Positions 1 through 64,000 of a stretch of DNA of 64,000 nt are shown piece after piece (within the stretch, counting starts at the first letter, position 1; every line of letters begins with the position of its first letter). The stretch is taken from positions 28,524,440-28,588,439 of the forward strand of contig CM042089.1 of NCBI GenBank assembly GCA_023512835.1. Direction: 5' to 3'. This DNA comes from Taxillus chinensis (lineage: Eukaryota; Streptophyta; Magnoliopsida; Santalales; Loranthaceae). Made by a program: the position numbers and the translations under genes. The notes under the pieces were generated by a model, which worked only from the letters and a program-made list of their open reading frames with translations, was not told the origin of the DNA and did no database searches.

Positions 1-244
1 TTAAATATTATTAATATTTTTTTTTTACAATGGGCTAGGGTCCATAATGTGGCACCGCCCTTGGTTAGGTTTAATTTGAAATTATAATAAGTGAAGTATA
101 ATATTAAGAAAATAAATAAAATTTTAAAAACTTACATAAAACATAGAATAATTTATTTAAAAGTAAAACTCATCAAAAATTGATATTATTTATACAAAAG
201 TTAATAAAAAAATTTAAAAAAAACATACTAGGATGACAATTTAT

Positions 245-425
245 CTTGTAGCCACTTCGAATGAATATTTAAATCCTGGCAAAATATTGCTAAGAGGTTT
301 TGAACCTAGGACCTTCTCCCTACTAGTGCAACTATTTAACCGTTAAACTAAATCTATATTGTTTCGTATGATTATGTAAATAATATATATACTTATGATA
401 TAACATATAGATAATAATAATATTA
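245..425 (-). repeat. tRNA-SINE-like repeat, copy 1
   Basis: Read on the minus strand this segment has an A-box-like TAGTTTAACGGTT (338-350) and a B-box-like AGGTTCAAAACC (296-307), spaced as in tRNA-derived pol III promoters. It matches, in inverted orientation, a second copy near 5575-5720, including the flanking AT-rich stretch and a TTTTGCCA-type motif beyond the B box. No cloverleaf can be drawn, so it is not a tRNA gene. It could be an old SINE, or one arm of an inverted repeat belonging to a larger element. The sequence before it (1-244) is AT-rich and shows nothing recognisable. Confidence 0.4.
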
Positions 426-433
426 ATATAGAG

Positions 434-1508
434 TGTTGGATCAAACCCAGAATTTGGATGATGCGGATAAAACCCTATATAATTTGATTTGAGACCTTGT
501 ATGTTTATTCTTAGTTGTTGCAAAAGATATAACCTTAATCTGGACCTTCAATCATGAGAGCAAAGCTAAGGATAGGATACATAATCCTGATCCGGACCAA
601 CGTGAGTGACGTCAAACACTTGGTAAATAACCAAGTCTTCATACGGAATAAGGATCACTCGTGCAGACCAAATGCTTAAAGTTACGGACTAAGGAATCCG
701 CGTCTTACACTTAAATGGACTAAGTTAAATAGATGCAGAATAAGAATCCTAGTCTACATCTCGCACGGAGTAAGAGAAAACTATCGCAAAATTAAAAGCT
801 AAGTCTTCCACTCAAATGGACTAAGGACAAGAAGACACGGAGTAAGAAATCCGAGTCTTTCATTCATGCAGAGTAAGAAACGACTTGTGCGGAATAAGGA
901 CCCAAGTCCTTTGTTGGCACGGAGTAAGGACAAGAAGATGCAGAGTAAGGAATCCGAACCTTTTACTCGAGCGGACTAAGGATGCGCTGATGCAGAGTAA
1001 GCCATCCGAACCTTTTACTCATGCGGAGTAAGGAACTCAAGTGGAGTAAGGAAGTGCTGATATGGAGTAGGCCCTCCGAACCTTTCGTTCATACAGAGTA
1101 AGGAAATACTGACACGTAATAAAGATTCCAGTATTAAACTGATATGGAGTAAGCAACCACTGACACGAAGTAAGGATCCGAGCTTCATTAACATGGAGTA
1201 AGGAACTTTACAACAGATTAAGAAGATGTTACTTCACCTTATTAGCTTCGCATTTAAAGTTATCAGCTCGCTGTGTCCCGATGTAAAACAAACTTATTGA
1301 AGATCTAAATTATCTTACACGTGGAACACACAGAGATGTGGATAGAGCTTTAATTGCACTTGGGATCATGCGAAGTAATTCAATGTTTAAAGACCCAAGA
1401 TCTTAAGCTCTACATCCGCAACAATTAAAGCAAAGACATTTCCGAGAAGAATTCAATGCTACACGGTGTTCGGAAGATTATGTTCCAAGAATGTTATCCA
1501 ACGGATAG

Positions 1509-1579
<71 letters not shown>

Positions 1580-1879
1580 GACTTGTATATTTTCAATATG
1601 CGCGTACATGTACAAGTGCTCTTAGAGATTATTTTGGCTAGTGTGTGAGTAACTGTAAAACATAGTACTAGAGAGTTTTTAGTAGATCGAAAAGCTTCAT
1701 CAGCTTTAATCTGCTATATTTTGTTGTAATTATCTTTTGATAATAAAACAGAATACTTCCACTATCTGGTTATCTTCCGGACTGATTCTATCTTTTAACC
1801 AGACAAGTGTTGTGCGAGAGACGAAGAAGAGTTTTCAATTAGAGCCTATTCACCCCCTCTAGGCTCCCAGGGACCAACA
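434..1879 (+). mobile_element. Solo LTR of the Sirevirus-like copia family (LTR A)
   Basis: This LTR begins TGTTGGATC and ends GGACCAACA, the same ends as the LTRs of the complete copia element at 16047-28799. No gag, pol or primer site adjoins it, so it is a solo LTR, the usual product of recombination between two LTRs. Flanking TAGAG (429-433) and AAGAG (1880-1884) look like a 5-bp target duplication with one mismatch. Inside are many copies of a CGGAGTAAGGA-type microrepeat, shared with every LTR of this family. Sense direction is plus. Confidence 0.85.
1509..1576. repeat. (TA)n microsatellite in LTR A
   Basis: About 34 TA units. Other LTRs of the family have only a short TATATATA stretch at the matching place, so this copy has expanded. 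It overlaps the likely core-promoter region of the LTR. Confidence 0.9.
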
Positions 1880-2866
1880 AAGAGTGTATTTTTAAAAAAT
1901 AAAAGTAATTACAAAGTATACATTTATATTATAATTAAAAGTAAATATACTATTACTATTTTGATACAAAATACAAATAAATTAGAATCAAATTTAGTTT
2001 TGAATTTATTAATAGTTATTTTATGATTAGGTGATCCAATCAAATATAATTTGATTGAACATGCATTAATATTTAAACTAATAATATTATTTACATGGTT
2101 TACTACTTGTAATTCAAATATAAAATATATATACTATCAAATGTCAAAACACTTAAAACTCACTCTCACCATGCATAATTTATATCACACAAAATAATTT
2201 GTGGATACTCATATTATTTTGATTCAAATTAATTTAATACATAATATCAAAAGTCAAAACTCACTCTCACCATGTATTCTTTAGTATATCAAACTAGTTA
2301 GTATTGTATAATTAACTAATAACATCTGTTATAATTGTAGGAGTATATATATACTTATCATACCAAAGAATATATATGTATATATATACACTTACACTTA
2401 ATAATTTATCATATACAAAAATAATTATATTATTGATCATTTTAATTACTTTAAAGGAAACAAGTTGGAGAAACATGGCTTCAGACTAGTGTATTACTTA
2501 TAACAAGAGTAATATGATAATTATAATATATAATTGTATTAGTTAAATAATCACTACTTGTGTTATTACTTATTATCAATAATAATTATATTATTTAGAT
2601 TATCACTACTCACTACTTAAGTTATTACTTATTGATTATAATTTATAAGTGCATATATATATACAGTGACAATTATGTAACTATATATATATATATCATA
2701 TATAGCACAAATACTATGATAATTATTGAGTATTTAGCGTCTAATAGCCGATGTCAGGGAGTTTGTTGATAACTATATATATCATAGATGATTATTGTTT
2801 ACTATATATGTTTGCATTATTAGTATATATATGTACTTCAAATCTAACATGTAACTAATATTAGTA
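1880..2866. other. AT-rich spacer, no gene
   Basis: Very AT-rich DNA with many short TATATA runs. I see no ORF with protein-like composition, no retroelement motif and no RNA gene in either strand. Confidence 0.6.
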
Positions 2867-3193
2867 TGTAAAGACCTGTATTTGGGTAGGGCTGAGAGAT
2901 AGTTTTTCTCTGTTGTTAAAAACATCCGGACAATATTGTATTCGTCAATGTGAGCATTTTGACTGTAATTGGGCCCAATTCCGGGTCGAGGCCCCGAGTG
3001 GCCCGATTGTTGACTTTTTGGGGTTTATTGGTTGACCTTGCATTTGAGTGGTCAATTGGGTTGGGAAATATCTGGATAGTGATGTGCTCGTCATTTCGAG
3101 CGTTTTGACTGTACTTGGGCTCAATTTAGAGTTCATGACCTCGGGAGGTCAATTAATATTTTTGGGATTTATTAATAAAAGAAAATACGAAAA

Positions 3194-3203
3194 TATAAAT
3201 AGG
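3194..3203 (+). promoter_or_regulatory. TATA box of LTR C
   Basis: TATAAATAGG matches the plant TATA consensus well and lies about 330 bp into the LTR. Transcription would start roughly 30 bp downstream. The next 130 bp (GAGA-rich, then a splice-donor-like CAGGTAGG near 3340) look like a retroelement leader. Confidence 0.55.
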
Positions 3204-3631
3204 GAGAAGGAGAGCTTCCACGTTACGTTTCAGCGTTTCTACGTCTGCGTTGGAGAGCTTAGAGAGAGAAAGAGAGAAGGAAACTTGGAGCCTTCGATTT
3301 GGGGCGTTTTGAGCTCGTTCAAGCATCAAGAATCATTCCAGGTAGGTGTTCCATTGATTCTTCACCCTTTTCTTGCTGTTTTATTGGATTAACATGTAAG
3401 AATTTGATGAAATCATGCAAATTCGTGATGAACCCTAGAAATTGGGGAAAATGGAAATTGAGCATGAAACCTAGATAATTTAGGTTGTTTGGTAGCCTGC
3501 TATGGCTAGATGTTGTTAGAAACCCTTAATAGGGATGAATTGTTGCTTAAAAATGGAGATTTAATGAGTATAATTGGGTTTTGGGATGATTTGGGGAAGA
3601 ACGCAGTCGGAGTTTCGTGACTGGGGAACTG

Positions 3632-3810
3632 CTCGAGGCTAGCTTCGAGCAGCTTCGAGCAGAGTTTCGAGCGGTCTTGAGCGGAGGCCTCGAGCAGGGA
3701 GCGTCGAGCAGCCTCAAGTAGGAGCCTCGAGCATGATGCTCGAGCTTAGAGTGTCGAGCAGCATCGAGCAGAACGTCGAGCAAGGTGTCTTGAGCAGGCA
3801 TTTTGAGCAG
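3632..3810. repeat. TCGAGCAG microrepeat array
   Basis: At least ten imperfect copies of TCGAGCAG or a one-base variant, with irregular 3-25 bp spacing, sit inside LTR C. A different but similarly organised microrepeat (GTCGAAGATC) occurs in the LTR fragment at 8057-9545. It is not a CRISPR array: the spacers are irregular and unrelated in length. Confidence 0.7.
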
Positions 3811-5046
3811 TTGGATAGTGCAATTCCAGTTTGACTGGACTGGACCCATTTACATTGTAACCATTATGCCTAAGTATTACTTAAGTTACAATGTAAATAA
3901 TGAAATACCCCCCATTTGGATTCAAAGAAAAATACTAGAAAAATAAATTCCCACTATTTCAAAATGTGAAAATTGGGTTTTAGTGTAAAATCTCGGAAAA
4001 ACCCAAAAGTTCGTAGTGGTGACTTTTTGGAAAGTGGGGTTAGACATCTCAGAAAAATCCCCAAAAATCAGATTATCATAGTTATGATATGGAGACCCAA
4101 TGCCGGGACTTTTTATTGCAAGAAAATAGCTGCTATGGGTATCTCCTTCCTTAGTCAAGGAATAAGGATCGACTTGTGAAGATTGGCTACAGTTCTAAAG
4201 GGAGTGTTGTATACCTTAAGACCATATTGGTGATGGTATGTTGGTTTGAGGAATTGGGGCTCATGCTCTATGACTTGTTGGGTTCTCACCGTGAAACACA
4301 GATGATGCTATGTGGTTGACGGGGCAGGCATATGCGCCGATGGCAGGCCTGTGTGGCACTATAGCCGGGCATATTGCGCTGTGGAAGGGCTGAGTGCCCT
4401 GAGCTGAAATCCCATTGAGGATTGTGTTGAGCTATTGAGCTCATGGAGCTTGGGCTAAGTGCCCTAAGCTGGGATCCTGTTGAGGATCGTGGACAAGCTA
4501 TCCTGTGTGGGTAGGCTAGGTCCTGATGTTTGTTTGCAGGCTGAGTCCTAATGTTTGTGCATACTACACAGTGTACGAGTACACAGAGCATGTAGTATAG
4601 ACGTGTATATTTGCATGATGTGGAGTGTTGGGGTCACCTACTGAGCTTGTCGCTCACCCCTACTTGCTGTTTACCTTTTTCAGGTGTGACCCGGGACTAG
4701 TGGAGGACTTTCTTCCAGGAGGACGTGCCCACTGCTCTGATGTATGATACAGTGTTGTATTTTGTATTATTGTGTCTTGTATCCCGGACATGGGTCCATG
4801 GACTTGTATTTGTATACTATTTGTGATGTGATGTCTGTATGACTGTTTGACTTATTGTATGCAAGATGATGTATGGGAAAGTACAGGATTACCCTTGATG
4901 TATGACTGTATAGGGTTGCATATTTGAGACAGCACCCGCGGTGTAGTCTCTATTGGTGCTAGTCACCAACCCCTTGACCTTTCGGGTGCGGGCAAGGGGA
5001 AGTCATGTACCCGGTTCCGGGTTCCCTGGAATTCGGGGGCGTGACA

Positions 5047-5489
5047 GTAGGTATAATAATAACAACATTACTATTAATAGGGATCAAGAACTCTGAATTT
5101 GGAGTTGGGTCATCGATCCCTTTAGATGAATCACCAAATGAGAATTCAACCTCACATTGTGATCCACGTGAGCTCTAATAACATAGTTCGTCTTTAGCAC
5201 TAGAAGTATATCTAACCTCTTGCGAAGTTCGTTGTGACCCACGATCGTCACCTTGAGTTCATCTGCTTCCTATAGGATCTTTTCCCTTGTGTGCGGAAAA
5301 TAATCAATTAATTTTCTTGTTAGTCTTGTCGTGTGACCTAGTCATTCGTGCCATAGCCACCAATAACTCTGCCATAGAGTGCTTTAGGGCTCTGAACTGC
5401 TGTTTGTTCATCTTCGTCGCCTCATTCGTCATGTTGATGAAGAACACACAATAAAAATTGAATCTTCTCCGATAATCTGAATGATGATG

Positions 5490-5490
<1 letters not shown>
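5047..5490. other. Spacer with weak gag-like reading frame
   Basis: No intact gene. A 45-codon minus-strand frame starts at 5432 and ends near 5297. Its composition (Met- and Lys-rich, HSMAELLVAMARM) is reminiscent of the start of a Ty3 gag, but it is too short to identify. Nothing else is recognised. Confidence 0.3.

Positions 5491-5557
<67 letters not shown>
5491..5557. repeat. (TAA)n(TTA)n palindromic microsatellite
   Basis: About ten TAA units run directly into about eleven ATT units, so the two halves are reverse complements of each other and can fold into one long hairpin. It borders the second SINE-like copy. Confidence 0.9.
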
Positions 5558-5558
<1 letters not shown>

Positions 5559-5574
5559 ATAATTATTATTTATA

Positions 5575-5720
5575 TGTTATATTATAAGTATATATATTAT
5601 TTACATAAACATATGAAACAAAATAGATTTAGCCTAAAGGTTATACAGCTACACTAGTAGGAGGAAGGTTCTGAGTTCAAACCTTCCTAGTAACATTTTG
5701 CCAAGAATTTTCTCAGTCAC
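5575..5720 (+). repeat. tRNA-SINE-like repeat, copy 2
   Basis: An A-box-like TTAGCCTAAAGG (5629-5640) and a B-box-like AGTTCAAACCT (5674-5684) start about 44 bp apart, the spacing found in tRNA genes. The segment and its upstream AT stretch match copy 1 (245-425) in reverse complement. It does not fold as a tRNA. A tRNA-derived SINE is the simplest reading; an arm of a larger inverted-repeat element is the alternative. Confidence 0.45.
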
Positions 5721-8056
5721 GCGGGTGGGGCGGGTGTGGTTGAATTTGCAAGTGTACAAAATCACACAAGTAATACAATGGACAATTAAGTCCGATTATT
5801 GAACCCTAAGGAAGGTGATTGAATAAAAATCTTAATTTATCTATTTGAATGATGTTTGTTTTTAAATAAAGATTACAAAATTAAAATCGCAAATATAGTT
5901 TTGGAAAATTAAAAGTAATTTAATAACTTAAATTGGATTTTCTATTTATGGAGAGTAGATTGGAGTTAGGACTTTATTTGATACATTTTTCTAATAATAA
6001 CGTATTCTGTTGAATTCATATTCATGTTTGTTTTCTATCAATTACTCAGTCACTAATTTATGAGCTAGTCTCTTTCAAGGACAATAGCTCTTTATACACA
6101 CTAACATGGAGGCAGGTGACCTATTAAGTAATGAATTGTTTAACTTAGAGCTAGCATCACAACCACTCTTGATTTGGTAACCTAGGCTTTACACTGGTTT
6201 TCATGTATTATGTAATTCCTAGTTTGATTTATCTTGAATTTCTGGTAATTATATTTTGTCTTTTAATTCATCATATAATTACCTAAATTACATAACAAAA
6301 TAGCCTATATCATTCCATACATATAATCATGACTCTCAATAAATAAATAAACAGTGAACATGAATTTGCAGAATATTCCAGTTAACCCATTACATCAAAT
6401 TTCATCCTAACCTCAATCAAGGGGTTTTAAGCTAACATATTGGGTTTACAAAATACAACAGAAAAATCGTACATGATTGAAAGGAAAAGAAGGGAATTAT
6501 GATTGCTTGCGTATAAATTTGACCCCTCTGATGTCCTACTCCTAGCTAGTAGTGTTACAGAATGTTGTTGATGCTTCAATCCTCCAAAAACACACTGAAG
6601 TTAACTCTCCAAATGTAATTACAAATTTTCAGTATTTTTCCTTAAATTTCCAACCCTTTCTCTTCCAAAATCTCACCTTAAATAACCTTCAACAATTAGG
6701 GCAATAGTGAAAAGAAAATTGTTTCCCCTTAGCTGAGTTTAATTATGGCCCTACAAGTGGAAGCCACTACAAATGGTGCAACTGTCTTATTTAAAATGTT
6801 ATGCATGGGATGATATGCTGCAGACTTGGAAATTGGGTTTATTGGCTCGAAATCAGTCCATTTCTGACAAAAACAGCATGGTCGGATGAAAGAAGCTTCA
6901 ACTGACCAGATCCAAAATTCAACCGACCAGAATAAAAATTGATGATTCAAGCGGATGGGGGTCCAAATTAAATTTATTAACATGGTCGGGTAAGCTTTAT
7001 ATGACCACCTCTATCTTCACCAGACCAGAAAGAGAAGTGATCCACTGATGATTGAATCGACGCAAAATGGCTTCTTCTTCACCAGACTCTTTCTTTACTC
7101 ATTTAGAAGGCAAAATGTCAATGTGAGGTCTAAATCATCCAAATGTGCAATAATAATCTTGGTCGGATGAACTTGCTTGTTCATCAAGTCTCGGTCGTCA
7201 TTTGTAGTTTAGCTACTGATAGTCTCAATCTCTTGCTTTTATAGAGAAATTCCTATGTTTATCAAAAATAACACAAAACACAAGCAAAAACTCTAAGGTA
7301 AACTCCATATGATAGTTAGGGCATTAGAGAGACAATATAAATATTTTTTGGTGAAAAAGATATAATTCATGTCAACAGACACCCGAAATTATATTAAAAT
7401 AATAATCTAAATGACCACTATCAGCTAGCCAGGCCGAGGTGGGTGGGTAGGCCGTGATTAGATCAGGGGCGGGCGCCGGGATTCCCCGCCCTGCAACGTA
7501 ACCAGGCGAGGCGGTGATGAGGGGACATATTTTTCATACTGAGAATGAGGATGGGATTAACCAAAACCCGCTCTGCCCCATTGCCATCCCTAAAACAAAC
7601 CGATATAATTAAGACATTTAACTAAAACTCATTAATCCAATGCATAATTAATGCAAAATTATGTCACTAAATACAATTTTCACTCACTAATCCAGTCTTC
7701 TCTCACCCTTAATGGCTAAGCTTCTAGTCTCTTATACACTAAATACAATTTTCACTCTAAATTTGTCACACAATAATGACTTCAATGCCCACAAATATCG
7801 TACAACTTGCTGATTGTCAATCTCGGACAACCGATTTCTTTCATGCAACCCATAAATTTAAATGTACATTCGTTCATACTATTACTCCATTATGAGCATC
7901 TGTAGTAAAATTTAAAAATATATTATTCATGACCTGGTGGTAAGAATATGTCCTATAGTATTTGCTTCATTTAACATTAAATTTGCACTAGATAATGCCC
8001 TTCTCGAGTTCAAGTATCTCTTAATTAATCTCTCCCACCAAATTAATGTTCTCCCT
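5721..8056. other. Non-coding repeat remnants, no gene
   Basis: No ORF with recognisable protein similarity. The part from about 5740 to 7330 opens with a CAAGTGTAC...CAAGTAATA arrangement and contains AAGGGGTTTTAAGCTAAC. A diverged relative lies at about 60950-62320, so this is an old dispersed repeat, perhaps part of an Athila-type LTR (recalled, low certainty). A GC-rich pocket at 7425-7600 interrupts otherwise AT-rich DNA; it resembles GC-rich repeat tracts common in plant transposons but has no coding content. Confidence 0.4.
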
Positions 8057-9545
8057 TGTCACACCCTAGAATTCTAGGAGACTGGAGTTAGAAACGTGAC
8101 TTCCCATTGCCTGCACCTGAAGGGTGGGGTGGCAAACATCAATAAAGACTACACCACGAGTGTTGTCTTAATTATGCAAACTTGTATACTCATACATCAA
8201 GGATAATCCTATATTTTCTTATAACATCACATAAAATAATAACAAATTGCACAAGCAATCATCACATCACATCATAGTTAATGTTCAAATATAATTTTTC
8301 ATGGACTCATGTCTGAGATAAAACAAACAGTCAACAACATAATATAGTACAAAATAGTATGTTAGAGTAGTAGGCAGTAACCTCCAAGAAAAGCCTCCAC
8401 TAGTCTCGGGTGAGCTATAAGTTTAATAAGTGATTCATAACTCTACACCACCCTACTATGCAAAACAAACAATGTCTACACTTCATACTCAGTATACTTA
8501 TGTTGTGTAGGGTTCACAATTAACAGGACTCAACCTGTCTACAACTTCAGGACATAGTCTGTCACAATACCATAACTAAATTTTCCTATGATCCCATAGG
8601 ATCACTAGCTCAATCCAAGCACCACGAGCTCAACTCAACTCAGCTTAACTCTGGCCTTAAGCTATCACGCCCACCTTAAGGGTACATCAACTTAAATCAG
8701 CTCAACATATGGATTAACTTGTCACATCAACCTCAAAGGTATATCAACTCAAGACATGCCTTAGCTTATTACACCAAACTCAAGGGTACATCAGCTCAGG
8801 GGTCATAGCTACCTATAAACTCAAGCTCAACCTCTAAATATGTTAACTTAGTCACACCTCACAGACCCAAAGATCCCACAATCATGCAACATTAATGCAC
8901 ATGCAAATCATAGAATAAGCATACATAAATAACACAAATCAACCACATTTGTTTCATCACATGGCTTAATTAGGCTCTCAGCATGCCCACTGTCACCCTC
9001 AAGGCCTTCATGGCCAAACCCAGATCAACACATAGTTCCATCACACAAAATCCCCATAGGAACCCCTAAAATTAGCCTAAGACATAAGTCCTAGCCCATT
9101 ATAAACTTTGGAGATAAATTGCGAAGAAAAGGCAAAAAAAGGGCACTCGTACACTACTGGTCTACTGAATAAGGCACATCTTAATCGACCACTATTTAGT
9201 TGTTGTTCCCATGGTACTTTGGTTGTCATTGTTGTCAACAGAATGCGAAAGCGGGAGCACGCAAAGTCGAAGATCCGTACTGGGTTGGATAACTTCATAG
9301 AGTGAGCTCGTAGAGGGAGTCTAACCATGTACTTACAGAGTCAAAGATCTGAGTCAAAGATCTAGAGACTCATAAACTCACAAGGTCGAAGATCAGATGA
9401 CTTGAAGATATGCAGAGTCGAAGATCATCAGACCATCAGGCTCGAAGCATCACCAAAGGAACACAGGGTCGCAGACTCGTAAATTCATAGGGTCGAAGAT
9501 TTGAAGACCCAAGATTTGGTAACCAGATCGGAAATTAATTTTTGA
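8057..9545 (-). mobile_element. Ty3/gypsy-type LTR fragment
   Basis: The plus strand begins TGTCACACCC, the complement of an LTR end in GGGTGTGACA. The order of AT-rich, CA-rich and microrepeat blocks follows the other Ty3-like LTRs here, read on the minus strand. From 9340 to 9510 a GTCGAAGATC-like motif is repeated several times. No primer site adjoins the low-coordinate end. The upper end runs into the pol remnant at 9570 without a clear LTR start, so the fragment is truncated. Confidence 0.4.
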
Positions 9546-9569
9546 GAAGTATCGAGCACCTTAAAGCTG

Positions 9570-10016
9570 ATTAAAGAGTTCATTGATCCTCGGTAATGGA
9601 TATTTGTTTTTGATAGTGACATTATTGAGTTCCCTATAATCGATGTAGAGCCTCATCGAACCATCCTTCTTCTTCCCAAATAGAATAGGCGCTCCCCATG
9701 GGGATATGCTAGGTCGAATGAATCCTTTATCCATCAACTTTTGTAACTACTTCTTTAATTCACTTAACTCCATAGATGTCATACGATAAAGACTTTTGGA
9801 AATAGGGTTTGTCCCTGGAATTAAATCGATGGAGAATTCGACCTCTCGCTGGGGAGGGGGTCTCGGTAATTCTTCAGGAAACACATCTTCATATTCAAAG
9901 ATGATTGGGATCTCCTTTAATTTAATTTCACCTACACTTTTATTGGAAAGAGATTCTTTTTCTTGATGGTTAGATGTTATAGATGCAATGGCTTCATCCG
10001 TTTGACATGCAAACAC
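9570..10016 (-). pseudogene. Ty3/gypsy pol remnant: start of reverse transcriptase
   Basis: The minus-strand frame contains motifs typical of the linker and RT start of plant Ty3/gypsy polyproteins: [20 protein letters not shown], then [44 protein letters not shown] and [11 protein letters not shown] stop after the codons for SELKK (near 9747) breaks the frame, after which the RT motifs continue down to about 9570, where homology ends. The catalytic YxDD region, RNase H and integrase are missing. It continues the protease and gag remnants at 10039-12901 and belongs to the same decayed element. Confidence 0.8.
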
Positions 10017-10038
10017 CAGCCTAGGTTGATTTGGAAGA

Positions 10039-10227
10039 TTAAAAGTAACTCTTTTTTTGATTGCATTCTATGGTTGCATGATTAGTAGTAAGCCAATCCA
10101 TTCCTAATATAACATCAAAGTCCACTATTAGTAGGGAAATAAGGTCCGCCGGTAGGATTTTATCGCAAATAGTTATAGGGCACGACTTATATACTTTAGT
10201 GGCATTCGTGGTATTACCACTTGGTGT
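10039..10227 (-). pseudogene. Ty3/gypsy protease, C-terminal part
   Basis: The minus frame reads through ADLISLLIVDFDVILGMDWL and NHATIEC, the conserved end of the retropepsin-like domain in plant Ty3/gypsy elements. The N-terminal half lies at 11605-11777, on the far side of a solo copia LTR. The two halves join in register around the insertion site. The frame then stops shortly before the RT remnant. Confidence 0.75.
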
Positions 10228-11604
10228 TGTTGGTCCTTGGGAGCCTAGAGGGGGGGGGGGGGGTGAATAGGCTCTTCTCAAAACTCTTCTCTAACTCTTT
10301 GGCACAACACTTACCTGGTTAAGAGATATAATCAATGCGGAAGATAACTAGATAGTGGAAGTATTTTGTTTTATTATCAACTGATAAGTACAACAAAATA
10401 GAAGCAGATTAAAGCTTGTAAAGCTTTTCGATCTACTCTAAAAACTCTCTTACACTCTGTTTACAGAAGACTCACACTCTAGCCTCTGTGATCTCAATAA
10501 GCTCTTGTACATACACGCTTATTACAAACTTACGAACATCAACTAAAATATACAAGTGTTATTATATATATATCGAGACACCCCTGAGTGACAATCTTGG
10601 AACTTGTTCTTTCGAGCAATGTGCAGCATTGACTGTTCCTCGGAATTCTCTCTGCCTTGAATGCTGTGGATGTGGAGCTTAAGATCTTGGGTTTGTAAAA
10701 CATAAGTGTCTTTGTGAGTACCCAAGTGCAGTTAAAGTTGTGTCCACATATCCGTGTGATCCACATGTAAGATGCTTTAGGTTATCGATGAGTTTGTCTT
10801 ACATCGGGACACAACAAGCTAGTGACTATGAATGTGAAGAGATAAGTTGAAGCAGCGTCTTCTTAATCTGTCATAAAGTTCCTTACTCCGTGTTAATGAA
10901 GCTCGGATCCTTACTCCGTATCATTGGTTGCTTACTCCGTGTTAGTTTGGTACTGGAATCCTTATTCCGTGTCAGCGCTTCCATACTCTGCAAAAGTTCC
11001 TTACTCTGCATGAGCTGAAGGATCGGATGGCTTACTCGGTGTCAGCACATCCTTACTCCGCATGAGTAACTGGTTCGGATTCCTTACTCCACATCTAATT
11101 TCCTTACTCCGTGCGAACAAAAGGACTCGAGTCCTTATTCCGCACAAGTACTTCCTTACTCCGCATCTATGAAAGACTCGGATCCTTATTTCGTGTTTTC
11201 TTATCCTTAGTCTACTTGAGTGGAAAACTTAGCCTTTTATTCTGCGAAGACATTCTCTTATTCCGTGCAAGTTGAAGACTTGGATTCTTATTCCGCATAT
11301 ATTTAGACTTAGTTCGTTTAAACTTTAAGACGCAGAATCCTTAGTCCGTAGCTTTAAGTGATTAGTTCGCACGAATGATCCGTATTTCGTATGAAATGTG
11401 ACTTGGTTATTTACCAAGTGTTTGACGACACTCCCTCTTATCCGGATCAGGATTATGTATCCTGTCCTTAGTTATGCTCTCACGAGTGTAGGTCTGGATT
11501 AAGATCATATCTTATGCAATAACTTAAGATAAAACAACAAAAGTCTCAGATCAAATTACATAGGGTTTTATCCGCATTATCTAAATTCTGGGATTGATCC
11601 AACA
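10228..11604 (-). mobile_element. Solo LTR of the Sirevirus-like copia family (LTR B)
   Basis: Plus-strand ends are TGTTGGTCC and GATCCAACA, the complement of the family LTR ends, so sense is minus. Flanks GGTGT (10223-10227) and TGTGT (11605-11609) form a 5-bp target duplication with one mismatch. It lies inside the protease of a Ty3/gypsy element and is therefore younger than it. A 14-base G run (10250-10263) replaces the six-base run seen in most family LTRs. CTTACTCCG-type microrepeats fill 10860-11390. Confidence 0.9.
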
Positions 11605-11777
11605 TGTGTCATCATTGATAATTCTACCTTTAACTTTTGATGTGGAATGTTTAGTTGTTTGACATACTTTGCAAAGATAAAAGAATGTGTTAAACCAGAA
11701 TCAAATAAGGTATAAGCATTCAATGAGCTTATGAGTAAGGTACCTTTCACCACTTCATTGTTTGTTTCCTCTTCCAC
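11605..11777 (-). pseudogene. Ty3/gypsy protease, N-terminal part
   Basis: The minus frame carries the aspartic protease active-site region as LFDSGLTHSF, where plant Ty3 proteases normally have DSGATH. The catalytic Asp-Ser-Gly is kept. The sequence continues KYVKQLNIPHQKLKVELSMM and is cut by solo LTR B; the rest is at 10039-10227. Confidence 0.75.
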
Positions 11778-11899
11778 TAATGGCTCTAGTTCTGCAATGG
11801 TGATAGCATATGCACAAGTTGATACCCTGGGTTGCTGTGGCAGCTATGGTGGTTGTGTTTGTCGTTGTGGTTGGTATGGTTTCTGGACCTATTGTCGGT

Positions 11900-12901
11900 T
11901 CACTCCCATAGTTTTCAACTTTGGACATTGATTGGTGTAATGTCCAACCTCATTGCAATTGAAACATTTGAGGGTTGGGTGCATAATTGGTGTTTGTCTC
12001 AGCGGCTATAGAAGATTGTGATTTTGATTGGGACTATGATTCACTTGTTGTCCTTGTTTAAGTTTCTCTTGGCATTCATAAGCTTGATGTCCAGGCTTGC
12101 CACATTTGAAACATTTCCCTGATCCTTAGAGGTATTCACCAGGGTGTTTCTTCCCATATTTTGGGTAAGGGGAAATGTTACCTCCTCCATGATAGGCCTT
12201 TTGATTTCCGGTTTGCTAGCCTGATAGTCCACCTTCCTCTTCTTTTCATTTTCATTACGCGTCTTTTGGTAGTCAAGGTGTTCCATTTCCATATTTAATG
12301 CACACTGAATGACAGCTTCATAGTCGGAGAAGTCAAAGGCTGCCAATGCCCTCCGTATACTTGGCTTCAAGCCATGGTAAAACATTTGTTTGCTTCTCCA
12401 GTTTAGAGACTCGATCTTCTCCTCTGGCTTCGTGTTCTGGACAAGAGTCCACCATTGGTTTGTTTCTCCTTCCATTTTGTAAATAGCAAATTTCACCTTT
12501 TGTTGTTCGGGGCATTCCAGCACTAAGAAAATCTTCTCGAGCTTATTAACCCATTCCTCCATATGGGTTGGATTAGTTGAACTAACAAATGATGGTTGAT
12601 GTTGTTTCATAAATTGCTCCATGGTTACTTCTTTTGGTTGAGGATGCATAACTTGTCCTTGTTGGCTCAAGGGTTGATTTACCTTCATGGGTTGACTCAT
12701 GTTCCTTGCCATGGTTTAAGCCATTTGCATGAAAAAGGCCATCATGTTTTCTGTACTAATGCTTTAAGGAGGTGTTGTGTCCGTAGGTTGACCATTTACT
12801 AGTAAAGAACCTTCATGATTTCCATTAGCAAATTGCGTTCCTCGGCGTTGAGCCCTCAACGAATTTGTTAGCCATCCTGTTGTTCCTAGAGGAGTTGTCA
12901 T
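11900..12901 (-). pseudogene. Ty3/gypsy gag with two zinc knuckles, broken
   Basis: A likely start is the ATG at 12901, about 180 bp inside the primer site. Two in-frame stops follow (one near 12715-12717, both one transition from a Gln or similar codon). Then comes a 223-codon open stretch typical of retrotransposon gag, with MEEWVNKLEKIFLVLECPEQ, YKMEGETNQWW and a Lys/Arg-rich tail. A frameshift just before 12110 moves the first zinc knuckle, CFKCGKPGHQAYEC, to another frame. A second knuckle, CFNCNEVGHYTNQC, lies near 11935-11975. Gag would form the particle shell and package RNA. Chromovirus membership is likely but unproven. Confidence 0.75.
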
Positions 12902-13081
12902 TCCTATTTGCCCCTTTGGGATACGCATAATTCAAGATTAGTACATAATATAGTTGTAATGATAGTAGCATAAAACAATATAAACAATCTAATATCCAAA
13001 CTTATACAATCAATCATACTATAGTTTCACTAAGTAGTTCCAATTTACATATACTTAGTCTCTTTACCTAATTAAACTTTT

Positions 13082-13093
13082 GCTCTAATACCA
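13082..13093 (-). other. Primer-binding site of the 9.5-14.7 kb Ty3 element
   Basis: On the minus strand TGGTATTAGAGC differs by one base from TGGTATCAGAGC, the complement of initiator tRNA-Met used by most plant LTR elements. It sits two bases inside the LTR end. Confidence 0.75.
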
Positions 13094-14111
13094 ACTATAA
13101 CGCCCTCAAATTCGGGACCTCCAAATCGGGTACGTTAAAGAAAATTAAATAGACAAGTTTTTGTATAAATCTCAAACTATTAATTATTTCATCAAACAAA
13201 CCATTAATGATTACAAATCTCAATCCAAGATCTTTAAAGTTTAGGGTTTAGAGACTAAGTGTCCATAACCCATTATTATATAACAAAGCACACGAGCGAT
13301 CAAACTTAATAAATCTTTAAAATTCCATACAACTTTATTTCTAAGTACTTCTCGACTCCTTATCCTAGTTTCTCCATTCCTTTAATTACTTGGGATTGGA
13401 AAAGAATCATAAAAGGGGTGAACTCAAATAGCCCAATAAGGGTAACCATAAGTGGGTAAGGAAAATCATGAAGATATCGAACATAGGAAATATTATAAAA
13501 GATTTCATATCGTATGCACATCATACATGATCAACATTTCACAAGGGAATCATAGCATAGAAGATTTATGTTTGGACATCATATCATAACATCATGATCT
13601 AGGTTAGCTACCCAGATACCATAATATAATATAATATATTATCAGCTGGATTAACACTCTCTAGTGATGTTCTTTACCAAATGCATTGGAGGTCTTTCTG
13701 GAACCACCCATCATAAACATACTTTGTCCAAACATAAGAGGTTGTAACAATTTCAACATATATAACATGAAACATAGCATGAAATTTCAATAAAACATTC
13801 AAGATTAACAAGGATAACCATGAATATCAAAATAGTTATCTACCCCAGTCAATAAAATAGATTATTAAGAGAGAGATTAGAAAAGAAACTAATATTCTCA
13901 ATAATAAAATGGAAATAGAAGAATAAGAAATATAAAATGCTTCATTAATAATTACATGGAAATGAAATAAGAGAAAGAGGAAGAAAAAAGTAGTGATGAA
14001 GAAAAGGAAAACCCTTATGATCCGTTTGTAGTTCTTCGCATCCTAAAACTTGAAAATCAAAACACTAAATTAATATTCTTGCCTTTCCATAATTATGTAT
14101 AAATATTTCTA

Positions 14112-14279
14112 GGTGGCAATGCCAACCATATATATATATAGTAATAAATACATATGAGGTGGTAAAACCAACCATGTAATTATAATATATGAGGTGGTAA
14201 AACCAACCATGTAAATAATATATTTGGTTGTAAAACCAACCATGTATATAGTATATATTAGGTGATAAAACCAACGGTA
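14112..14279. repeat. Tandem repeat, about five units of 33-46 bp
   Basis: Each unit holds GGTGGTAAAACCAACCATGTA or a close variant followed by an AT-rich tail. The GGTGGTAAAACCAACC core is nearly self-complementary and could form a small hairpin in each unit. It lies in the LTR of the decayed Ty3 element. Confidence 0.85.
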
Positions 14280-14480
14280 TAGATTTTATAAATAATAAGT
14301 AAACTCGCAATCTTGAGTATTACCTTTCGTAGAACTTCGACGCTTGGTACGTACCAAAAACAAAAGAGGGTTCAAGTAAAGTATTTGGGGTGTAAAGAGG
14401 TCTTAAGGGAGTGTTTGTAGAGGGAATTTTGTGATATGGATTGAGGGAACTTGTGCATTAAGAGGGGAGGCAAGACACTC

Positions 14481-14490
14481 CTTATATAGG
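14481..14490 (-). promoter_or_regulatory. TATA box of the Ty3 LTR
   Basis: CCTATATAAG on the minus strand lies in the expected direction for transcription toward gag. Transcription would begin near 14455. Confidence 0.45.
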
Positions 14491-14700
14491 GCAAGGGTGG
14501 TGGTAGGTGGTAGGTGGTAGGAGTGGTAGGTGAAACTTTTGTCCTTAATACCTTATTTTATTCCTAATTTTCTCCTTTTCAAATCATTTGATTCCTATCC
14601 CATTATTGTATACCACGTAGACCCTTTGTTTCCCCCATTTTTGAATTTTTAGGATTTGTTTGACTTTGAAGGTTCTTTTGCTCACAAAAGTCACATGGGT

Positions 14701-15599
14701 GCATGGCCTACTATTTTGACTATAACTTTCTAGATTCTTAATGAAATTCAATACGGCAACTTGGGATGGATCCCTAGATTAATTATCTACATTTTGATAC
14801 TAATTCCAAATCTGTTGGGCTTGTATATCCAAAGTTATTGAATTTTGAAGTGAGACTGAAAATTCTGGGCGTGCTACTAGACCTTTGTGTACTGTTTAAA
14901 TTGTTTCTCCTAATGGGCTGATCTAATGAGGCTGAAATTTTTATAAAAGGTATATAACTAATTTGTAACACGTTAATATAAAGTTGTTTGGAGCTACATA
15001 AATTTTTTTATAAATTCTTAAAGATGACTTCCAGAACTGCGCTAGTCTATCATTTCTAAGCATAACTATTGTTATGGAGTATGAAATAAAACATTTTTTC
15101 CTACATACTAAATTTAAATAGATGATATATTTTTACTAAATCAGTATTTATCCATAAAACAATTTATTTAAAATAATTATTCAATACTATTAAAATATTT
15201 AACACAGCCTTCGTCTCGTATAGTAGCTGTTTCGGGTTGTATGTTTGCCCTTGGGCTTGATCCTATATTCTCACTACTTTCTATACTTATAATCCTCTTC
15301 CTTTCTATAAACTTCATGATACCTTTCATTTGATATTTATCCAATGGAACTATTCCAACAACTATTTCTTCTTAACGATTAGTTACTATTTTATCTACTA
15401 GTTTACCTTAATAACCGATTTTCTCTTATTTATTTATTTATAGGGTTCTTCACAATTTTTTTAATTATTATCATAGTAAATATTATTTTATTAAAATTTG
15501 CGGGTTTTACACCATGATTTTTATTTTCATCTCTCATCACTTGTTTTGTAATGAATTATCAATTTGAATGAAATTTCTAACATGCACTGTTGAAAAATA
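14701..15599. other. Non-coding spacer
   Basis: AT-rich sequence with no gene. The first 300 bp may still belong to the Ty3 LTR. Between 15230 and 15600 may lie the worn left edge of Element III, but I could not place its border. Confidence 0.4.
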
Positions 15600-16046
15600 T
15601 AAATGGTTTAGTTCAACAAGCTTAGTGGTTATAATCATATTTGCAGTTTGATCAAGACCTTGAGTGATGCTTCATCTTCAAGGATAGAACAACACCATCT
15701 AAATACTCTAATTCTTATTTCAGCGAAAGTCATTCGAGAGGATCTCATGATCTCAAGGGAGAATGATATATTGTTCATTAAACAATGCCCCCCTAATATG
15801 TCTTATAACCTCTTTCATGGTTGTCTATCTGAGGGAGAGTTTGTTTGAGAGGATTTAACGATCTAAGGGGGAATATAGTAAAGTCTACTTCTGCCTGATA
15901 TGTCTCGGTCACTCTGTCCCTATAAGCTTTCACTCTTGAGTCTGATTGGACATGCTTTATAGAATCAGAATTATAGTATGAATTGGATGATTTCGTCTTC
16001 ACCCTTGTATTTTAGGAATGACAATCAATTGATTACACATTCATCA
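15600..16046 (+). repeat. Element III post-pol spacer, left piece
   Basis: Contains GAGGATCTCATGATCTCAAG followed by a purine run (15738-15768), and further on CTGAGGGAGAG and GATCTAAGGGGGA (15830-15875). The same boxes follow pol in Elements I and II. It ends in CATCA at the Element I insertion and resumes at 28800. Confidence 0.75.
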
Positions 16047-17276
16047 TGTTGGTCCCTAGTAGCCTAGAGGGGGGTGAATAGGCTAATATCAAAACTCTTT
16101 TTCTCTCTCAGGTACAACACAATCTGGTTATGAGATGTAAAAACAATGCGGAACATAACCAGATAGTGGAAGTATTTTGCTTTATTATCTGATGATAATT
16201 ACAACAAAATAAGCAGTAATTACAGTTGATTACGATAGCACTCAGTTTTACAGTAACACACACTAGCGTTTATAATCTCTATGAGCTCTTATACTACAAT
16301 CTCTCTAGCTCACGCTTACTTTATAAATATACACAGTTTTGTATTTATAGACATTCCTATGAATCTATCTTAGAACTGTATATCCCGAGCACTGTGTAAC
16401 ATTAAGTTCTTCTCGGAAAATACTTCTGCTTTAACTGCTACGGATGTGGAGTTCGAAATATTGGAAGCATAAGTGTAATGAATTACTTTGCTTGATTCTA
16501 ATTGCATTTGAGAATACGTCCACATCTCTGAGCGTTCCACGTGTAAGACAGTTTAGATCTTCAATGAGTTTGTCTTTCATCAGGACATAGCGAGCTGACC
16601 ATTAAATGCGGTTTGGAAAAGGTAAATCAGCGTCTTCTTAGTCAGTAGTAAGGTTCCTTACTCCGTATCAACAAAGTTCGGATCCTTACTCCGTGTCAGT
16701 ACAATCCTGGAATCCTTGTTCTAGGTAAGCGCTTCCTTACTCCGCATAGAGTAGGTACGGAATGCTTACTCCACATTAACGATTGGTTCGGATTCCTTAC
16801 TCCGTGTTAGCTTCCCTTACTCCGCAATAGTTGTCTTTACTCCGCATCTGTAACAGACTCGGATTTCATAGTCTGTGTCTTTATTTCATTGGTTCGGTGG
16901 AGTGACACCTTCGATTCATTTTCCGCAACAAGTCTCTCTTACTCCGTGCGAGTTGTAGACTCGGAATCTTACTCCGCATCACTTGACATGATCTAGTCGA
17001 AAGTTAGACATGGGTTCCTTGGTCGTTTTGTCAAGTGATTACTCTTCACAAAGGATCCTTACTCCGGATGATACCTTGGTTATGTACCAAGTTAATGACG
17101 ACACTCACGATGATCCGGATTAGGATTATGTATCCTATCCTTAGCTTTGTCCTTATGAGAGTAGGTCCGGATTAAAGTTTTATCTTCTACACAGACTAAG
17201 AATAAACATGGAACAACTAAAATCAAATTACATAGGGTTTGATCCGCATCATCCAAATTCTGGGTTTGATCCAACA
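16047..17276 (-). repeat. 3' LTR of Element I
   Basis: Ends TGTTGG and CCAACA. It is equal in length to the 5' LTR. A TATA box copy is at 16341-16349 (minus). CTTACTCCG microrepeats fill about 16660-17070. Confidence 0.95.
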
Positions 17277-17288
17277 ATCTCCCCCAAT
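17277..17288 (-). other. Polypurine tract of Element I
   Basis: Minus strand ATTGGGGGAGAT directly abuts the 3' LTR start TGTTGGATC. It would prime plus-strand DNA synthesis. The same junction occurs in Elements II and III with small changes. Confidence 0.9.
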
Positions 17289-17416
17289 ATGGATATGCCA
17301 AACCCTTTGTAATCTGATCCGATTAGGCAGCAAGAAATACACAGAGTTAAGGATAAGCAAAAACATTTCCACTAATGTGTCAGCAAGAATACATTAAGCC
17401 TTAGTACTAATGAAAC

Positions 17417-20135
17417 TTATGGTACATATAGCTTACTATATTTAAAAATCATTCTTGTTGCATGCTCTCGTAACTTCATCGTCTGCTTACTGGTGAATTT
17501 GATGACATTGTTCCAGTTGTCATCAAATGTAATAACTGATTTCAGGAAGAAGCAGACGAAGGCTCCACAACTGTTTCCATCGGGCTGCTGAGGCACATTC
17601 TTCTTGTTCCGGATCGCCCCTGTAAGTACTTCATCTTGACCAAGAGGAGGTAGATCCAAGTCTTCGTAAAGAGTACACTGTCTGATTGCATCAGACAAAG
17701 TTTGAACGAGGCTCCTCATTTGTTTTCTTCTAATCTGGCGGTCATCAAGCGCATGAGAATCAATAAGTATGATTCTCTTCTCTTTGATCAGAAATACATT
17801 CAGCATGAAATGTGGGGAGTTGACCCGGTAAGGAATGAAGATGGTGGATAGAGTACTCCAGGGTCTGCTGTTTTAAGCAGTACCATTGATATAGGTAAGA
17901 ATGGTGTCCACAGGAGGAAACTGGTCCTCGATCCAACAAGGTAGAATGTCAAAAGCATGGCCTTCCTCAAGTAAAGAGGGGAACAACCTCATTTCTATCT
18001 TTATGGCCAGGGCGTAGTTGTCAATGTCATCAGTGGAGAATTGTCCCTCCTCAGATAGCAAGGTTCGGATGTCATAAGGTTCGAAGGGGGACAAGACGGA
18101 CACACATCGCCGCTCGGCAGTTGAGGAGGCATAGGCCTTTGTAGCAGCAAGAATGCTCCCATCAGCATCATCCGGATGAAATTCCACATATGATGGGAGG
18201 AAGGTGATAGTGCCAGATGGAACAGCAGCATCGGGAGAGCTGGTCTGGCCAGTAGAGAAATGGCTGCGTTTAGGCACCTGGAGGCCCAGAGGAAGAGCAA
18301 GTGTAGACCGTTTTCGAGAAGCATCGCCAGACAAAGTGAAAGGATCAGATAACTTATCCCCCGGTTTGGCAGATCGGCGAGAGCGGGAGGGGCGAGTCAT
18401 GACTTGGGTTAAGTCCGTGACAGAAGTAGACAAGCCCTGAAGAGATGTGGCAATCAGCTCGAGCTTCTGATCTATGGAGAGAGAGGAGGAGGAGAGAGCG
18501 GAAAGAATCTCGGTGCCAATGGCCTTGACCCGATCAACGATGGCCTGGGTCTGAAGACGATTGTCCTCCGCAAGGCGATCAAGTTGGGCAGAGAAGGCGG
18601 CTCGGACAGAATCGTGGCAAAGGATGCATGCCCAAGGCCAAAGCCAGGAGCCTTAGAGGACTCACTCACATGAAGAGGAGCAAGTGTGTGTAGGGTAGAG
18701 TCGGCGGCAGCCACAGAGTACAATGGTGGTGCAGCTGCAGGGGCAGCAGAACCACTTTAACCGGAGAGGTCAATAGTAGGGATATCCGCAGGATGGGAGA
18801 GACCAGCCTCAGCAGGGATGGGCGTCCGTGCGTCGTGGGAAGGTCCGGACGAGGCAGTAGCAGGAATGGGAGCCTGAAGCATGGACGGCGTCAGAAAGCC
18901 ATGAGCATAGTTCCAAGTAATCATATCCTCCGGGGTTTGGGTGTGTTGAGTGTAATACACCCGGAGAGTAGGTTCTGGGATGTCTGCAGTGTGAGCGAGG
19001 CTGAGGCGCAGCCAGCAGTCAGTAAGGAGGTCGGTGGAGAGATGGTCGATGTAGTCCTTGGGAACAGGAGAGTGAGCTGGAGAAGCTTCCGCAAGAGAGA
19101 TAGGGATTTCGGGTAGAACAGCAGCAACGACTGCTGTGACTCGGAGAGATGGGCGGAGGAGCGTCAGCAGCAGCATCAGAAGCAGCAGTAGTAGCGTGAG
19201 GAGAAGCAGGACTAGCAGTAGGAGAGGCTGATAAGACAGCCGCATGGATGGGCGGCTGAGAGGGCCCTGCAGCAGTAGACGGGTTAGCGCAAACGCTGTG
19301 CAACGAACTGCGGGACCGTTCTGGAGCGGCAATAGACCGGATGCGGGAGTGGAAGGACCGGGGAGCAGAGCTAACTTCATGACCCGAGCTTGTAACTGGG
19401 TCACCAACAGAACTCGCTTGCTGCTCCGACACAACAACAAGAGCACGGGAGACTGGAGGGCGGCGAACGGTGAGTGTCCTGTCTGCAGTAAGATGACGGA
19501 AGTAAAAGTTCGCTGGGAAGGGAATCACCAGTTCGTCCTAGAAGTGCGCGGGGTGAAGGTAGCGAGAAAATTTGAGACAGACTCCATCCAAACGATGAAT
19601 TCCGTTTCCCATTCCGCAGCACTCGAAACAGGAAAATGCCCCAGTCAACTGGCAGTGACTCAAAAACCGCGTACATCACCAGCAGCAGATCGTACGGAAC
19701 AGAGTCAAGAGCTGTGGAGCGAGCCAGTAGGCACCGGCTCAGTATGGTGGCCATACAGTGATGGGGGCCCTAAAAAGACTTCAACTTGTACTCCTTTACC
19801 TTGTTGGGACAGCCCATGGACGCAGCCATGGCTAGAGCGCTCGGCCTGAAATCGTTGCCCTCAGGAAGATGGAAGGCGTCACGGATCACCTGAGGGGTGA
19901 TCTTGATAGTTTTCCCTCAAACCACTGAGATGATAGACTCATCACTAGAGTTGACATGCTGATAGAAGGCAAGGATGTCAGAGACGAGGAGATCGATCGG
20001 GGTAAAGACTAAGGCGAGGAGGTTGCTGGAATCAAGGAGCTGGAGAACCTCTTCGAGCCAGGCTGGAGGATCAGAGATTCCAAACCAGTCATCCAAGTGG
20101 CCAGGAACAACGCCATAGAGAGCTTGAGCTGCCAT
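17417..20135 (-). pseudogene. Added ORF of Element I: C48 (Ulp1/SENP)-like SUMO protease, broken
   Basis: The start is the ATG at 20135, chosen because MA..ALYGV.PGHL.DW aligns with the starts in Elements II and III. The stop is at 17417, 140 bp from the LTR. In order: an unrecognised N-terminal domain (to about residue 230) ending in a conserved CMATILSRCLLAR...DWG block; a Ser/Pro/Ala-rich linker with IPTIDLSG, a SUMO-interaction-like motif; a coiled-coil-like stretch; basic clusters RKRS and PKRSHF; and a C-terminal protease-like domain. All four C48 positions are visible: His in SPHFM, Asp in ILIDSH, Gln and Cys in VPQQPDGNSCGAFVC. At least two premature stops and several frameshifts break it. 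Removal of SUMO or a relative is inferred from the family; the substrate is unknown. Confidence 0.8.
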
Positions 20136-20251
20136 TGAACTATGGAGGATTGGAGGAAAAGGATATGAGGTCTTTGGAGTTGGAAGAAGCAATGAGGATT
20201 TAGGGTTTTGAAAATTGGGGAGTGATAGCCTCGTGCGTCACTTGAAAGGGC

Positions 20252-20261
20252 ATTATAAATA
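20252..20261 (-). promoter_or_regulatory. TATA-like box upstream of the Element I added ORF
   Basis: TATTTATAAT on the minus strand is about 120 bp before the ORF start. An ACGT-core site (TGACGTC) lies about 75 bp further upstream (20331-20339). The other two copies have TATA-like boxes at the same distance. Confidence 0.45.
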
Positions 20262-21829
20262 TGACCTTTTTCGTGGAAGCAAGCGGGTCTCGGGTTTAAG
20301 CGAGATGAACAGTGATCTGCCTGACTATCCGACGTCATTAGATTTGATGTATTAGCGCCGTCAAATAGACTGATGACGTGGCTGCCGTGCTAACCATTCA
20401 AAAATCACAGCTGTATGCATACTTCCGGATTTTAGAAAAGACAATTGGCGGGCTCGAGACGTGCATTTAATGAACCATCATTATTCCTCCTCAAAAAGAC
20501 GCGATGTAAGATAATCACTTGGGTTATCGCGAAGTGAGAGGTTCAAGAGTTAGGAGGAAGTAAACCGACTCTCATCCGGGTTAAATATTGTCCGTGTGAA
20601 CTATATCCGGATGATAGACAAACTGAGTCTATAGAAGCTGAGTGCTAAAGAAAAATGATTCCTTTGCTGTCTTGGTGTCAAGGAGATATGAAGTACCACA
20701 ACACTTCAAATCCTAGTTATCAAAACAAGATAGAGCAATGAAGTGCAAAGAGAATCTGAACCTGTAGCTTTGAAATGTAAACTAAAAGAACAGTAGACTA
20801 ACAGGTTGAGTTAGTACGGATATGGATCAAATACTATAAGCGAGAACATCATAATCCGAACTAAAAAGAGAAACAGAACTCAGTGCATTGAAAGGAATGT
20901 AAAAGACACATACAAACAAGAGTGATCATTGTTACTAAATCAAGATATATGTCAGATAAGAAATACACAAGTTCATATTGGTCAACATAGTGAAACCGTT
21001 CTGCTGAACAACGTAGCTAAGATAATTAAAAAAAACATATGATTTGTCCAACTTAGGATTCATGGGTGAGACGGTAGGAATGAACACATGTCGAAGGCAG
21101 GCAAATGATTATCCGATTAAGATGTACGGTTGAAGGAAGAAAAACATCCTTGCATGCCACATATCTGATTCAACAATGCATGTCCAGGTAGATCCGGAAG
21201 TGATAGTTTAGAGGTAGGAGCATCCGAGACATATCAGGGGATTATTCCAAAGATTGCTCCCCCTTAGATCATGCGATCCTCTCTGTGATAGACTCCCCCT
21301 CAGATAAACAGCCAGGAGAGAGGTCATGAGACATATACGGGGGGTATTACTTGGATAATGAATGAAGCATTTTCTCCCTCGTAGATCATGCGATCCTCTC
21401 AATGACATTACCTATTGAGAATTATGTCACTGTCTATCCATTAGGAAACTACACTTCAGGAGCTAATCAAACTGCGAGTGTGAGTACCATCACCAAGCAT
21501 TCCGAGCTAACCCATTTCATCTCTACAAACAGACAAGTTAATAGAGCAATCAACATGAGACAGCATTCGTCATGTGGTGATAAGTTGAGATTAGAATCAT
21601 GAGATCCTGAAGAGGTTATTCATATCCAATTTAATTATGTCAGCTTTAAACGACTTCAGTCGGGAAACACAAGCATCCTCCCATTATGACGTTAGATAAT
21701 TATATCTGAGCATAGGCACGTGAGGCAGTAAGTATGATTAACCTGAAGTTCAGTATGTGTTTTCTACTTTTAAAAGAAGCACAATGCAAGTTCTGAGAGA
21801 AGATATACTGTTGAGTGATTTAAGTGAAA
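20262..21829 (-). other. Post-pol spacer of Element I
   Basis: About 1.6 kb without a convincing ORF between the pol stop and the added ORF's promoter region. It contains the polypurine-like boxes listed separately. Related sequence occurs at the same place in Elements II and III, so it is part of the family. Confidence 0.7.
21255..21402 (-). repeat. Iterated polypurine-like boxes, Element I
   Basis: On the minus strand GAGGATCGCATGATCTAAG or a near copy, followed by a GGGGGAG-type purine run, occurs twice (about 21258-21286 and 21373-21400). A CTGAGGGGGAG box lies between. Sireviruses are known for multiple polypurine tracts near the 3' end; these may be auxiliary plus-strand primers. Confidence 0.6.
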
Positions 21830-24800
21830 CTATGCAGAAAAGTCAAGCATACCTAATCGGAAGAGTAATTCAAAAAACCTTGCATCAAGTAGGGGCTTTG
21901 TAAGTATGTCTGCCAGTTGATCTTCAGTAGCAACATGTTCCAATGATATGTGCTTTTTGAGAACATGGTCGCGAATGAAGTGATACCTTACCTCAATGTG
22001 CTTTGTCTTTGAGTGCATGACAGGATTGTTGCTGATAGCAATTGCACTGGTGTTGTTGCAGTAGAGTGGAATAGATGTCATGTTGAAACCGTAGTCAGTA
22101 AGTTGACTTTGCATCCAGAGTAGCTGTGCACGAGAACTCCCAGCTATATATATTCCGCCGCAACAGAGAGGTTGATACGGAATTCGCTTTCTGAACCATG
22201 AAATTAATCTATTTCCTAGAAACTGACACATACCGCTTGTGCTTTTCCTGTCGATGCGACACCCAGCAAAATCAGTATCAGAGTATCCGGATAAGGTGAA
22301 GTTTGACTCCTTTGGGTACCAGAGTCCCAAATTCGTCGTTCCTTTGAGATACCTTAGTATCGGTTTAACATGAAGCATATGTGACTCCTTGGGATTTGCC
22401 TGATATCGTGCACAGATGCAAGTTGCGAACATAATGTACGGGCGACTTGCTGTAAGATACAGCAAGGATCCTATCATCCCTCGGTATTCAGTCACATTTA
22501 CTGAGTTGCCGTCCACATCGGGATCTAACTTGGCACTGACTGGCATCGGAGTCTTGACGGGAGATGAACCTTCCATACCAAACTTATTAATAAGATCACG
22601 TGTATACTTAGCTTGATTAATGAAGATCGCTTCCTTCAATTGTTTAACTTCTATTCCAAGGAAGTAGGACAGTTCTCCCATCATGCTCATCTCAAACTTG
22701 CCAGTCATCAACTTTGCAAACTCTTCACAAAGCTTCGGATTTGTTGATCCGAAAATGATATCATCCACATATATCTGTACAATCAGAGTATGTCCTTTCT
22801 CTTTTCATAGAAATAAAGTGGTGTCTATCTTCCCTTTTTAAAAGTTGTGAGCAAGTAGGAATTCTGACAGTGTGTCGTACCAGACTCTTAGAGCTTGCTT
22901 CAAGCCATACAAGGCTTTCCGTAGCTTGTAAACTAGATGTCCAGCCTTGGGTTTTATGAAACCGGGAGGTTGTTCAACGTACACCTCCTCTTGAAGATCT
23001 CCATTCAGAAATGCGCTTTTGACGTCCATTTGGTAAACTATGAAGTTTTCATATGAAGCATACGCTAGAAACATTCTGATTGCCTCAAGTCGTGCTACCG
23101 GAGCAAAGGTCTCGTCATGGTCTATTCCTTCTTCTTGATGGTATCCTTTGGTTACCATTCTGGCTTTGTTCCGGATTACTATTCCATCCGTATCAAGCTT
23201 GTTCCGGAACACCCATTTAACTCCAATGACTTGCTGAGACTTAGGCCTTGGTACTAGAGTTCACACATCATTTCTTTTAAATTGATTCAACTCTTCTTGC
23301 ATGGCTTCTATGCAGTTTGAATCCTGAAGAGCTTCATCTACCACCTTTGGTTCTATTTGAGATAGAAAACATGAGTAAAAACAAATGTTGGAGGTGGCTG
23401 CTCTTGTTCTTACACCAACAGCAGGATCACCAATCACTTGATCTGAGGGATGGTTTCGAGTCCACCTGTAATTCTGTGCATGTGAAAGTTGATCTTGAAT
23501 AACTTGAAGCTCTGCCAGATTACGTGGTTCAGGTATATCTGCTGGTTGAGCTTCTTTCGGACCAGATGTTTCCGTGTTACCAGGTACGGTGGAATCAACA
23601 CTGTTGCTTTCAGTGTTAACTGGTCCAGACGGACTTGAAGGTACTCCGGAATTTTGAATATCCGTAGGAGCATGTCCGGAGTTTAACGGTAGTCCTGAGT
23701 CCGATTCATCCGTAGCATCATCCAAATCATTTCTTTGTGCTTCGCTGGTGCCATGTGGTTGGTCAGTATGTGTAACAGGAATATTCATAAACTTTGAATA
23801 GTCGATGTTATTGTCCTGAACCTGTACATTAGAACTTGAAGAAGCAACTTTTGACCAATCAAGATTAGTTTCATCAAAGGTCACATGGATAGATTCTTCA
23901 ACTTTAAAAAGTTTTCTATTGAAGACCCGATAAGCCTTGCTATGTAATGAGTACCCGACAAAAATCCCATAATCAGATTTTGGTTCAAATTTATTCCAGG
24001 GTTCTTTGCCGTTGTTCAATATATAGTAAGTACACCCAAAAGCTATGAAATGTGAAATTGAAGGCTTTCATCCTCTCCACATCTCATAGGGTGTTTTCAT
24101 GGTAGATTTATTTATTAGAGTTCTGTTCTGAACATAGCAGGAAGTGGACACAGCTTCAGCCCAGAGACTGAGAGGAAGCTTTGCCCCTGCTAACATAGAT
24201 CTTCCAGCCTCGACTAAAGTGCGATTCTTACGCTCAGCTACCCCATTTTGTTGTGGAGTTCTGGGCGCAGAGAAGTCATGTTGAATGCCCTATTCAGAAC
24301 AATATGATCTCATATCTGAAAAATCAAATTCTGTACCATGATCACTCCTGATGCATTTTATGCTCAATCCTTGTGAATTGCTTATCCAGTTGAAAAGATC
24401 TACAAGATGCTTAAAGGTTTGATCCTTAGATTTCAGGAACATCACCCATGTGTACCTGGTGAAATCATCGATAACCACAAGGGTATATCTCGCACCAGCT
24501 AGTGAAAGAATAGAAATGGGACCACAGAGTTCCATATGAAGAAGTTGTAGATGAGCAGTTATTGAATTAACTGATTTGCTCTTAAAGCTATGTTTGGTCT
24601 GCTTGCCAAGTTGGCATTCTCGACAGAGAGTGTCTCTGGAGTATTTGTGTTTAGGTAGACTAGTGACAAGATCAAGTGACGCTAACTTAGACAAGGTCTT
24701 AAAGTTTAAATGTGCGCATCACTTGTGCCATAGCCAACTATCTTCATCTGATGCTGTAGTGAGGAAGCATACATGGTCAGAAGAATTGTTTCTTAAGACC

Positions 24801-25199
24801 ACTGAGTATATGTCCCCATCTCTTGATCCGGATAACTTAGCATCTCCGGATAAGTTTTCCCTTACTGTATAGGTGTTGGACATAAAGGAAACAATGAAAT
24901 CCTTTGTCACATAAATTACGACACTTAGCAAATTATGCTTCAAACCTTCGACTAGTGCAACTCTAGTGATTGATACACGGCCGTTGGTTAAAGTGCCATA
25001 CCCGACGCTCTTTCCTTTCTTTGTTGTCACCATATGAAACAGATGGACCTCGTTTTTCATTAACTTCTACAAGCGAAGTCTGATCACCCGTCATATGTCC
25101 AGGAGCATCCACTATCGAGGATCCACTTGCTTTAATTGATCTTTAACTTCAAGTGATCCGGCGATGCATTACGAGATGCTCCTGAAAGACAACGGTTTA
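21830..25199 (-). pseudogene. Element I pol: protease, integrase, RT, RNase H (broken)
   Basis: Ty1/copia order is seen on the minus strand. The protease WILDSGCS is kept near 25115 but followed by a one-base insertion. Integrase has CRECQLGK, the core VIDDFTRYTW and IRSDHGTEF. RT spans 22770-23290, with a complete YVDDIIFG box. RNase H has YSDTDFAG near 22280; its STAEAEY region is scrambled by frameshifts. Two stops near 22815-22850 (HNF* and a lost Arg codon) split RT. The C-terminus LGMLDFSA ends at 21830, the same as in Element II. Protein would copy and integrate the element; this copy cannot do so. The gag/pol border at 25199 is approximate because the two were probably one polyprotein. 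Confidence 0.9.
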
Positions 25200-27512
25200 C
25201 ATTTTTGGTGCCCAAACTTGTTTCAGGCGGTTAGAAAGAACAGCCGTAATGTCAACGATTCCGGATTTGACTTTGCTAGGACTTTTAGCTCTCCAAGTTG
25301 ACTTTAACTTGTTAGTTTCAGCTGCTTCTTTTATTTGGGTTATCTTAGGAGAGACACTCCTTTGAGGTTTAGCTTTTGTTTTGCTCGAAGAACCCTTTTT
25401 ATTGAACTGATCTTTACTGGTACGAATTTGATTACAAAGCCAGTTATCAGATAAACTCCAACATTCATAGTGATAATGACCTATTTCCCTACAGATGGAA
25501 CAGACACTATAATGCGGAGTACAAACAGGGGATACAGGTCTCTTAGATTTTACAGACTTTCTACTCTATTCCCTGTGGCCTAATCCATTGCGTTTGGGTG
25601 ACGCGCTCTTGGCCCTAGATACGTCAGCCTTAGCCTTTCCTTTCTTTTTGGGTGCTACAGTTTTGGCTTGAACTGCAGCAGCCTTCCCTTCATCATTAGT
25701 TACGGGTGCTACTGCTTCGGGAACTATAGTAACAGCCTCGCTTCCACAGTCATAAACTATGGTGCCACCTGAAATGAAACCATCCAACGATTTAGATGTA
25801 CTAACAGGATATAAGTTGGTTAGTTTCGGAGTGAAGTCCGGAGGACACTCAGTAGCTTGAGCAATGGAAGTCGATGGTTTGGAGCCTAGGCCAGGTTTGA
25901 CTCGAATGTTATCCGGATCAGTCCTAAATGTAGAGGCTATTTCCCCGGATTTTAGCCACTTACGATTTATTTCCTTTTCCTGTTCAAGTTCATTCTCGAG
26001 TCTTTTCACAATAACTTTTAGGCCTGATAGGTTGGTATTTAGCAGATGATTTTCAGCTCTTAGATCATGATACCATGCCTCTTTTCCTCTAAAGTCAGCT
26101 ATGTCTTTTTCAAGTCTAGTAATAGTAAATTCAAGACGTTTATTCTGACTTTCCATATCTTTGTACATTTGAGTAATTATTAGTCTCTCATTCTTTTCAT
26201 GATCACGTTCAGTAATAAGAGATTCTAATCTACTCATGAGCTCAGAGATAGAAGGTACCTCAGAATTTGCCATGAGGCAGACATTCGGCTTGGGAGTTGG
26301 CTTATTATCCGAGGATTCCTCCTCTTCTTCTGAGCCACTGACATATTTTGTGATGAACGCCTTCCTCTTGTTCTTGCTATTGTCTCTATTGTTTGAGGTG
26401 TAGCGGCGAGGAGCTACCTTGTCACTTTTCTCGGCCACTTTAGATTTGGATCTGCAGTCCTTGGCCTAGTGACCGGTTTTCCCACAGTTGTAGCATTCCT
26501 GGGAACTGGACTCCGGTCGCTCCTTCCTTTGGAAAGATGATGAGGAGCGTCTCCTGAATCCTTTTCTGCTTTTCCGTAGGAATCGCTCAAAGGATTTGAG
26601 AAGAAGAGCTATCTCCTCCTCCTCGTCAGAATCAGAATTCTCGGATGCATCCGTATCATCATTCCTCAGTATGCTTAAACATTCCGTAGCTTTGAGAGCT
26701 ACCCCCTTTTCTTTCCGAGCTATTTTCTCATCCCGGTCAGAGTACTTAAACCTGACTTCATGAGTCCGTAGCTCTCCAGATAGTTCTTCCAGGGGAACAT
26801 ACTGCCAGTTCTTGTCGGATTGCATCTGGAGTTGTTTGGAGTAGTAGCGATCCGGTAGGGAGCGAAAGAACTTGTCATTGATATGAGATTGAGAATAATG
26901 CTCATTGACATTTTTCAGCTCCAAGATAAGCTTTCCGAATCTCTGATAGATGCTCTCGAGTGATTCGCCCGGTTTATGATTGAAACTCTCAAAGTTCTAT
27001 CTGAGAGTACAGTTAACGTTCTGCATTTGGGACTGACTTCCCTCATAGAGGATTGTCAGTTTATCCCAGACAGCTTTTGCTGTCGAGCAGCCCTGGACAT
27101 CCGTGAAAGCCTCGGAATCCAAAGACGATGTGACATATGCCAAAGCCTTTTCGTTGGCACACTGCCAGGCTCTTTCATCATTGGTGAGTTCGGCATTAGT
27201 CTTTGGTCTTCTGACTCCATGTTCTCCGATAGTCATCGGAGTGGGTATCTCCTGATGAAGACATGGCCACATGAGATGATCATGGCAGACCATGAACATT
27301 CTCATGCGAGCTTTCCACCGGGAGAAAAGCTCTGGTGTGAATTTGGGTGGCTTTGTCAAAGTGAAGCCAGAACTCCGTAGTTAAGGAGCAGCGGCAGCAA
27401 CAGGTTGAGGTGGATCAACATTTTCACTGCTGCTTCGATTTGGAAGGGGCTCTTGCGCTCCTCCGGAGTTAAGGCGAGTGTTGAATAACATGCTGCTTTC
27501 TTCGGCCTTTTT
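25200..27512 (-). pseudogene. Element I gag, long Sirevirus type (broken)
   Basis: The start codon appears changed from ATG to AAG at about 27512, judged from Element II. Early motifs KPPKFTPELFSRWKARM and HEYxxAWDxL-like TAKAVWDKLTILYEG are those of copia gag. A zinc knuckle, CYNCGKTGH-x4-C, lies near 26460-26500; its Trp codon after GH is a stop here. Beyond it are an acidic SGSEEEEESSD tract, a 100-residue coiled-coil-like segment (26000-26260), a Lys/Ala-rich stretch and a second Cys/His cluster, CSICREIGHYHYEC (about 25460-25505). The length and coiled coil fit Sirevirus gag. Several stops are visible, including one within LR*NFES near 27000. Confidence 0.88.
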
Positions 27513-27555
27513 TGAGAATGAAAGAGTGAGATCTCTATTAGAACTAATAGAACGT

Positions 27556-27567
27556 GCTTTGATACCA
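27556..27567 (-). other. Primer-binding site of Element I
   Basis: Minus strand TGGTATCAAAGC, one mismatch from the initiator tRNA-Met complement TGGTATCAGAGC, two bases inside the 5' LTR. Confidence 0.9.
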
Positions 27568-27569
27568 CT

Positions 27570-28799
27570 TGTTGGTCCCTAGTAGCCTAGAGGGGGGTGA
27601 ATAGGCTAATATTAAAACTCTTTTTCTCTCTCAGGTATAGCACAATCTGGTTATGAGTTGTAAAAACAATGCGGAAGATAACCAGATAGTGGAAGTATTT
27701 TGCTTTATTATCTGATGATAATTACAACAAAATAAGCAGTAATTACAGTTGATTACGATAGCACTCAGTTTTACAGTTACACACACTAGTGTTTATAATC
27801 TCTATGAGCTCTTGTACTACAATCTCTCTAGCTCACGCTTACTTTATAAATATACACAGTTTTGTATTTATAGACATTCCTATGAATCTATCTTGGAACT
27901 GTATATCCCGAGCACTGTGTAACATTAAGTTCTTCTCGGAAAATACTTCTGCTTTAACTACTACGGATGTGGAGTTCGAAATATTGAAAGCATAAGTGTA
28001 ATAAATTACTTTGCTTGATTCTAATTGTATTTGAGACTACGTCCACATCTCTGAGTGTTCCACGTGTAAGACAGTTTAGATCTTCAATGAGTTTGTCTTT
28101 CATCGGGACACAGCGAGCTGACCATTAAATGCGGTTTGGAAAAGGTAAAGCAGCGTCTTCTTAGTCAGTAGTAAGGTTCCTTACTCCGTATCAACGAAGT
28201 TTGGATCCTTACTCCGTGTCAGTACAGTCCTGGAATCCTTATTCCGGGTAAGCGCTTCCTTACTCCGCATAGAGTAGGTACGAAATGCTTACTCCACATT
28301 AGGGATTGGTTCGGATTCCTTACTCCGCGTTAGCTTCCCTTACTCCGCAATAGTTGTCCTTACTCCGCATCAGTGACAGACTCGGATTTCATAGTCCGTG
28401 TCTTTATTTCATTGGTTCGGTGGAGTGACACCTTCGATTCGTTTTCCGTAACAAGTCTCTCTTACTCCGTGCGAGTTGTAGACTCGGAATCTTACTCCGC
28501 ATCACTTGACATGATCTAGTCGAAAGTTAGACGTAGGTTCCTTGGTTGTTTTGTCAAGTGATTACTCTTCACGAAGGATCCTTACTCCGGATGATACCTT
28601 GGTTATGTACCAAGTGAATGACGACACTCACGATGATCCAGATTAGGATTATGTATCCTATCCTTAGCTTTGTCCTTATGAGAGTAGGTCCGAATTAAAG
28701 TTTTATCTTCTGCAAAGACTAAGAATAAACATGGAACATCTAAAATCAAATTACATGGGATTTGATCCACATCATCCAAATTCTGGGTTTGATCTAACA
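27570..28799 (-). repeat. 5' LTR of Element I
   Basis: Ends TGTTGG and TCTAACA (one transition in the terminus). It aligns without gaps to the 3' LTR. It holds the promoter for the element and about ten CTTACTCCG-type boxes between 28180 and 28590. Confidence 0.95.
27864..27872 (-). promoter_or_regulatory. TATA box of the Element I 5' LTR
   Basis: TATAAATAC on the minus strand. Transcription toward gag would start near 27835, leaving a leader of about 320 bp before the lost gag start. The 3' LTR has the identical box. Confidence 0.6.
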
Positions 28800-29804
28800 C
28801 ATCATATGATTTTTAATTCACCCTCACTCATAGATCTTAAGTTGGCAAAATTCATATAGACTTAATTCATTTTTGCTACCATTTTTTGTATGAAGGCCTA
28901 GCTTTGTTGACCAATTGAAATTATATGTTTATCATCTATTATATGCAATGAATTCTACAAGTTTAATTTTTCATCTATCTCGCATGTACTTGTTTCTCTC
29001 TATCATTATTCTCATGCATTTGTTCTATTGATAATTTGTTAATCCGGATACTGCTGCATTTAATCATATGATTTCATTCCTATCCGTTCTAACACCACCC
29101 TATTAAGCTTTTTTCTCTATTAGTTTACTTTTACAAAGTAATAGGTTCAGATTCACTTTGCACTTCAACATGTTATCTCTGTTCGATGTCTCAGATTTGA
29201 GGTATGGTGGTTCCTCTTATTCCTTGCCTTCCAATTAGCAAATGAATCATTGTCTCTCTTATTTTAAGCATTAGTGCATATTTTTATCACACGGAACAAG
29301 TCAGTCAATCATCCCGATCATAATTGATACAGATTTTCTCTAATCCAGATGATGGTCGGTATTCTCCTTACTGACTCTTGGATTTACACAATATTCAAGA
29401 ATCGCGATCACCCAAGCGCTATCTTACATCGCATATTTTTGAGGAGTTGTCATCACGGTTCATTAATAGCTTCTCGACACGAGCACATAGTCATTTTAAA
29501 TTCCGACTTTGGCATACAACTGTCATCACTGCTTGGTCCATCTACTTCCATGTCACCTCATTTCAACATTATCTAGAGGCTTCTTGAGATCAAGATAAAT
29601 GACGTAATTTGTCAGGAGGCTCATTGTTCATCACGTCATATCCGTCAAAACCCTAAAATGTCCTGGCATCCATGAACTATCTTTATACATGCACCGGGCC
29701 TTCAGTGTCAAGACCTATTGATCTTACAAAGCCCAAAATTCTAGTCGCCCTTAAATCCCTCAATAACCCTCAACTTCCTAGCCCTCGATCTCCTTCTCCC
29801 TTCA
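28800..29804 (+). other. Element III post-pol spacer, right piece
   Basis: Starts with the second CATCA and continues the spacer interrupted at 16046. It aligns loosely with the Element I spacer (for example AAGTTGG and GTTGACCAAT motifs). No gene other than the promoter-like region before the added ORF. Confidence 0.65.
29682..29689 (+). promoter_or_regulatory. TATA-like box upstream of the Element III added ORF
   Basis: TTTATACA about 120 bp before the ATG at 29805. A CACGTCAT ACGT-core site lies at about 29632-29639. Confidence 0.4.
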
Positions 29805-31983
29805 ATGGCACCCAAAGCCCTCTATGGCATCACTCCTAGTCATGTCGTCGATTGGAACACAATCTCCGATCCCCCAATCTGGTTCTCTGAGTTGCGGTCT
29901 CTTTTGGAAGTTAACCACATTCTTCATCTAGTCTCAAACTGGGTGGAACTCCTTCTAAATGATATTGTTGAGTATTACCGGAACTTTTGCCGCACCTCTG
30001 ACTTCATTAAATCCACCAGAAAGCGCTCACATCTAGAAGGCGCTCACATCCGGCCTGATCCCAACATGATGGCTATGTTGATGGGATATCAAAATAAAGT
30101 GAAAGAACACAAGTTGAAGGGTTTTCATGGCCAATACCGCTGTATGGCCACCATTCTTAGCCGCTGTCTACTTGCTCCGTATAATATGACATACTTTTAT
30201 CTATGTACGACGTCTTTGAGCACAAGCTGATGGACTAGGGGTTGATCCTATTCCGGATCATGGGCAACAACCCGAGGAACATGTCTTTTGGGCGGATACT
30301 CACTTTGGTGTTTTGGCACCTAAATTTGATACTCTTCTCGGACCATTATGTTGTTACCTTCTCTCATATTTACTATCTTCGTTATCTTCTTTCCGATGAC
30401 ACTTTTGTGGTTCGATGGGTATCTACTACTGGCCATACCGTGCTTGCACCTGAGCAACAAGGTAGCTCGATGGGTGACCAGGCTGACAGTTGTGTCCATG
30501 AGGTTAGCTCGACTCACCGGTCATCTCACATCAACTCAATAGCTGCCCCCTCTATTTCTTGAGGATCGAAGCATAGTATTCCCACCGCTCTTCCCTCTCA
30601 ACCTTTTGATGTTGCTGCCCCATCTTGCCCGGATTCTCCTTCGACCGCTTAATCAGCCCCATCGGATAATGATGCTCCTTTTGTTTCTGCAACTCCTCCA
30701 TAGACCCTATAGCCCTGCCAACCAATCCTCAGGAGGGGCTGAACTGCTTAACTCCTGATGTTCTTACTGACTTGTGTCTCCACTTCAGTCTTGCTTATAC
30801 TGCCATCGTCCCTGGAAATAATCTCTGGGTGTACTACACTCAACAACATCAAGACCCGGCTGATATGATAATATGGAACTTGGAACACAACTTTCTCACG
30901 CTGTCTCAACTGTTTCCTTCCCCTCAGCCCACTACTACTGCTCCCAGATTGATTCAAGACACACGAAGTTTTATCCCTATCGAGGTCAAACCCTCTTTTC
31001 CCGTTGCTGTCCCTATCGTTGATCTCTCTGTTCACAATGGGTCGGACGCTCCTGCTGATGATATGCCTCGCTCTCCTCTGTTGACTCTTTTGTCCATCGC
31101 ATTCCTGCCACCTCTCTTCCTTCGAGAATCCCTATTCTCAAGCGCAGCTGCTACTAGCTCTTTTAGTGCTGCCCCATCCACTAGCTATCTCCTTTCTCCC
31201 ATTATATGCGAAATTTGATCCTGCTGATGAAGATGGGAGAGTACTCAATGCAATAAAAGCATATGCCTACTCCTCTGACGAGCGAAGATGTTTGAATGAA
31301 ATATTTCCCATCTCACTTGAAGATATAGGCACTATTTTTTCTGAGAAGGGACTATATACCAATGAAGATATTGACAACTTTGCCTTGGCTCTTAAATCCG
31401 AAGTCAGGCTGTTTCTTGCTAAATTCAAAGAGGCTGCCCTTTATGACATTCTGCCGTGCTGGACTGAGGACTATGTTCTAGAGGTTGGCTTCATTCGAAC
31501 CTTTATAAACGGAACTGCATACACCAAACAACAAACCATGGAAAAATCTTAAATCTGTTCTCATTCCGTATAGGGTTAATTCTCCGCACTTCATGCTGGT
31601 GGTGTTCATCATTAGAACCAAAAAAGTTATCTTTCTAGACTGCCACCAAATTATAGAGCACAATGTGAGGCTTTATCAGTCGGAACCCTTGTTGATAAAT
31701 CTATCTTTAGCATTAAAAGAAAGCAAGTTTTTCAAATCGATTAATCAGCTTCCCATTAACCCCTAATACGAAGCTGTCTATAGTGGTCCATGACAAGGAC
31801 ATGGTGCCTCAACAACCTGATGGAGAAAGCCGCGGTGTATTTGTTTGTTACTTATTGCAGTCTCTCTTCAAAAATAATCCCGGCAAGAACAACACAATAA
31901 ATTACAGTGTGGAGCAGATGATGGACCTGAGAGAGCATCAAGAAACAATGATTTTCAAATACAGTAAGCCATTTGTTCCATAA
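29805..31983 (+). pseudogene. Added ORF of Element III: C48-like SUMO protease relative, broken
   Basis: Start MAPKALYGITPSHVVDW, stop after KYSKPFVP, 148 bp before the 3' LTR. The N-terminal block with CMATILSRCLLA is present, then a stop near 30230 and a frame change. The linker is shorter than in the other copies but keeps VPIVDLS, the SUMO-interaction-like motif. The C-terminal domain retains DIDNFALALKSEVRLF, His in SPHFM and Asp in FLDCH (reached by frameshift near 31545). The VPQQPDGESRGVFVC box has Arg in place of the catalytic Cys, so even a repaired protein would be inactive as a cysteine protease. This is the most decayed of the three copies. Confidence 0.8.
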
Positions 31984-32118
31984 TCATTCATATTATGTAC
32001 TTTGATTAAAAATGTGTACATGTTGCTTATGAATATAAAAGGCGCAAATTTTTTATCTATGGTTGTAGTTTATTGCTTCGTTTTCCAAATAAGATCACAA
32101 ACGGTTTTGGCATCTCCA

Positions 32119-32131
32119 AATTGGGAGAGAT
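32119..32131 (+). other. Polypurine tract of Element III
   Basis: AATTGGGAGAGAT directly before the LTR start TATTGGATC (TGTTGGATC with one change). Confidence 0.75.
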
Positions 32132-34908
32132 TATTGGATCAAACCCAAAATTTGGAAGATGTAGATGAAACTTTATGTAGTTTGATTTGAGATATCTCGT
32201 TTCTCTATCTCTAACATGTCATAAAAGATAATCTTAAACGTCAAACTCAAATTCACTCTTGAGCGATATGTTAATGTTGGATCAAGCTCAGAATTTGGAT
32301 GATGCGGACAAAATCCTATGTAATTTGATTTGAGACATTACATGTTTATTCTTAAGTTATTACAGAAGATATGATCTTAATCCAAACATTCACTCGTGAG
32401 AGCAAAGCTGAGGACAGTATACATAATCCTGATCTGGACAAACGTGAGTGTCGTCAAACACTTGGTAAATAACCAAGTCTACACTTCATACGGAATAAGG
32501 ATCATTCGTGCGGACTAAACACTTAAAGCAACGTACTAAGGAATCTACGTCTAACGCCTTAATGGGCTAAGTCAAATAAATGTGGAATAAGAATCCTAGT
32601 CAACATCTAGCACGGAGTAAGAGACAGTTATCGCGGAATAAAAAGCTAAGTCTTCCACTCTAGCGGACTAAGGATAAGAAGACACAGAGTAAGGAATCCA
32701 AATCTTCCATACATGCGGAGTAAGGAACGACTTGTGCGGAATAAGGACCCAAGTCCTTTATTCGCACGTAATAAAAAGAATAGATGCGGAGTAAGGAATC
32801 CGAACCTTTTACTCATGCAGAGTAAGGATGCACTGATACGGAGTAAGCCATCCGGCCTTTCAACTCATGCGGAGTAAGGAAGCGTTGATACGGAGTAAGC
32901 TCTCTGGAGGTCTCATTCATACGGAGTAAGGAAACGTTGACACGAAATAAAGATTTCAGTATAAAACTGACATGGAGTAAGCAACCACTGACACAGAATA
33001 AGGATCTGAGCTTCATTAACATAGAGTAAGGAATTTTACGATGGATTAAGAAGACGCTACTTCAACTTATCATCTTCGCATTCAAAGTCGTCAGCTCCCT
33101 GCGTCCCGATGTAAGGCAAACTCGTTGATATCCTAAAGCATCTTACACGTAGATCCTGCAGATATGTGGACATAACTTTTACTCCACTTGGGAACTCGCA
33201 AAGACAGTTATGTTTTAAAGACCCAAGATCTTGAGCTCCTCATCCGCAGCAATTAAGGCAAAGAGATTTCCGAGGAACAGTCAATGCTGCACGTTGCTCG
33301 AAAGAACAAGTACCAGAGATGTTTTTGTTGGATGGATATATATATTAACACTTGTATATTTTTATGGAATGTGAAGCTTGTATGCATGCGTGCAAGGTGA
33401 AACAGAGAAAAATATATGTGCGTGTATGTACAAGAGCTCATAGAGATAATAGTTGGCTAGTGTGTGAGTAACTGTAAACAAAGTGTAAGAGATTTGTTCA
33501 GTATATCAAAAATCTTATAAGCTTTAATCTGCTTCTATATTTTGTTGTAATTATCCTTTGATAAAAAAATAAAATACTTCCACTATCTGGTTATCTTCCG
33601 CATTGTTTCTATCTTTTAACCAAATAAGTGTTGTGCCAGAGACGAGCAAAGAGTTTTCGATTAGAGTCTATTCACCCCCCCCCCCCCTAGGCTCTCAGGG
33701 ACCAACAGTTAAGAACATGATACATAATCCTGAAATAGATCATCGTGAGTGTTGAAATATAGCTCAGCAAATAACCAAAATTTCAGAAGGCACAAAGTAA
33801 GGACATGAAGACACTGAATAATAATCTGAGTCTTCCAATCATACAGACTAAGGACATGAAGACACGGAATGAGGATCTGAGTTTTCTAATCACACGGAGT
33901 AAGGACATGAAGACACTGAATAAGGATCCGAATCTTCCAATCGCACAGAGTAAGGATGTGAAGACACGGAATAAGAATCTGAGTCTTCCATCGCATCGAG
34001 TAAGGAAGTAAAGATGCGAAATAAGGATCCGAGTCTTCCACTCGTGCGGAGTAAGGAATGATGATATAAAGTAAGGATCTGAGTGTTCAAATGAGATGGA
34101 GTAAGGAACGTTGATACGGAATAAGGGATCCGAGTACTTAATTGACACGGAGTAAGGAACCTTGATACAGAATAAGGGATTTGAGTACTTAATTGACACG
34201 GACTAAGGAACCTTGATACGGAATAAGCATCTGAGCCTTCTAATAGCTCAGAATCACTCTCCATACTCCAGAATAAGAAGATATTATTCCAATTACTTTC
34301 TAAGTCAAATTAGCAAATTAACACTCAAACAACTCACTGCATCCCGATGTAAGATAAAATTCGTTAAAGACATTTATATCATCTTACACATAGATCACTT
34401 GGATACATGGACTAAACCTTTAATGGAATTGGAACTATGCAAAGCAAATTTAATACGCTCATGCTTTCAATATCTCGAGTCCCTCTTTCACGGCATTTAA
34501 AGGAGAGATACTTTCTAAGGAGAAGATCCTCAATGCAATTCATCACCCGGGAAGAGCTAGTTTAAGTTCCAAGAAGTCTATCCAAGGGATGTATATATAT
34601 ATATATAGTCATTGATACTTGTAAAGAGTGTGTGTTTTAGAATTTTAATTATTTGTGTTAGAGTGTGAGTGCTACTGTATATAGACAGAGACACTTCTTT
34701 AGTAGATAAAAAGCTTGTGCAAACAGCTTTGTCTGCTTTTCATTTTGTTGTACTTATCATATTGATAATAAAACAAAATACTTTCACTATATCTGATGGT
34801 CTTCCGTATTGATTTTATCTTTCAATCAATATTAGTGTTGTGCCAAGTAGAAGAGAAAAAAATTTCAAAGAGCCTATTCACCCTCCTCTAGGCTCTCAGG
34901 GGCCAACA
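32132..34908 (+). repeat. 3' LTR of Element III, split by a solo LTR
   Basis: Two pieces, 32132-32274 and 33708-34908, join in register across GTTAA to form one LTR of about 1.34 kb ending GGGGCCAACA. Microrepeats at 33780-34230 match the family type but are diverged. Confidence 0.85.
32275..33707 (+). mobile_element. Solo LTR of the copia family inside another LTR (LTR E)
   Basis: Ends TGTTGGATC and GGACCAACA with a perfect 5-bp target duplication GTTAA (32270-32274 and 33708-33712). A 13-base C run (33675-33687) is the complement of the G run expanded in LTR B. Its insertion postdates Element III. Confidence 0.95.
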
Positions 34909-35972
34909 CTTTTCTTTTGTAATTGGTAAGTAACCCAAAAATAGTGAAAAAGCACAAAAAAGATAGTAAAAAAAGAAAAGAAAAGAGAGAGCTTTTTTTA
35001 ATTTTTGAATGTCATTCTTCACACACTTAAACTTTATATTTATGTTTGCTTTAGATTTTTAATTATCATGTAAATATGTTTTCCTTAAAATTGTTTTTCC
35101 CAAATATGCAAAAAAATCAAATTCCTTTTCTTGAAAATTAAAAATGTTTCTATCTCTAAGTACAAAATATATTTTTCCTTCATTAGAAATCAAACATTTT
35201 TTTTCGATTCTTTGGATTCTTATAGATTTTATTTTTAGAACTCCAGTAGGTCTTGTTTTACAAAACCTTAGGCAAACATTTGAGTGTTTTACAATACAAC
35301 TATTAATTTAGGATATTTATATTTTCATAGGTTTTTGTTCCCTTTTTTAAAATATTTAAACTTGCAGGATCACCTTAGACCTTTGTAGGAAAATTGAGCT
35401 TAATTCAACTGTGGCAAATAGTTTAGAACAATAACAAGAGTAGAAATTTAAGGCTATTCGAAAAATAAGATAAATTTAAGTTTAGATAAGTAAAATCAAA
35501 GCAAATGGCTAAAACAAATTAGAAATCTCCTCACTCCTAACATAAGTATCAAAAGAGCGTTGTGGGAGTGTTAACCCTTTCTCACACGTAACCAACTCCT
35601 AGACCCAGCTCTAGCAATGTAGATCATTTTTAGATGAGCAATTGCACCCCAAAAATAGTTGGTGGCGACTCTGTATTTTTTTATCATTATTCGGGTGAAG
35701 GGTGGGGTGACCACATCCCCGAAAGCGAGTTTCCCATCCGGACGAAATCCAGTGATAATAGGCCCAAATACTATCAAAACACTCACATTGATGGACCCAT
35801 TATCGTCTAAATAGTGGCATCTTCATAGAATTTATATCTCTCAACACTACCCAAAACACGAGTCTTTATAATCCTTTATCCTATAAACAATGAATTTAAG
35901 CTTCTAGCTTTCCGGTAATTTGGTATAATCAAATAACCGATCCACTTCAATTAACCAATCTAAGAATCTATT
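34909..35972. other. Non-coding spacer with LTR-like remnant
   Basis: AT-rich, with A- and T-runs. Between 35560 and 35800 a less AT-rich stretch contains GGTGGCGACTCT, which recalls primer-site regions of some Tat/Ogre-type Ty3 elements, but no LTR ends can be placed. No gene. Confidence 0.35.
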
Positions 35973-37222
35973 TGTCGTGCCACCAAATCTCAATAGATCT
36001 AATCTTAGAAATATGACTTCCTCATGCCCACACCTAAATGGTCAAGTGCTTAATGAGTAGTACTGACACGGACAACACAACAAGTGTTGTCCAAAGTGTA
36101 GATGTACAATTATATAATAGAGCTATTCTCATACATTCCCAAATGAATGCATAGGTATCAAAACAAAATAGAAATATATATTAATCCAATGAAATCAAAA
36201 TATATAAGAGTAAACAATCATAAACATGTGAATCAACATATCATAAACATGGAATCCCACACCATACAAGTCCAAATAGTCCAAATACTACAGCTGTCAT
36301 AGACCCATGTATGTTTGAGAAAATAAAATAATAAGAGTAACTAAAACAACAATGGATAAGTCATGAAAGGCCCACCCTATATCAAGAATGATGCAATTTG
36401 CACAGTTGTAATGTCCAGAGACTACCTCCTACCGAACCTAAAAGGAAGCATTAACAGATTAGGGTGAGCATAAAAACCCAGTGGGTGACCTACAACTCTA
36501 CACTACCTTATAAACTCCTAAAACTCTCATACTACATGCTTAGTACATGCATGTGCCAGTGTAGTGTCCTAAACTATCAAAACAGATAACCATATCATTA
36601 TATATAGAAAAACAACATTCATAAATGAGAACACAAGATATTCTACCATAATATAAACATTCCAATAATCACCCATTCTCTCGTAGTCACAATAAAAGAG
36701 TTACTTCATAACTAGCCATATGTGAGACTTATGACCTTATGGCAATCACATATAGGACAGCAGAAACTCTCGAATCATACCACCACATGTATAATTATCC
36801 TTGTTGATCAACCAACCACATGTGCAATCCATGCCTATACTAGTCCAAACTCCAATTTCTAAAACACCTAAATTCTAGGTTTTCACACAATTTCTCAAAT
36901 TTCTTCAAAATTGATTAAGAAAAAACCAAATTAATTATTGTGGACATAGAACCACCCACCTGGGTTAATCCTTGAAGAGCGATTCATCTAAAACACTAAA
37001 ATCCTAGACCTCTTTTTCTTCCTTCGCCAAGCACAGAACGAAGATACATACGATCCCTTTTCTTCATATATATATATATATTGATTTATTTATTTGTTTT
37101 AAACTAATAATAATAATACTTTCCCATTTTAACAATACCAAAAAGCACCAAAATACACTTAAATTACAAAAATATTAACAATCATACCTTAGGGTCCTGA
37201 ACTCCAAATTTGATTCAATTAG
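35973..37222 (-). mobile_element. Ty3-like LTR fragment
   Basis: The plus strand starts TGTCGTGCC, probably a worn TGTCACGCC end. The block order, including a CCAGTGTAGTGTCC stretch near 36550, follows the LTR at 58321-60487 in the same orientation. There is no primer site or coding sequence, and the upper border is unclear. Confidence 0.4.
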
Positions 37223-38143
37223 TGTAATGACCCGTGTTTGGGCAAGGACTTTTGTTCAGACAGTTAGCGGGAGTTCGAGGGCGCAGTGCCTCGGCAGGGG
37301 TCACGCTGCCCAGTCAGCAAGCAGGGCTCAAGGGAGTAACACCCCGAAAGCTAAATTATCTTGGAGAAGCTAAAATGGATTTTTGTGTGAAGACTTGGTC
37401 GTTGTAGCCATGGTCTATGTGGGAGTGGTTGACGTGGTCGAACTGGCATAGTGAGTGGTCGATGGCGACCAGAGGAGATTCCAAAAAGTTTGGTCGATAC
37501 GAGATTAATTTCGATGTGTGGTCGACGTATGGTTGACGTGGTCAAGGTCGACCAGAGCAGTTTCCCGAGAGTTTTTCCATGCATGTTGATCGTCATGGAA
37601 GATAGTCGACCTGTGATCGACATGAGGTCGACGTGGTCAACCCAGCTATAGATTGACCTTGTTCGAGGTGCAAATTGGTCGACGTGGGTGTTTGGTCGAC
37701 ATGAGAAAAGGTAGTCAATGTGGTCAATCCCGCGATGTTTTTTGTTGACATCGACCCTAAGTCAGTGCATTTTTTATAATACGTCATATTTTCCTGTGAT
37801 TTTAGGTTTCCTGGGTTTTGTTTTTGGAAGCCGTCAGAGAGAGAGAGATCGATGTCGGTTCGATCATTGCCGCTGCGTTCTTGGAAGGGGAAGGCGCTTA
37901 TCGGAGTGGAGCAAGGAGCAAGGAAGATCCTTCATGTCGAAACCCTAACGCAACCGAGCTTGAGGTAAGGATTCTATACCTCTTGAACCTATTCTAGGGC
38001 TGGATCTTGAGGTGAATAATATGTGTATGTATTATGTAAATTCATATAGGTATAATCTCTTATATGAATGTTGGCTTTCATTGGCGTGTTATAATTATGA
38101 GTGTCGATGAGTCCGTGGTTAGTCAGGATTAAGGGTCCGTTTA
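37223..38143 (+). mobile_element. Ty3-like LTR, left part, split by the LARD-like element
   Basis: Begins TGTAATGACC. It contains a GTCGAC-rich repeat block, a GAGAGAGAG leader-like stretch and a splice-donor-like GAGGTAAGG near 37960. It ends in GTTTA, where the LARD-like element starts; matching GTTTA and similarly G/T-rich sequence resume at 60488. Confidence 0.5.
37385..37745. repeat. GTCGAC/GTGGTC microrepeat block
   Basis: Over a dozen imperfect copies of TGGTCGACGTGGTC-like words. A complementary block, rich in CATCGACCACAT-like words, lies at about 61830-62110. Confidence 0.65.
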
Positions 38144-38399
38144 CATTTTTTTAAATATCAAATTAATATTATCAAGCACAACTAAATTAAGTTTTTAATG
38201 TCAAATTAATGGAAACACACCACAGATAATATCTTTGATGCTAAATTATAAATATCAACTCAATAATACTTACAATATTTACACTATAAGTTTTAAGCCC
38301 ACAAAATGTATATATTTGACATACCAAACCAGCCCAAGCACAACATTATCTTTATTATTAGTATTATTATTAGTATTATTTTTAAATCATTTGATTTAA

Positions 38400-38740
38400 T
38401 ATACGGCGCCGACTCCATCACCCACTATTATCACTTGCGCCAACTCCATCATCCACGACGTGCGTACTAGACCCACGGCGTGCGTACCAGATCCATGGCA
38501 GCGGCTCAGATGCCGCCGCCCCATTCTCTCCCTCTACACCAACGCAGCAAGACGTTCGGGCGCGCGAGCGCGGGCGGCGCGCAGGTGCACGAGGTGCACG
38601 GACATTCCACAGGCGGCGGTTGCCGCCGCCCCTTCCCCTTCTCCCATCTCCACCGCACGGGCGGTATTTGCCGCTGCTCTTCTTCCACCTCCATGCCAGC
38701 AAGGTTGCTCCAACGCACACGCACCAACGACAACGACTCA
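38400..38740. other. GC-rich segment inside the LARD 3' LTR
   Basis: A sharply GC-rich block in AT-rich LTR sequence, repeated at 59585-59955. Open frames run through it on both strands, but none resembles a known protein and indels between the two copies do not preserve them. It may be a captured gene or CpG-island fragment. Confidence 0.5.
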
Positions 38741-38750
38741 TACATAGAAT

Positions 38751-38751
<1 letters not shown>

Positions 38752-38785
<34 letters not shown>
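38752..38785. repeat. (TA)n microsatellite
   Basis: About 16 TA units in the LARD 3' LTR. In the 5' LTR the same place has a mixed (TA)n(TG)n tract. Confidence 0.9.
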
Positions 38786-38788
<3 letters not shown>

Positions 38789-39271
38789 ATGTATATTTTC
38801 ATATAAAACTTCAACCCATATTGATTCTACAATCTGTGTTCATGCAATAGGCTAATCAAGTATTAAGAATCACCTACCTCTTGCCTTCCGAAAGGATTAA
38901 ACTCGCAAGAACGGTCTAGAATCGGAGAAGAACGACAAAGAACGCGAAGAACAATATGCACTCCCCTCCGACGGCTAGGGTTTTTCAAAATAGAGTCATA
39001 ATGAATAATAAAACCCTCAAACCCTATTTTTAATTAAAATTCGTCCTCCTTTTTATAATTTCCAAAAGGCCCTCATAAATTTTATTTTTCAGTTATTAAC
39101 CCTCAATTTAGCTCCCAAAAATTACTAAATAACCCCTGAAGGCTTCTGGACCTCAAATTAGGCCCAAATATAGTTAAAACGATTGTATTAATGGCCACAT
39201 TATCAAAATAACTTTTTTTGAACATCAAATATAGATTATAAGTTATGCTAACACATATACGGATCCTTACA

Positions 39272-39284
39272 TCCTCCCCACCTT
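39272..39284 (-). other. Polypurine tract of the LARD-like element
   Basis: Minus strand AAGGTGGGGAGGA directly before TGTAAGGATCC. A second, similar junction lies 328 bp inside (TAAGGGCGAGAGAA before TGTAAGGAT, near 39599-39613). Confidence 0.7.
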
Positions 39285-41668
39285 AGAACTATTCGTCCTC
39301 GAAAAGCCAACTGAATCAAATGTCACAACTATCATCATAAGATGTCATAGACCTCGATATCCAACCAAGCCCACACCCACATGAATATAATTATTGACAC
39401 CTATTCTGACACACCCAAAACATCCTACAAATTTATTAACCCACAAGCGCCGAGCTGATACAATATCTACCATAGACTGAAACTAGCATGTGCTCTTAAT
39501 TAATAATTAATCACATGAATATAATTATGAGAACAACATATAACAAACAAAATAACATAAAACAAACACACATGACACGATATCGGAAAAATCCTTACAT
39601 TCTCTCGCCCTTAGGACTTTTCGTCCCCGAAAAGACTAACCAGCAACAGTCCTAACGATAGGGCAACGCTTAGTCCATCAACCAAGAGCCAGCACAATGC
39701 TTCAGGACATACCATTAACCATTAGGAAGCAACAAGGTATTTATATATTTACATTCCCGTGAACTAACAATGCATCCACTAACCATTTAACATAAGGAGA
39801 GGTTGGCGGGGGGGTTATCATCCTTCTATAAATTATTTATAATCCCTTGCCAACGCAAAAAGGCTTAGATATTCGGATAACACATCCTTAATTAAGTCAC
39901 TTGAAACGCAGCATAACTCACCCAACTCTAGTGGTAACTCTAAACTACAGATAATCATGGTAACAACAACAAGGTTAAATGGACACCTCAACATAGTTAA
40001 ACTGACACCTCAACATAAATCACTGGATCATAGTCGATATGATCACCTATTAAAATCCAATAACCAATCAAATTAACAGATTGCACCACACACAACCACT
40101 ACACGCCAAATACCCAATATCGAACCACTACCAATAACCCCTTGTAATTAATCCACTAAATGACCATCATAACGAATCATTAACGAAACAACACCATACT
40201 AACAACTCCATAACCATACACTACCTCAAAATTATTCCAAGTGGTGCCAACATCACCATCAAAACTAACCATTCTAATAGAACCCATAACAATAAGGATT
40301 AACATTATAACCCAAAAATCCATCAAAGCACTATTAGCTTAGATCAATAGGGTAAACACACCACCTCAATTAAATATTGCATTACCAAAGTCCAACAACC
40401 TACCCTCATATAACTAATATCCCCCAACAACCACAACAAGTACACAATGCTTTATGAGTCATGACTGCATATTAAAAACGCATATCGGCCATGCAACAAT
40501 CATAGATAGAAAAACCAAACAAAACAACATCAAAATATCAATAATTATGTGAATAACATATACTACCATGAAGGGGAAGAAAGGTCGTACCCTAATAAGC
40601 TCCACCAAACAATGTAAGATGTCATTGAATTACAACCAAGTCCCCTTACAGAGAGGATTCCATAAACAAGCAACAAACTCGGCTACCACAACAACACGTC
40701 ATACTAATATCACCAAGGGAAAGCTCATCAAGCTAATCCCACCATAAACCATTCACCAATTCCACATCATCATGCTTACCACCAATCAATCCAGCCAAAC
40801 GATCAATAAACAAGGTCCATCCTAGTTTCACCACGTGTCACCACACAAAATAATAATGTATGTAACTAACAACAAACCAGTCAAAGTGAAACAAGGCAAC
40901 AATAAGAAATACTATTATTGTTACACTCAGGCATAGATACACAACACGGTACACATCTCAATCACACATCATAATAAATAAACAGGTTAAAAATAACATT
41001 TATAATTAAGATAACCAAGCAAGCACAATCACAGCCACAGCCACACAAGCTTCCATATCCACAACCACACAGGCTCCACAACCACACAGGCTACCATAAC
41101 TATAGCCACATAGGCTCCACAGCCACATAGGCTCCCACAATTCCAGATAGCACCCTCTCAAGCACATCACAATAATATGCGTTCACATTACATCAAATAA
41201 CACATGTAGTCGTATCACACAACTATACCCCAAAACAGGGCAAAAGTCCACAACATGTCATTTGCACGCCATATCATATGAAGATTATCCAAACAATCAT
41301 ACAATGTGGTAATCCACATTGATATCAATCGACATGAATCACAATAATATTTAACACAGAGTTGATCATCATTATTTATTCATTTATTTACTATTGTTAC
41401 TAGTTTTGTAAGTATATTATTTATGTTTTTTTAGTTTTATTGTATATTTACCATTCTTATCAATAACCGGTTACACGCACCAACATAGTCCACCACAAGC
41501 CAACACCACACAAGGTGCATGCAACCAACAACGAGCAACTACTCAAAAACAAGCAGGCCAACAACCCATCAATATTTACACAATTATAATGGCAATCGAG
41601 CCAAGGAAAAAGGCATACCCAAGAATGCTCAACACTATTCACTAACATTCAACCAAAATCTTATATAA
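39285..41668 (-). other. LARD internal region, 3' part
   Basis: AC-rich on the plus strand. No gag or pol motif was found in any frame. At 41020-41160 it has repeats of a CACAGCCACATAGGCT-like word, whose complement recurs at about 60700-60850. Confidence 0.55.
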
Positions 41669-41784
41669 CATTTCAACTGACTAGTAGCATTTAACCAAGT
41701 CAACATACGACGACTGAAAAATTGATATACAGATTTAACATTTAACTATACCTTAAAGTCATAAGCAATATAGCTCCCATTATT
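41669..41784. repeat. 116-bp flank duplication, left copy
   Basis: Nearly identical to 56388-56503 in direct orientation. The left copy ends where the shortened Element II LTR begins; the right copy begins exactly at the outer edge of the 5' LTR. It is far too long to be an integrase target duplication. Confidence 0.9.
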
Positions 41785-42757
41785 ATTCCTTGGTAATCTC
41801 TCTACCTTAGTAATGCGTTCAGCACTAACTATTCCTTGGTAATCTCTCTGCCTTGACTGCTGTGGTTTGTGGAGCTCAAGATCTTGGGTTTGAAGAGTAT
41901 AAGTGCCTTTGTGAGTTCCCAAATATAATTGAGGTTGTGTCCACATATCCGGGTGATCCACGTGTAAGATTCTTCAGGTTCTCAACAAGTTTGTCTTACA
42001 TCGGGACACCACGAGCTGATAACTTTAAATGCGGTAGTTTGAAGTAGCATCTTCTTGGTCCGGTGTAATTTTTCCTTACTCCGTTGCTAATGAAGCTCGG
42101 AACCTTACTCTGTGTCAGTGGTTGCTTACTCCGTATCTATTAGGTACTGGAATCCTTAGTCCATGTCAGTGCTTCCTTATTCCGCATGTTAGTTCCTTAC
42201 TCCGTATGTAAGTTCCTTACTCCGTATGTAAGTTCCTTACTCCGTATGAGTGAGTGGCCCGGATTCCTTACTCCGCATCTAATTTCCTTACTCCGTGCGA
42301 ATAAAGACTCGGGTCCTTATTCCGCATCAATACTTCCTTACTCCGTATGTATAAAAGACTCGGATCCCTTACTCCGTGTCTTCTTTAGTTCGCTTGAGGG
42401 GAAGACTTAACCTTTTACTTCGTGCGACCTTGTAGACCAAGACTCTTACTCCGCATCAGTTTGACTTCCGTTTGAGGCATTAGGAACATATTCCATAATT
42501 CGTAGCTTTTAAGTTCTTAGTCCGCACGAATGTTCCTTATTCCGTATGTATTGGTGACTTGGTTATTTACCAAGTGTTTGACGACACTCACTCTTGTCCG
42601 GATCAGGATTATGTATCCAGTCCTTAGCTTTGCTCTCACGAGTGTATCTCCGGATTAATAACATATCTTCTGCAACAATCAAAGAAACACAAAAGATCTC
42701 AGATCAAATTACATAAGGCTTTATCAGCATTATCCAAATTTTGGGCTTGATCCAACA
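41785..42757 (-). repeat. 3' LTR of Element II, truncated
   Basis: Sense start TGTTGGATC at 42757. Homology to the 5' LTR begins at about 41812 (AATGCGTTCAG). The 27 bp before that repeat ATTCCTTGGTAATCTCTCT, a word found 40 bp further inside the LTR, so they look like templated filler at a repaired break. Confidence 0.88.
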
Positions 42758-42770
42758 ATCTCCCCTAATT
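42758..42770 (-). other. Polypurine tract of Element II
   Basis: Minus strand AATTAGGGGAGAT abuts TGTTGGATC. Confidence 0.85.
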
Positions 42771-42900
42771 ATGGATATGCCCAAACCCTTTGTAATCTGA
42801 TCTGGTAAGCAGTGCAAAAAGATAACATATAGAATATACATCACAACCAATTTCATTCATCAGCAACAGAATACAATTCAGCCTTTATACAAGATTTTCA

Positions 42901-45629
42901 TTAAGGTACATAAGGCTTACTATACTTAAGGATCATAGTTGTTGCTTTCTCTCTAAGCTTCATTGTCTGCTTCATCGTATAAGTGGTGTGTTAGCTCCAA
43001 AATTTGTCCACAGTTAAGAATGACTTGATGAAGTAACAGACAAAGGCCTCGCAGCTATCTTCATCCGGCTGTTGTGGCACTTGCTTCTTGCCCCGGAATG
43101 TCGCCTTCAGCTTCTCAGTTGGACTCAAGGGTGTGATGCCCAACTCTTTATATAATCCAGCTTTCTTCACAACTTCAGTCAGCCTGAGACATAGTGGTTC
43201 CCATTGATTCTTTCTTAGATAATGCTCCACAATATGATGAGAATCAATCAGAATCATTTGTTTGGACTGAATCATGAAGACAGCCATCATGAAATGTGGC
43301 GACATGATCCGGTACGGAATGAGGATAGTTGAGAGAGTTTTCCATGGCTTGCTATCCTCAGCAGTTCCGTCGATGAAGGACTGAATGAGATCTACACTGG
43401 GAAGATAGCCTTCATTCCAAAGACGGCGAACTTCAAACAAGTGCCCATCCTTGTATAGAGATGGAAACAGCCTCATCTCCATTTTAGCATCCCTAGAGAA
43501 GTTGTCAATGTCTTCTGTTGTAAAGAGTCCTTTTTCCGAACAAAGGATCCGAATGTCGTCTGGGGGAAAAAGGGTACAGGTCAGAGAGACATCTTCTCTC
43601 GGCAGAAGACACAGCATAGGACTTCATTGCCTTACGCACGCTTCCATCCGCATTAGAAGGGTCACACGCCGCGTATGATGGGAGGAAGGTGTCAGCTGCG
43701 GATGGAGAGGATGGAGGAAGAGCTGCACTCGAGGAGCTTGGGCCGAGAGAAGCGGCTACGTTTGGGAATTTGGACTCCCTGAAGCAATGAAGAGGCAGGC
43801 CGCTTCTCAGCACGAGTGGATGGTTGAGGTGCAGGAGGAACAGAAGGATCAGATGACACTTTCTCCTCCGGTTTGGCAGATCGCCGGGAAGCAACGGGAG
43901 GGCGAGCCATCGTGTGCGCTAGGTCCGCGAATGAGGTAGACAAGGAATGGACGGACGAGGCAACGAGATCCATCTTCTGTTCCATGGAAGTGGAGGAATC
44001 AGTGAGAGCAAAGAGGAGTTGGGCGCCAAGTGCATCAACCTTGGCGGCGATGGCGGATATTTGGGCGCTATGAGCTTGAGCGTGGCGGTCCAGCTGGGTG
44101 GAGAGCATAGCGTCGAAGTGGACCGTGCCAAAAGAAGCACGCCCAATGACCAACTCGGGAGCTTTGGAAGACTCCTCCGCATGAACAGGAGCAGGAGTGC
44201 GCTGGGCAGAGGAGTCCGCAGGAGTATCAGCAGCAGCAGCAAAAGGGGCATCCGGAGGATCAGAGGCATCCGGAGCAGCAGACCCGCTTTGACCAGAGAG
44301 GTCAATAACGGGAATGGCGGTAGCAGGAGAAGAAGGTCCAGCCTTAGTAGGGGAAGAACTCCGTGCGGCATGGACCGGGCTGGAAGGTGTAGGGAACGGC
44401 ACATCTGGAATGGAGGCCGGCGTAAGAAAGCCTTGGTCCAAGTTCCAGATGATCATGGTCTCCGGGGATTGGGTATGGCGCGTGTAAAACACCCGGAGAT
44501 CGGTGTCAGGAATGGAGGCAGTGTGGGCAAGGCTGAAACGGAGCCATAGGTCCGTTAAGGTGTCGGTGGAGAGATGGTCAAGGTAATCTCGAGGTTGAGG
44601 TAGGGGAGGCAAAGGGGCTTCTGGAGTAGATGCCAGGACATCAGCAATGACGGCAGCAACAGCGGTATCAACCGCGGCAGCAATGGTGGAAGTGGAGGGT
44701 GTGGGGACATCCGCAGCAGAAGGGGCTGAGGAAACAGGTTTAGGAACGCTGCACTGAGAGGGCCCCGCAACCTCGGAAGGGTCACCACGGACGCTGTGCT
44801 GGGAAGCCCGAGAAACGGAGGGTGCAGCAACAAACCGAATCCGGGAGGACCGGTGAGCAGAGTTGACCTCTGGGTCATGGCTGGCAGAGGGGTCACCAAC
44901 AGAACTGCCTTGTTGTTCCACGGCAGGGAGAGGGCGGAGAGCTGCAGAGGGACGACGGGCTGTCATGTTCCCATCAGGCGTCAGATAGCGAAGGTAATAG
45001 GCCGGAGGGAATGAAACAGCATCATAGCGGGCGAAATGGTCCGGATGAAGATGCTGGAAGACAATGCTGAGTATGCGCCTGAAAGAACGGTTCTTGGGTC
45101 CAGTCTGCAGTAATCGGAACAAAAATGTCCCCCAGTCCATGGGAAGACCTTCGAAAACGACGTACATGGCCAGAAGAAGGTCGTACGGAACGGAGTCCAG
45201 GGCGGATGTGCGAGCCAGTAAACATCGACTCAAGATGGTCGCCATACAGCGATAGCAACCTTGGAAGGACTTCACCTTGTATTCCTTGCCTTTGTAGGTG
45301 CAACCCATAGAAGCTGCCATGGGATCGGCATCGGGGCGCTGTGGTTCACCGGGGGGTAGATGGAGAGCAGTGCGGAGAACGGCGGGGTTAATGAGGATGG
45401 ATTCACCGCGAACATAGGAAATGATGGAGTCGGTGGTACAACGAATCCGTTGGTAAAACTCAAGAATGTCATCTATAAGAAGATCGACAGGATTGGAGAT
45501 CAAGTTGAGTATATGCGAGGCTTCTAGTAGAGGGCGAAGATGGAAAAACCAGTCCGGCGGGTTGGAGACAGCACTCCAATCGACCAGATGGCCAGGATTA
45601 ACGCCGGAAAGAGAGATTCTGGGTGCCAT
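42901..45629 (-). pseudogene. Added ORF of Element II: C48-like SUMO protease, nearly intact
   Basis: The first 645 codons from the ATG at 45629 are open. N-terminal domain: residues 1-225, no recognised family, with CMATILSRCLLAR at 128-140 and PMDWGTFLFRLL at 163-174. Ser/Pro/Ala linker: 226-560, with VIDLS at 441-445 (SUMO-interaction-like) followed by Asp residues. Coiled-coil-like stretch: about 505-570. Basic cluster: EKRP then PKRSRF near 610-630, a bipartite nuclear signal by pattern. Frameshifts near 43745 and 43570 lead to the protease domain with His (SPHFM), Asp (ILIDSH) and Gln-Cys (VPQQPDEDSCEAFVC). The Gly after Cys is Glu here, probably harmful. A stop near 42990 removes the last 29 codons; the family stop is at 42901. 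It lies 1.7 kb after pol and 143 bp before the LTR. No signal peptide or membrane segment is seen, so it is not an envelope protein. Confidence 0.85.
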
Positions 45630-45743
45630 TGTAGATGAAGGTTAAAGGTCGAGAGGAAAGGTGAGGTCTTGGGGATTGAAGGAGCAACGAGAGGTTTAGG
45701 GATTTGAAATGAGCAATACTCGTGCTTCGCAGGAATGACCTGA

Positions 45744-45751
45744 ATATATAA
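45744..45751 (-). promoter_or_regulatory. TATA-like box upstream of the Element II added ORF
   Basis: TTATATAT on the minus strand, about 118 bp before the ATG at 45629. Confidence 0.45.
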
Positions 45752-47326
45752 GACCGAGTCCGTGAATGTCAGCGGGTCTAGGAAGTTGGCGAGTGAAACA
45801 GTGAACCGCTTGACAAGCTGATGTCATTAGTCTTGATATCGGTGCGCCTCCGAATGAAACGATGTCGTGGAGACAGCATGACCAAGTAAAGATAACAGCT
45901 GTGTGCCTTCCAGGGGAAGTTTGTGCATTCCGAGACATGCATGTTATAAATCATCATGATTCCTCCTCAAAAGTACGTGATAGATAATAAGACATGGAAT
46001 ATCGCAATTTGACAGAGCCAGGATTTCGGAGGAATGAACCGATAATCATCCGGAGTTAACGATAGTCATGTGACGAGTATCCGGATGAAAAGTAGACCGT
46101 TTCCGTAGTAACAAAGTGTGGTGAGAGAGAAGTAGATTCCTTTGCTTGTCAATAAGTCGAAGAGAAGAAAAGTACCACAACACTTCAAATCCAAGACTAT
46201 GGACTAGATTTACCGATAAGGTTGCAAAGAAAATCTGAACCTGTAGCTTAAAACAAGATAAACTAAAAATACAAAAGCTTAACAGGTAAGGATTAGTACG
46301 GATAAGAGAAAATAGTATGTGAAGAACGACATAATCCGAACTAATGAGAAACAGAACTTATGCATGACAAAGAATGTAATAGACATATACATACGAGAGA
46401 ATGATCATATTACTGAATCAGGACATATGTCAGATAAAAATACACAAGTTCATATAGGTCAACATAGCGAACCGTCCTGCTGAATGACGTAGCTAAGATT
46501 AATTAAAAATCATATGATTTGATCAAACTAGGATTCATGAGTGAAAAAATGAGGAAGCGGACACATGTCAAATGCAAGCAATTGATTATCCGATTAAAAT
46601 GCATGGTTGAAGAAAAGAAAAAACATCCAGGCATGCCTCAATTCCGTTTCTACAACGCATGTCCAGTCAGATCCGGAAGTAAAAGTTTAGAGGAGTGAGT
46701 ATCCGAGACATATTAGGGAGTCATTACTGAGGTAATAGATGAAGCTTAAGCTCCCCCGTAGATCATTCGATCCTCTCAATGATAGACTCCCCCTCAAATA
46801 AACAGCCAGGAAACAGGTCATGAGACATATACGGGGGGTATTACTTGAATAATGTATAAAGCATTTTCTCCCCCGTAGATTGTGCAATCCTCTCGGGTGA
46901 CCTTTCCGTCATATAGAAATTCAAAGACTGTCTATCTTTTTGGGAAACTATACTTGAAGCTGATCGATCGCGATTGAGTATTCATCCACTAGGCATTCCA
47001 AGCTAACCCATTTCATTTCTTCAATTATACATGTTAATAGAGTAATCTAAATAAACAGGCTTTCGTCATGTGGTGATCAGTGGAAATTAAGATCATGAAA
47101 CCAGAATGAGGTTAATCATATAAACTTTAATCATGTTTGCTTAAACGACTTCAGTCGGGAAACGCAAGCATCCTCCCATTATGCAGTTGATAATAATATT
47201 AGAAGCATGAAGCCGTTAATCAGTAAGTATGATCAGCATTAAAAATAGTATGTATCGTCTACTTCCACTAAAAGCACAATGCATGTTCTGATAGTAAGTA
47301 TACTGTTGAGTAATTTAAATGTGAAA
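45752..47326 (-). other. Post-pol spacer of Element II
   Basis: No convincing ORF. Polypurine-like boxes at 46745-46895 repeat the GAGGATC...GATCTA...GGGGGAG arrangement of Element I. The spacer is similar to that of Element I over most of its length. Confidence 0.7.
46745..46895 (-). repeat. Iterated polypurine-like boxes, Element II
   Basis: Three purine runs (minus strand ACGGGGGAGCTT, TGAGGGGGAGTC and ACGGGGGAGAAA), two of them after a GAGGAT(C/T)...GATCTAC word. Same layout as 21255-21402. Confidence 0.6.
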
Positions 47327-47817
47327 CTATGCAGAGAAGTCAAGCATACCTAATCGGATGAGTAGTTCAGAGAATCTTGCATCAGGTAGGGCCTTTGTAA
47401 GTATGTCTGCCAGTTGATCTTCAGTAGCAACATGTTCTCGGGAAATGTGATTTTTGAGAACATGGTCGCGTATGAAGTGATACCGGACCTCAATATGCTT
47501 CGTCTTAGGGTGCATGACAGGATTGTTGCTGATAGCAATTGCACTAGTGTTGTCGCAGTAGAGTGGAATAGATGACATGTTGAAACCGTAGTCAGTAAGT
47601 TGACTTTGCATCCAGAGTAGCTGTGCGCAGCAACTCCCAACAGCTATATATTCCGCCTCAGCAGTAGAGGTTGATACGGAATTCTGCTTCTTACTGAACC
47701 ATGAAATTAATCTATTTCCAAGAAACTGACACGTACCACTTGTGCTCTTCCTGTCGATGCGACATCCAGCGAAGTCGGCATCAGAGTATCCGGATAAGGT
47801 GAAATTGGACTCCTTTG

Positions 47818-48231
47818 TGTCACGACCCGAGCAGCGTGGTGCTGGCGGGACGTTTCTTAGTGGCACGATTCAGGAATGGATTTGTGCTACGTAAAGGAGA
47901 GGGGTTGGTTGAAGCGTAGATGGTGCGCAGCGAGAAGGTTCTAGGCAGTTCGTGGAGGAGAACGGATGGAACCCCTTCGGAGTTCAGACGTGCCGACCCG
48001 GTTGGATGCGGGGAGCACGCCGCTAGTCGAGGACTTGACGTTGAAGAAGGGATTTGGCCATCCTTACACAAACTGGTCGGGAACTGGAGCCGTTCTCCTG
48101 ATGAGCCCAGTGGCAGGGCGAAACCAGTCTACGTGTGCTTCAACCCTCAAAGGCTAAACTTAGCGGACCGTGGATAGAGAAGCTAAGTGCCGCAAGGGGT
48201 TGAGAGGCGCAGGAAACCTGACCCCGTGACA
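47818..48231 (+). repeat. TRIM LTR 1
   Basis: 414 bp, TGTCACGACC to CCCCGTGACA, with a short 7-bp inverted terminal match TGTCACG/CGTGACA. Confidence 0.93.
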
Positions 48232-48626
48232 AGTGGTATCAGAGCCGAACCGGCCTGTATCCTGAAGACTCGCCGAGCACTCTCGCGAGCAGCATGATCC
48301 CAAGGTGGGAGCTCACAGAGGTGAGTCAACCGATAGTGTCTTGCACGCCTTGCGTCCATAGAGTTGGAGTATCCTAGAGTGTGATACAGAGTTGGGCAAG
48401 GGAGTACGAAGGAGCGCGTCGGAGCGATCTTGGAAGCCTCCTATCCTTTGGACATTGGGCGAGTGGGCGAGCATCTTGGTAAAGGTGTTGCAACCTGCGG
48501 GGAAGCGATGTCCAAGCTGTTGACATTGGGCGAGTGGGAGGGCGTCGAGGTAACGATGCCATCGCCTGCGGGGAAGCGATGTCGACAAGCGCAACGAGGA
48601 CGTTGTGAGGATTGGGTGGAGGAGAA

Positions 48627-49040
48627 TGTCACGACCCAAGCAGCGTGGTGCTGGCGGGACGTTTCTTAGTGGCACGATTCAGGAATGGATTCGTGCTACG
48701 TAAAGGAGAGGGGTTGGTTGAAGCGTAGATGGTGCGCAGCGAGAAGGTTCCAGGCAGTTCGTGGAGGAGAACGGATGGAACCCCTTCGGAGTTCAGACGT
48801 GCCGACCCGGTTGAATGCGGGGAGCACGCCGCTAGTCGAGGACTTGACGTTGAAGAAGGGATTTGGCCATCCTTACACAAACCGGTCGGGAACCTGGAGC
48901 CGTTCTCTGATGAGCCCAGTGGCAGGGCGAAACCAGTCTACGTGTGCTTCAACCCTCAAAGGCTAAACTTAGCAGACCGTGGATAGAGAAGCTAAGTGCC
49001 GCAAGGGGTTGAGAGGCGCAGGAAACCTGACCCCGTGACA
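48627..49040 (+). repeat. TRIM LTR 2 (shared middle LTR)
   Basis: Serves as 3' LTR of the first unit and 5' LTR of the second. Preceded by the purine tract GGGTGGAGGAGAA. Confidence 0.93.
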
Positions 49041-49436
49041 AGTGGTATCAGAGCCGAACCGGCCCGTATCCTGAAGACTCGCCGAGCACTCTCGCGAGCA
49101 GCGTGATCCCAAGGTGGGAGCTCACAGAGGTGAGTCGACCGATAGTGTCTTGCACGCCTTGCGTCCATAGAGTTGGAGTATCCTAGAGTGTGATACAGAG
49201 TTGGGCAAGGGAGTACGAAGGAGCGCGTCGGAGCGATCTTGGAAGCCTCCTATCCTTTGGACATTGGGTGAGTGGGCGAGCATCTTGGTAAAGGTGTTGC
49301 AACCTGTGGGGGAAGCGATGTCCAAGTCGTTGACATTGGGCGAGTGGGAGGGCGTCGAGGTAACGATGCCATCGCCTGCGGGGAAGCGATGTCGACAAGC
49401 GCAACGAGGACGTTGCGAGGATTGGGTGGAGCAGAA

Positions 49437-49850
49437 TGTCACGACCCGAGCAGCGTGGTGCTGGCGGGACGTTTCTTAGTGGCACGATTCAGGAATGGAT
49501 TCGTGCTATGTAAAGGAGAGGGGTTGGTTGAAGCGTAGATGGTGCGCAGCGAGAAGGTTCCAGGCAGTTCGTGGAGGAGAACGGATGGAACCCCTTCGGA
49601 GTTCAGACGTGCCAACCCGGTTGAATGCGGGGAGCACGCCGCTAGTCGAGGACTTGACGTTGAAGAAGGGATTTGGCCATCCTTACACAAACTGGTCGGG
49701 AACTGGAGCCGTTCTCCTGATGAGCCCAGTGGCAGGGCGAAACCAGTCTACGTGCGCTTCAACCCTCAAAGGCTAAACTTAGCGGACCGTGGATAGAGAA
49801 GCTAAGTACCGCAAGGGGTTGAGAGGCGCAGGAAACCTGACCCCGTGACA
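49437..49850 (+). repeat. TRIM LTR 3
   Basis: Ends CCCCGTGACA against TTTG of the host pol gene. Confidence 0.93.
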
Positions 49851-52740
49851 TTTGGGTACCAGTGTCCCAAATTCATCGTTCCCTTGAGATATCTTAACAT
49901 CGTTTAACATGAAGCATATGTGACTCCTTGAGATTCGCCTGATATCGTGCACAGATGCAAGTTGCAAACATAATGTCTGGGCGACTTGCTGTAAGATACA
50001 GAAAGGATCCTATCATCCCTCTGTAGTCAGTCACATTTACTAATATGCCATCACATCAGGATCTAACTTGGCACTGACAGGCATGGGAGTTTTGACGGGA
50101 GATGAACCTTCCATACCAAACTTCTTAATAAGATCGCGAGTGTACTTAGCTTGATTAATGAAGATTCTTCCTTCAATTGTTTAACTTCTATTCCGAGAAA
50201 GTAGGACAGTTCTCCCATCATGCTCATCTCAAACTTGCCTGTCATCAACTTAGCAAACTCTTCACAAAGCTTCGGATTCGTTGATCCGAAAATGATAACA
50301 TCCACGTATATCTGTACGATCAGAGTGTGTCCTTTCTCTTTTCGTAGAAATAAGGTGGTGTCTATCTTCCCTTTTTGGAAGTTGTGAGCAAGTAGGAATT
50401 CTGACAGTGTGTCGTACCAGGCTCTTGGAGCTTGCTTCAAGCCATATAAAGCTTTCCGAAGTTTGTAGACTAGATGTCCTGCTTTAGGTTCAATGAAACC
50501 GGGAGGTTGTTCTATGTAAACCTCCTCTTGAAGATCACCATTCAGGAATGCGCTTTTGATGTCCATTTGATAAACTATGAAGTTTTCATATGAAGCATAC
50601 GCCAGAAACATTCGGATTGCCTCAAGTCTTGCTACTGGAGCAAAGGTCTCATCATAGTCTATTCCTTCTTCTTGACGATATCCTTTGGCTACCAGTCCAG
50701 CTTTGTTCCGGATTACTATTCCATCCGTATCAAGCTTGTTCCAGAACATCCATTTAACTCCAATGACTTGCTGAGACTTAGGCCTTGGTACTAAAGTCCA
50801 CACATTATTTCTCTTAAATTGATTCAGCTCTTCTTGCATGGCTTCTATCCAATTCGAATCCTGAAGAGCTTCATCTGCCACCTTTGGTTCTATTTGAGAT
50901 AGAAAACACGAGTAAAGACTCATGTTGGAGGTGGCTGCTCTTGTTCTTACACCAACAGTAGGATCACCAATCACTTGATCTGAGGGATGGTTTCGGGTCC
51001 ATCTCGTAATTCGTGCATGTGATGGTTGATCGTGAATAATTTGAAGCTCTGCCAGATTAGGTGGTTCACGTATATCTGCTGGTTGAGCTTCTTCCGGACC
51101 ACATGTTTCCATATTAGAAGGTACGGGAGAACTAGATGGTTCTTCAACACTGTTTCTGTCAGTGTTAACTAGTCCGGACGGACTTGAAGGTGCTCCGGAA
51201 TTTTGGGTATCCGTAGGAGTATGTCCGGAGCTAAACGGTAGTCCAGAGTCCAAGTCATCCGTAGCATTGTCCATATCATTTCTTTATGCTCCGCTGGTGC
51301 CGCTTGGTTGGTCAGTATGTATAACAGGAACAGTCATAAACTTTAAATAGTCGATGTTGTTGTCTTGAACCTGTACGTTAGAACTTGAAGAAGCAATTTT
51401 TGACCAATCAAGATTAGTTTCATCAAAGGTCACATGGATAGATTCTTCAACTTTAAAAAGTTTTCTATTGAAGACCCGATAAGCTTTGCTATGTAATGAG
51501 TACCCGACAAAGATCCCATCATCGATTTTTGGTTCAAATTTATTCCGGGGTTCTTTGCCGTTGTTCAATATATAGCATGTACACCCAAAGGCTCTGAAAT
51601 GTGAAATTGAAGGCTTTCGTCCTCTCCACATCTCATAAGGTGTTTTCATGGTAGATTTATTTATTAGAGTTCTATTCTGAACATAGCAGGCAGTGGACAC
51701 AGCTTCAGCCTACAGACTGAGAGGAAGCGTTGCCCCTGCTAACATAAATCTGCCAGCCTCGACTAAAGTACGATTCTTGCGCTCAGCTACCCCATTTTGT
51801 TGCGGAGTTCTAGGCGCAAAGAAGTCATACTGAATGCCCTGTTCTGAATAATATGATCTCATTTCTGAAAATCAAATTCTGTACCATGATCACTCCTGAT
51901 GCACTTTATGCTCAGTCCTTGTGAGTTGCTTATGCAGTTGAAAAGATCTACAAGATGCTCAAAAGTTTGATCCTTTGATTTCAGGAACATCACCCATGTG
52001 TATCTGGTGAAATCATCGATAACCACAAGGGTATATCTCCCACCAGCCGGCGGATTTAACAGAAATAGGACCATAGAGGTCCATATGAAGAAGTTGTAGG
52101 GGAGCAGATTATTGAATTAACCGATTTGCTCTTAAAGCTATGTTTGGTCTGCTTGCCCAGTTGGCATTCTCGACAGAGAGTGTCTCTGGAGAATTTGAGT
52201 TTAGGTAGACCAGTGACAAGATCAAGTGAAGCTAATTTAGACAATGTCTTAAAGTTTAAATGTGCGCATTGCTTGTGCCATAGCCAACTATCTTCATCTA
52301 AAGCTTTAGTGAGGAAGCATACAGGGTCAGAAGAATTATTTCTTAAGACCACTGAGTATATGTCCCCATCTCTTGATCCGGATAACTTAACATCTCCAGA
52401 TAAGTTTTCTCTTACTGTACAGGTGTTGGACATAAAGAAAACAGTAAATCCTTTGTCACATAAATTACTAACACTTAGCAAATTATGCTTTAAACCTTCG
52501 ACTAGTGCAACTCTAGTGATTGATACATAGCCGTTAGTTAAGGTGCCATACCCGATAGTCTTACCTTTGCTGTTGTCACCATATGAAACAGATGGACCTC
52601 GTTTATCATTAACTTCTACAAGCAGAGTCTGATCACCCGTCATATGTCCGGAGCATCCACTATCAAGGATCCACTTGCTTTGATTGATTTGTAACTTCAA
52701 GTGATCCGGCAACGCATTCCAGAGATGCTCCTGAAATATA

Positions 52741-55047
52741 ATAGTTTACACTTTTGGTGCCCAAACTTGTTTCGGGCGGTTAGAGAGAGCAGCAGTAATG
52801 TCAATAGTTACGGATTTGATTTTGCTAAGACTTTTAGCTCTCCAAGTTGATTTTAACTTGTTAGTTTCAGCTGCCTCTTTTATTTGGGTTTTCTTGGGAG
52901 AGATATTCCTTTGAGGTTTAGATTTTGTTTTGCTCGAAGAACCCTTTTTATTTAACTAATCTTTATTGGTATGAATTTGATTACAAAGCCAGTTATCAGA
53001 TAAACTCCAACATTCATAGTGATAATGACCTATTTCCCTACAGATGGAACAGACACTATAATGCGGAGTACAAACAGGGGATACAGGTCTCTTAGATTTT
53101 ACAGACTTTCTACTCTGTTCCCTGTGGCCTAATCCATTGCGTTTGGGTGACGCGCCCTTGGCCCTAGATGCGTTAGCCTTAGCCTTTTCTTTCTTTTTGG
53201 GTGCTACAATTTTGGCTTTAACTGCAGCAGCCTTCCCTTCATCTTTAGTTACGGGTGCTACTACTTTGGGAAGAGCAGTAACAGCCTCAACTCCACAGTC
53301 ATAAACTATGGTGCCACCTGAAATAAAACCATCCAACGGTTTAGATGTACTAACAGGATATAAGTTGGTAAGTTTTTGAGTGAAATCCGGAGGACACTCA
53401 GTAGCTTGAGCTATGGAAGTCGATGGTTCGGAACCTAGGCCAGGTTTGACTCGGATGTTGTCAGGATCAGTCCTAAAGGTAGAGGCTATTTCCCCGGATT
53501 TTAGCCACTTACGATTTATTTCCCTTTCCTGTTCCAGTTCATTTTCGAGTCATTTCACAATAACTTTTAGGCCCGTTAGGTTGGTATTTAACAGATGATT
53601 TTCAGCTCTTAGATCATGATACCAAGCCTCTTTTCCTCTGAAATCAGCTATGTCCTTTTCAAGTCTAGTGATAGTAAATTCAAGGTGTTTATTCTGACTT
53701 TCCACATCTTTGTACATTTGAGTAATTATTTGTCTCTCATTCTTTTCATGATCACGTTCAATAATAAGAGATTCTAATTGACTCATGAGCTCAGAGATAG
53801 AAGGTACCTCAGTATTTGCCATGAGGCAGACATTCGGCTTAGGAGTTGGCTCATCATCCGAGGATTCCTCCTCTTCTTCCGAGCCACTGATGTACTTTGT
53901 CACGAACGCCTTCCTCTTGTTCTTGTTGTTGTCTGAGGTGGAGCGGCGAGGAGTTACCTTGTCACTTTTCTCGGCCACTTTTGATTTGGATCTGCAGTCC
54001 TTGGCCCAATGACCGGTTTTCCCACAGTTGTAGCATTCCTGGGAACTGGACTCCGGTCTCTCCTTCCTTTGGAAAGATGATGATGAGCGTCTCCTGAATC
54101 CTTTTCTGCTTTTCCGTAGGAATCGCTCAAAGGATTTGACGAGAAGAGCTATCTCCTCCTCCTCGTCAGAATCAGAATTCTCGGACACGTCCGTATCATC
54201 ATTCCTCAGTATATTTAAACATTCTGTAGCTTTGAGAGCTACCCCCTTTTCTTTCTGAGTTATTTTCTCATCTCGGTCAGAGTACTTAAACCTGACTTCG
54301 TGAGTCCGCAGCTCTCCATATAGTTCTTCAAGGGGAACATACCGCGCTTTTTGTCCGATTGCATCCTGGAGTTGTTTGTAGTAGTATCGATCCGGCAAGG
54401 AGCGAAAGAACTTGTCATTGATCTGAGATTGAGAATAATGCTCATTGACAGTCTTCAGCTCAAGAATGAGCTTGCCGAATCTCCGATAGATGCTTTCGAG
54501 TGATTCGCCTGGTTTATGATTGAAACTCTCAAAGTTCTGCCTAAGAGTACAGATAATGTTCTGCATCGGGACTGACTCCCCTCATAGAGGATTGTCAGTT
54601 TATCCCAGACAGCTTTTGCTGTTGTGCAGCCCTGGACGTCCGTGAAAGCCTCGGAATCCAAAGACGATGTAACGTAAGCCAGAGCCTTTTCGCTAGCGCA
54701 CCGCCTGCTCTTTCATCATTGGTAAGTTCGGCATCCGTCTTTGGCCTTCTAACTCCATGTTCTCCGATTGTCATCGGAATTGGAATCTCCTGATGAAGAC
54801 AGGGCCACATGAGATGGTCATGGCATACCATGAACATCTTCATGCGAGCTTTCCACAGGGAGAAAAGCTCAGGTGTGAATTTGGGCGGTTTTGTCAGAGT
54901 AAAACCAGAACTCCGTGGTTGAGTAGTGGAGGCAGCAGTAGGTTGAGGTGGGTCGACGTTTTCACTGTTGCTTCGATTCGGGATGGGCTCTTGTGCACCT
55001 CCGAAGTTAAGGCGAGTGTTGAATAGCATACTGCTTTCTTCGGCCAT
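52741..55047 (-). pseudogene. Element II gag, long Sirevirus type (broken)
   Basis: Starts MAEESSMLFNTRLN at 55047, 48 bp inside the primer site. It has KPPKFTPELFSLWKARM, then frameshifts near 54700 and 54570. A 338-codon open stretch follows with IYRRFGKLILELK, a zinc knuckle CYNCGKTGHWAKDC (about 53994-54035), an acidic SEEEEESSD tract and a coiled-coil-like segment (53560-53830). A stop near 53550 interrupts VKRLENELEQ. The Lys/Ala-rich part and second Cys/His cluster CSICREIGHYHYEC (about 53010-53050) follow, and a stop at 52956 that Element I lacks. Gag would form the particle; the coiled coil fits Sirevirus gag. Confidence 0.9.
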
Positions 55048-55094
55048 TGCTGAGAGCGAAAGAGTGGGATCTCTATTTAGAACAAATAGAACTT

Positions 55095-55106
55095 GCTCTG
55101 ATACCA
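55095..55106 (-). other. Primer-binding site of Element II
   Basis: Minus strand TGGTATCAGAGC, a perfect initiator tRNA-Met primer site, two bases inside the LTR. Confidence 0.93.
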
Positions 55107-55108
55107 CT

Positions 55109-56387
55109 TGATGGTCCCTTGGAGCCTAGAGGGGGGTGAATAGGCTCTTATCGAAACTCTTTCTAATCTCTTAAGACACAAACACTTTTCCAGTTAAGTG
55201 ATAGAATCACTGCGGAAGATAACCAGATAGTGGAAGTATTTTGTTTTATTATCAAAAGATAAATACAACAAAATAGAAGCATGACTCTCTTACACTCTGT
55301 TTACAAAGGAATTCACACACTAGCCTAATTCTATCTTTTGAACTCTTGTGCATACACAAGGTTGATCTTAGCTTCCTTGCACTCTTTTACACAAATGTAC
55401 GAGTATGAATATTTATACAAATATTCCTAAGAGACAACCTTGGAACTTGTAGTTCCAGAATGCGTTCAGTACTAACTATTCCTTGGTAATCTCTCTGCCT
55501 TGACTGCTGAGATTTGTGGAGCTCAAGATCTTGGGTTTGAAGAGTATAAGTGCCTTTGTGAGTTCCCAAATATAATTGAGGTTGTGTCCACATATCCGGG
55601 TGATCCACGTGTAAGATTCTTCAGGTTCTCAACGAGTTTGTCTTACATCGGGACACCACGAGCAGATAACTTTAAATGCGGTAGTTTGAAGTAGCATCTT
55701 CTTGGTCCGGTGTAATTTTTCCTTACTCCGTTGCTAATGAAGCTCGGAACCTTACTCCGTGTCAGTGGTTGCTTACTCCGTATCTATTAGGTACTGGAAT
55801 CCTTAGTCCATGTCAGTGCTTCCTTATTCCGCATGTAAGTTCCTTACTCCGTATGTAAGTTCTTTACTCCGTATGAGTGAGTGGCCCGGATTCCTTACTC
55901 CGCATCTAATTTCCTTACTCCGTGCGAATAAAGACTCAGGTCCTTATTCCGCATCAATACTTCCTTACTCCGTATGTATGAAAGACTCGGATCCCTTACT
56001 CCGTGTCTTCTTTAGTTCGCTTGAGGGGAAAACTTAACCTTTTACTTCGTGCGACCTTATAGACCAAGATTCTTACTCCGCATCAGTTTGACTTAGTCTG
56101 TTTGAGGCATTAGGAACAGATTCCGTAATCCATAGCTTTTAAGTTCTTAGTCTGCACGAATGTTCCTTATTCCGTATGTATTGGTGACTTGGTTATTTAC
56201 CAAGTGTTTGACGACACTCACTCTTGTCCGGATCAAGATTATGTATCCTATCCTTAGCTTTGCTCTCACGAGTGTATCTCCGGATTAATAACATATCTTC
56301 TGTAACAATCAAAGAAACACAAAAGATCTCAGATCAAATTACATAAGGCTTTATCAGCATTATCCAAATTCTGGGCTTGATCCAACA
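55109..56387 (-). repeat. 5' LTR of Element II
   Basis: 1,279 bp; sense start TGTTGGATC, end GGACCATCA (one change from CCAACA). TATAAAT on the minus strand at 55411-55417 is the likely TATA box. CTTACTCCG microrepeats fill 55720-56100. It differs from the 3' LTR by scattered mismatches and by one microrepeat unit less (two CCTTACTCCGTATG boxes near 55840 against three near 42200). Confidence 0.93.
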
Positions 56388-56503
56388 CATTTCAACTGAC
56401 TAGTAGCATTTAACCAAGTCAACATACGACGACTGAAAAATCGATATACAGATTTAACATTTAACTATACCTTAAAGTCATAAGCAATATAGCTCCCATT
56501 ATT
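56388..56503. repeat. 116-bp flank duplication, right copy
   Basis: Direct copy of 41669-41784, beginning at the LTR edge with CATTTCAACTG. It continues without a break into LARD internal sequence. Confidence 0.9.
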
Positions 56504-58304
56504 TCTCAAATTATTTAATCACCTTCTAAATCATCTACTCATTAACATTTTTGAAAAGACAAGTTATTAAAATATTTTATCGAAAGGGTATGAATTCTCC
56601 ATTCCTATTCCAAAAGACTATGTCATCTCTATCTCCCCTACTCATTGGCACGTCTACCCTTCAATTGCCTTAAAATGAAATAAACCATTATTGAATCTAC
56701 CAATCCCATCATGGTCTTCTCATAATATTGAAGCCTAATATCTTATCAGTATATATTGCTAGTCATAATAGTTATTAGTTTCTGCTGTATTATTATATTC
56801 ATTGCACTGTTTAATCCTTGAATATTTTATTTCATCATTTACCATTGTTGTACTTCATGTTTTACTTTTATTAAGTTATTTTTGTTCCAACCATCCCTTT
56901 TGCTACTACTTTATATACCACACGTTAGACAAATATGATATATCAATTCACATCATAAGGGAAACAATCATGACCAGTAGGTCCACAACAAGTAAACAAG
57001 CAAGCTCAAACACCCTTTTCAAGAGATAATTATAAATTACTCTACCTCACTCATGACCCCATACGATTTTCCTCTTTTTTTTTAAGTTCCCATATCAACT
57101 CTCTTTCTCCAATTTATTCTCTCAACGTTTTTTTTATACGGTCCAAATCACAAGACAAAGGAAACCAAGATAATAAATCATCTTTAATCTCACTTCTTTC
57201 CTTTTTTAAATATTCATTCTCTCAATTCACACACCCATCAATTTAATTCCATAAATTCATGCCAAGTAAATCTCACACATATTTTTTTTACATCATTAAC
57301 TCTCACCAAAATAAATTAATCATATCTCCACATGCAAAAGCTCTTCTCCCCAAAATTTCCTTAGTCCAAAAATTAATATTAAAATGGATAAATAAATAAA
57401 CAGTAAAAATTCACCAAATTAATATTAATTCTATAAAATAATTAAAAATATGGTAAAATAAGAAATTTGGAGAGAATTTAAAAAAAATGCATTAAATTAT
57501 GACACATAATCCAAATCACTCAAAGTACATTTTAAATTTATCTAAAATTACATTTAAAAAATTACACTAAAAGCTCAAAATACCGATGAATAAAATTTGC
57601 ATAATTAAAGCAATCAATTAAGTTCAAATTATTGCACAAATATTTATCATTAAGCACAAATGAAATGCAATTATCATTCCCAATCAGTGACCTATAAGTC
57701 TACGCCACATAGAACTCATAAGTCTCAACTGTCATCAATGAGACATTGCTCCTCACCTATACACATCCATCAATCAATCAACCAAAATAAGCATGACCCA
57801 ATTGGTCCTCATCATATCCCAGTGGGGTCCATTTTCCCCTGAAATCAATCACATTTGTCCAATCATGTAATTGGCTACCCAAGTCATCAAACAATCGGTA
57901 CGGTTCATATTTCCCCTACCACAACATCATAATAATATAAAGCGAAAGGGAATACTCTAGCATATAGTACTTGAATCAGCTCAGAACAATACAGGTCAAT
58001 CCAAAACAATGTAAGTTATTAACAAGCAACTACGCAAATCATTCCAAGCAATTTCAAGAAATTTCACAGCTATAAAGTCAAACATCATCAGAGTATCAAG
58101 CGCAACCAATTCTAGTGCCCTAAATGTACAAGCAATGTCATGTCATGTATGCACCCATCCCAATGCATCCTAAGATGATCTGACTAACACTAAGGTAACC
58201 AAGGACACCATTAAGGACTGCGTTGATCAGGCGCCCTCCGTAATGTCTCCCAAGCTCTAAAGTCTCAATCAATCACCCTACTATGCTAGATCCACTAAAT
58301 CGAC
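56504..58304 (-). other. LARD internal region, 5' part
   Basis: AT-rich leader-like sequence between the primer site and the Element II insertion. No gag motif or long ORF on the minus strand. Confidence 0.55.
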
Positions 58305-58305
58305 C

Positions 58306-58317
58306 GCTCTGATACCA
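58306..58317 (-). other. Primer-binding site of the LARD-like element
   Basis: Minus strand TGGTATCAGAGC, perfect, three bases inside the 5' LTR end GGGGGCGTGACA. Confidence 0.93.
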
Positions 58318-59251
58318 ACTTGTCACGCCCCCAAATCCAGAAAACAACAGAACTAGGAACGCGACTTCCCCACACCCACACTACAGGGGTCGAGGGGATT
58401 AGTGTTCAACCCAATCATGTACAACTCCACAACAGGGGTAGAATTGCACTTCCCAATGTATTCAATTCAAGATTTATTAAAATGATACGACATTGCATTC
58501 AATTCCCACAATATCCAACACACAGAATAACTCACATATAAGTTTCACCAACAAGGTTCTACAACTGCCACGGACCCAAGTCCGGGAAATAAAATGATAA
58601 ATAAAATAAAAACAAATCGTCTACTAAATAAATTCTACACCAAGGATGTTCCGTCCTGCTTCACTATGGCTCCACCAGCTACTCCCTACAACCTATAGGA
58701 AATAAAAAAATAAAGTAGGGTGAGCACGAATGCCCAGTAGGTGATCCCCATCTCCAGTACTCTATTACATGAATTCCTAAGTCTGTATGATCAGTGTATG
58801 CTTGTGCTAGTGTAGTGTCACATTCTATCACAATCAAATTTCATTAAATCACAAATAAGACATCACATCACATTTCCATCATTAAAGGTTCACACCGCCA
58901 TTCATCCATCCACGGGATTCCCGTTACCAACTCCAAGAATTCATATCACTACTAGACAGCCATATGTGGGACCTGTGGTGTCTCTAACAACCTGCCACAT
59001 ATGGGACCTGGGTTACCAGCCACATAGTGGACCTGCGGGCTCTTGCCAGCCCTATGTGGGACCCGCAGTTAACCCAATCAATCTCATCACAAAATCAACA
59101 CCCATAATTAATAAACACCAATTTATCACATAGTCCACACACATAATTAATAAATACCAATTTATCACATCCACACATAATTTACAACACCAATTCCAAT
59201 CACCAAATCCACACGCATTAAACACTAACTCAACAATCCCATAATTGGTAT

Positions 59252-59253
59252 AA

Positions 59254-59300
<47 letters not shown>
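59252..59300. repeat. (CT)n(TA)n microsatellite
   Basis: About 12 CT units followed by about 13 TA units, in the part of the LARD LTR missing from the 3' copy. Confidence 0.9.
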
Positions 59301-59584
59301 ATCAAATAACTAATATCAAGCCACAAATATCATTTTTAAAAAAATCAAATTAATATTATCAAGCACAACTAAATTAAGTTTTTAATGTCAAATTAATGGA
59401 AACACACCACAGATAATATCTTTGATGCTAAATTATAAATATCAGCCCAATAATACTTACAATATTTACACTATAAGTTTCAAGCCCACAAAATGTATAT
59501 ATTTGACATACCAAACCAGTCCAAGCACAACATTATATTTATTATTAGTATTATTATTAGTATTATTTTTAAATTATTTGATTT

Positions 59585-59955
59585 AATATACGGCGCCGAC
59601 TCCATCACCACTATTATCACTTGCGCCGACTCCATCATCCACGACGTGCGTATTAGACCCACGGCGTGCGTACCAGATCCATGGCAGCGACTCAGATGCC
59701 GCCGCCCCCTTCTCTCCCTCTACACCAACACGGCAAGATGTTTGGGCGCGCGAGCGAGGGCGGCGCGCAGGTGCACGGGGTGCACGGACATTCCACAGGC
59801 GGCGGTTGCCGCCGCCCCTTCCCCTTCTCCCATCTCCACTGCCCCCCTCCACTTCCATCTCCACCGCACGGGCGGTATTTGCCGCTGCTCTTCTTCCACC
59901 TCCACGCCAGCAAGGTTGCTCCAACGCACACGCACCAACGACAACGACTCATACA
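59585..59955. other. GC-rich segment inside the LARD 5' LTR
   Basis: Second copy of the block at 38400-38740. It has an extra 30 bp near 59840-59870, a local duplication of a CCATCTCCAC-containing word, which shifts every frame relative to the other copy. Confidence 0.5.
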
Positions 59956-59962
59956 TAGAATT

Positions 59963-59964
59963 AC

Positions 59965-60008
<44 letters not shown>
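59963..60008. repeat. (TA)n(TG)n microsatellite
   Basis: About 8 TA units then about 15 TG units; the 3' LTR has only TA units here. Confidence 0.9.
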
Positions 60009-60012
<4 letters not shown>

Positions 60013-60487
60013 TTTCATATAAAACTTCAACCCATATTGATTCTACGATCTGCGTTCATGCAATAGGCTAATCAAGTATTAAGAATCACCTACCTCTTGC
60101 CTTCCAAAAGGATTAAACTCGCAAGAACGGTCTAGAATTGGATAAGAACGACGAATAACGCGAAGAACAATATGCACTCCCCTCCGACGGCTAGGGTTTT
60201 TCAAAATAGAGTCATAATGAATAATAAAACCCTCAAACCCTATTTTTAATTAAAATTCGTCCTCCTTTTTAATAATTTTCAAAAAGCCCTCATAAATTTT
60301 ATTTTTCATTTATTAACCCTCAATTTAGCTCCCAAAAATTACTAAATAACCTCTGAAGGCTTTTGGGCCTCAAATTAGGCCCAAATATAGTTAAAACGAT
60401 TGTATTAATGGTCACATTCTCAAAATAACTTTTTTTAATATCAAATATAGATTATAAGTTATGCTAACACATATATGGATCCTTACA

Positions 60488-60905
60488 GTTTAGTGGTCGT
60501 TGATTATGGAGGCCGTCATGGTGTTCGTTTGTTATTCGTCACGTGGTTACGTTTGTTCGTGTTAGTTCCGCGGTAGAGCCTCGTGGGAAGCTTTGGGAAC
60601 TATAGGAGGGGTTGTGGTTGTGAATATGATCTAATTATGGCTTGTGTGTTAGATGTTGAATACATGTGTTTATTTAATATGTTGTGGATATGTGTTATTG
60701 TGTTGTGCTTGAAATTGTGCTATGTGGAATTGTGGTTGTTATAGCTTATGTGGTTGTGGTAGCCTGTGTGACTGTGGTACTGGTAGCCCGTGTGGCTGTG
60801 GTTGTGGTAGCCTATGTGACTGTGGTTGTGGTAGCTTGCTTATATGTTGTCTTGATGGTAAATGCTGGTTATAACCTGTTTATGTGTTATTGTCATAACA
60901 CTTCA
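60488..60905 (+). mobile_element. Ty3-like LTR, right part, split by the LARD-like element
   Basis: Begins with GTTTA and continues the G/T-rich LTR left at 38143. From 60700 to 60850 GTGGTTGTGGTAGCCTGTGT-like words repeat. The far end of this LTR is not clear. Confidence 0.45.
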
Positions 60906-63618
60906 CATGCACACTCATCATGTAAATACTAAGAGCATGGGATGGATTGGGGAGACTGATCGAAGAATTATACGGCTTATTGCAGTGCACAGGTCAAGTA
61001 ATAAAGAGAGAGATATTTCGACCTCTATGTATCGATCCCACAAAAAATAACTATGCTAACTAATAAACACTAAAATTGGCAAATTCCATATATGTTTGGG
61101 AAATCTTTTCCTTTTGATCAAAATGATAATATACATTAAATCAAATAATTTCAAATAACAGTTTAGCTAAAGATATAGAGGTATAAAGACAATGATGTGA
61201 AAGCCTAGGAGTGAAGCCACTAGAACCAAATTTCCCTATGCCTTGCTAACAGGTTATCTTCCTATTCATTCACGTTGAGATTAATCTCACCTTTAAATGT
61301 AATACCCTTTTCCCGTGATACACACTCTAAGGTTGATTTGATAAAGTTAAATGGGTTTGTTCATTCCTCACTTTTCTTTACAACGTTTTAGTTGCAGTTC
61401 ATCTAATCACGCTAAGTCAATCCTTTCCATTACTCTTTGTAAGAGAAAAGCATTACACATTCAACTAGAACGAATCCAACAATATAAATATTATGAAGAT
61501 ATTTAACATTCTAAATCATGGCATAAATTAATCTAGTCCTAGGACTTCCCTCCTAGAATGGAGGTTTAGCCTATCATGTTTGTCATATCAACAATCAAAA
61601 CAAGCATATGTTCCATTAAAAGGGTTTTAGAAATCAAAGTACGAACTTCAACTAACATAAACCATTCTTATAATCAATCAATGTCCTCCTCTTGCAAAAT
61701 ACAGAAAACAACCCTTCAAGAAGAGAGAAAATCGTCTGCCGTCACACCACACACCGAAACATAAAGTTTTTTTGTGCTTAAATAATAGGGTTTACAGAGT
61801 TAAAGCTCGAATTGATAACAATTAGGCCACATTGACCATATAACACATAACATCGACCGCATCAATCAAGCTTCTCGGGTCAACCATCATCACATCGATC
61901 ACTTTTTCGCCATTCATTCTTTACATCGATCACATTGACCACATGTTCGCCACATCAACCAAGCGATGTCAATCAAATAACTAATATCTTTGATTTAATG
62001 AAGACACATCGATCTCACATCGAGTTAGAAGTTTTGACATCGACCAGTAAATCGATCAAGTTTCTCTATATTTTCTAAGGTTGTATGATGCCGTCGACCA
62101 TGCGATACCGACCAGAATTCTCCTATGTCGATCAATTCCTAGCAAAAAGAGAGAAACTACTACAAAAACTCCAAAACTAGGTTAGAGGTAAAATGAGAAA
62201 CAAAGTTCCCAAACCATACAAATAAGGGGGTTAAACAGGAGTAAAAATGGTATAAAACACAGTCAAAAGGAGATATGATACAATCCTATCAGAGACTTGA
62301 TCCCTACTGAGTTGTGATTGCTCACCCATTCTATTGTGATTTGTTTTTCTTTTTAAGAATCTACAGGCGTTAGGTGAAATACCAAGATGGAAACTAATGT
62401 TTATTCTTTATTGTTTTGTTGCTTTTTATATTTTGTTATTTTGAGGAAACTAATGTAACCCTAATGGGGAAATAATGCAAAAAAGATTTAAATATAATAA
62501 AAACTTATGGTTTGACTTGTGGACACTATTTATGTTTATTTGTAATGATCTATGTGATATCGTTTGACTCAACCCTTTGCTCGTTGGGTGAGTAAAAGGA
62601 GAATCACGAACCGATTTTCTCGAATTGGAAATTCGGGCATGACAATTAAAACCAAAATGCTCACATCAATGATCATATCATCGTTTAGTCATTTCCAATG
62701 TTATTCGGAGACTTACTCTCAGTCCTATCCAGATATGGATCTTTACACCATCAATACTAAGATCACCTTTGAAGGTAGGAATTTTTTGTATACTTTAAAT
62801 TCATTATCACCTCTATAATTTGGTTGCCAATGTCTTTCGCTTCAAACATCAAATCCTAAATTGGCTACCTTTTCATTTGAGGGCTTATCGTATTCATAGG
62901 TCACCACTGATCACTCTTAATGCCAATTATTATGACTAGATTCTTTGCTAGTTTTGATGAGGTGAACTCCTTCGCCTTCAACGTCATTGATTCTTCAACC
63001 TTGATCACTAACCCTCAATCAATCTTGCAATGTGTTATTGATTGTCAAATTAACTTTGAGTTTGGATTAAACAAATATCGAATTACATTTGATTATGGGT
63101 CACCCTAAAAATGCTAAACTCAATATTTGTTAATTAATAATTTTCTTAAACGTATTACTTTCAAAAAAATAAAAAACATACTTTCATGAATTAAAGGATG
63201 TCCATATAAAAAGATTAAAATTACACACACGTAAAATTGACTTATACTTTAAAATAGAATGTTTTTACAATATTTTTTAGTAAAAATTTTATCATAAAAT
63301 GAAATTTGAACGTTGGAAAATCATTGAGAATAATGAGTACATGAAAAAAATTGTTTAATGAAAAATTGATGTTTTAAATTAGTTAGAGGTATAAATAAAT
63401 AAAATTTGAACCCAAAAGATCATCATAAATTCGTAAAAGAATAAATGAATGTGAAATTGAGGTTTCGAATAGTTTAAAATTGAAAAATGAATGTCAAAAA
63501 TTTGTGAAAAATTTAATAAACAAGATAATTAAGGTATTAAACAAATTAGAAATTAAAATATCATACGTCTACAAAACAGGGCCTTTTTTGTCATATTACA
63601 TTTTTAATTTATTGTAAA
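60906..63618. other. Old non-coding repeats, no gene
   Basis: From about 60950 to 62320 lies a diverged relative of 5740-7330 (shared CAAGTAATA and GAGGTTTAGCC-type words), including the CATCGACCACAT-rich block at 61830-62110. After 62320 the sequence is AT-rich with only short open frames that match nothing I recognise. Confidence 0.4.
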
Positions 63619-63846
63619 ATGATTGGATTCCTCTCATTTTTTGTCATTTATTCTATCAACACTGTGTATGCAGTGTGTGCAAAACGGGCGATCATACCGT
63701 TGGTTTCGATGTGTACCAACAGTGGATGTCATTGTCACGTCGCTGGTATTGGTACGGCGAGGGAAGCCTGTGCAAACTGTGTAGGTAATGGTACTATTCG
63801 GTGTGTGGCTTGTGTTGGAGCGTCGTTCTTCTTCTTGGACGATTAG
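63619..63846 (+). CDS. Short Cys-rich ORF, possible zinc-finger fragment
   Basis: 75 codons. The N-terminal 20 residues are hydrophobic. The C-terminal half has CANCVGNG followed by RCVACVGA, close to the CxxCxGxG repeats of DnaJ-type and BSD2/LQY1-like plant zinc fingers, with an imperfect CHCHVAGIG before them. There is no upstream exon, promoter or conserved context in the window, and the composition is not clearly coding. It could be an exon of a gene continuing past the window, a gene fragment, or chance. Confidence 0.2.
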   Translation: MIGFLSFFVIYSINTVYAVCAKRAIIPLVSMCTNSGCHCHVAGIGTAREACANCVGNGTIRCVACVGASFFFLDD

Positions 63847-64000
63847 AGAAAAGACCCGATTGATGTGGGGAATAAGATTCATAAGTAAAATTTGGCCTCA
63901 AACGTGAGAGGAGGATTCATCTAAACCCATAAAAAAATCATGACATATTCCATGTGGTATTCTACACACCTGTCGAACAAGTGGGTCTGAAATTATTCAG

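What the first reader, a model, noticed from the sequence alone, without database searches (positions are those of the whole stretch)
42901..45629. A SUMO-protease-like gene carried as a regular part of a Sirevirus-like copia family
Seen: three copies (17417-20135 minus, 29805-31983 plus, 42901-45629 minus) share start, domain order and end. Each lies in sense orientation between pol and the 3' LTR. In Elements I and II the ORF starts about 1.7 kb after the pol stop, and in all three it ends 140-148 bp before the LTR. Known: C48 proteases use His, Asp, Gln and Cys in this order; ULP-like genes are known in some Mutator-type transposons, and SIRE elements carry an env-like ORF in this position. 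Inferred: capture predates the spread of these copies, and the product may protect the element or its integrase from SUMO-linked silencing, or act in place of an env-like ORF.
Basis: partly seen in the sequence, partly recalled or inferred. Interest (0 to 1): 0.92.

Follow-up and report, generated by a model that had tools for sequence, protein, structure and literature searches.

The report
SUMO-protease-like gene in plant retrotransposon
Three broken relatives of one extra gene, ending in a domain like the enzymes that strip SUMO tags from proteins, sit in the envelope-gene slot of Sirevirus-like plant jumping genes, and the pattern of changes suggests the gene was kept working for a long time before it decayed here.

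Summary
Confirmed with corrections. Three diverged copies of one gene lie in sense orientation just before a 3' LTR and share their C-terminal motif. The last ~190 residues are Ulp1/C48-like: PF02902 E=3.9e-9, above the curated cut-off, in copy I only; best PDB sequence match yeast Ulp1 with the four catalytic positions aligned. New: the N-terminal part weakly matches PF20167 Transposase_32, a family reported in an Athila extra ORF. Elements I and III show most, not all, Sirevirus motifs tested. Also new: they are mosaics. PBS-gag-pol is 86-96% identical (dS 0.24), but from ~0.65 kb before the gene through it identity is 56-69%, and the LTRs are 56-76%; synonymous sites in the gene are near saturation. 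Codon ML gives dN/dS ~0.17: purifying selection before decay. Corrections: no pol was found for copy II; Element I is nested in copy II's element; all copies are broken. Spread to other loci or species could not be tested. Most likely a nuclear deSUMOylase-type accessory protein in, or constituting, the 'env-like' slot; function inferred, not shown.

The parts
42901..45629 (-). copy III of the extra gene (Element III)
   Evidence: ATG 45629; open to 43695 (645 aa), then frame change, 42994-43623 (210 aa), in-frame stop 42991, C-terminal motif to 42901
44907..45629 (-). N-terminal part, Transposase_32-like
   Evidence: PF20167 E=3.3e-5, 24.3 bits, residues 42-175; below Pfam's cut-off of 45
43695..44906 (-). 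Ser/Ala/Pro-rich linker with a bipartite NLS-like motif near its end
   Evidence: composition; KR..IPKR at residue 609 of copy III, and RKR..VPKR in the copy I piece printed
42994..43569 (-). C48/Ulp1-like domain of copy III (His 43294-43296, Asp 43243-43245, Gln 43069-43071, Cys 43051-43053)
   Evidence: 50% aa identity to copy I over 192 residues without gaps; Foldseek ranks 1-4 SENP2, SENP1, SENP5, Ulp1; coordinates
17417..20135 (-). copy I of the extra gene (Element I), with stops and frame changes
   Evidence: tblastn; PF02902 E=3.9e-9, 37.1 bits, on piece 17420-17872; His 17810-17812, Asp 17759-17761, Gln 17585-17587, Cys 17567-17569
29805..31983 (+). copy II of the extra gene, frameshifted; catalytic Cys codon reads CGC (Arg)
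   Evidence: tblastn; PF02902 E=5.7e-4, 20.2 bits, just below cut-off 20.7, on 31717-31980
41812..56387 (-). Element III (carrier of copy III); 5' LTR 55109-56387, truncated 3' LTR 41812-42757
   Evidence: LTR pair 926 columns, 23 differences, K2P 0.025
16047..28799 (-). Element I (carrier of copy I); LTRs 27570-28799 and 16047-17276; 5-bp target duplication CATCA
   Evidence: LTR pair 1230 columns, 48 differences, K2P 0.040
47330..55125 (-). gag and pol of Element III: gag/zinc knuckle, Pol_BBD and gag_pre-integrase, RVT_2; the pieces called integrase and RNase H here were placed by position and homology between I and III, not by a Pfam match
   Evidence: Pfam on three of the pieces; homologues in Element I 21833-27539
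15709..16037 (+). linker of the element of copy II, left of inserted Element I
   Evidence: 71% to 21424-21164; 15726-16037 68% to 46904-46573
28824..29526 (+). linker of the element of copy II, right of inserted Element I
   Evidence: 29071-29526 67% to 20832-20404; 28824-29211 67% to 46544-46174
32132..33710 (+). 3' LTR of the element of copy II (end approximate)
   Evidence: blastn to the other LTRs, ~70-79%; start; C-rich end
55095..55103 (-). Sirevirus PBS core TATCAGAGC behind CA/AGTGG
   Evidence: motif as given in PMC2829016
21257..21300 (-). two exact Sirevirus PPT octamers in the linker of Element I, upstream of the extra gene

Best explanation
The gene is an old accessory gene of a Sirevirus-like Ty1/copia lineage, in the slot where Sireviruses often have an 'env-like' ORF. 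It encoded a protein of ~850 residues: a Transposase_32-like N-terminal part, a Ser/Ala/Pro-rich linker with an NLS-like motif, and a C-terminal Ulp1/SENP-type cysteine protease domain. Shown: homology, position, the four catalytic residues in copies I and III, purifying selection, and divergence of ORF plus LTR far beyond that of the gag-pol they now share. Inferred: the protein enters the nucleus, is aimed by its N-terminal part, and removes SUMO (or a related modifier) from silencing or repair proteins or from the element's own integration complex, so favouring expression or integration.
Confidence: 0.48

Rival explanations
1. It is the ordinary Sirevirus env-like gene, whose C-terminal part descends from a C48 fold but works without protease activity (scaffold, coat or movement protein).
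For: Same slot; MASiVEdb says env-like genes share little sequence apart from transmembrane and coiled-coil domains and may not be true envelopes (PMC3414828, passages). Copy III's linker has one hydrophobic stretch (19-residue mean 1.87). The stretch before copy I's C48 domain weakly matches a viral P10 family (E=0.055), which might reflect a coiled coil. Copy II has lost the Cys.
Against: All four catalytic positions are kept in I and III at ~50% identity. The hydrophobic stretch is Ala-rich and holds two Asp. No env-like reference sequence was available to compare.
Confidence: 0.27
2. The protease acts on the element's own proteins, as adenovirus and poxvirus proteases of this fold do (recalled), rather than on SUMO.
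For: Copy I's domain also weakly matches Peptidase_C5, the adenovirus protease (E=0.078, below cut-off); VIA-align lists poxvirus I7L, ASFV pS273R and adenovirus proteases among its 50 rows.
Against: Closest sequence and Foldseek matches are Ulp1/SENP. Copia elements have an aspartic protease of their own (general knowledge; not identified here by a profile match).
Confidence: 0.12
3. A DNA transposon ORF (CACTA or MULE type) nested by chance in these elements, or a host ULP fragment captured recently.
For: C48 behind a transposase-type domain is known in plant CACTA ORF2 (PMC8978399, passages), and Ulp1 domains in MULEs.
Against: Same position and end in three elements. No inverted-repeat pair flanks the ORF in III or I; the only pair over 1 kb apart (18167/20598 in I) cuts through the gene and has no counterpart in III (copy II not examined). 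ORF and LTR are both far more diverged than gag-pol.
Confidence: 0.07
4. The low identity of the ORF block reflects fast evolution in one lineage rather than mosaic ancestry.
For: Linkers and LTRs of Sireviruses are generally very diverse (PMC2829016, passages).
Against: Synonymous differences jump too: pS 0.68 in the ORF versus 0.20 in gag-pol. The drop is abrupt at I 20803 / III 46284, after ~1 kb of linker at 70-84%.
Confidence: 0.06

Closest known systems
Sirevirus env-like ORF (SIRE1, Maximus and others)
   Same: Most cis motifs tested; same slot between pol and 3' LTR; elements of 12.8 and 14.6 kb, near the 9-14.4 kb of env-bearing Sireviruses (PMC2829016 Table 2 as seen in passages)
   Different: Carries C48-like and Transposase_32-like domains; the exact PPT octamers lie upstream of the ORF (3 of 3), whereas 89% (56 of 63) of upstream PPTs in published env-bearing elements lie after it; sequence relation to published env-like genes untested
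KIU ORFs of VANDAL (Mutator-like) transposons
   Same: Plant TE gene with a Ulp1 domain (PMC13317346, passages)
   Different: DNA transposon; its N-terminal family (DUF1985, recalled; PMC5821449 lists an Arabidopsis 'Ulp1 protease family protein (DUF1985)') was not matched here at E up to 1
CACTA ORF2 with Transposase_24 then Peptidase_C48
   Same: Same order: transposase-type domain, then C48 (PMC8978399, passages)
   Different: DNA transposon; different N-terminal family
Athila 3' extra ORF with Transposase_32 (PF20167)
   Same: 3' extra ORF of a plant LTR element with the same N-terminal family and predicted nuclear location (PMC11728184, passages)
   Different: An Athila element, i.e. Ty3/gypsy; no C48 domain named in the passages seen
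Ginger1 transposons with Ulp1 or OTU domains
   Same: Mobile-element protein with a C-terminal Ulp1 domain (PMC2836005, passages)
   Different: DNA transposon of animals; domain fused to the transposase itself
Orchid Ty3/gypsy elements with an m6A RNA demethylase domain
   Same: Plant LTR element that acquired an enzyme domain (PMC9289625, title and start of abstract in a search listing only)
   Different: Other enzyme and superfamily

Membership tests
Peptidase_C48 (Ulp1/SENP) | Pfam PF02902 above the curated cut-off | tested here: met
   copy I 37.1 bits against 20.7; copies II (20.2) and III (14.7) are below it: 1 of 3 copies
Peptidase_C48 (Ulp1/SENP) | catalytic His, Asp, Gln, Cys in order and spacing | tested here: met
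   4 of 4 in copies I and III, 3 of 4 in copy II (Arg for Cys); that these are the catalytic residues of Ulp1 is recalled
Peptidase_C48 (Ulp1/SENP) | C48 fold | tested here: inconclusive
Peptidase_C48 (Ulp1/SENP) | SUMO or other Ubl protease activity | not testable with these tools
   needs biochemistry
Transposase_32 (PF20167) | Pfam match above the curated cut-off | tested here: not met
   E=3.3e-5 but 24.3 bits against 45: remote relative at most
Ty1/copia | copia-type RT (RVT_2) with pre-integrase region upstream and RNase H region downstream | tested here: met
   RVT_2 E=2e-69; Pol_BBD and gag_pre-integrase upstream; order of pieces in I and III. Integrase core and RNase H were not scanned with Pfam
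Sirevirus | 5' LTR/PBS junction CA/A[T/G]TGG/TATCAGAGC | tested here: met
   exact in Element III, one mismatch in the nonamer in Element I
Sirevirus | terminal PPT AGGGGGAG + AT/TG with flanking inverted repeat | tested here: met
   Element I TGGGGGAG-AT/TG (1 mismatch), Element III one G short. Inverted repeat: 0 of 500 shuffles reach the score in I and III; 19 of 500 in II (38 of 500 with a start 4 bp off). Degenerate rather than exact
Sirevirus | several identical PPTs clustered near the 3' LTR | tested here: not met
   2 (I) and 1 (III) exact octamers in the linkers, near the pol end, before the ORF. Hence 'Sirevirus-like' here, not filed as a member
Sirevirus | poly-C-rich integrase signal at the LTR 3' end | tested here: met
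   CACCCCC(C)TCTAGGC near the end in 4 of 6 LTR sequences printed; the other two have longer C runs. The consensus letters were not seen in the paper passages
Sirevirus | place in an RT or integrase tree | not tested
   no reference sequences at hand
Sirevirus env-like gene | homology to published env-like core domains | not tested
   no reference sequence at hand

The most novel reading that the evidence does not exclude
At least part of the 'env-like' genes of Sireviruses, whose origin is called unknown (PMC3414828), are not envelope genes but nuclear Transposase_32/C48 proteins: modular counter-silencing deSUMOylases whose N-terminal part is shared between copia and gypsy elements, exchanged as an ORF-plus-LTR cassette between gag-pol backbones.
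Probability: 0.2. Interest if true: 0.88.

Novelty: new variant of a known kind. Interest (0 to 1): 0.7.

Why it matters
Ulp1-type domains are known in plant Mutator and CACTA and in animal Ginger DNA transposons; in the listings and passages seen here none was described in an extra ORF of an LTR retrotransposon. A retrotransposon lineage that kept its own SUMO-protease-like gene under purifying selection would make the open question of what 'env-like' ORFs do directly testable, and would point to SUMO as a shared weak point in plant TE silencing.

Tried and rejected
Protein relatives: two searches, N-terminal part and C-terminal alignment, gave 2805 and 2627 word candidates and none within the E-value limits of 0.001 and 0.01; the collection may hold few plant proteins, so this says little. 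RT piece against viral contigs: nothing. ORF region against plasmids: nothing. NCBIfam: no family for four pieces. PDB sequence search with copy III's C-terminal piece: one unrelated row at E=0.79. Structure of the N-terminal part: useless (pLDDT 37.6), so no fold search was made with it. No fold is excluded from missing rows.

Considered and rejected: chance ORF; recent nested DNA transposon (copies I and III only); one uniformly diverged element pair.

Literature: a Ulp1/C48 gene in a Sirevirus or other LTR element was sought with searches. One search listed 20 of 49 papers; the other lists were complete. Passages were viewed in PMC13317346, PMC11728184, PMC7264820, PMC2829016, PMC3414828, PMC5240378, PMC8585004, PMC2836005, PMC8978399, PMC5821449 and PMC10438386; terms sought in PMC11963269 were absent. 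The rest were seen as listings only. The library holds open-licence PMC papers; subscription papers and preprints were not seen.

Full report
What is there. The window (64 kb, 40% GC, no N) holds three diverged copies of one gene: copy III 45629-42901(-), copy I 20135-17417(-), copy II 29805-31983(+). With the two open pieces of copy III as queries, tblastn finds these three loci and no others at E up to 1e-3. By segment, identity to copy III is 44-58% for copy I (58% at the N-terminus, 50% in the C-terminal domain) and 44-49% for copy II. All three end in the same motif, KYSK.[YF]VP and a stop. Copy III's first piece is the longest open frame in the window; dinucleotide shuffles of its region do not reach it (0 of 500).

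Carriers. Element III (41812-56387) and Element I (16047-28799) are minus-strand Ty1/copia elements: gag with zinc knuckle, Pol_BBD, gag_pre-integrase and RVT_2 by Pfam in Element III, with homologous pieces in the same order in Element I. Element I has a 5-bp target duplication, CATCA. LTR pairs differ at 48 of 1230 (I) and 23 of 926 sites (III), roughly 1.5 and 1 million years at a recalled rate of 1.3e-8. Sirevirus cis motifs as described in PMC2829016 (passages): the PBS junction is exact in III and has one mismatch in I; the terminal PPT is one base off in I and one G short in III, followed by AT/TG; the flanking inverted repeat beats 500 of 500 shuffles in I and III, and 481 of 500 in II; a C-rich signal lies near the end of all six LTR sequences printed. 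One hallmark is not met: the exact PPT octamers (2 in I, 1 in III) lie near the end of pol, before the extra gene, not next to the 3' LTR. I therefore write 'Sirevirus-like'. An RT tree was not made.

Copy II. Linker DNA of the same kind lies on both sides of Element I: 15709-16037 and 28824-29526 match successive parts of the linkers of I and III. Element I therefore inserted into the linker of the element that carries copy II. No gag or pol of that element was found: beyond Elements I and III, tblastn with seven gag-pol pieces at E up to 1 gave only two weak matches far from copy II, a 27-residue zinc-knuckle-like stretch near 12.1 kb (E=0.034) and one at 61.8 kb (E=0.22).

N-terminal part. 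Residues 42-175 of copy III match PF20167 Transposase_32 (E=3.3e-5, but 24.3 bits against a cut-off of 45). PMC11728184 (passages) reports partial similarity to this family in the 3' extra ORF of a sunflower Athila element and relates it to Athila ORF1 (PF03078). Between the domains lies a Ser/Ala/Pro-rich linker ending in a bipartite NLS-like motif seen in III and I. One linker stretch is hydrophobic enough (19-residue mean 1.87) that a membrane segment cannot be excluded, though it is Ala-rich and holds two Asp.

Selection and history. Among the three copies a codon model gives omega about 0.17 for 580 shared codons (0.15 for the 401 of the first piece, 0.19 for the 179 of the C-terminal piece), lnL -5855.8 against -6022.5 with omega fixed at 1 and kappa at 2. 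Gag-pol of I versus III gives 0.30 by the counting method. Codons with stops were dropped, and the alignment came from protein matches, which favours low omega; but the C48 domain of I and III aligns without gaps over 192 codons, and there the differences by codon position are 65, 51 and 112. Synonymous differences are at or near saturation (pS 0.59-0.80 by segment), so omega is approximate. The selection acted before these insertions; the copies here are dead. With three sequences no internal branch can be tested.

Mosaic. Between Elements I and III identity is 86-96% from the PBS through gag and pol (dS 0.235 over 1599 codons), 70-84% over the first ~1 kb after pol, and then drops abruptly at I 20803 / III 46284 to 56-69% through the extra gene. 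The LTRs are also divergent (56-76%). So the extra gene and LTR diverged far longer than the gag-pol they now share. The simplest reading is template switching between co-packaged RNAs, or gene conversion of gag-pol, so that an ORF-plus-LTR block was joined to a common gag-pol. It follows that the gene predates the split of these LTR lineages.

Mechanism. Inference, at about even odds: a nuclear accessory protease acting on SUMO or a related modifier, aimed by the N-terminal part. Precedents seen in passages: KIU/VANDAL elements with Ulp1 domains (PMC13317346), CACTA ORF2 with Transposase_24 then C48 (PMC8978399), Ginger1 (PMC2836005). In yeast, host Ulp1 at the nuclear pore represses Ty1, and its loss raises Ty1 RNA (PMC8585004): SUMO state matters to a copia-type element, but the sign is opposite to a simple helper role, so a narrower target seems more likely than global deSUMOylation.

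What could not be done. The host assembly could not be reached (11 unanswered calls, listed under Tried and rejected), and no plant collection was at hand, so 'regular part of the family' rests on three loci in one window.

Verdict. C48 domains in plant DNA transposons are known; a Sirevirus-like LTR carrier appears new within the library searched: a new variant of a known kind.

Noticed in passing
47818-49736: Three tandem units of ~809 bp (95-99% alike) split RT from the RNase H piece in Element III's pol; the first 17 residues of the RNase H piece recur in the two further units.
   Followed up: partly
41668-41812 and 56387-56503: Element III's 3' LTR lacks ~350 bp and is followed by a 117-bp, 99% copy of the flank just outside its 5' LTR, with a 25-bp LTR scrap between: perhaps a non-canonical insertion or repair with a long target duplication instead of 5 bp.
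   Followed up: partly
38144-39271 and 59331-60487: Direct repeat of ~1.15 kb, 93% identical, on either side of Element III.
   Followed up: no
430-1879, 10228-11605, 34330-34911: Further LTRs or LTR parts of the same group, roughly 65-79% alike; no match to the gag-pol pieces of Elements I and III beside them except a weak zinc-knuckle-like one near 12.1 kb.
   Followed up: partly
32132-32400: The start of the 3' LTR beside copy II is duplicated (32134-32263 and 32277-32400, 72%).
   Followed up: no
21257-21300 and 46787-46794: Exact Sirevirus PPT octamers sit upstream of the extra gene rather than next to the 3' LTR, as if the ORF-LTR block had been added behind an older linker.
   Followed up: partly
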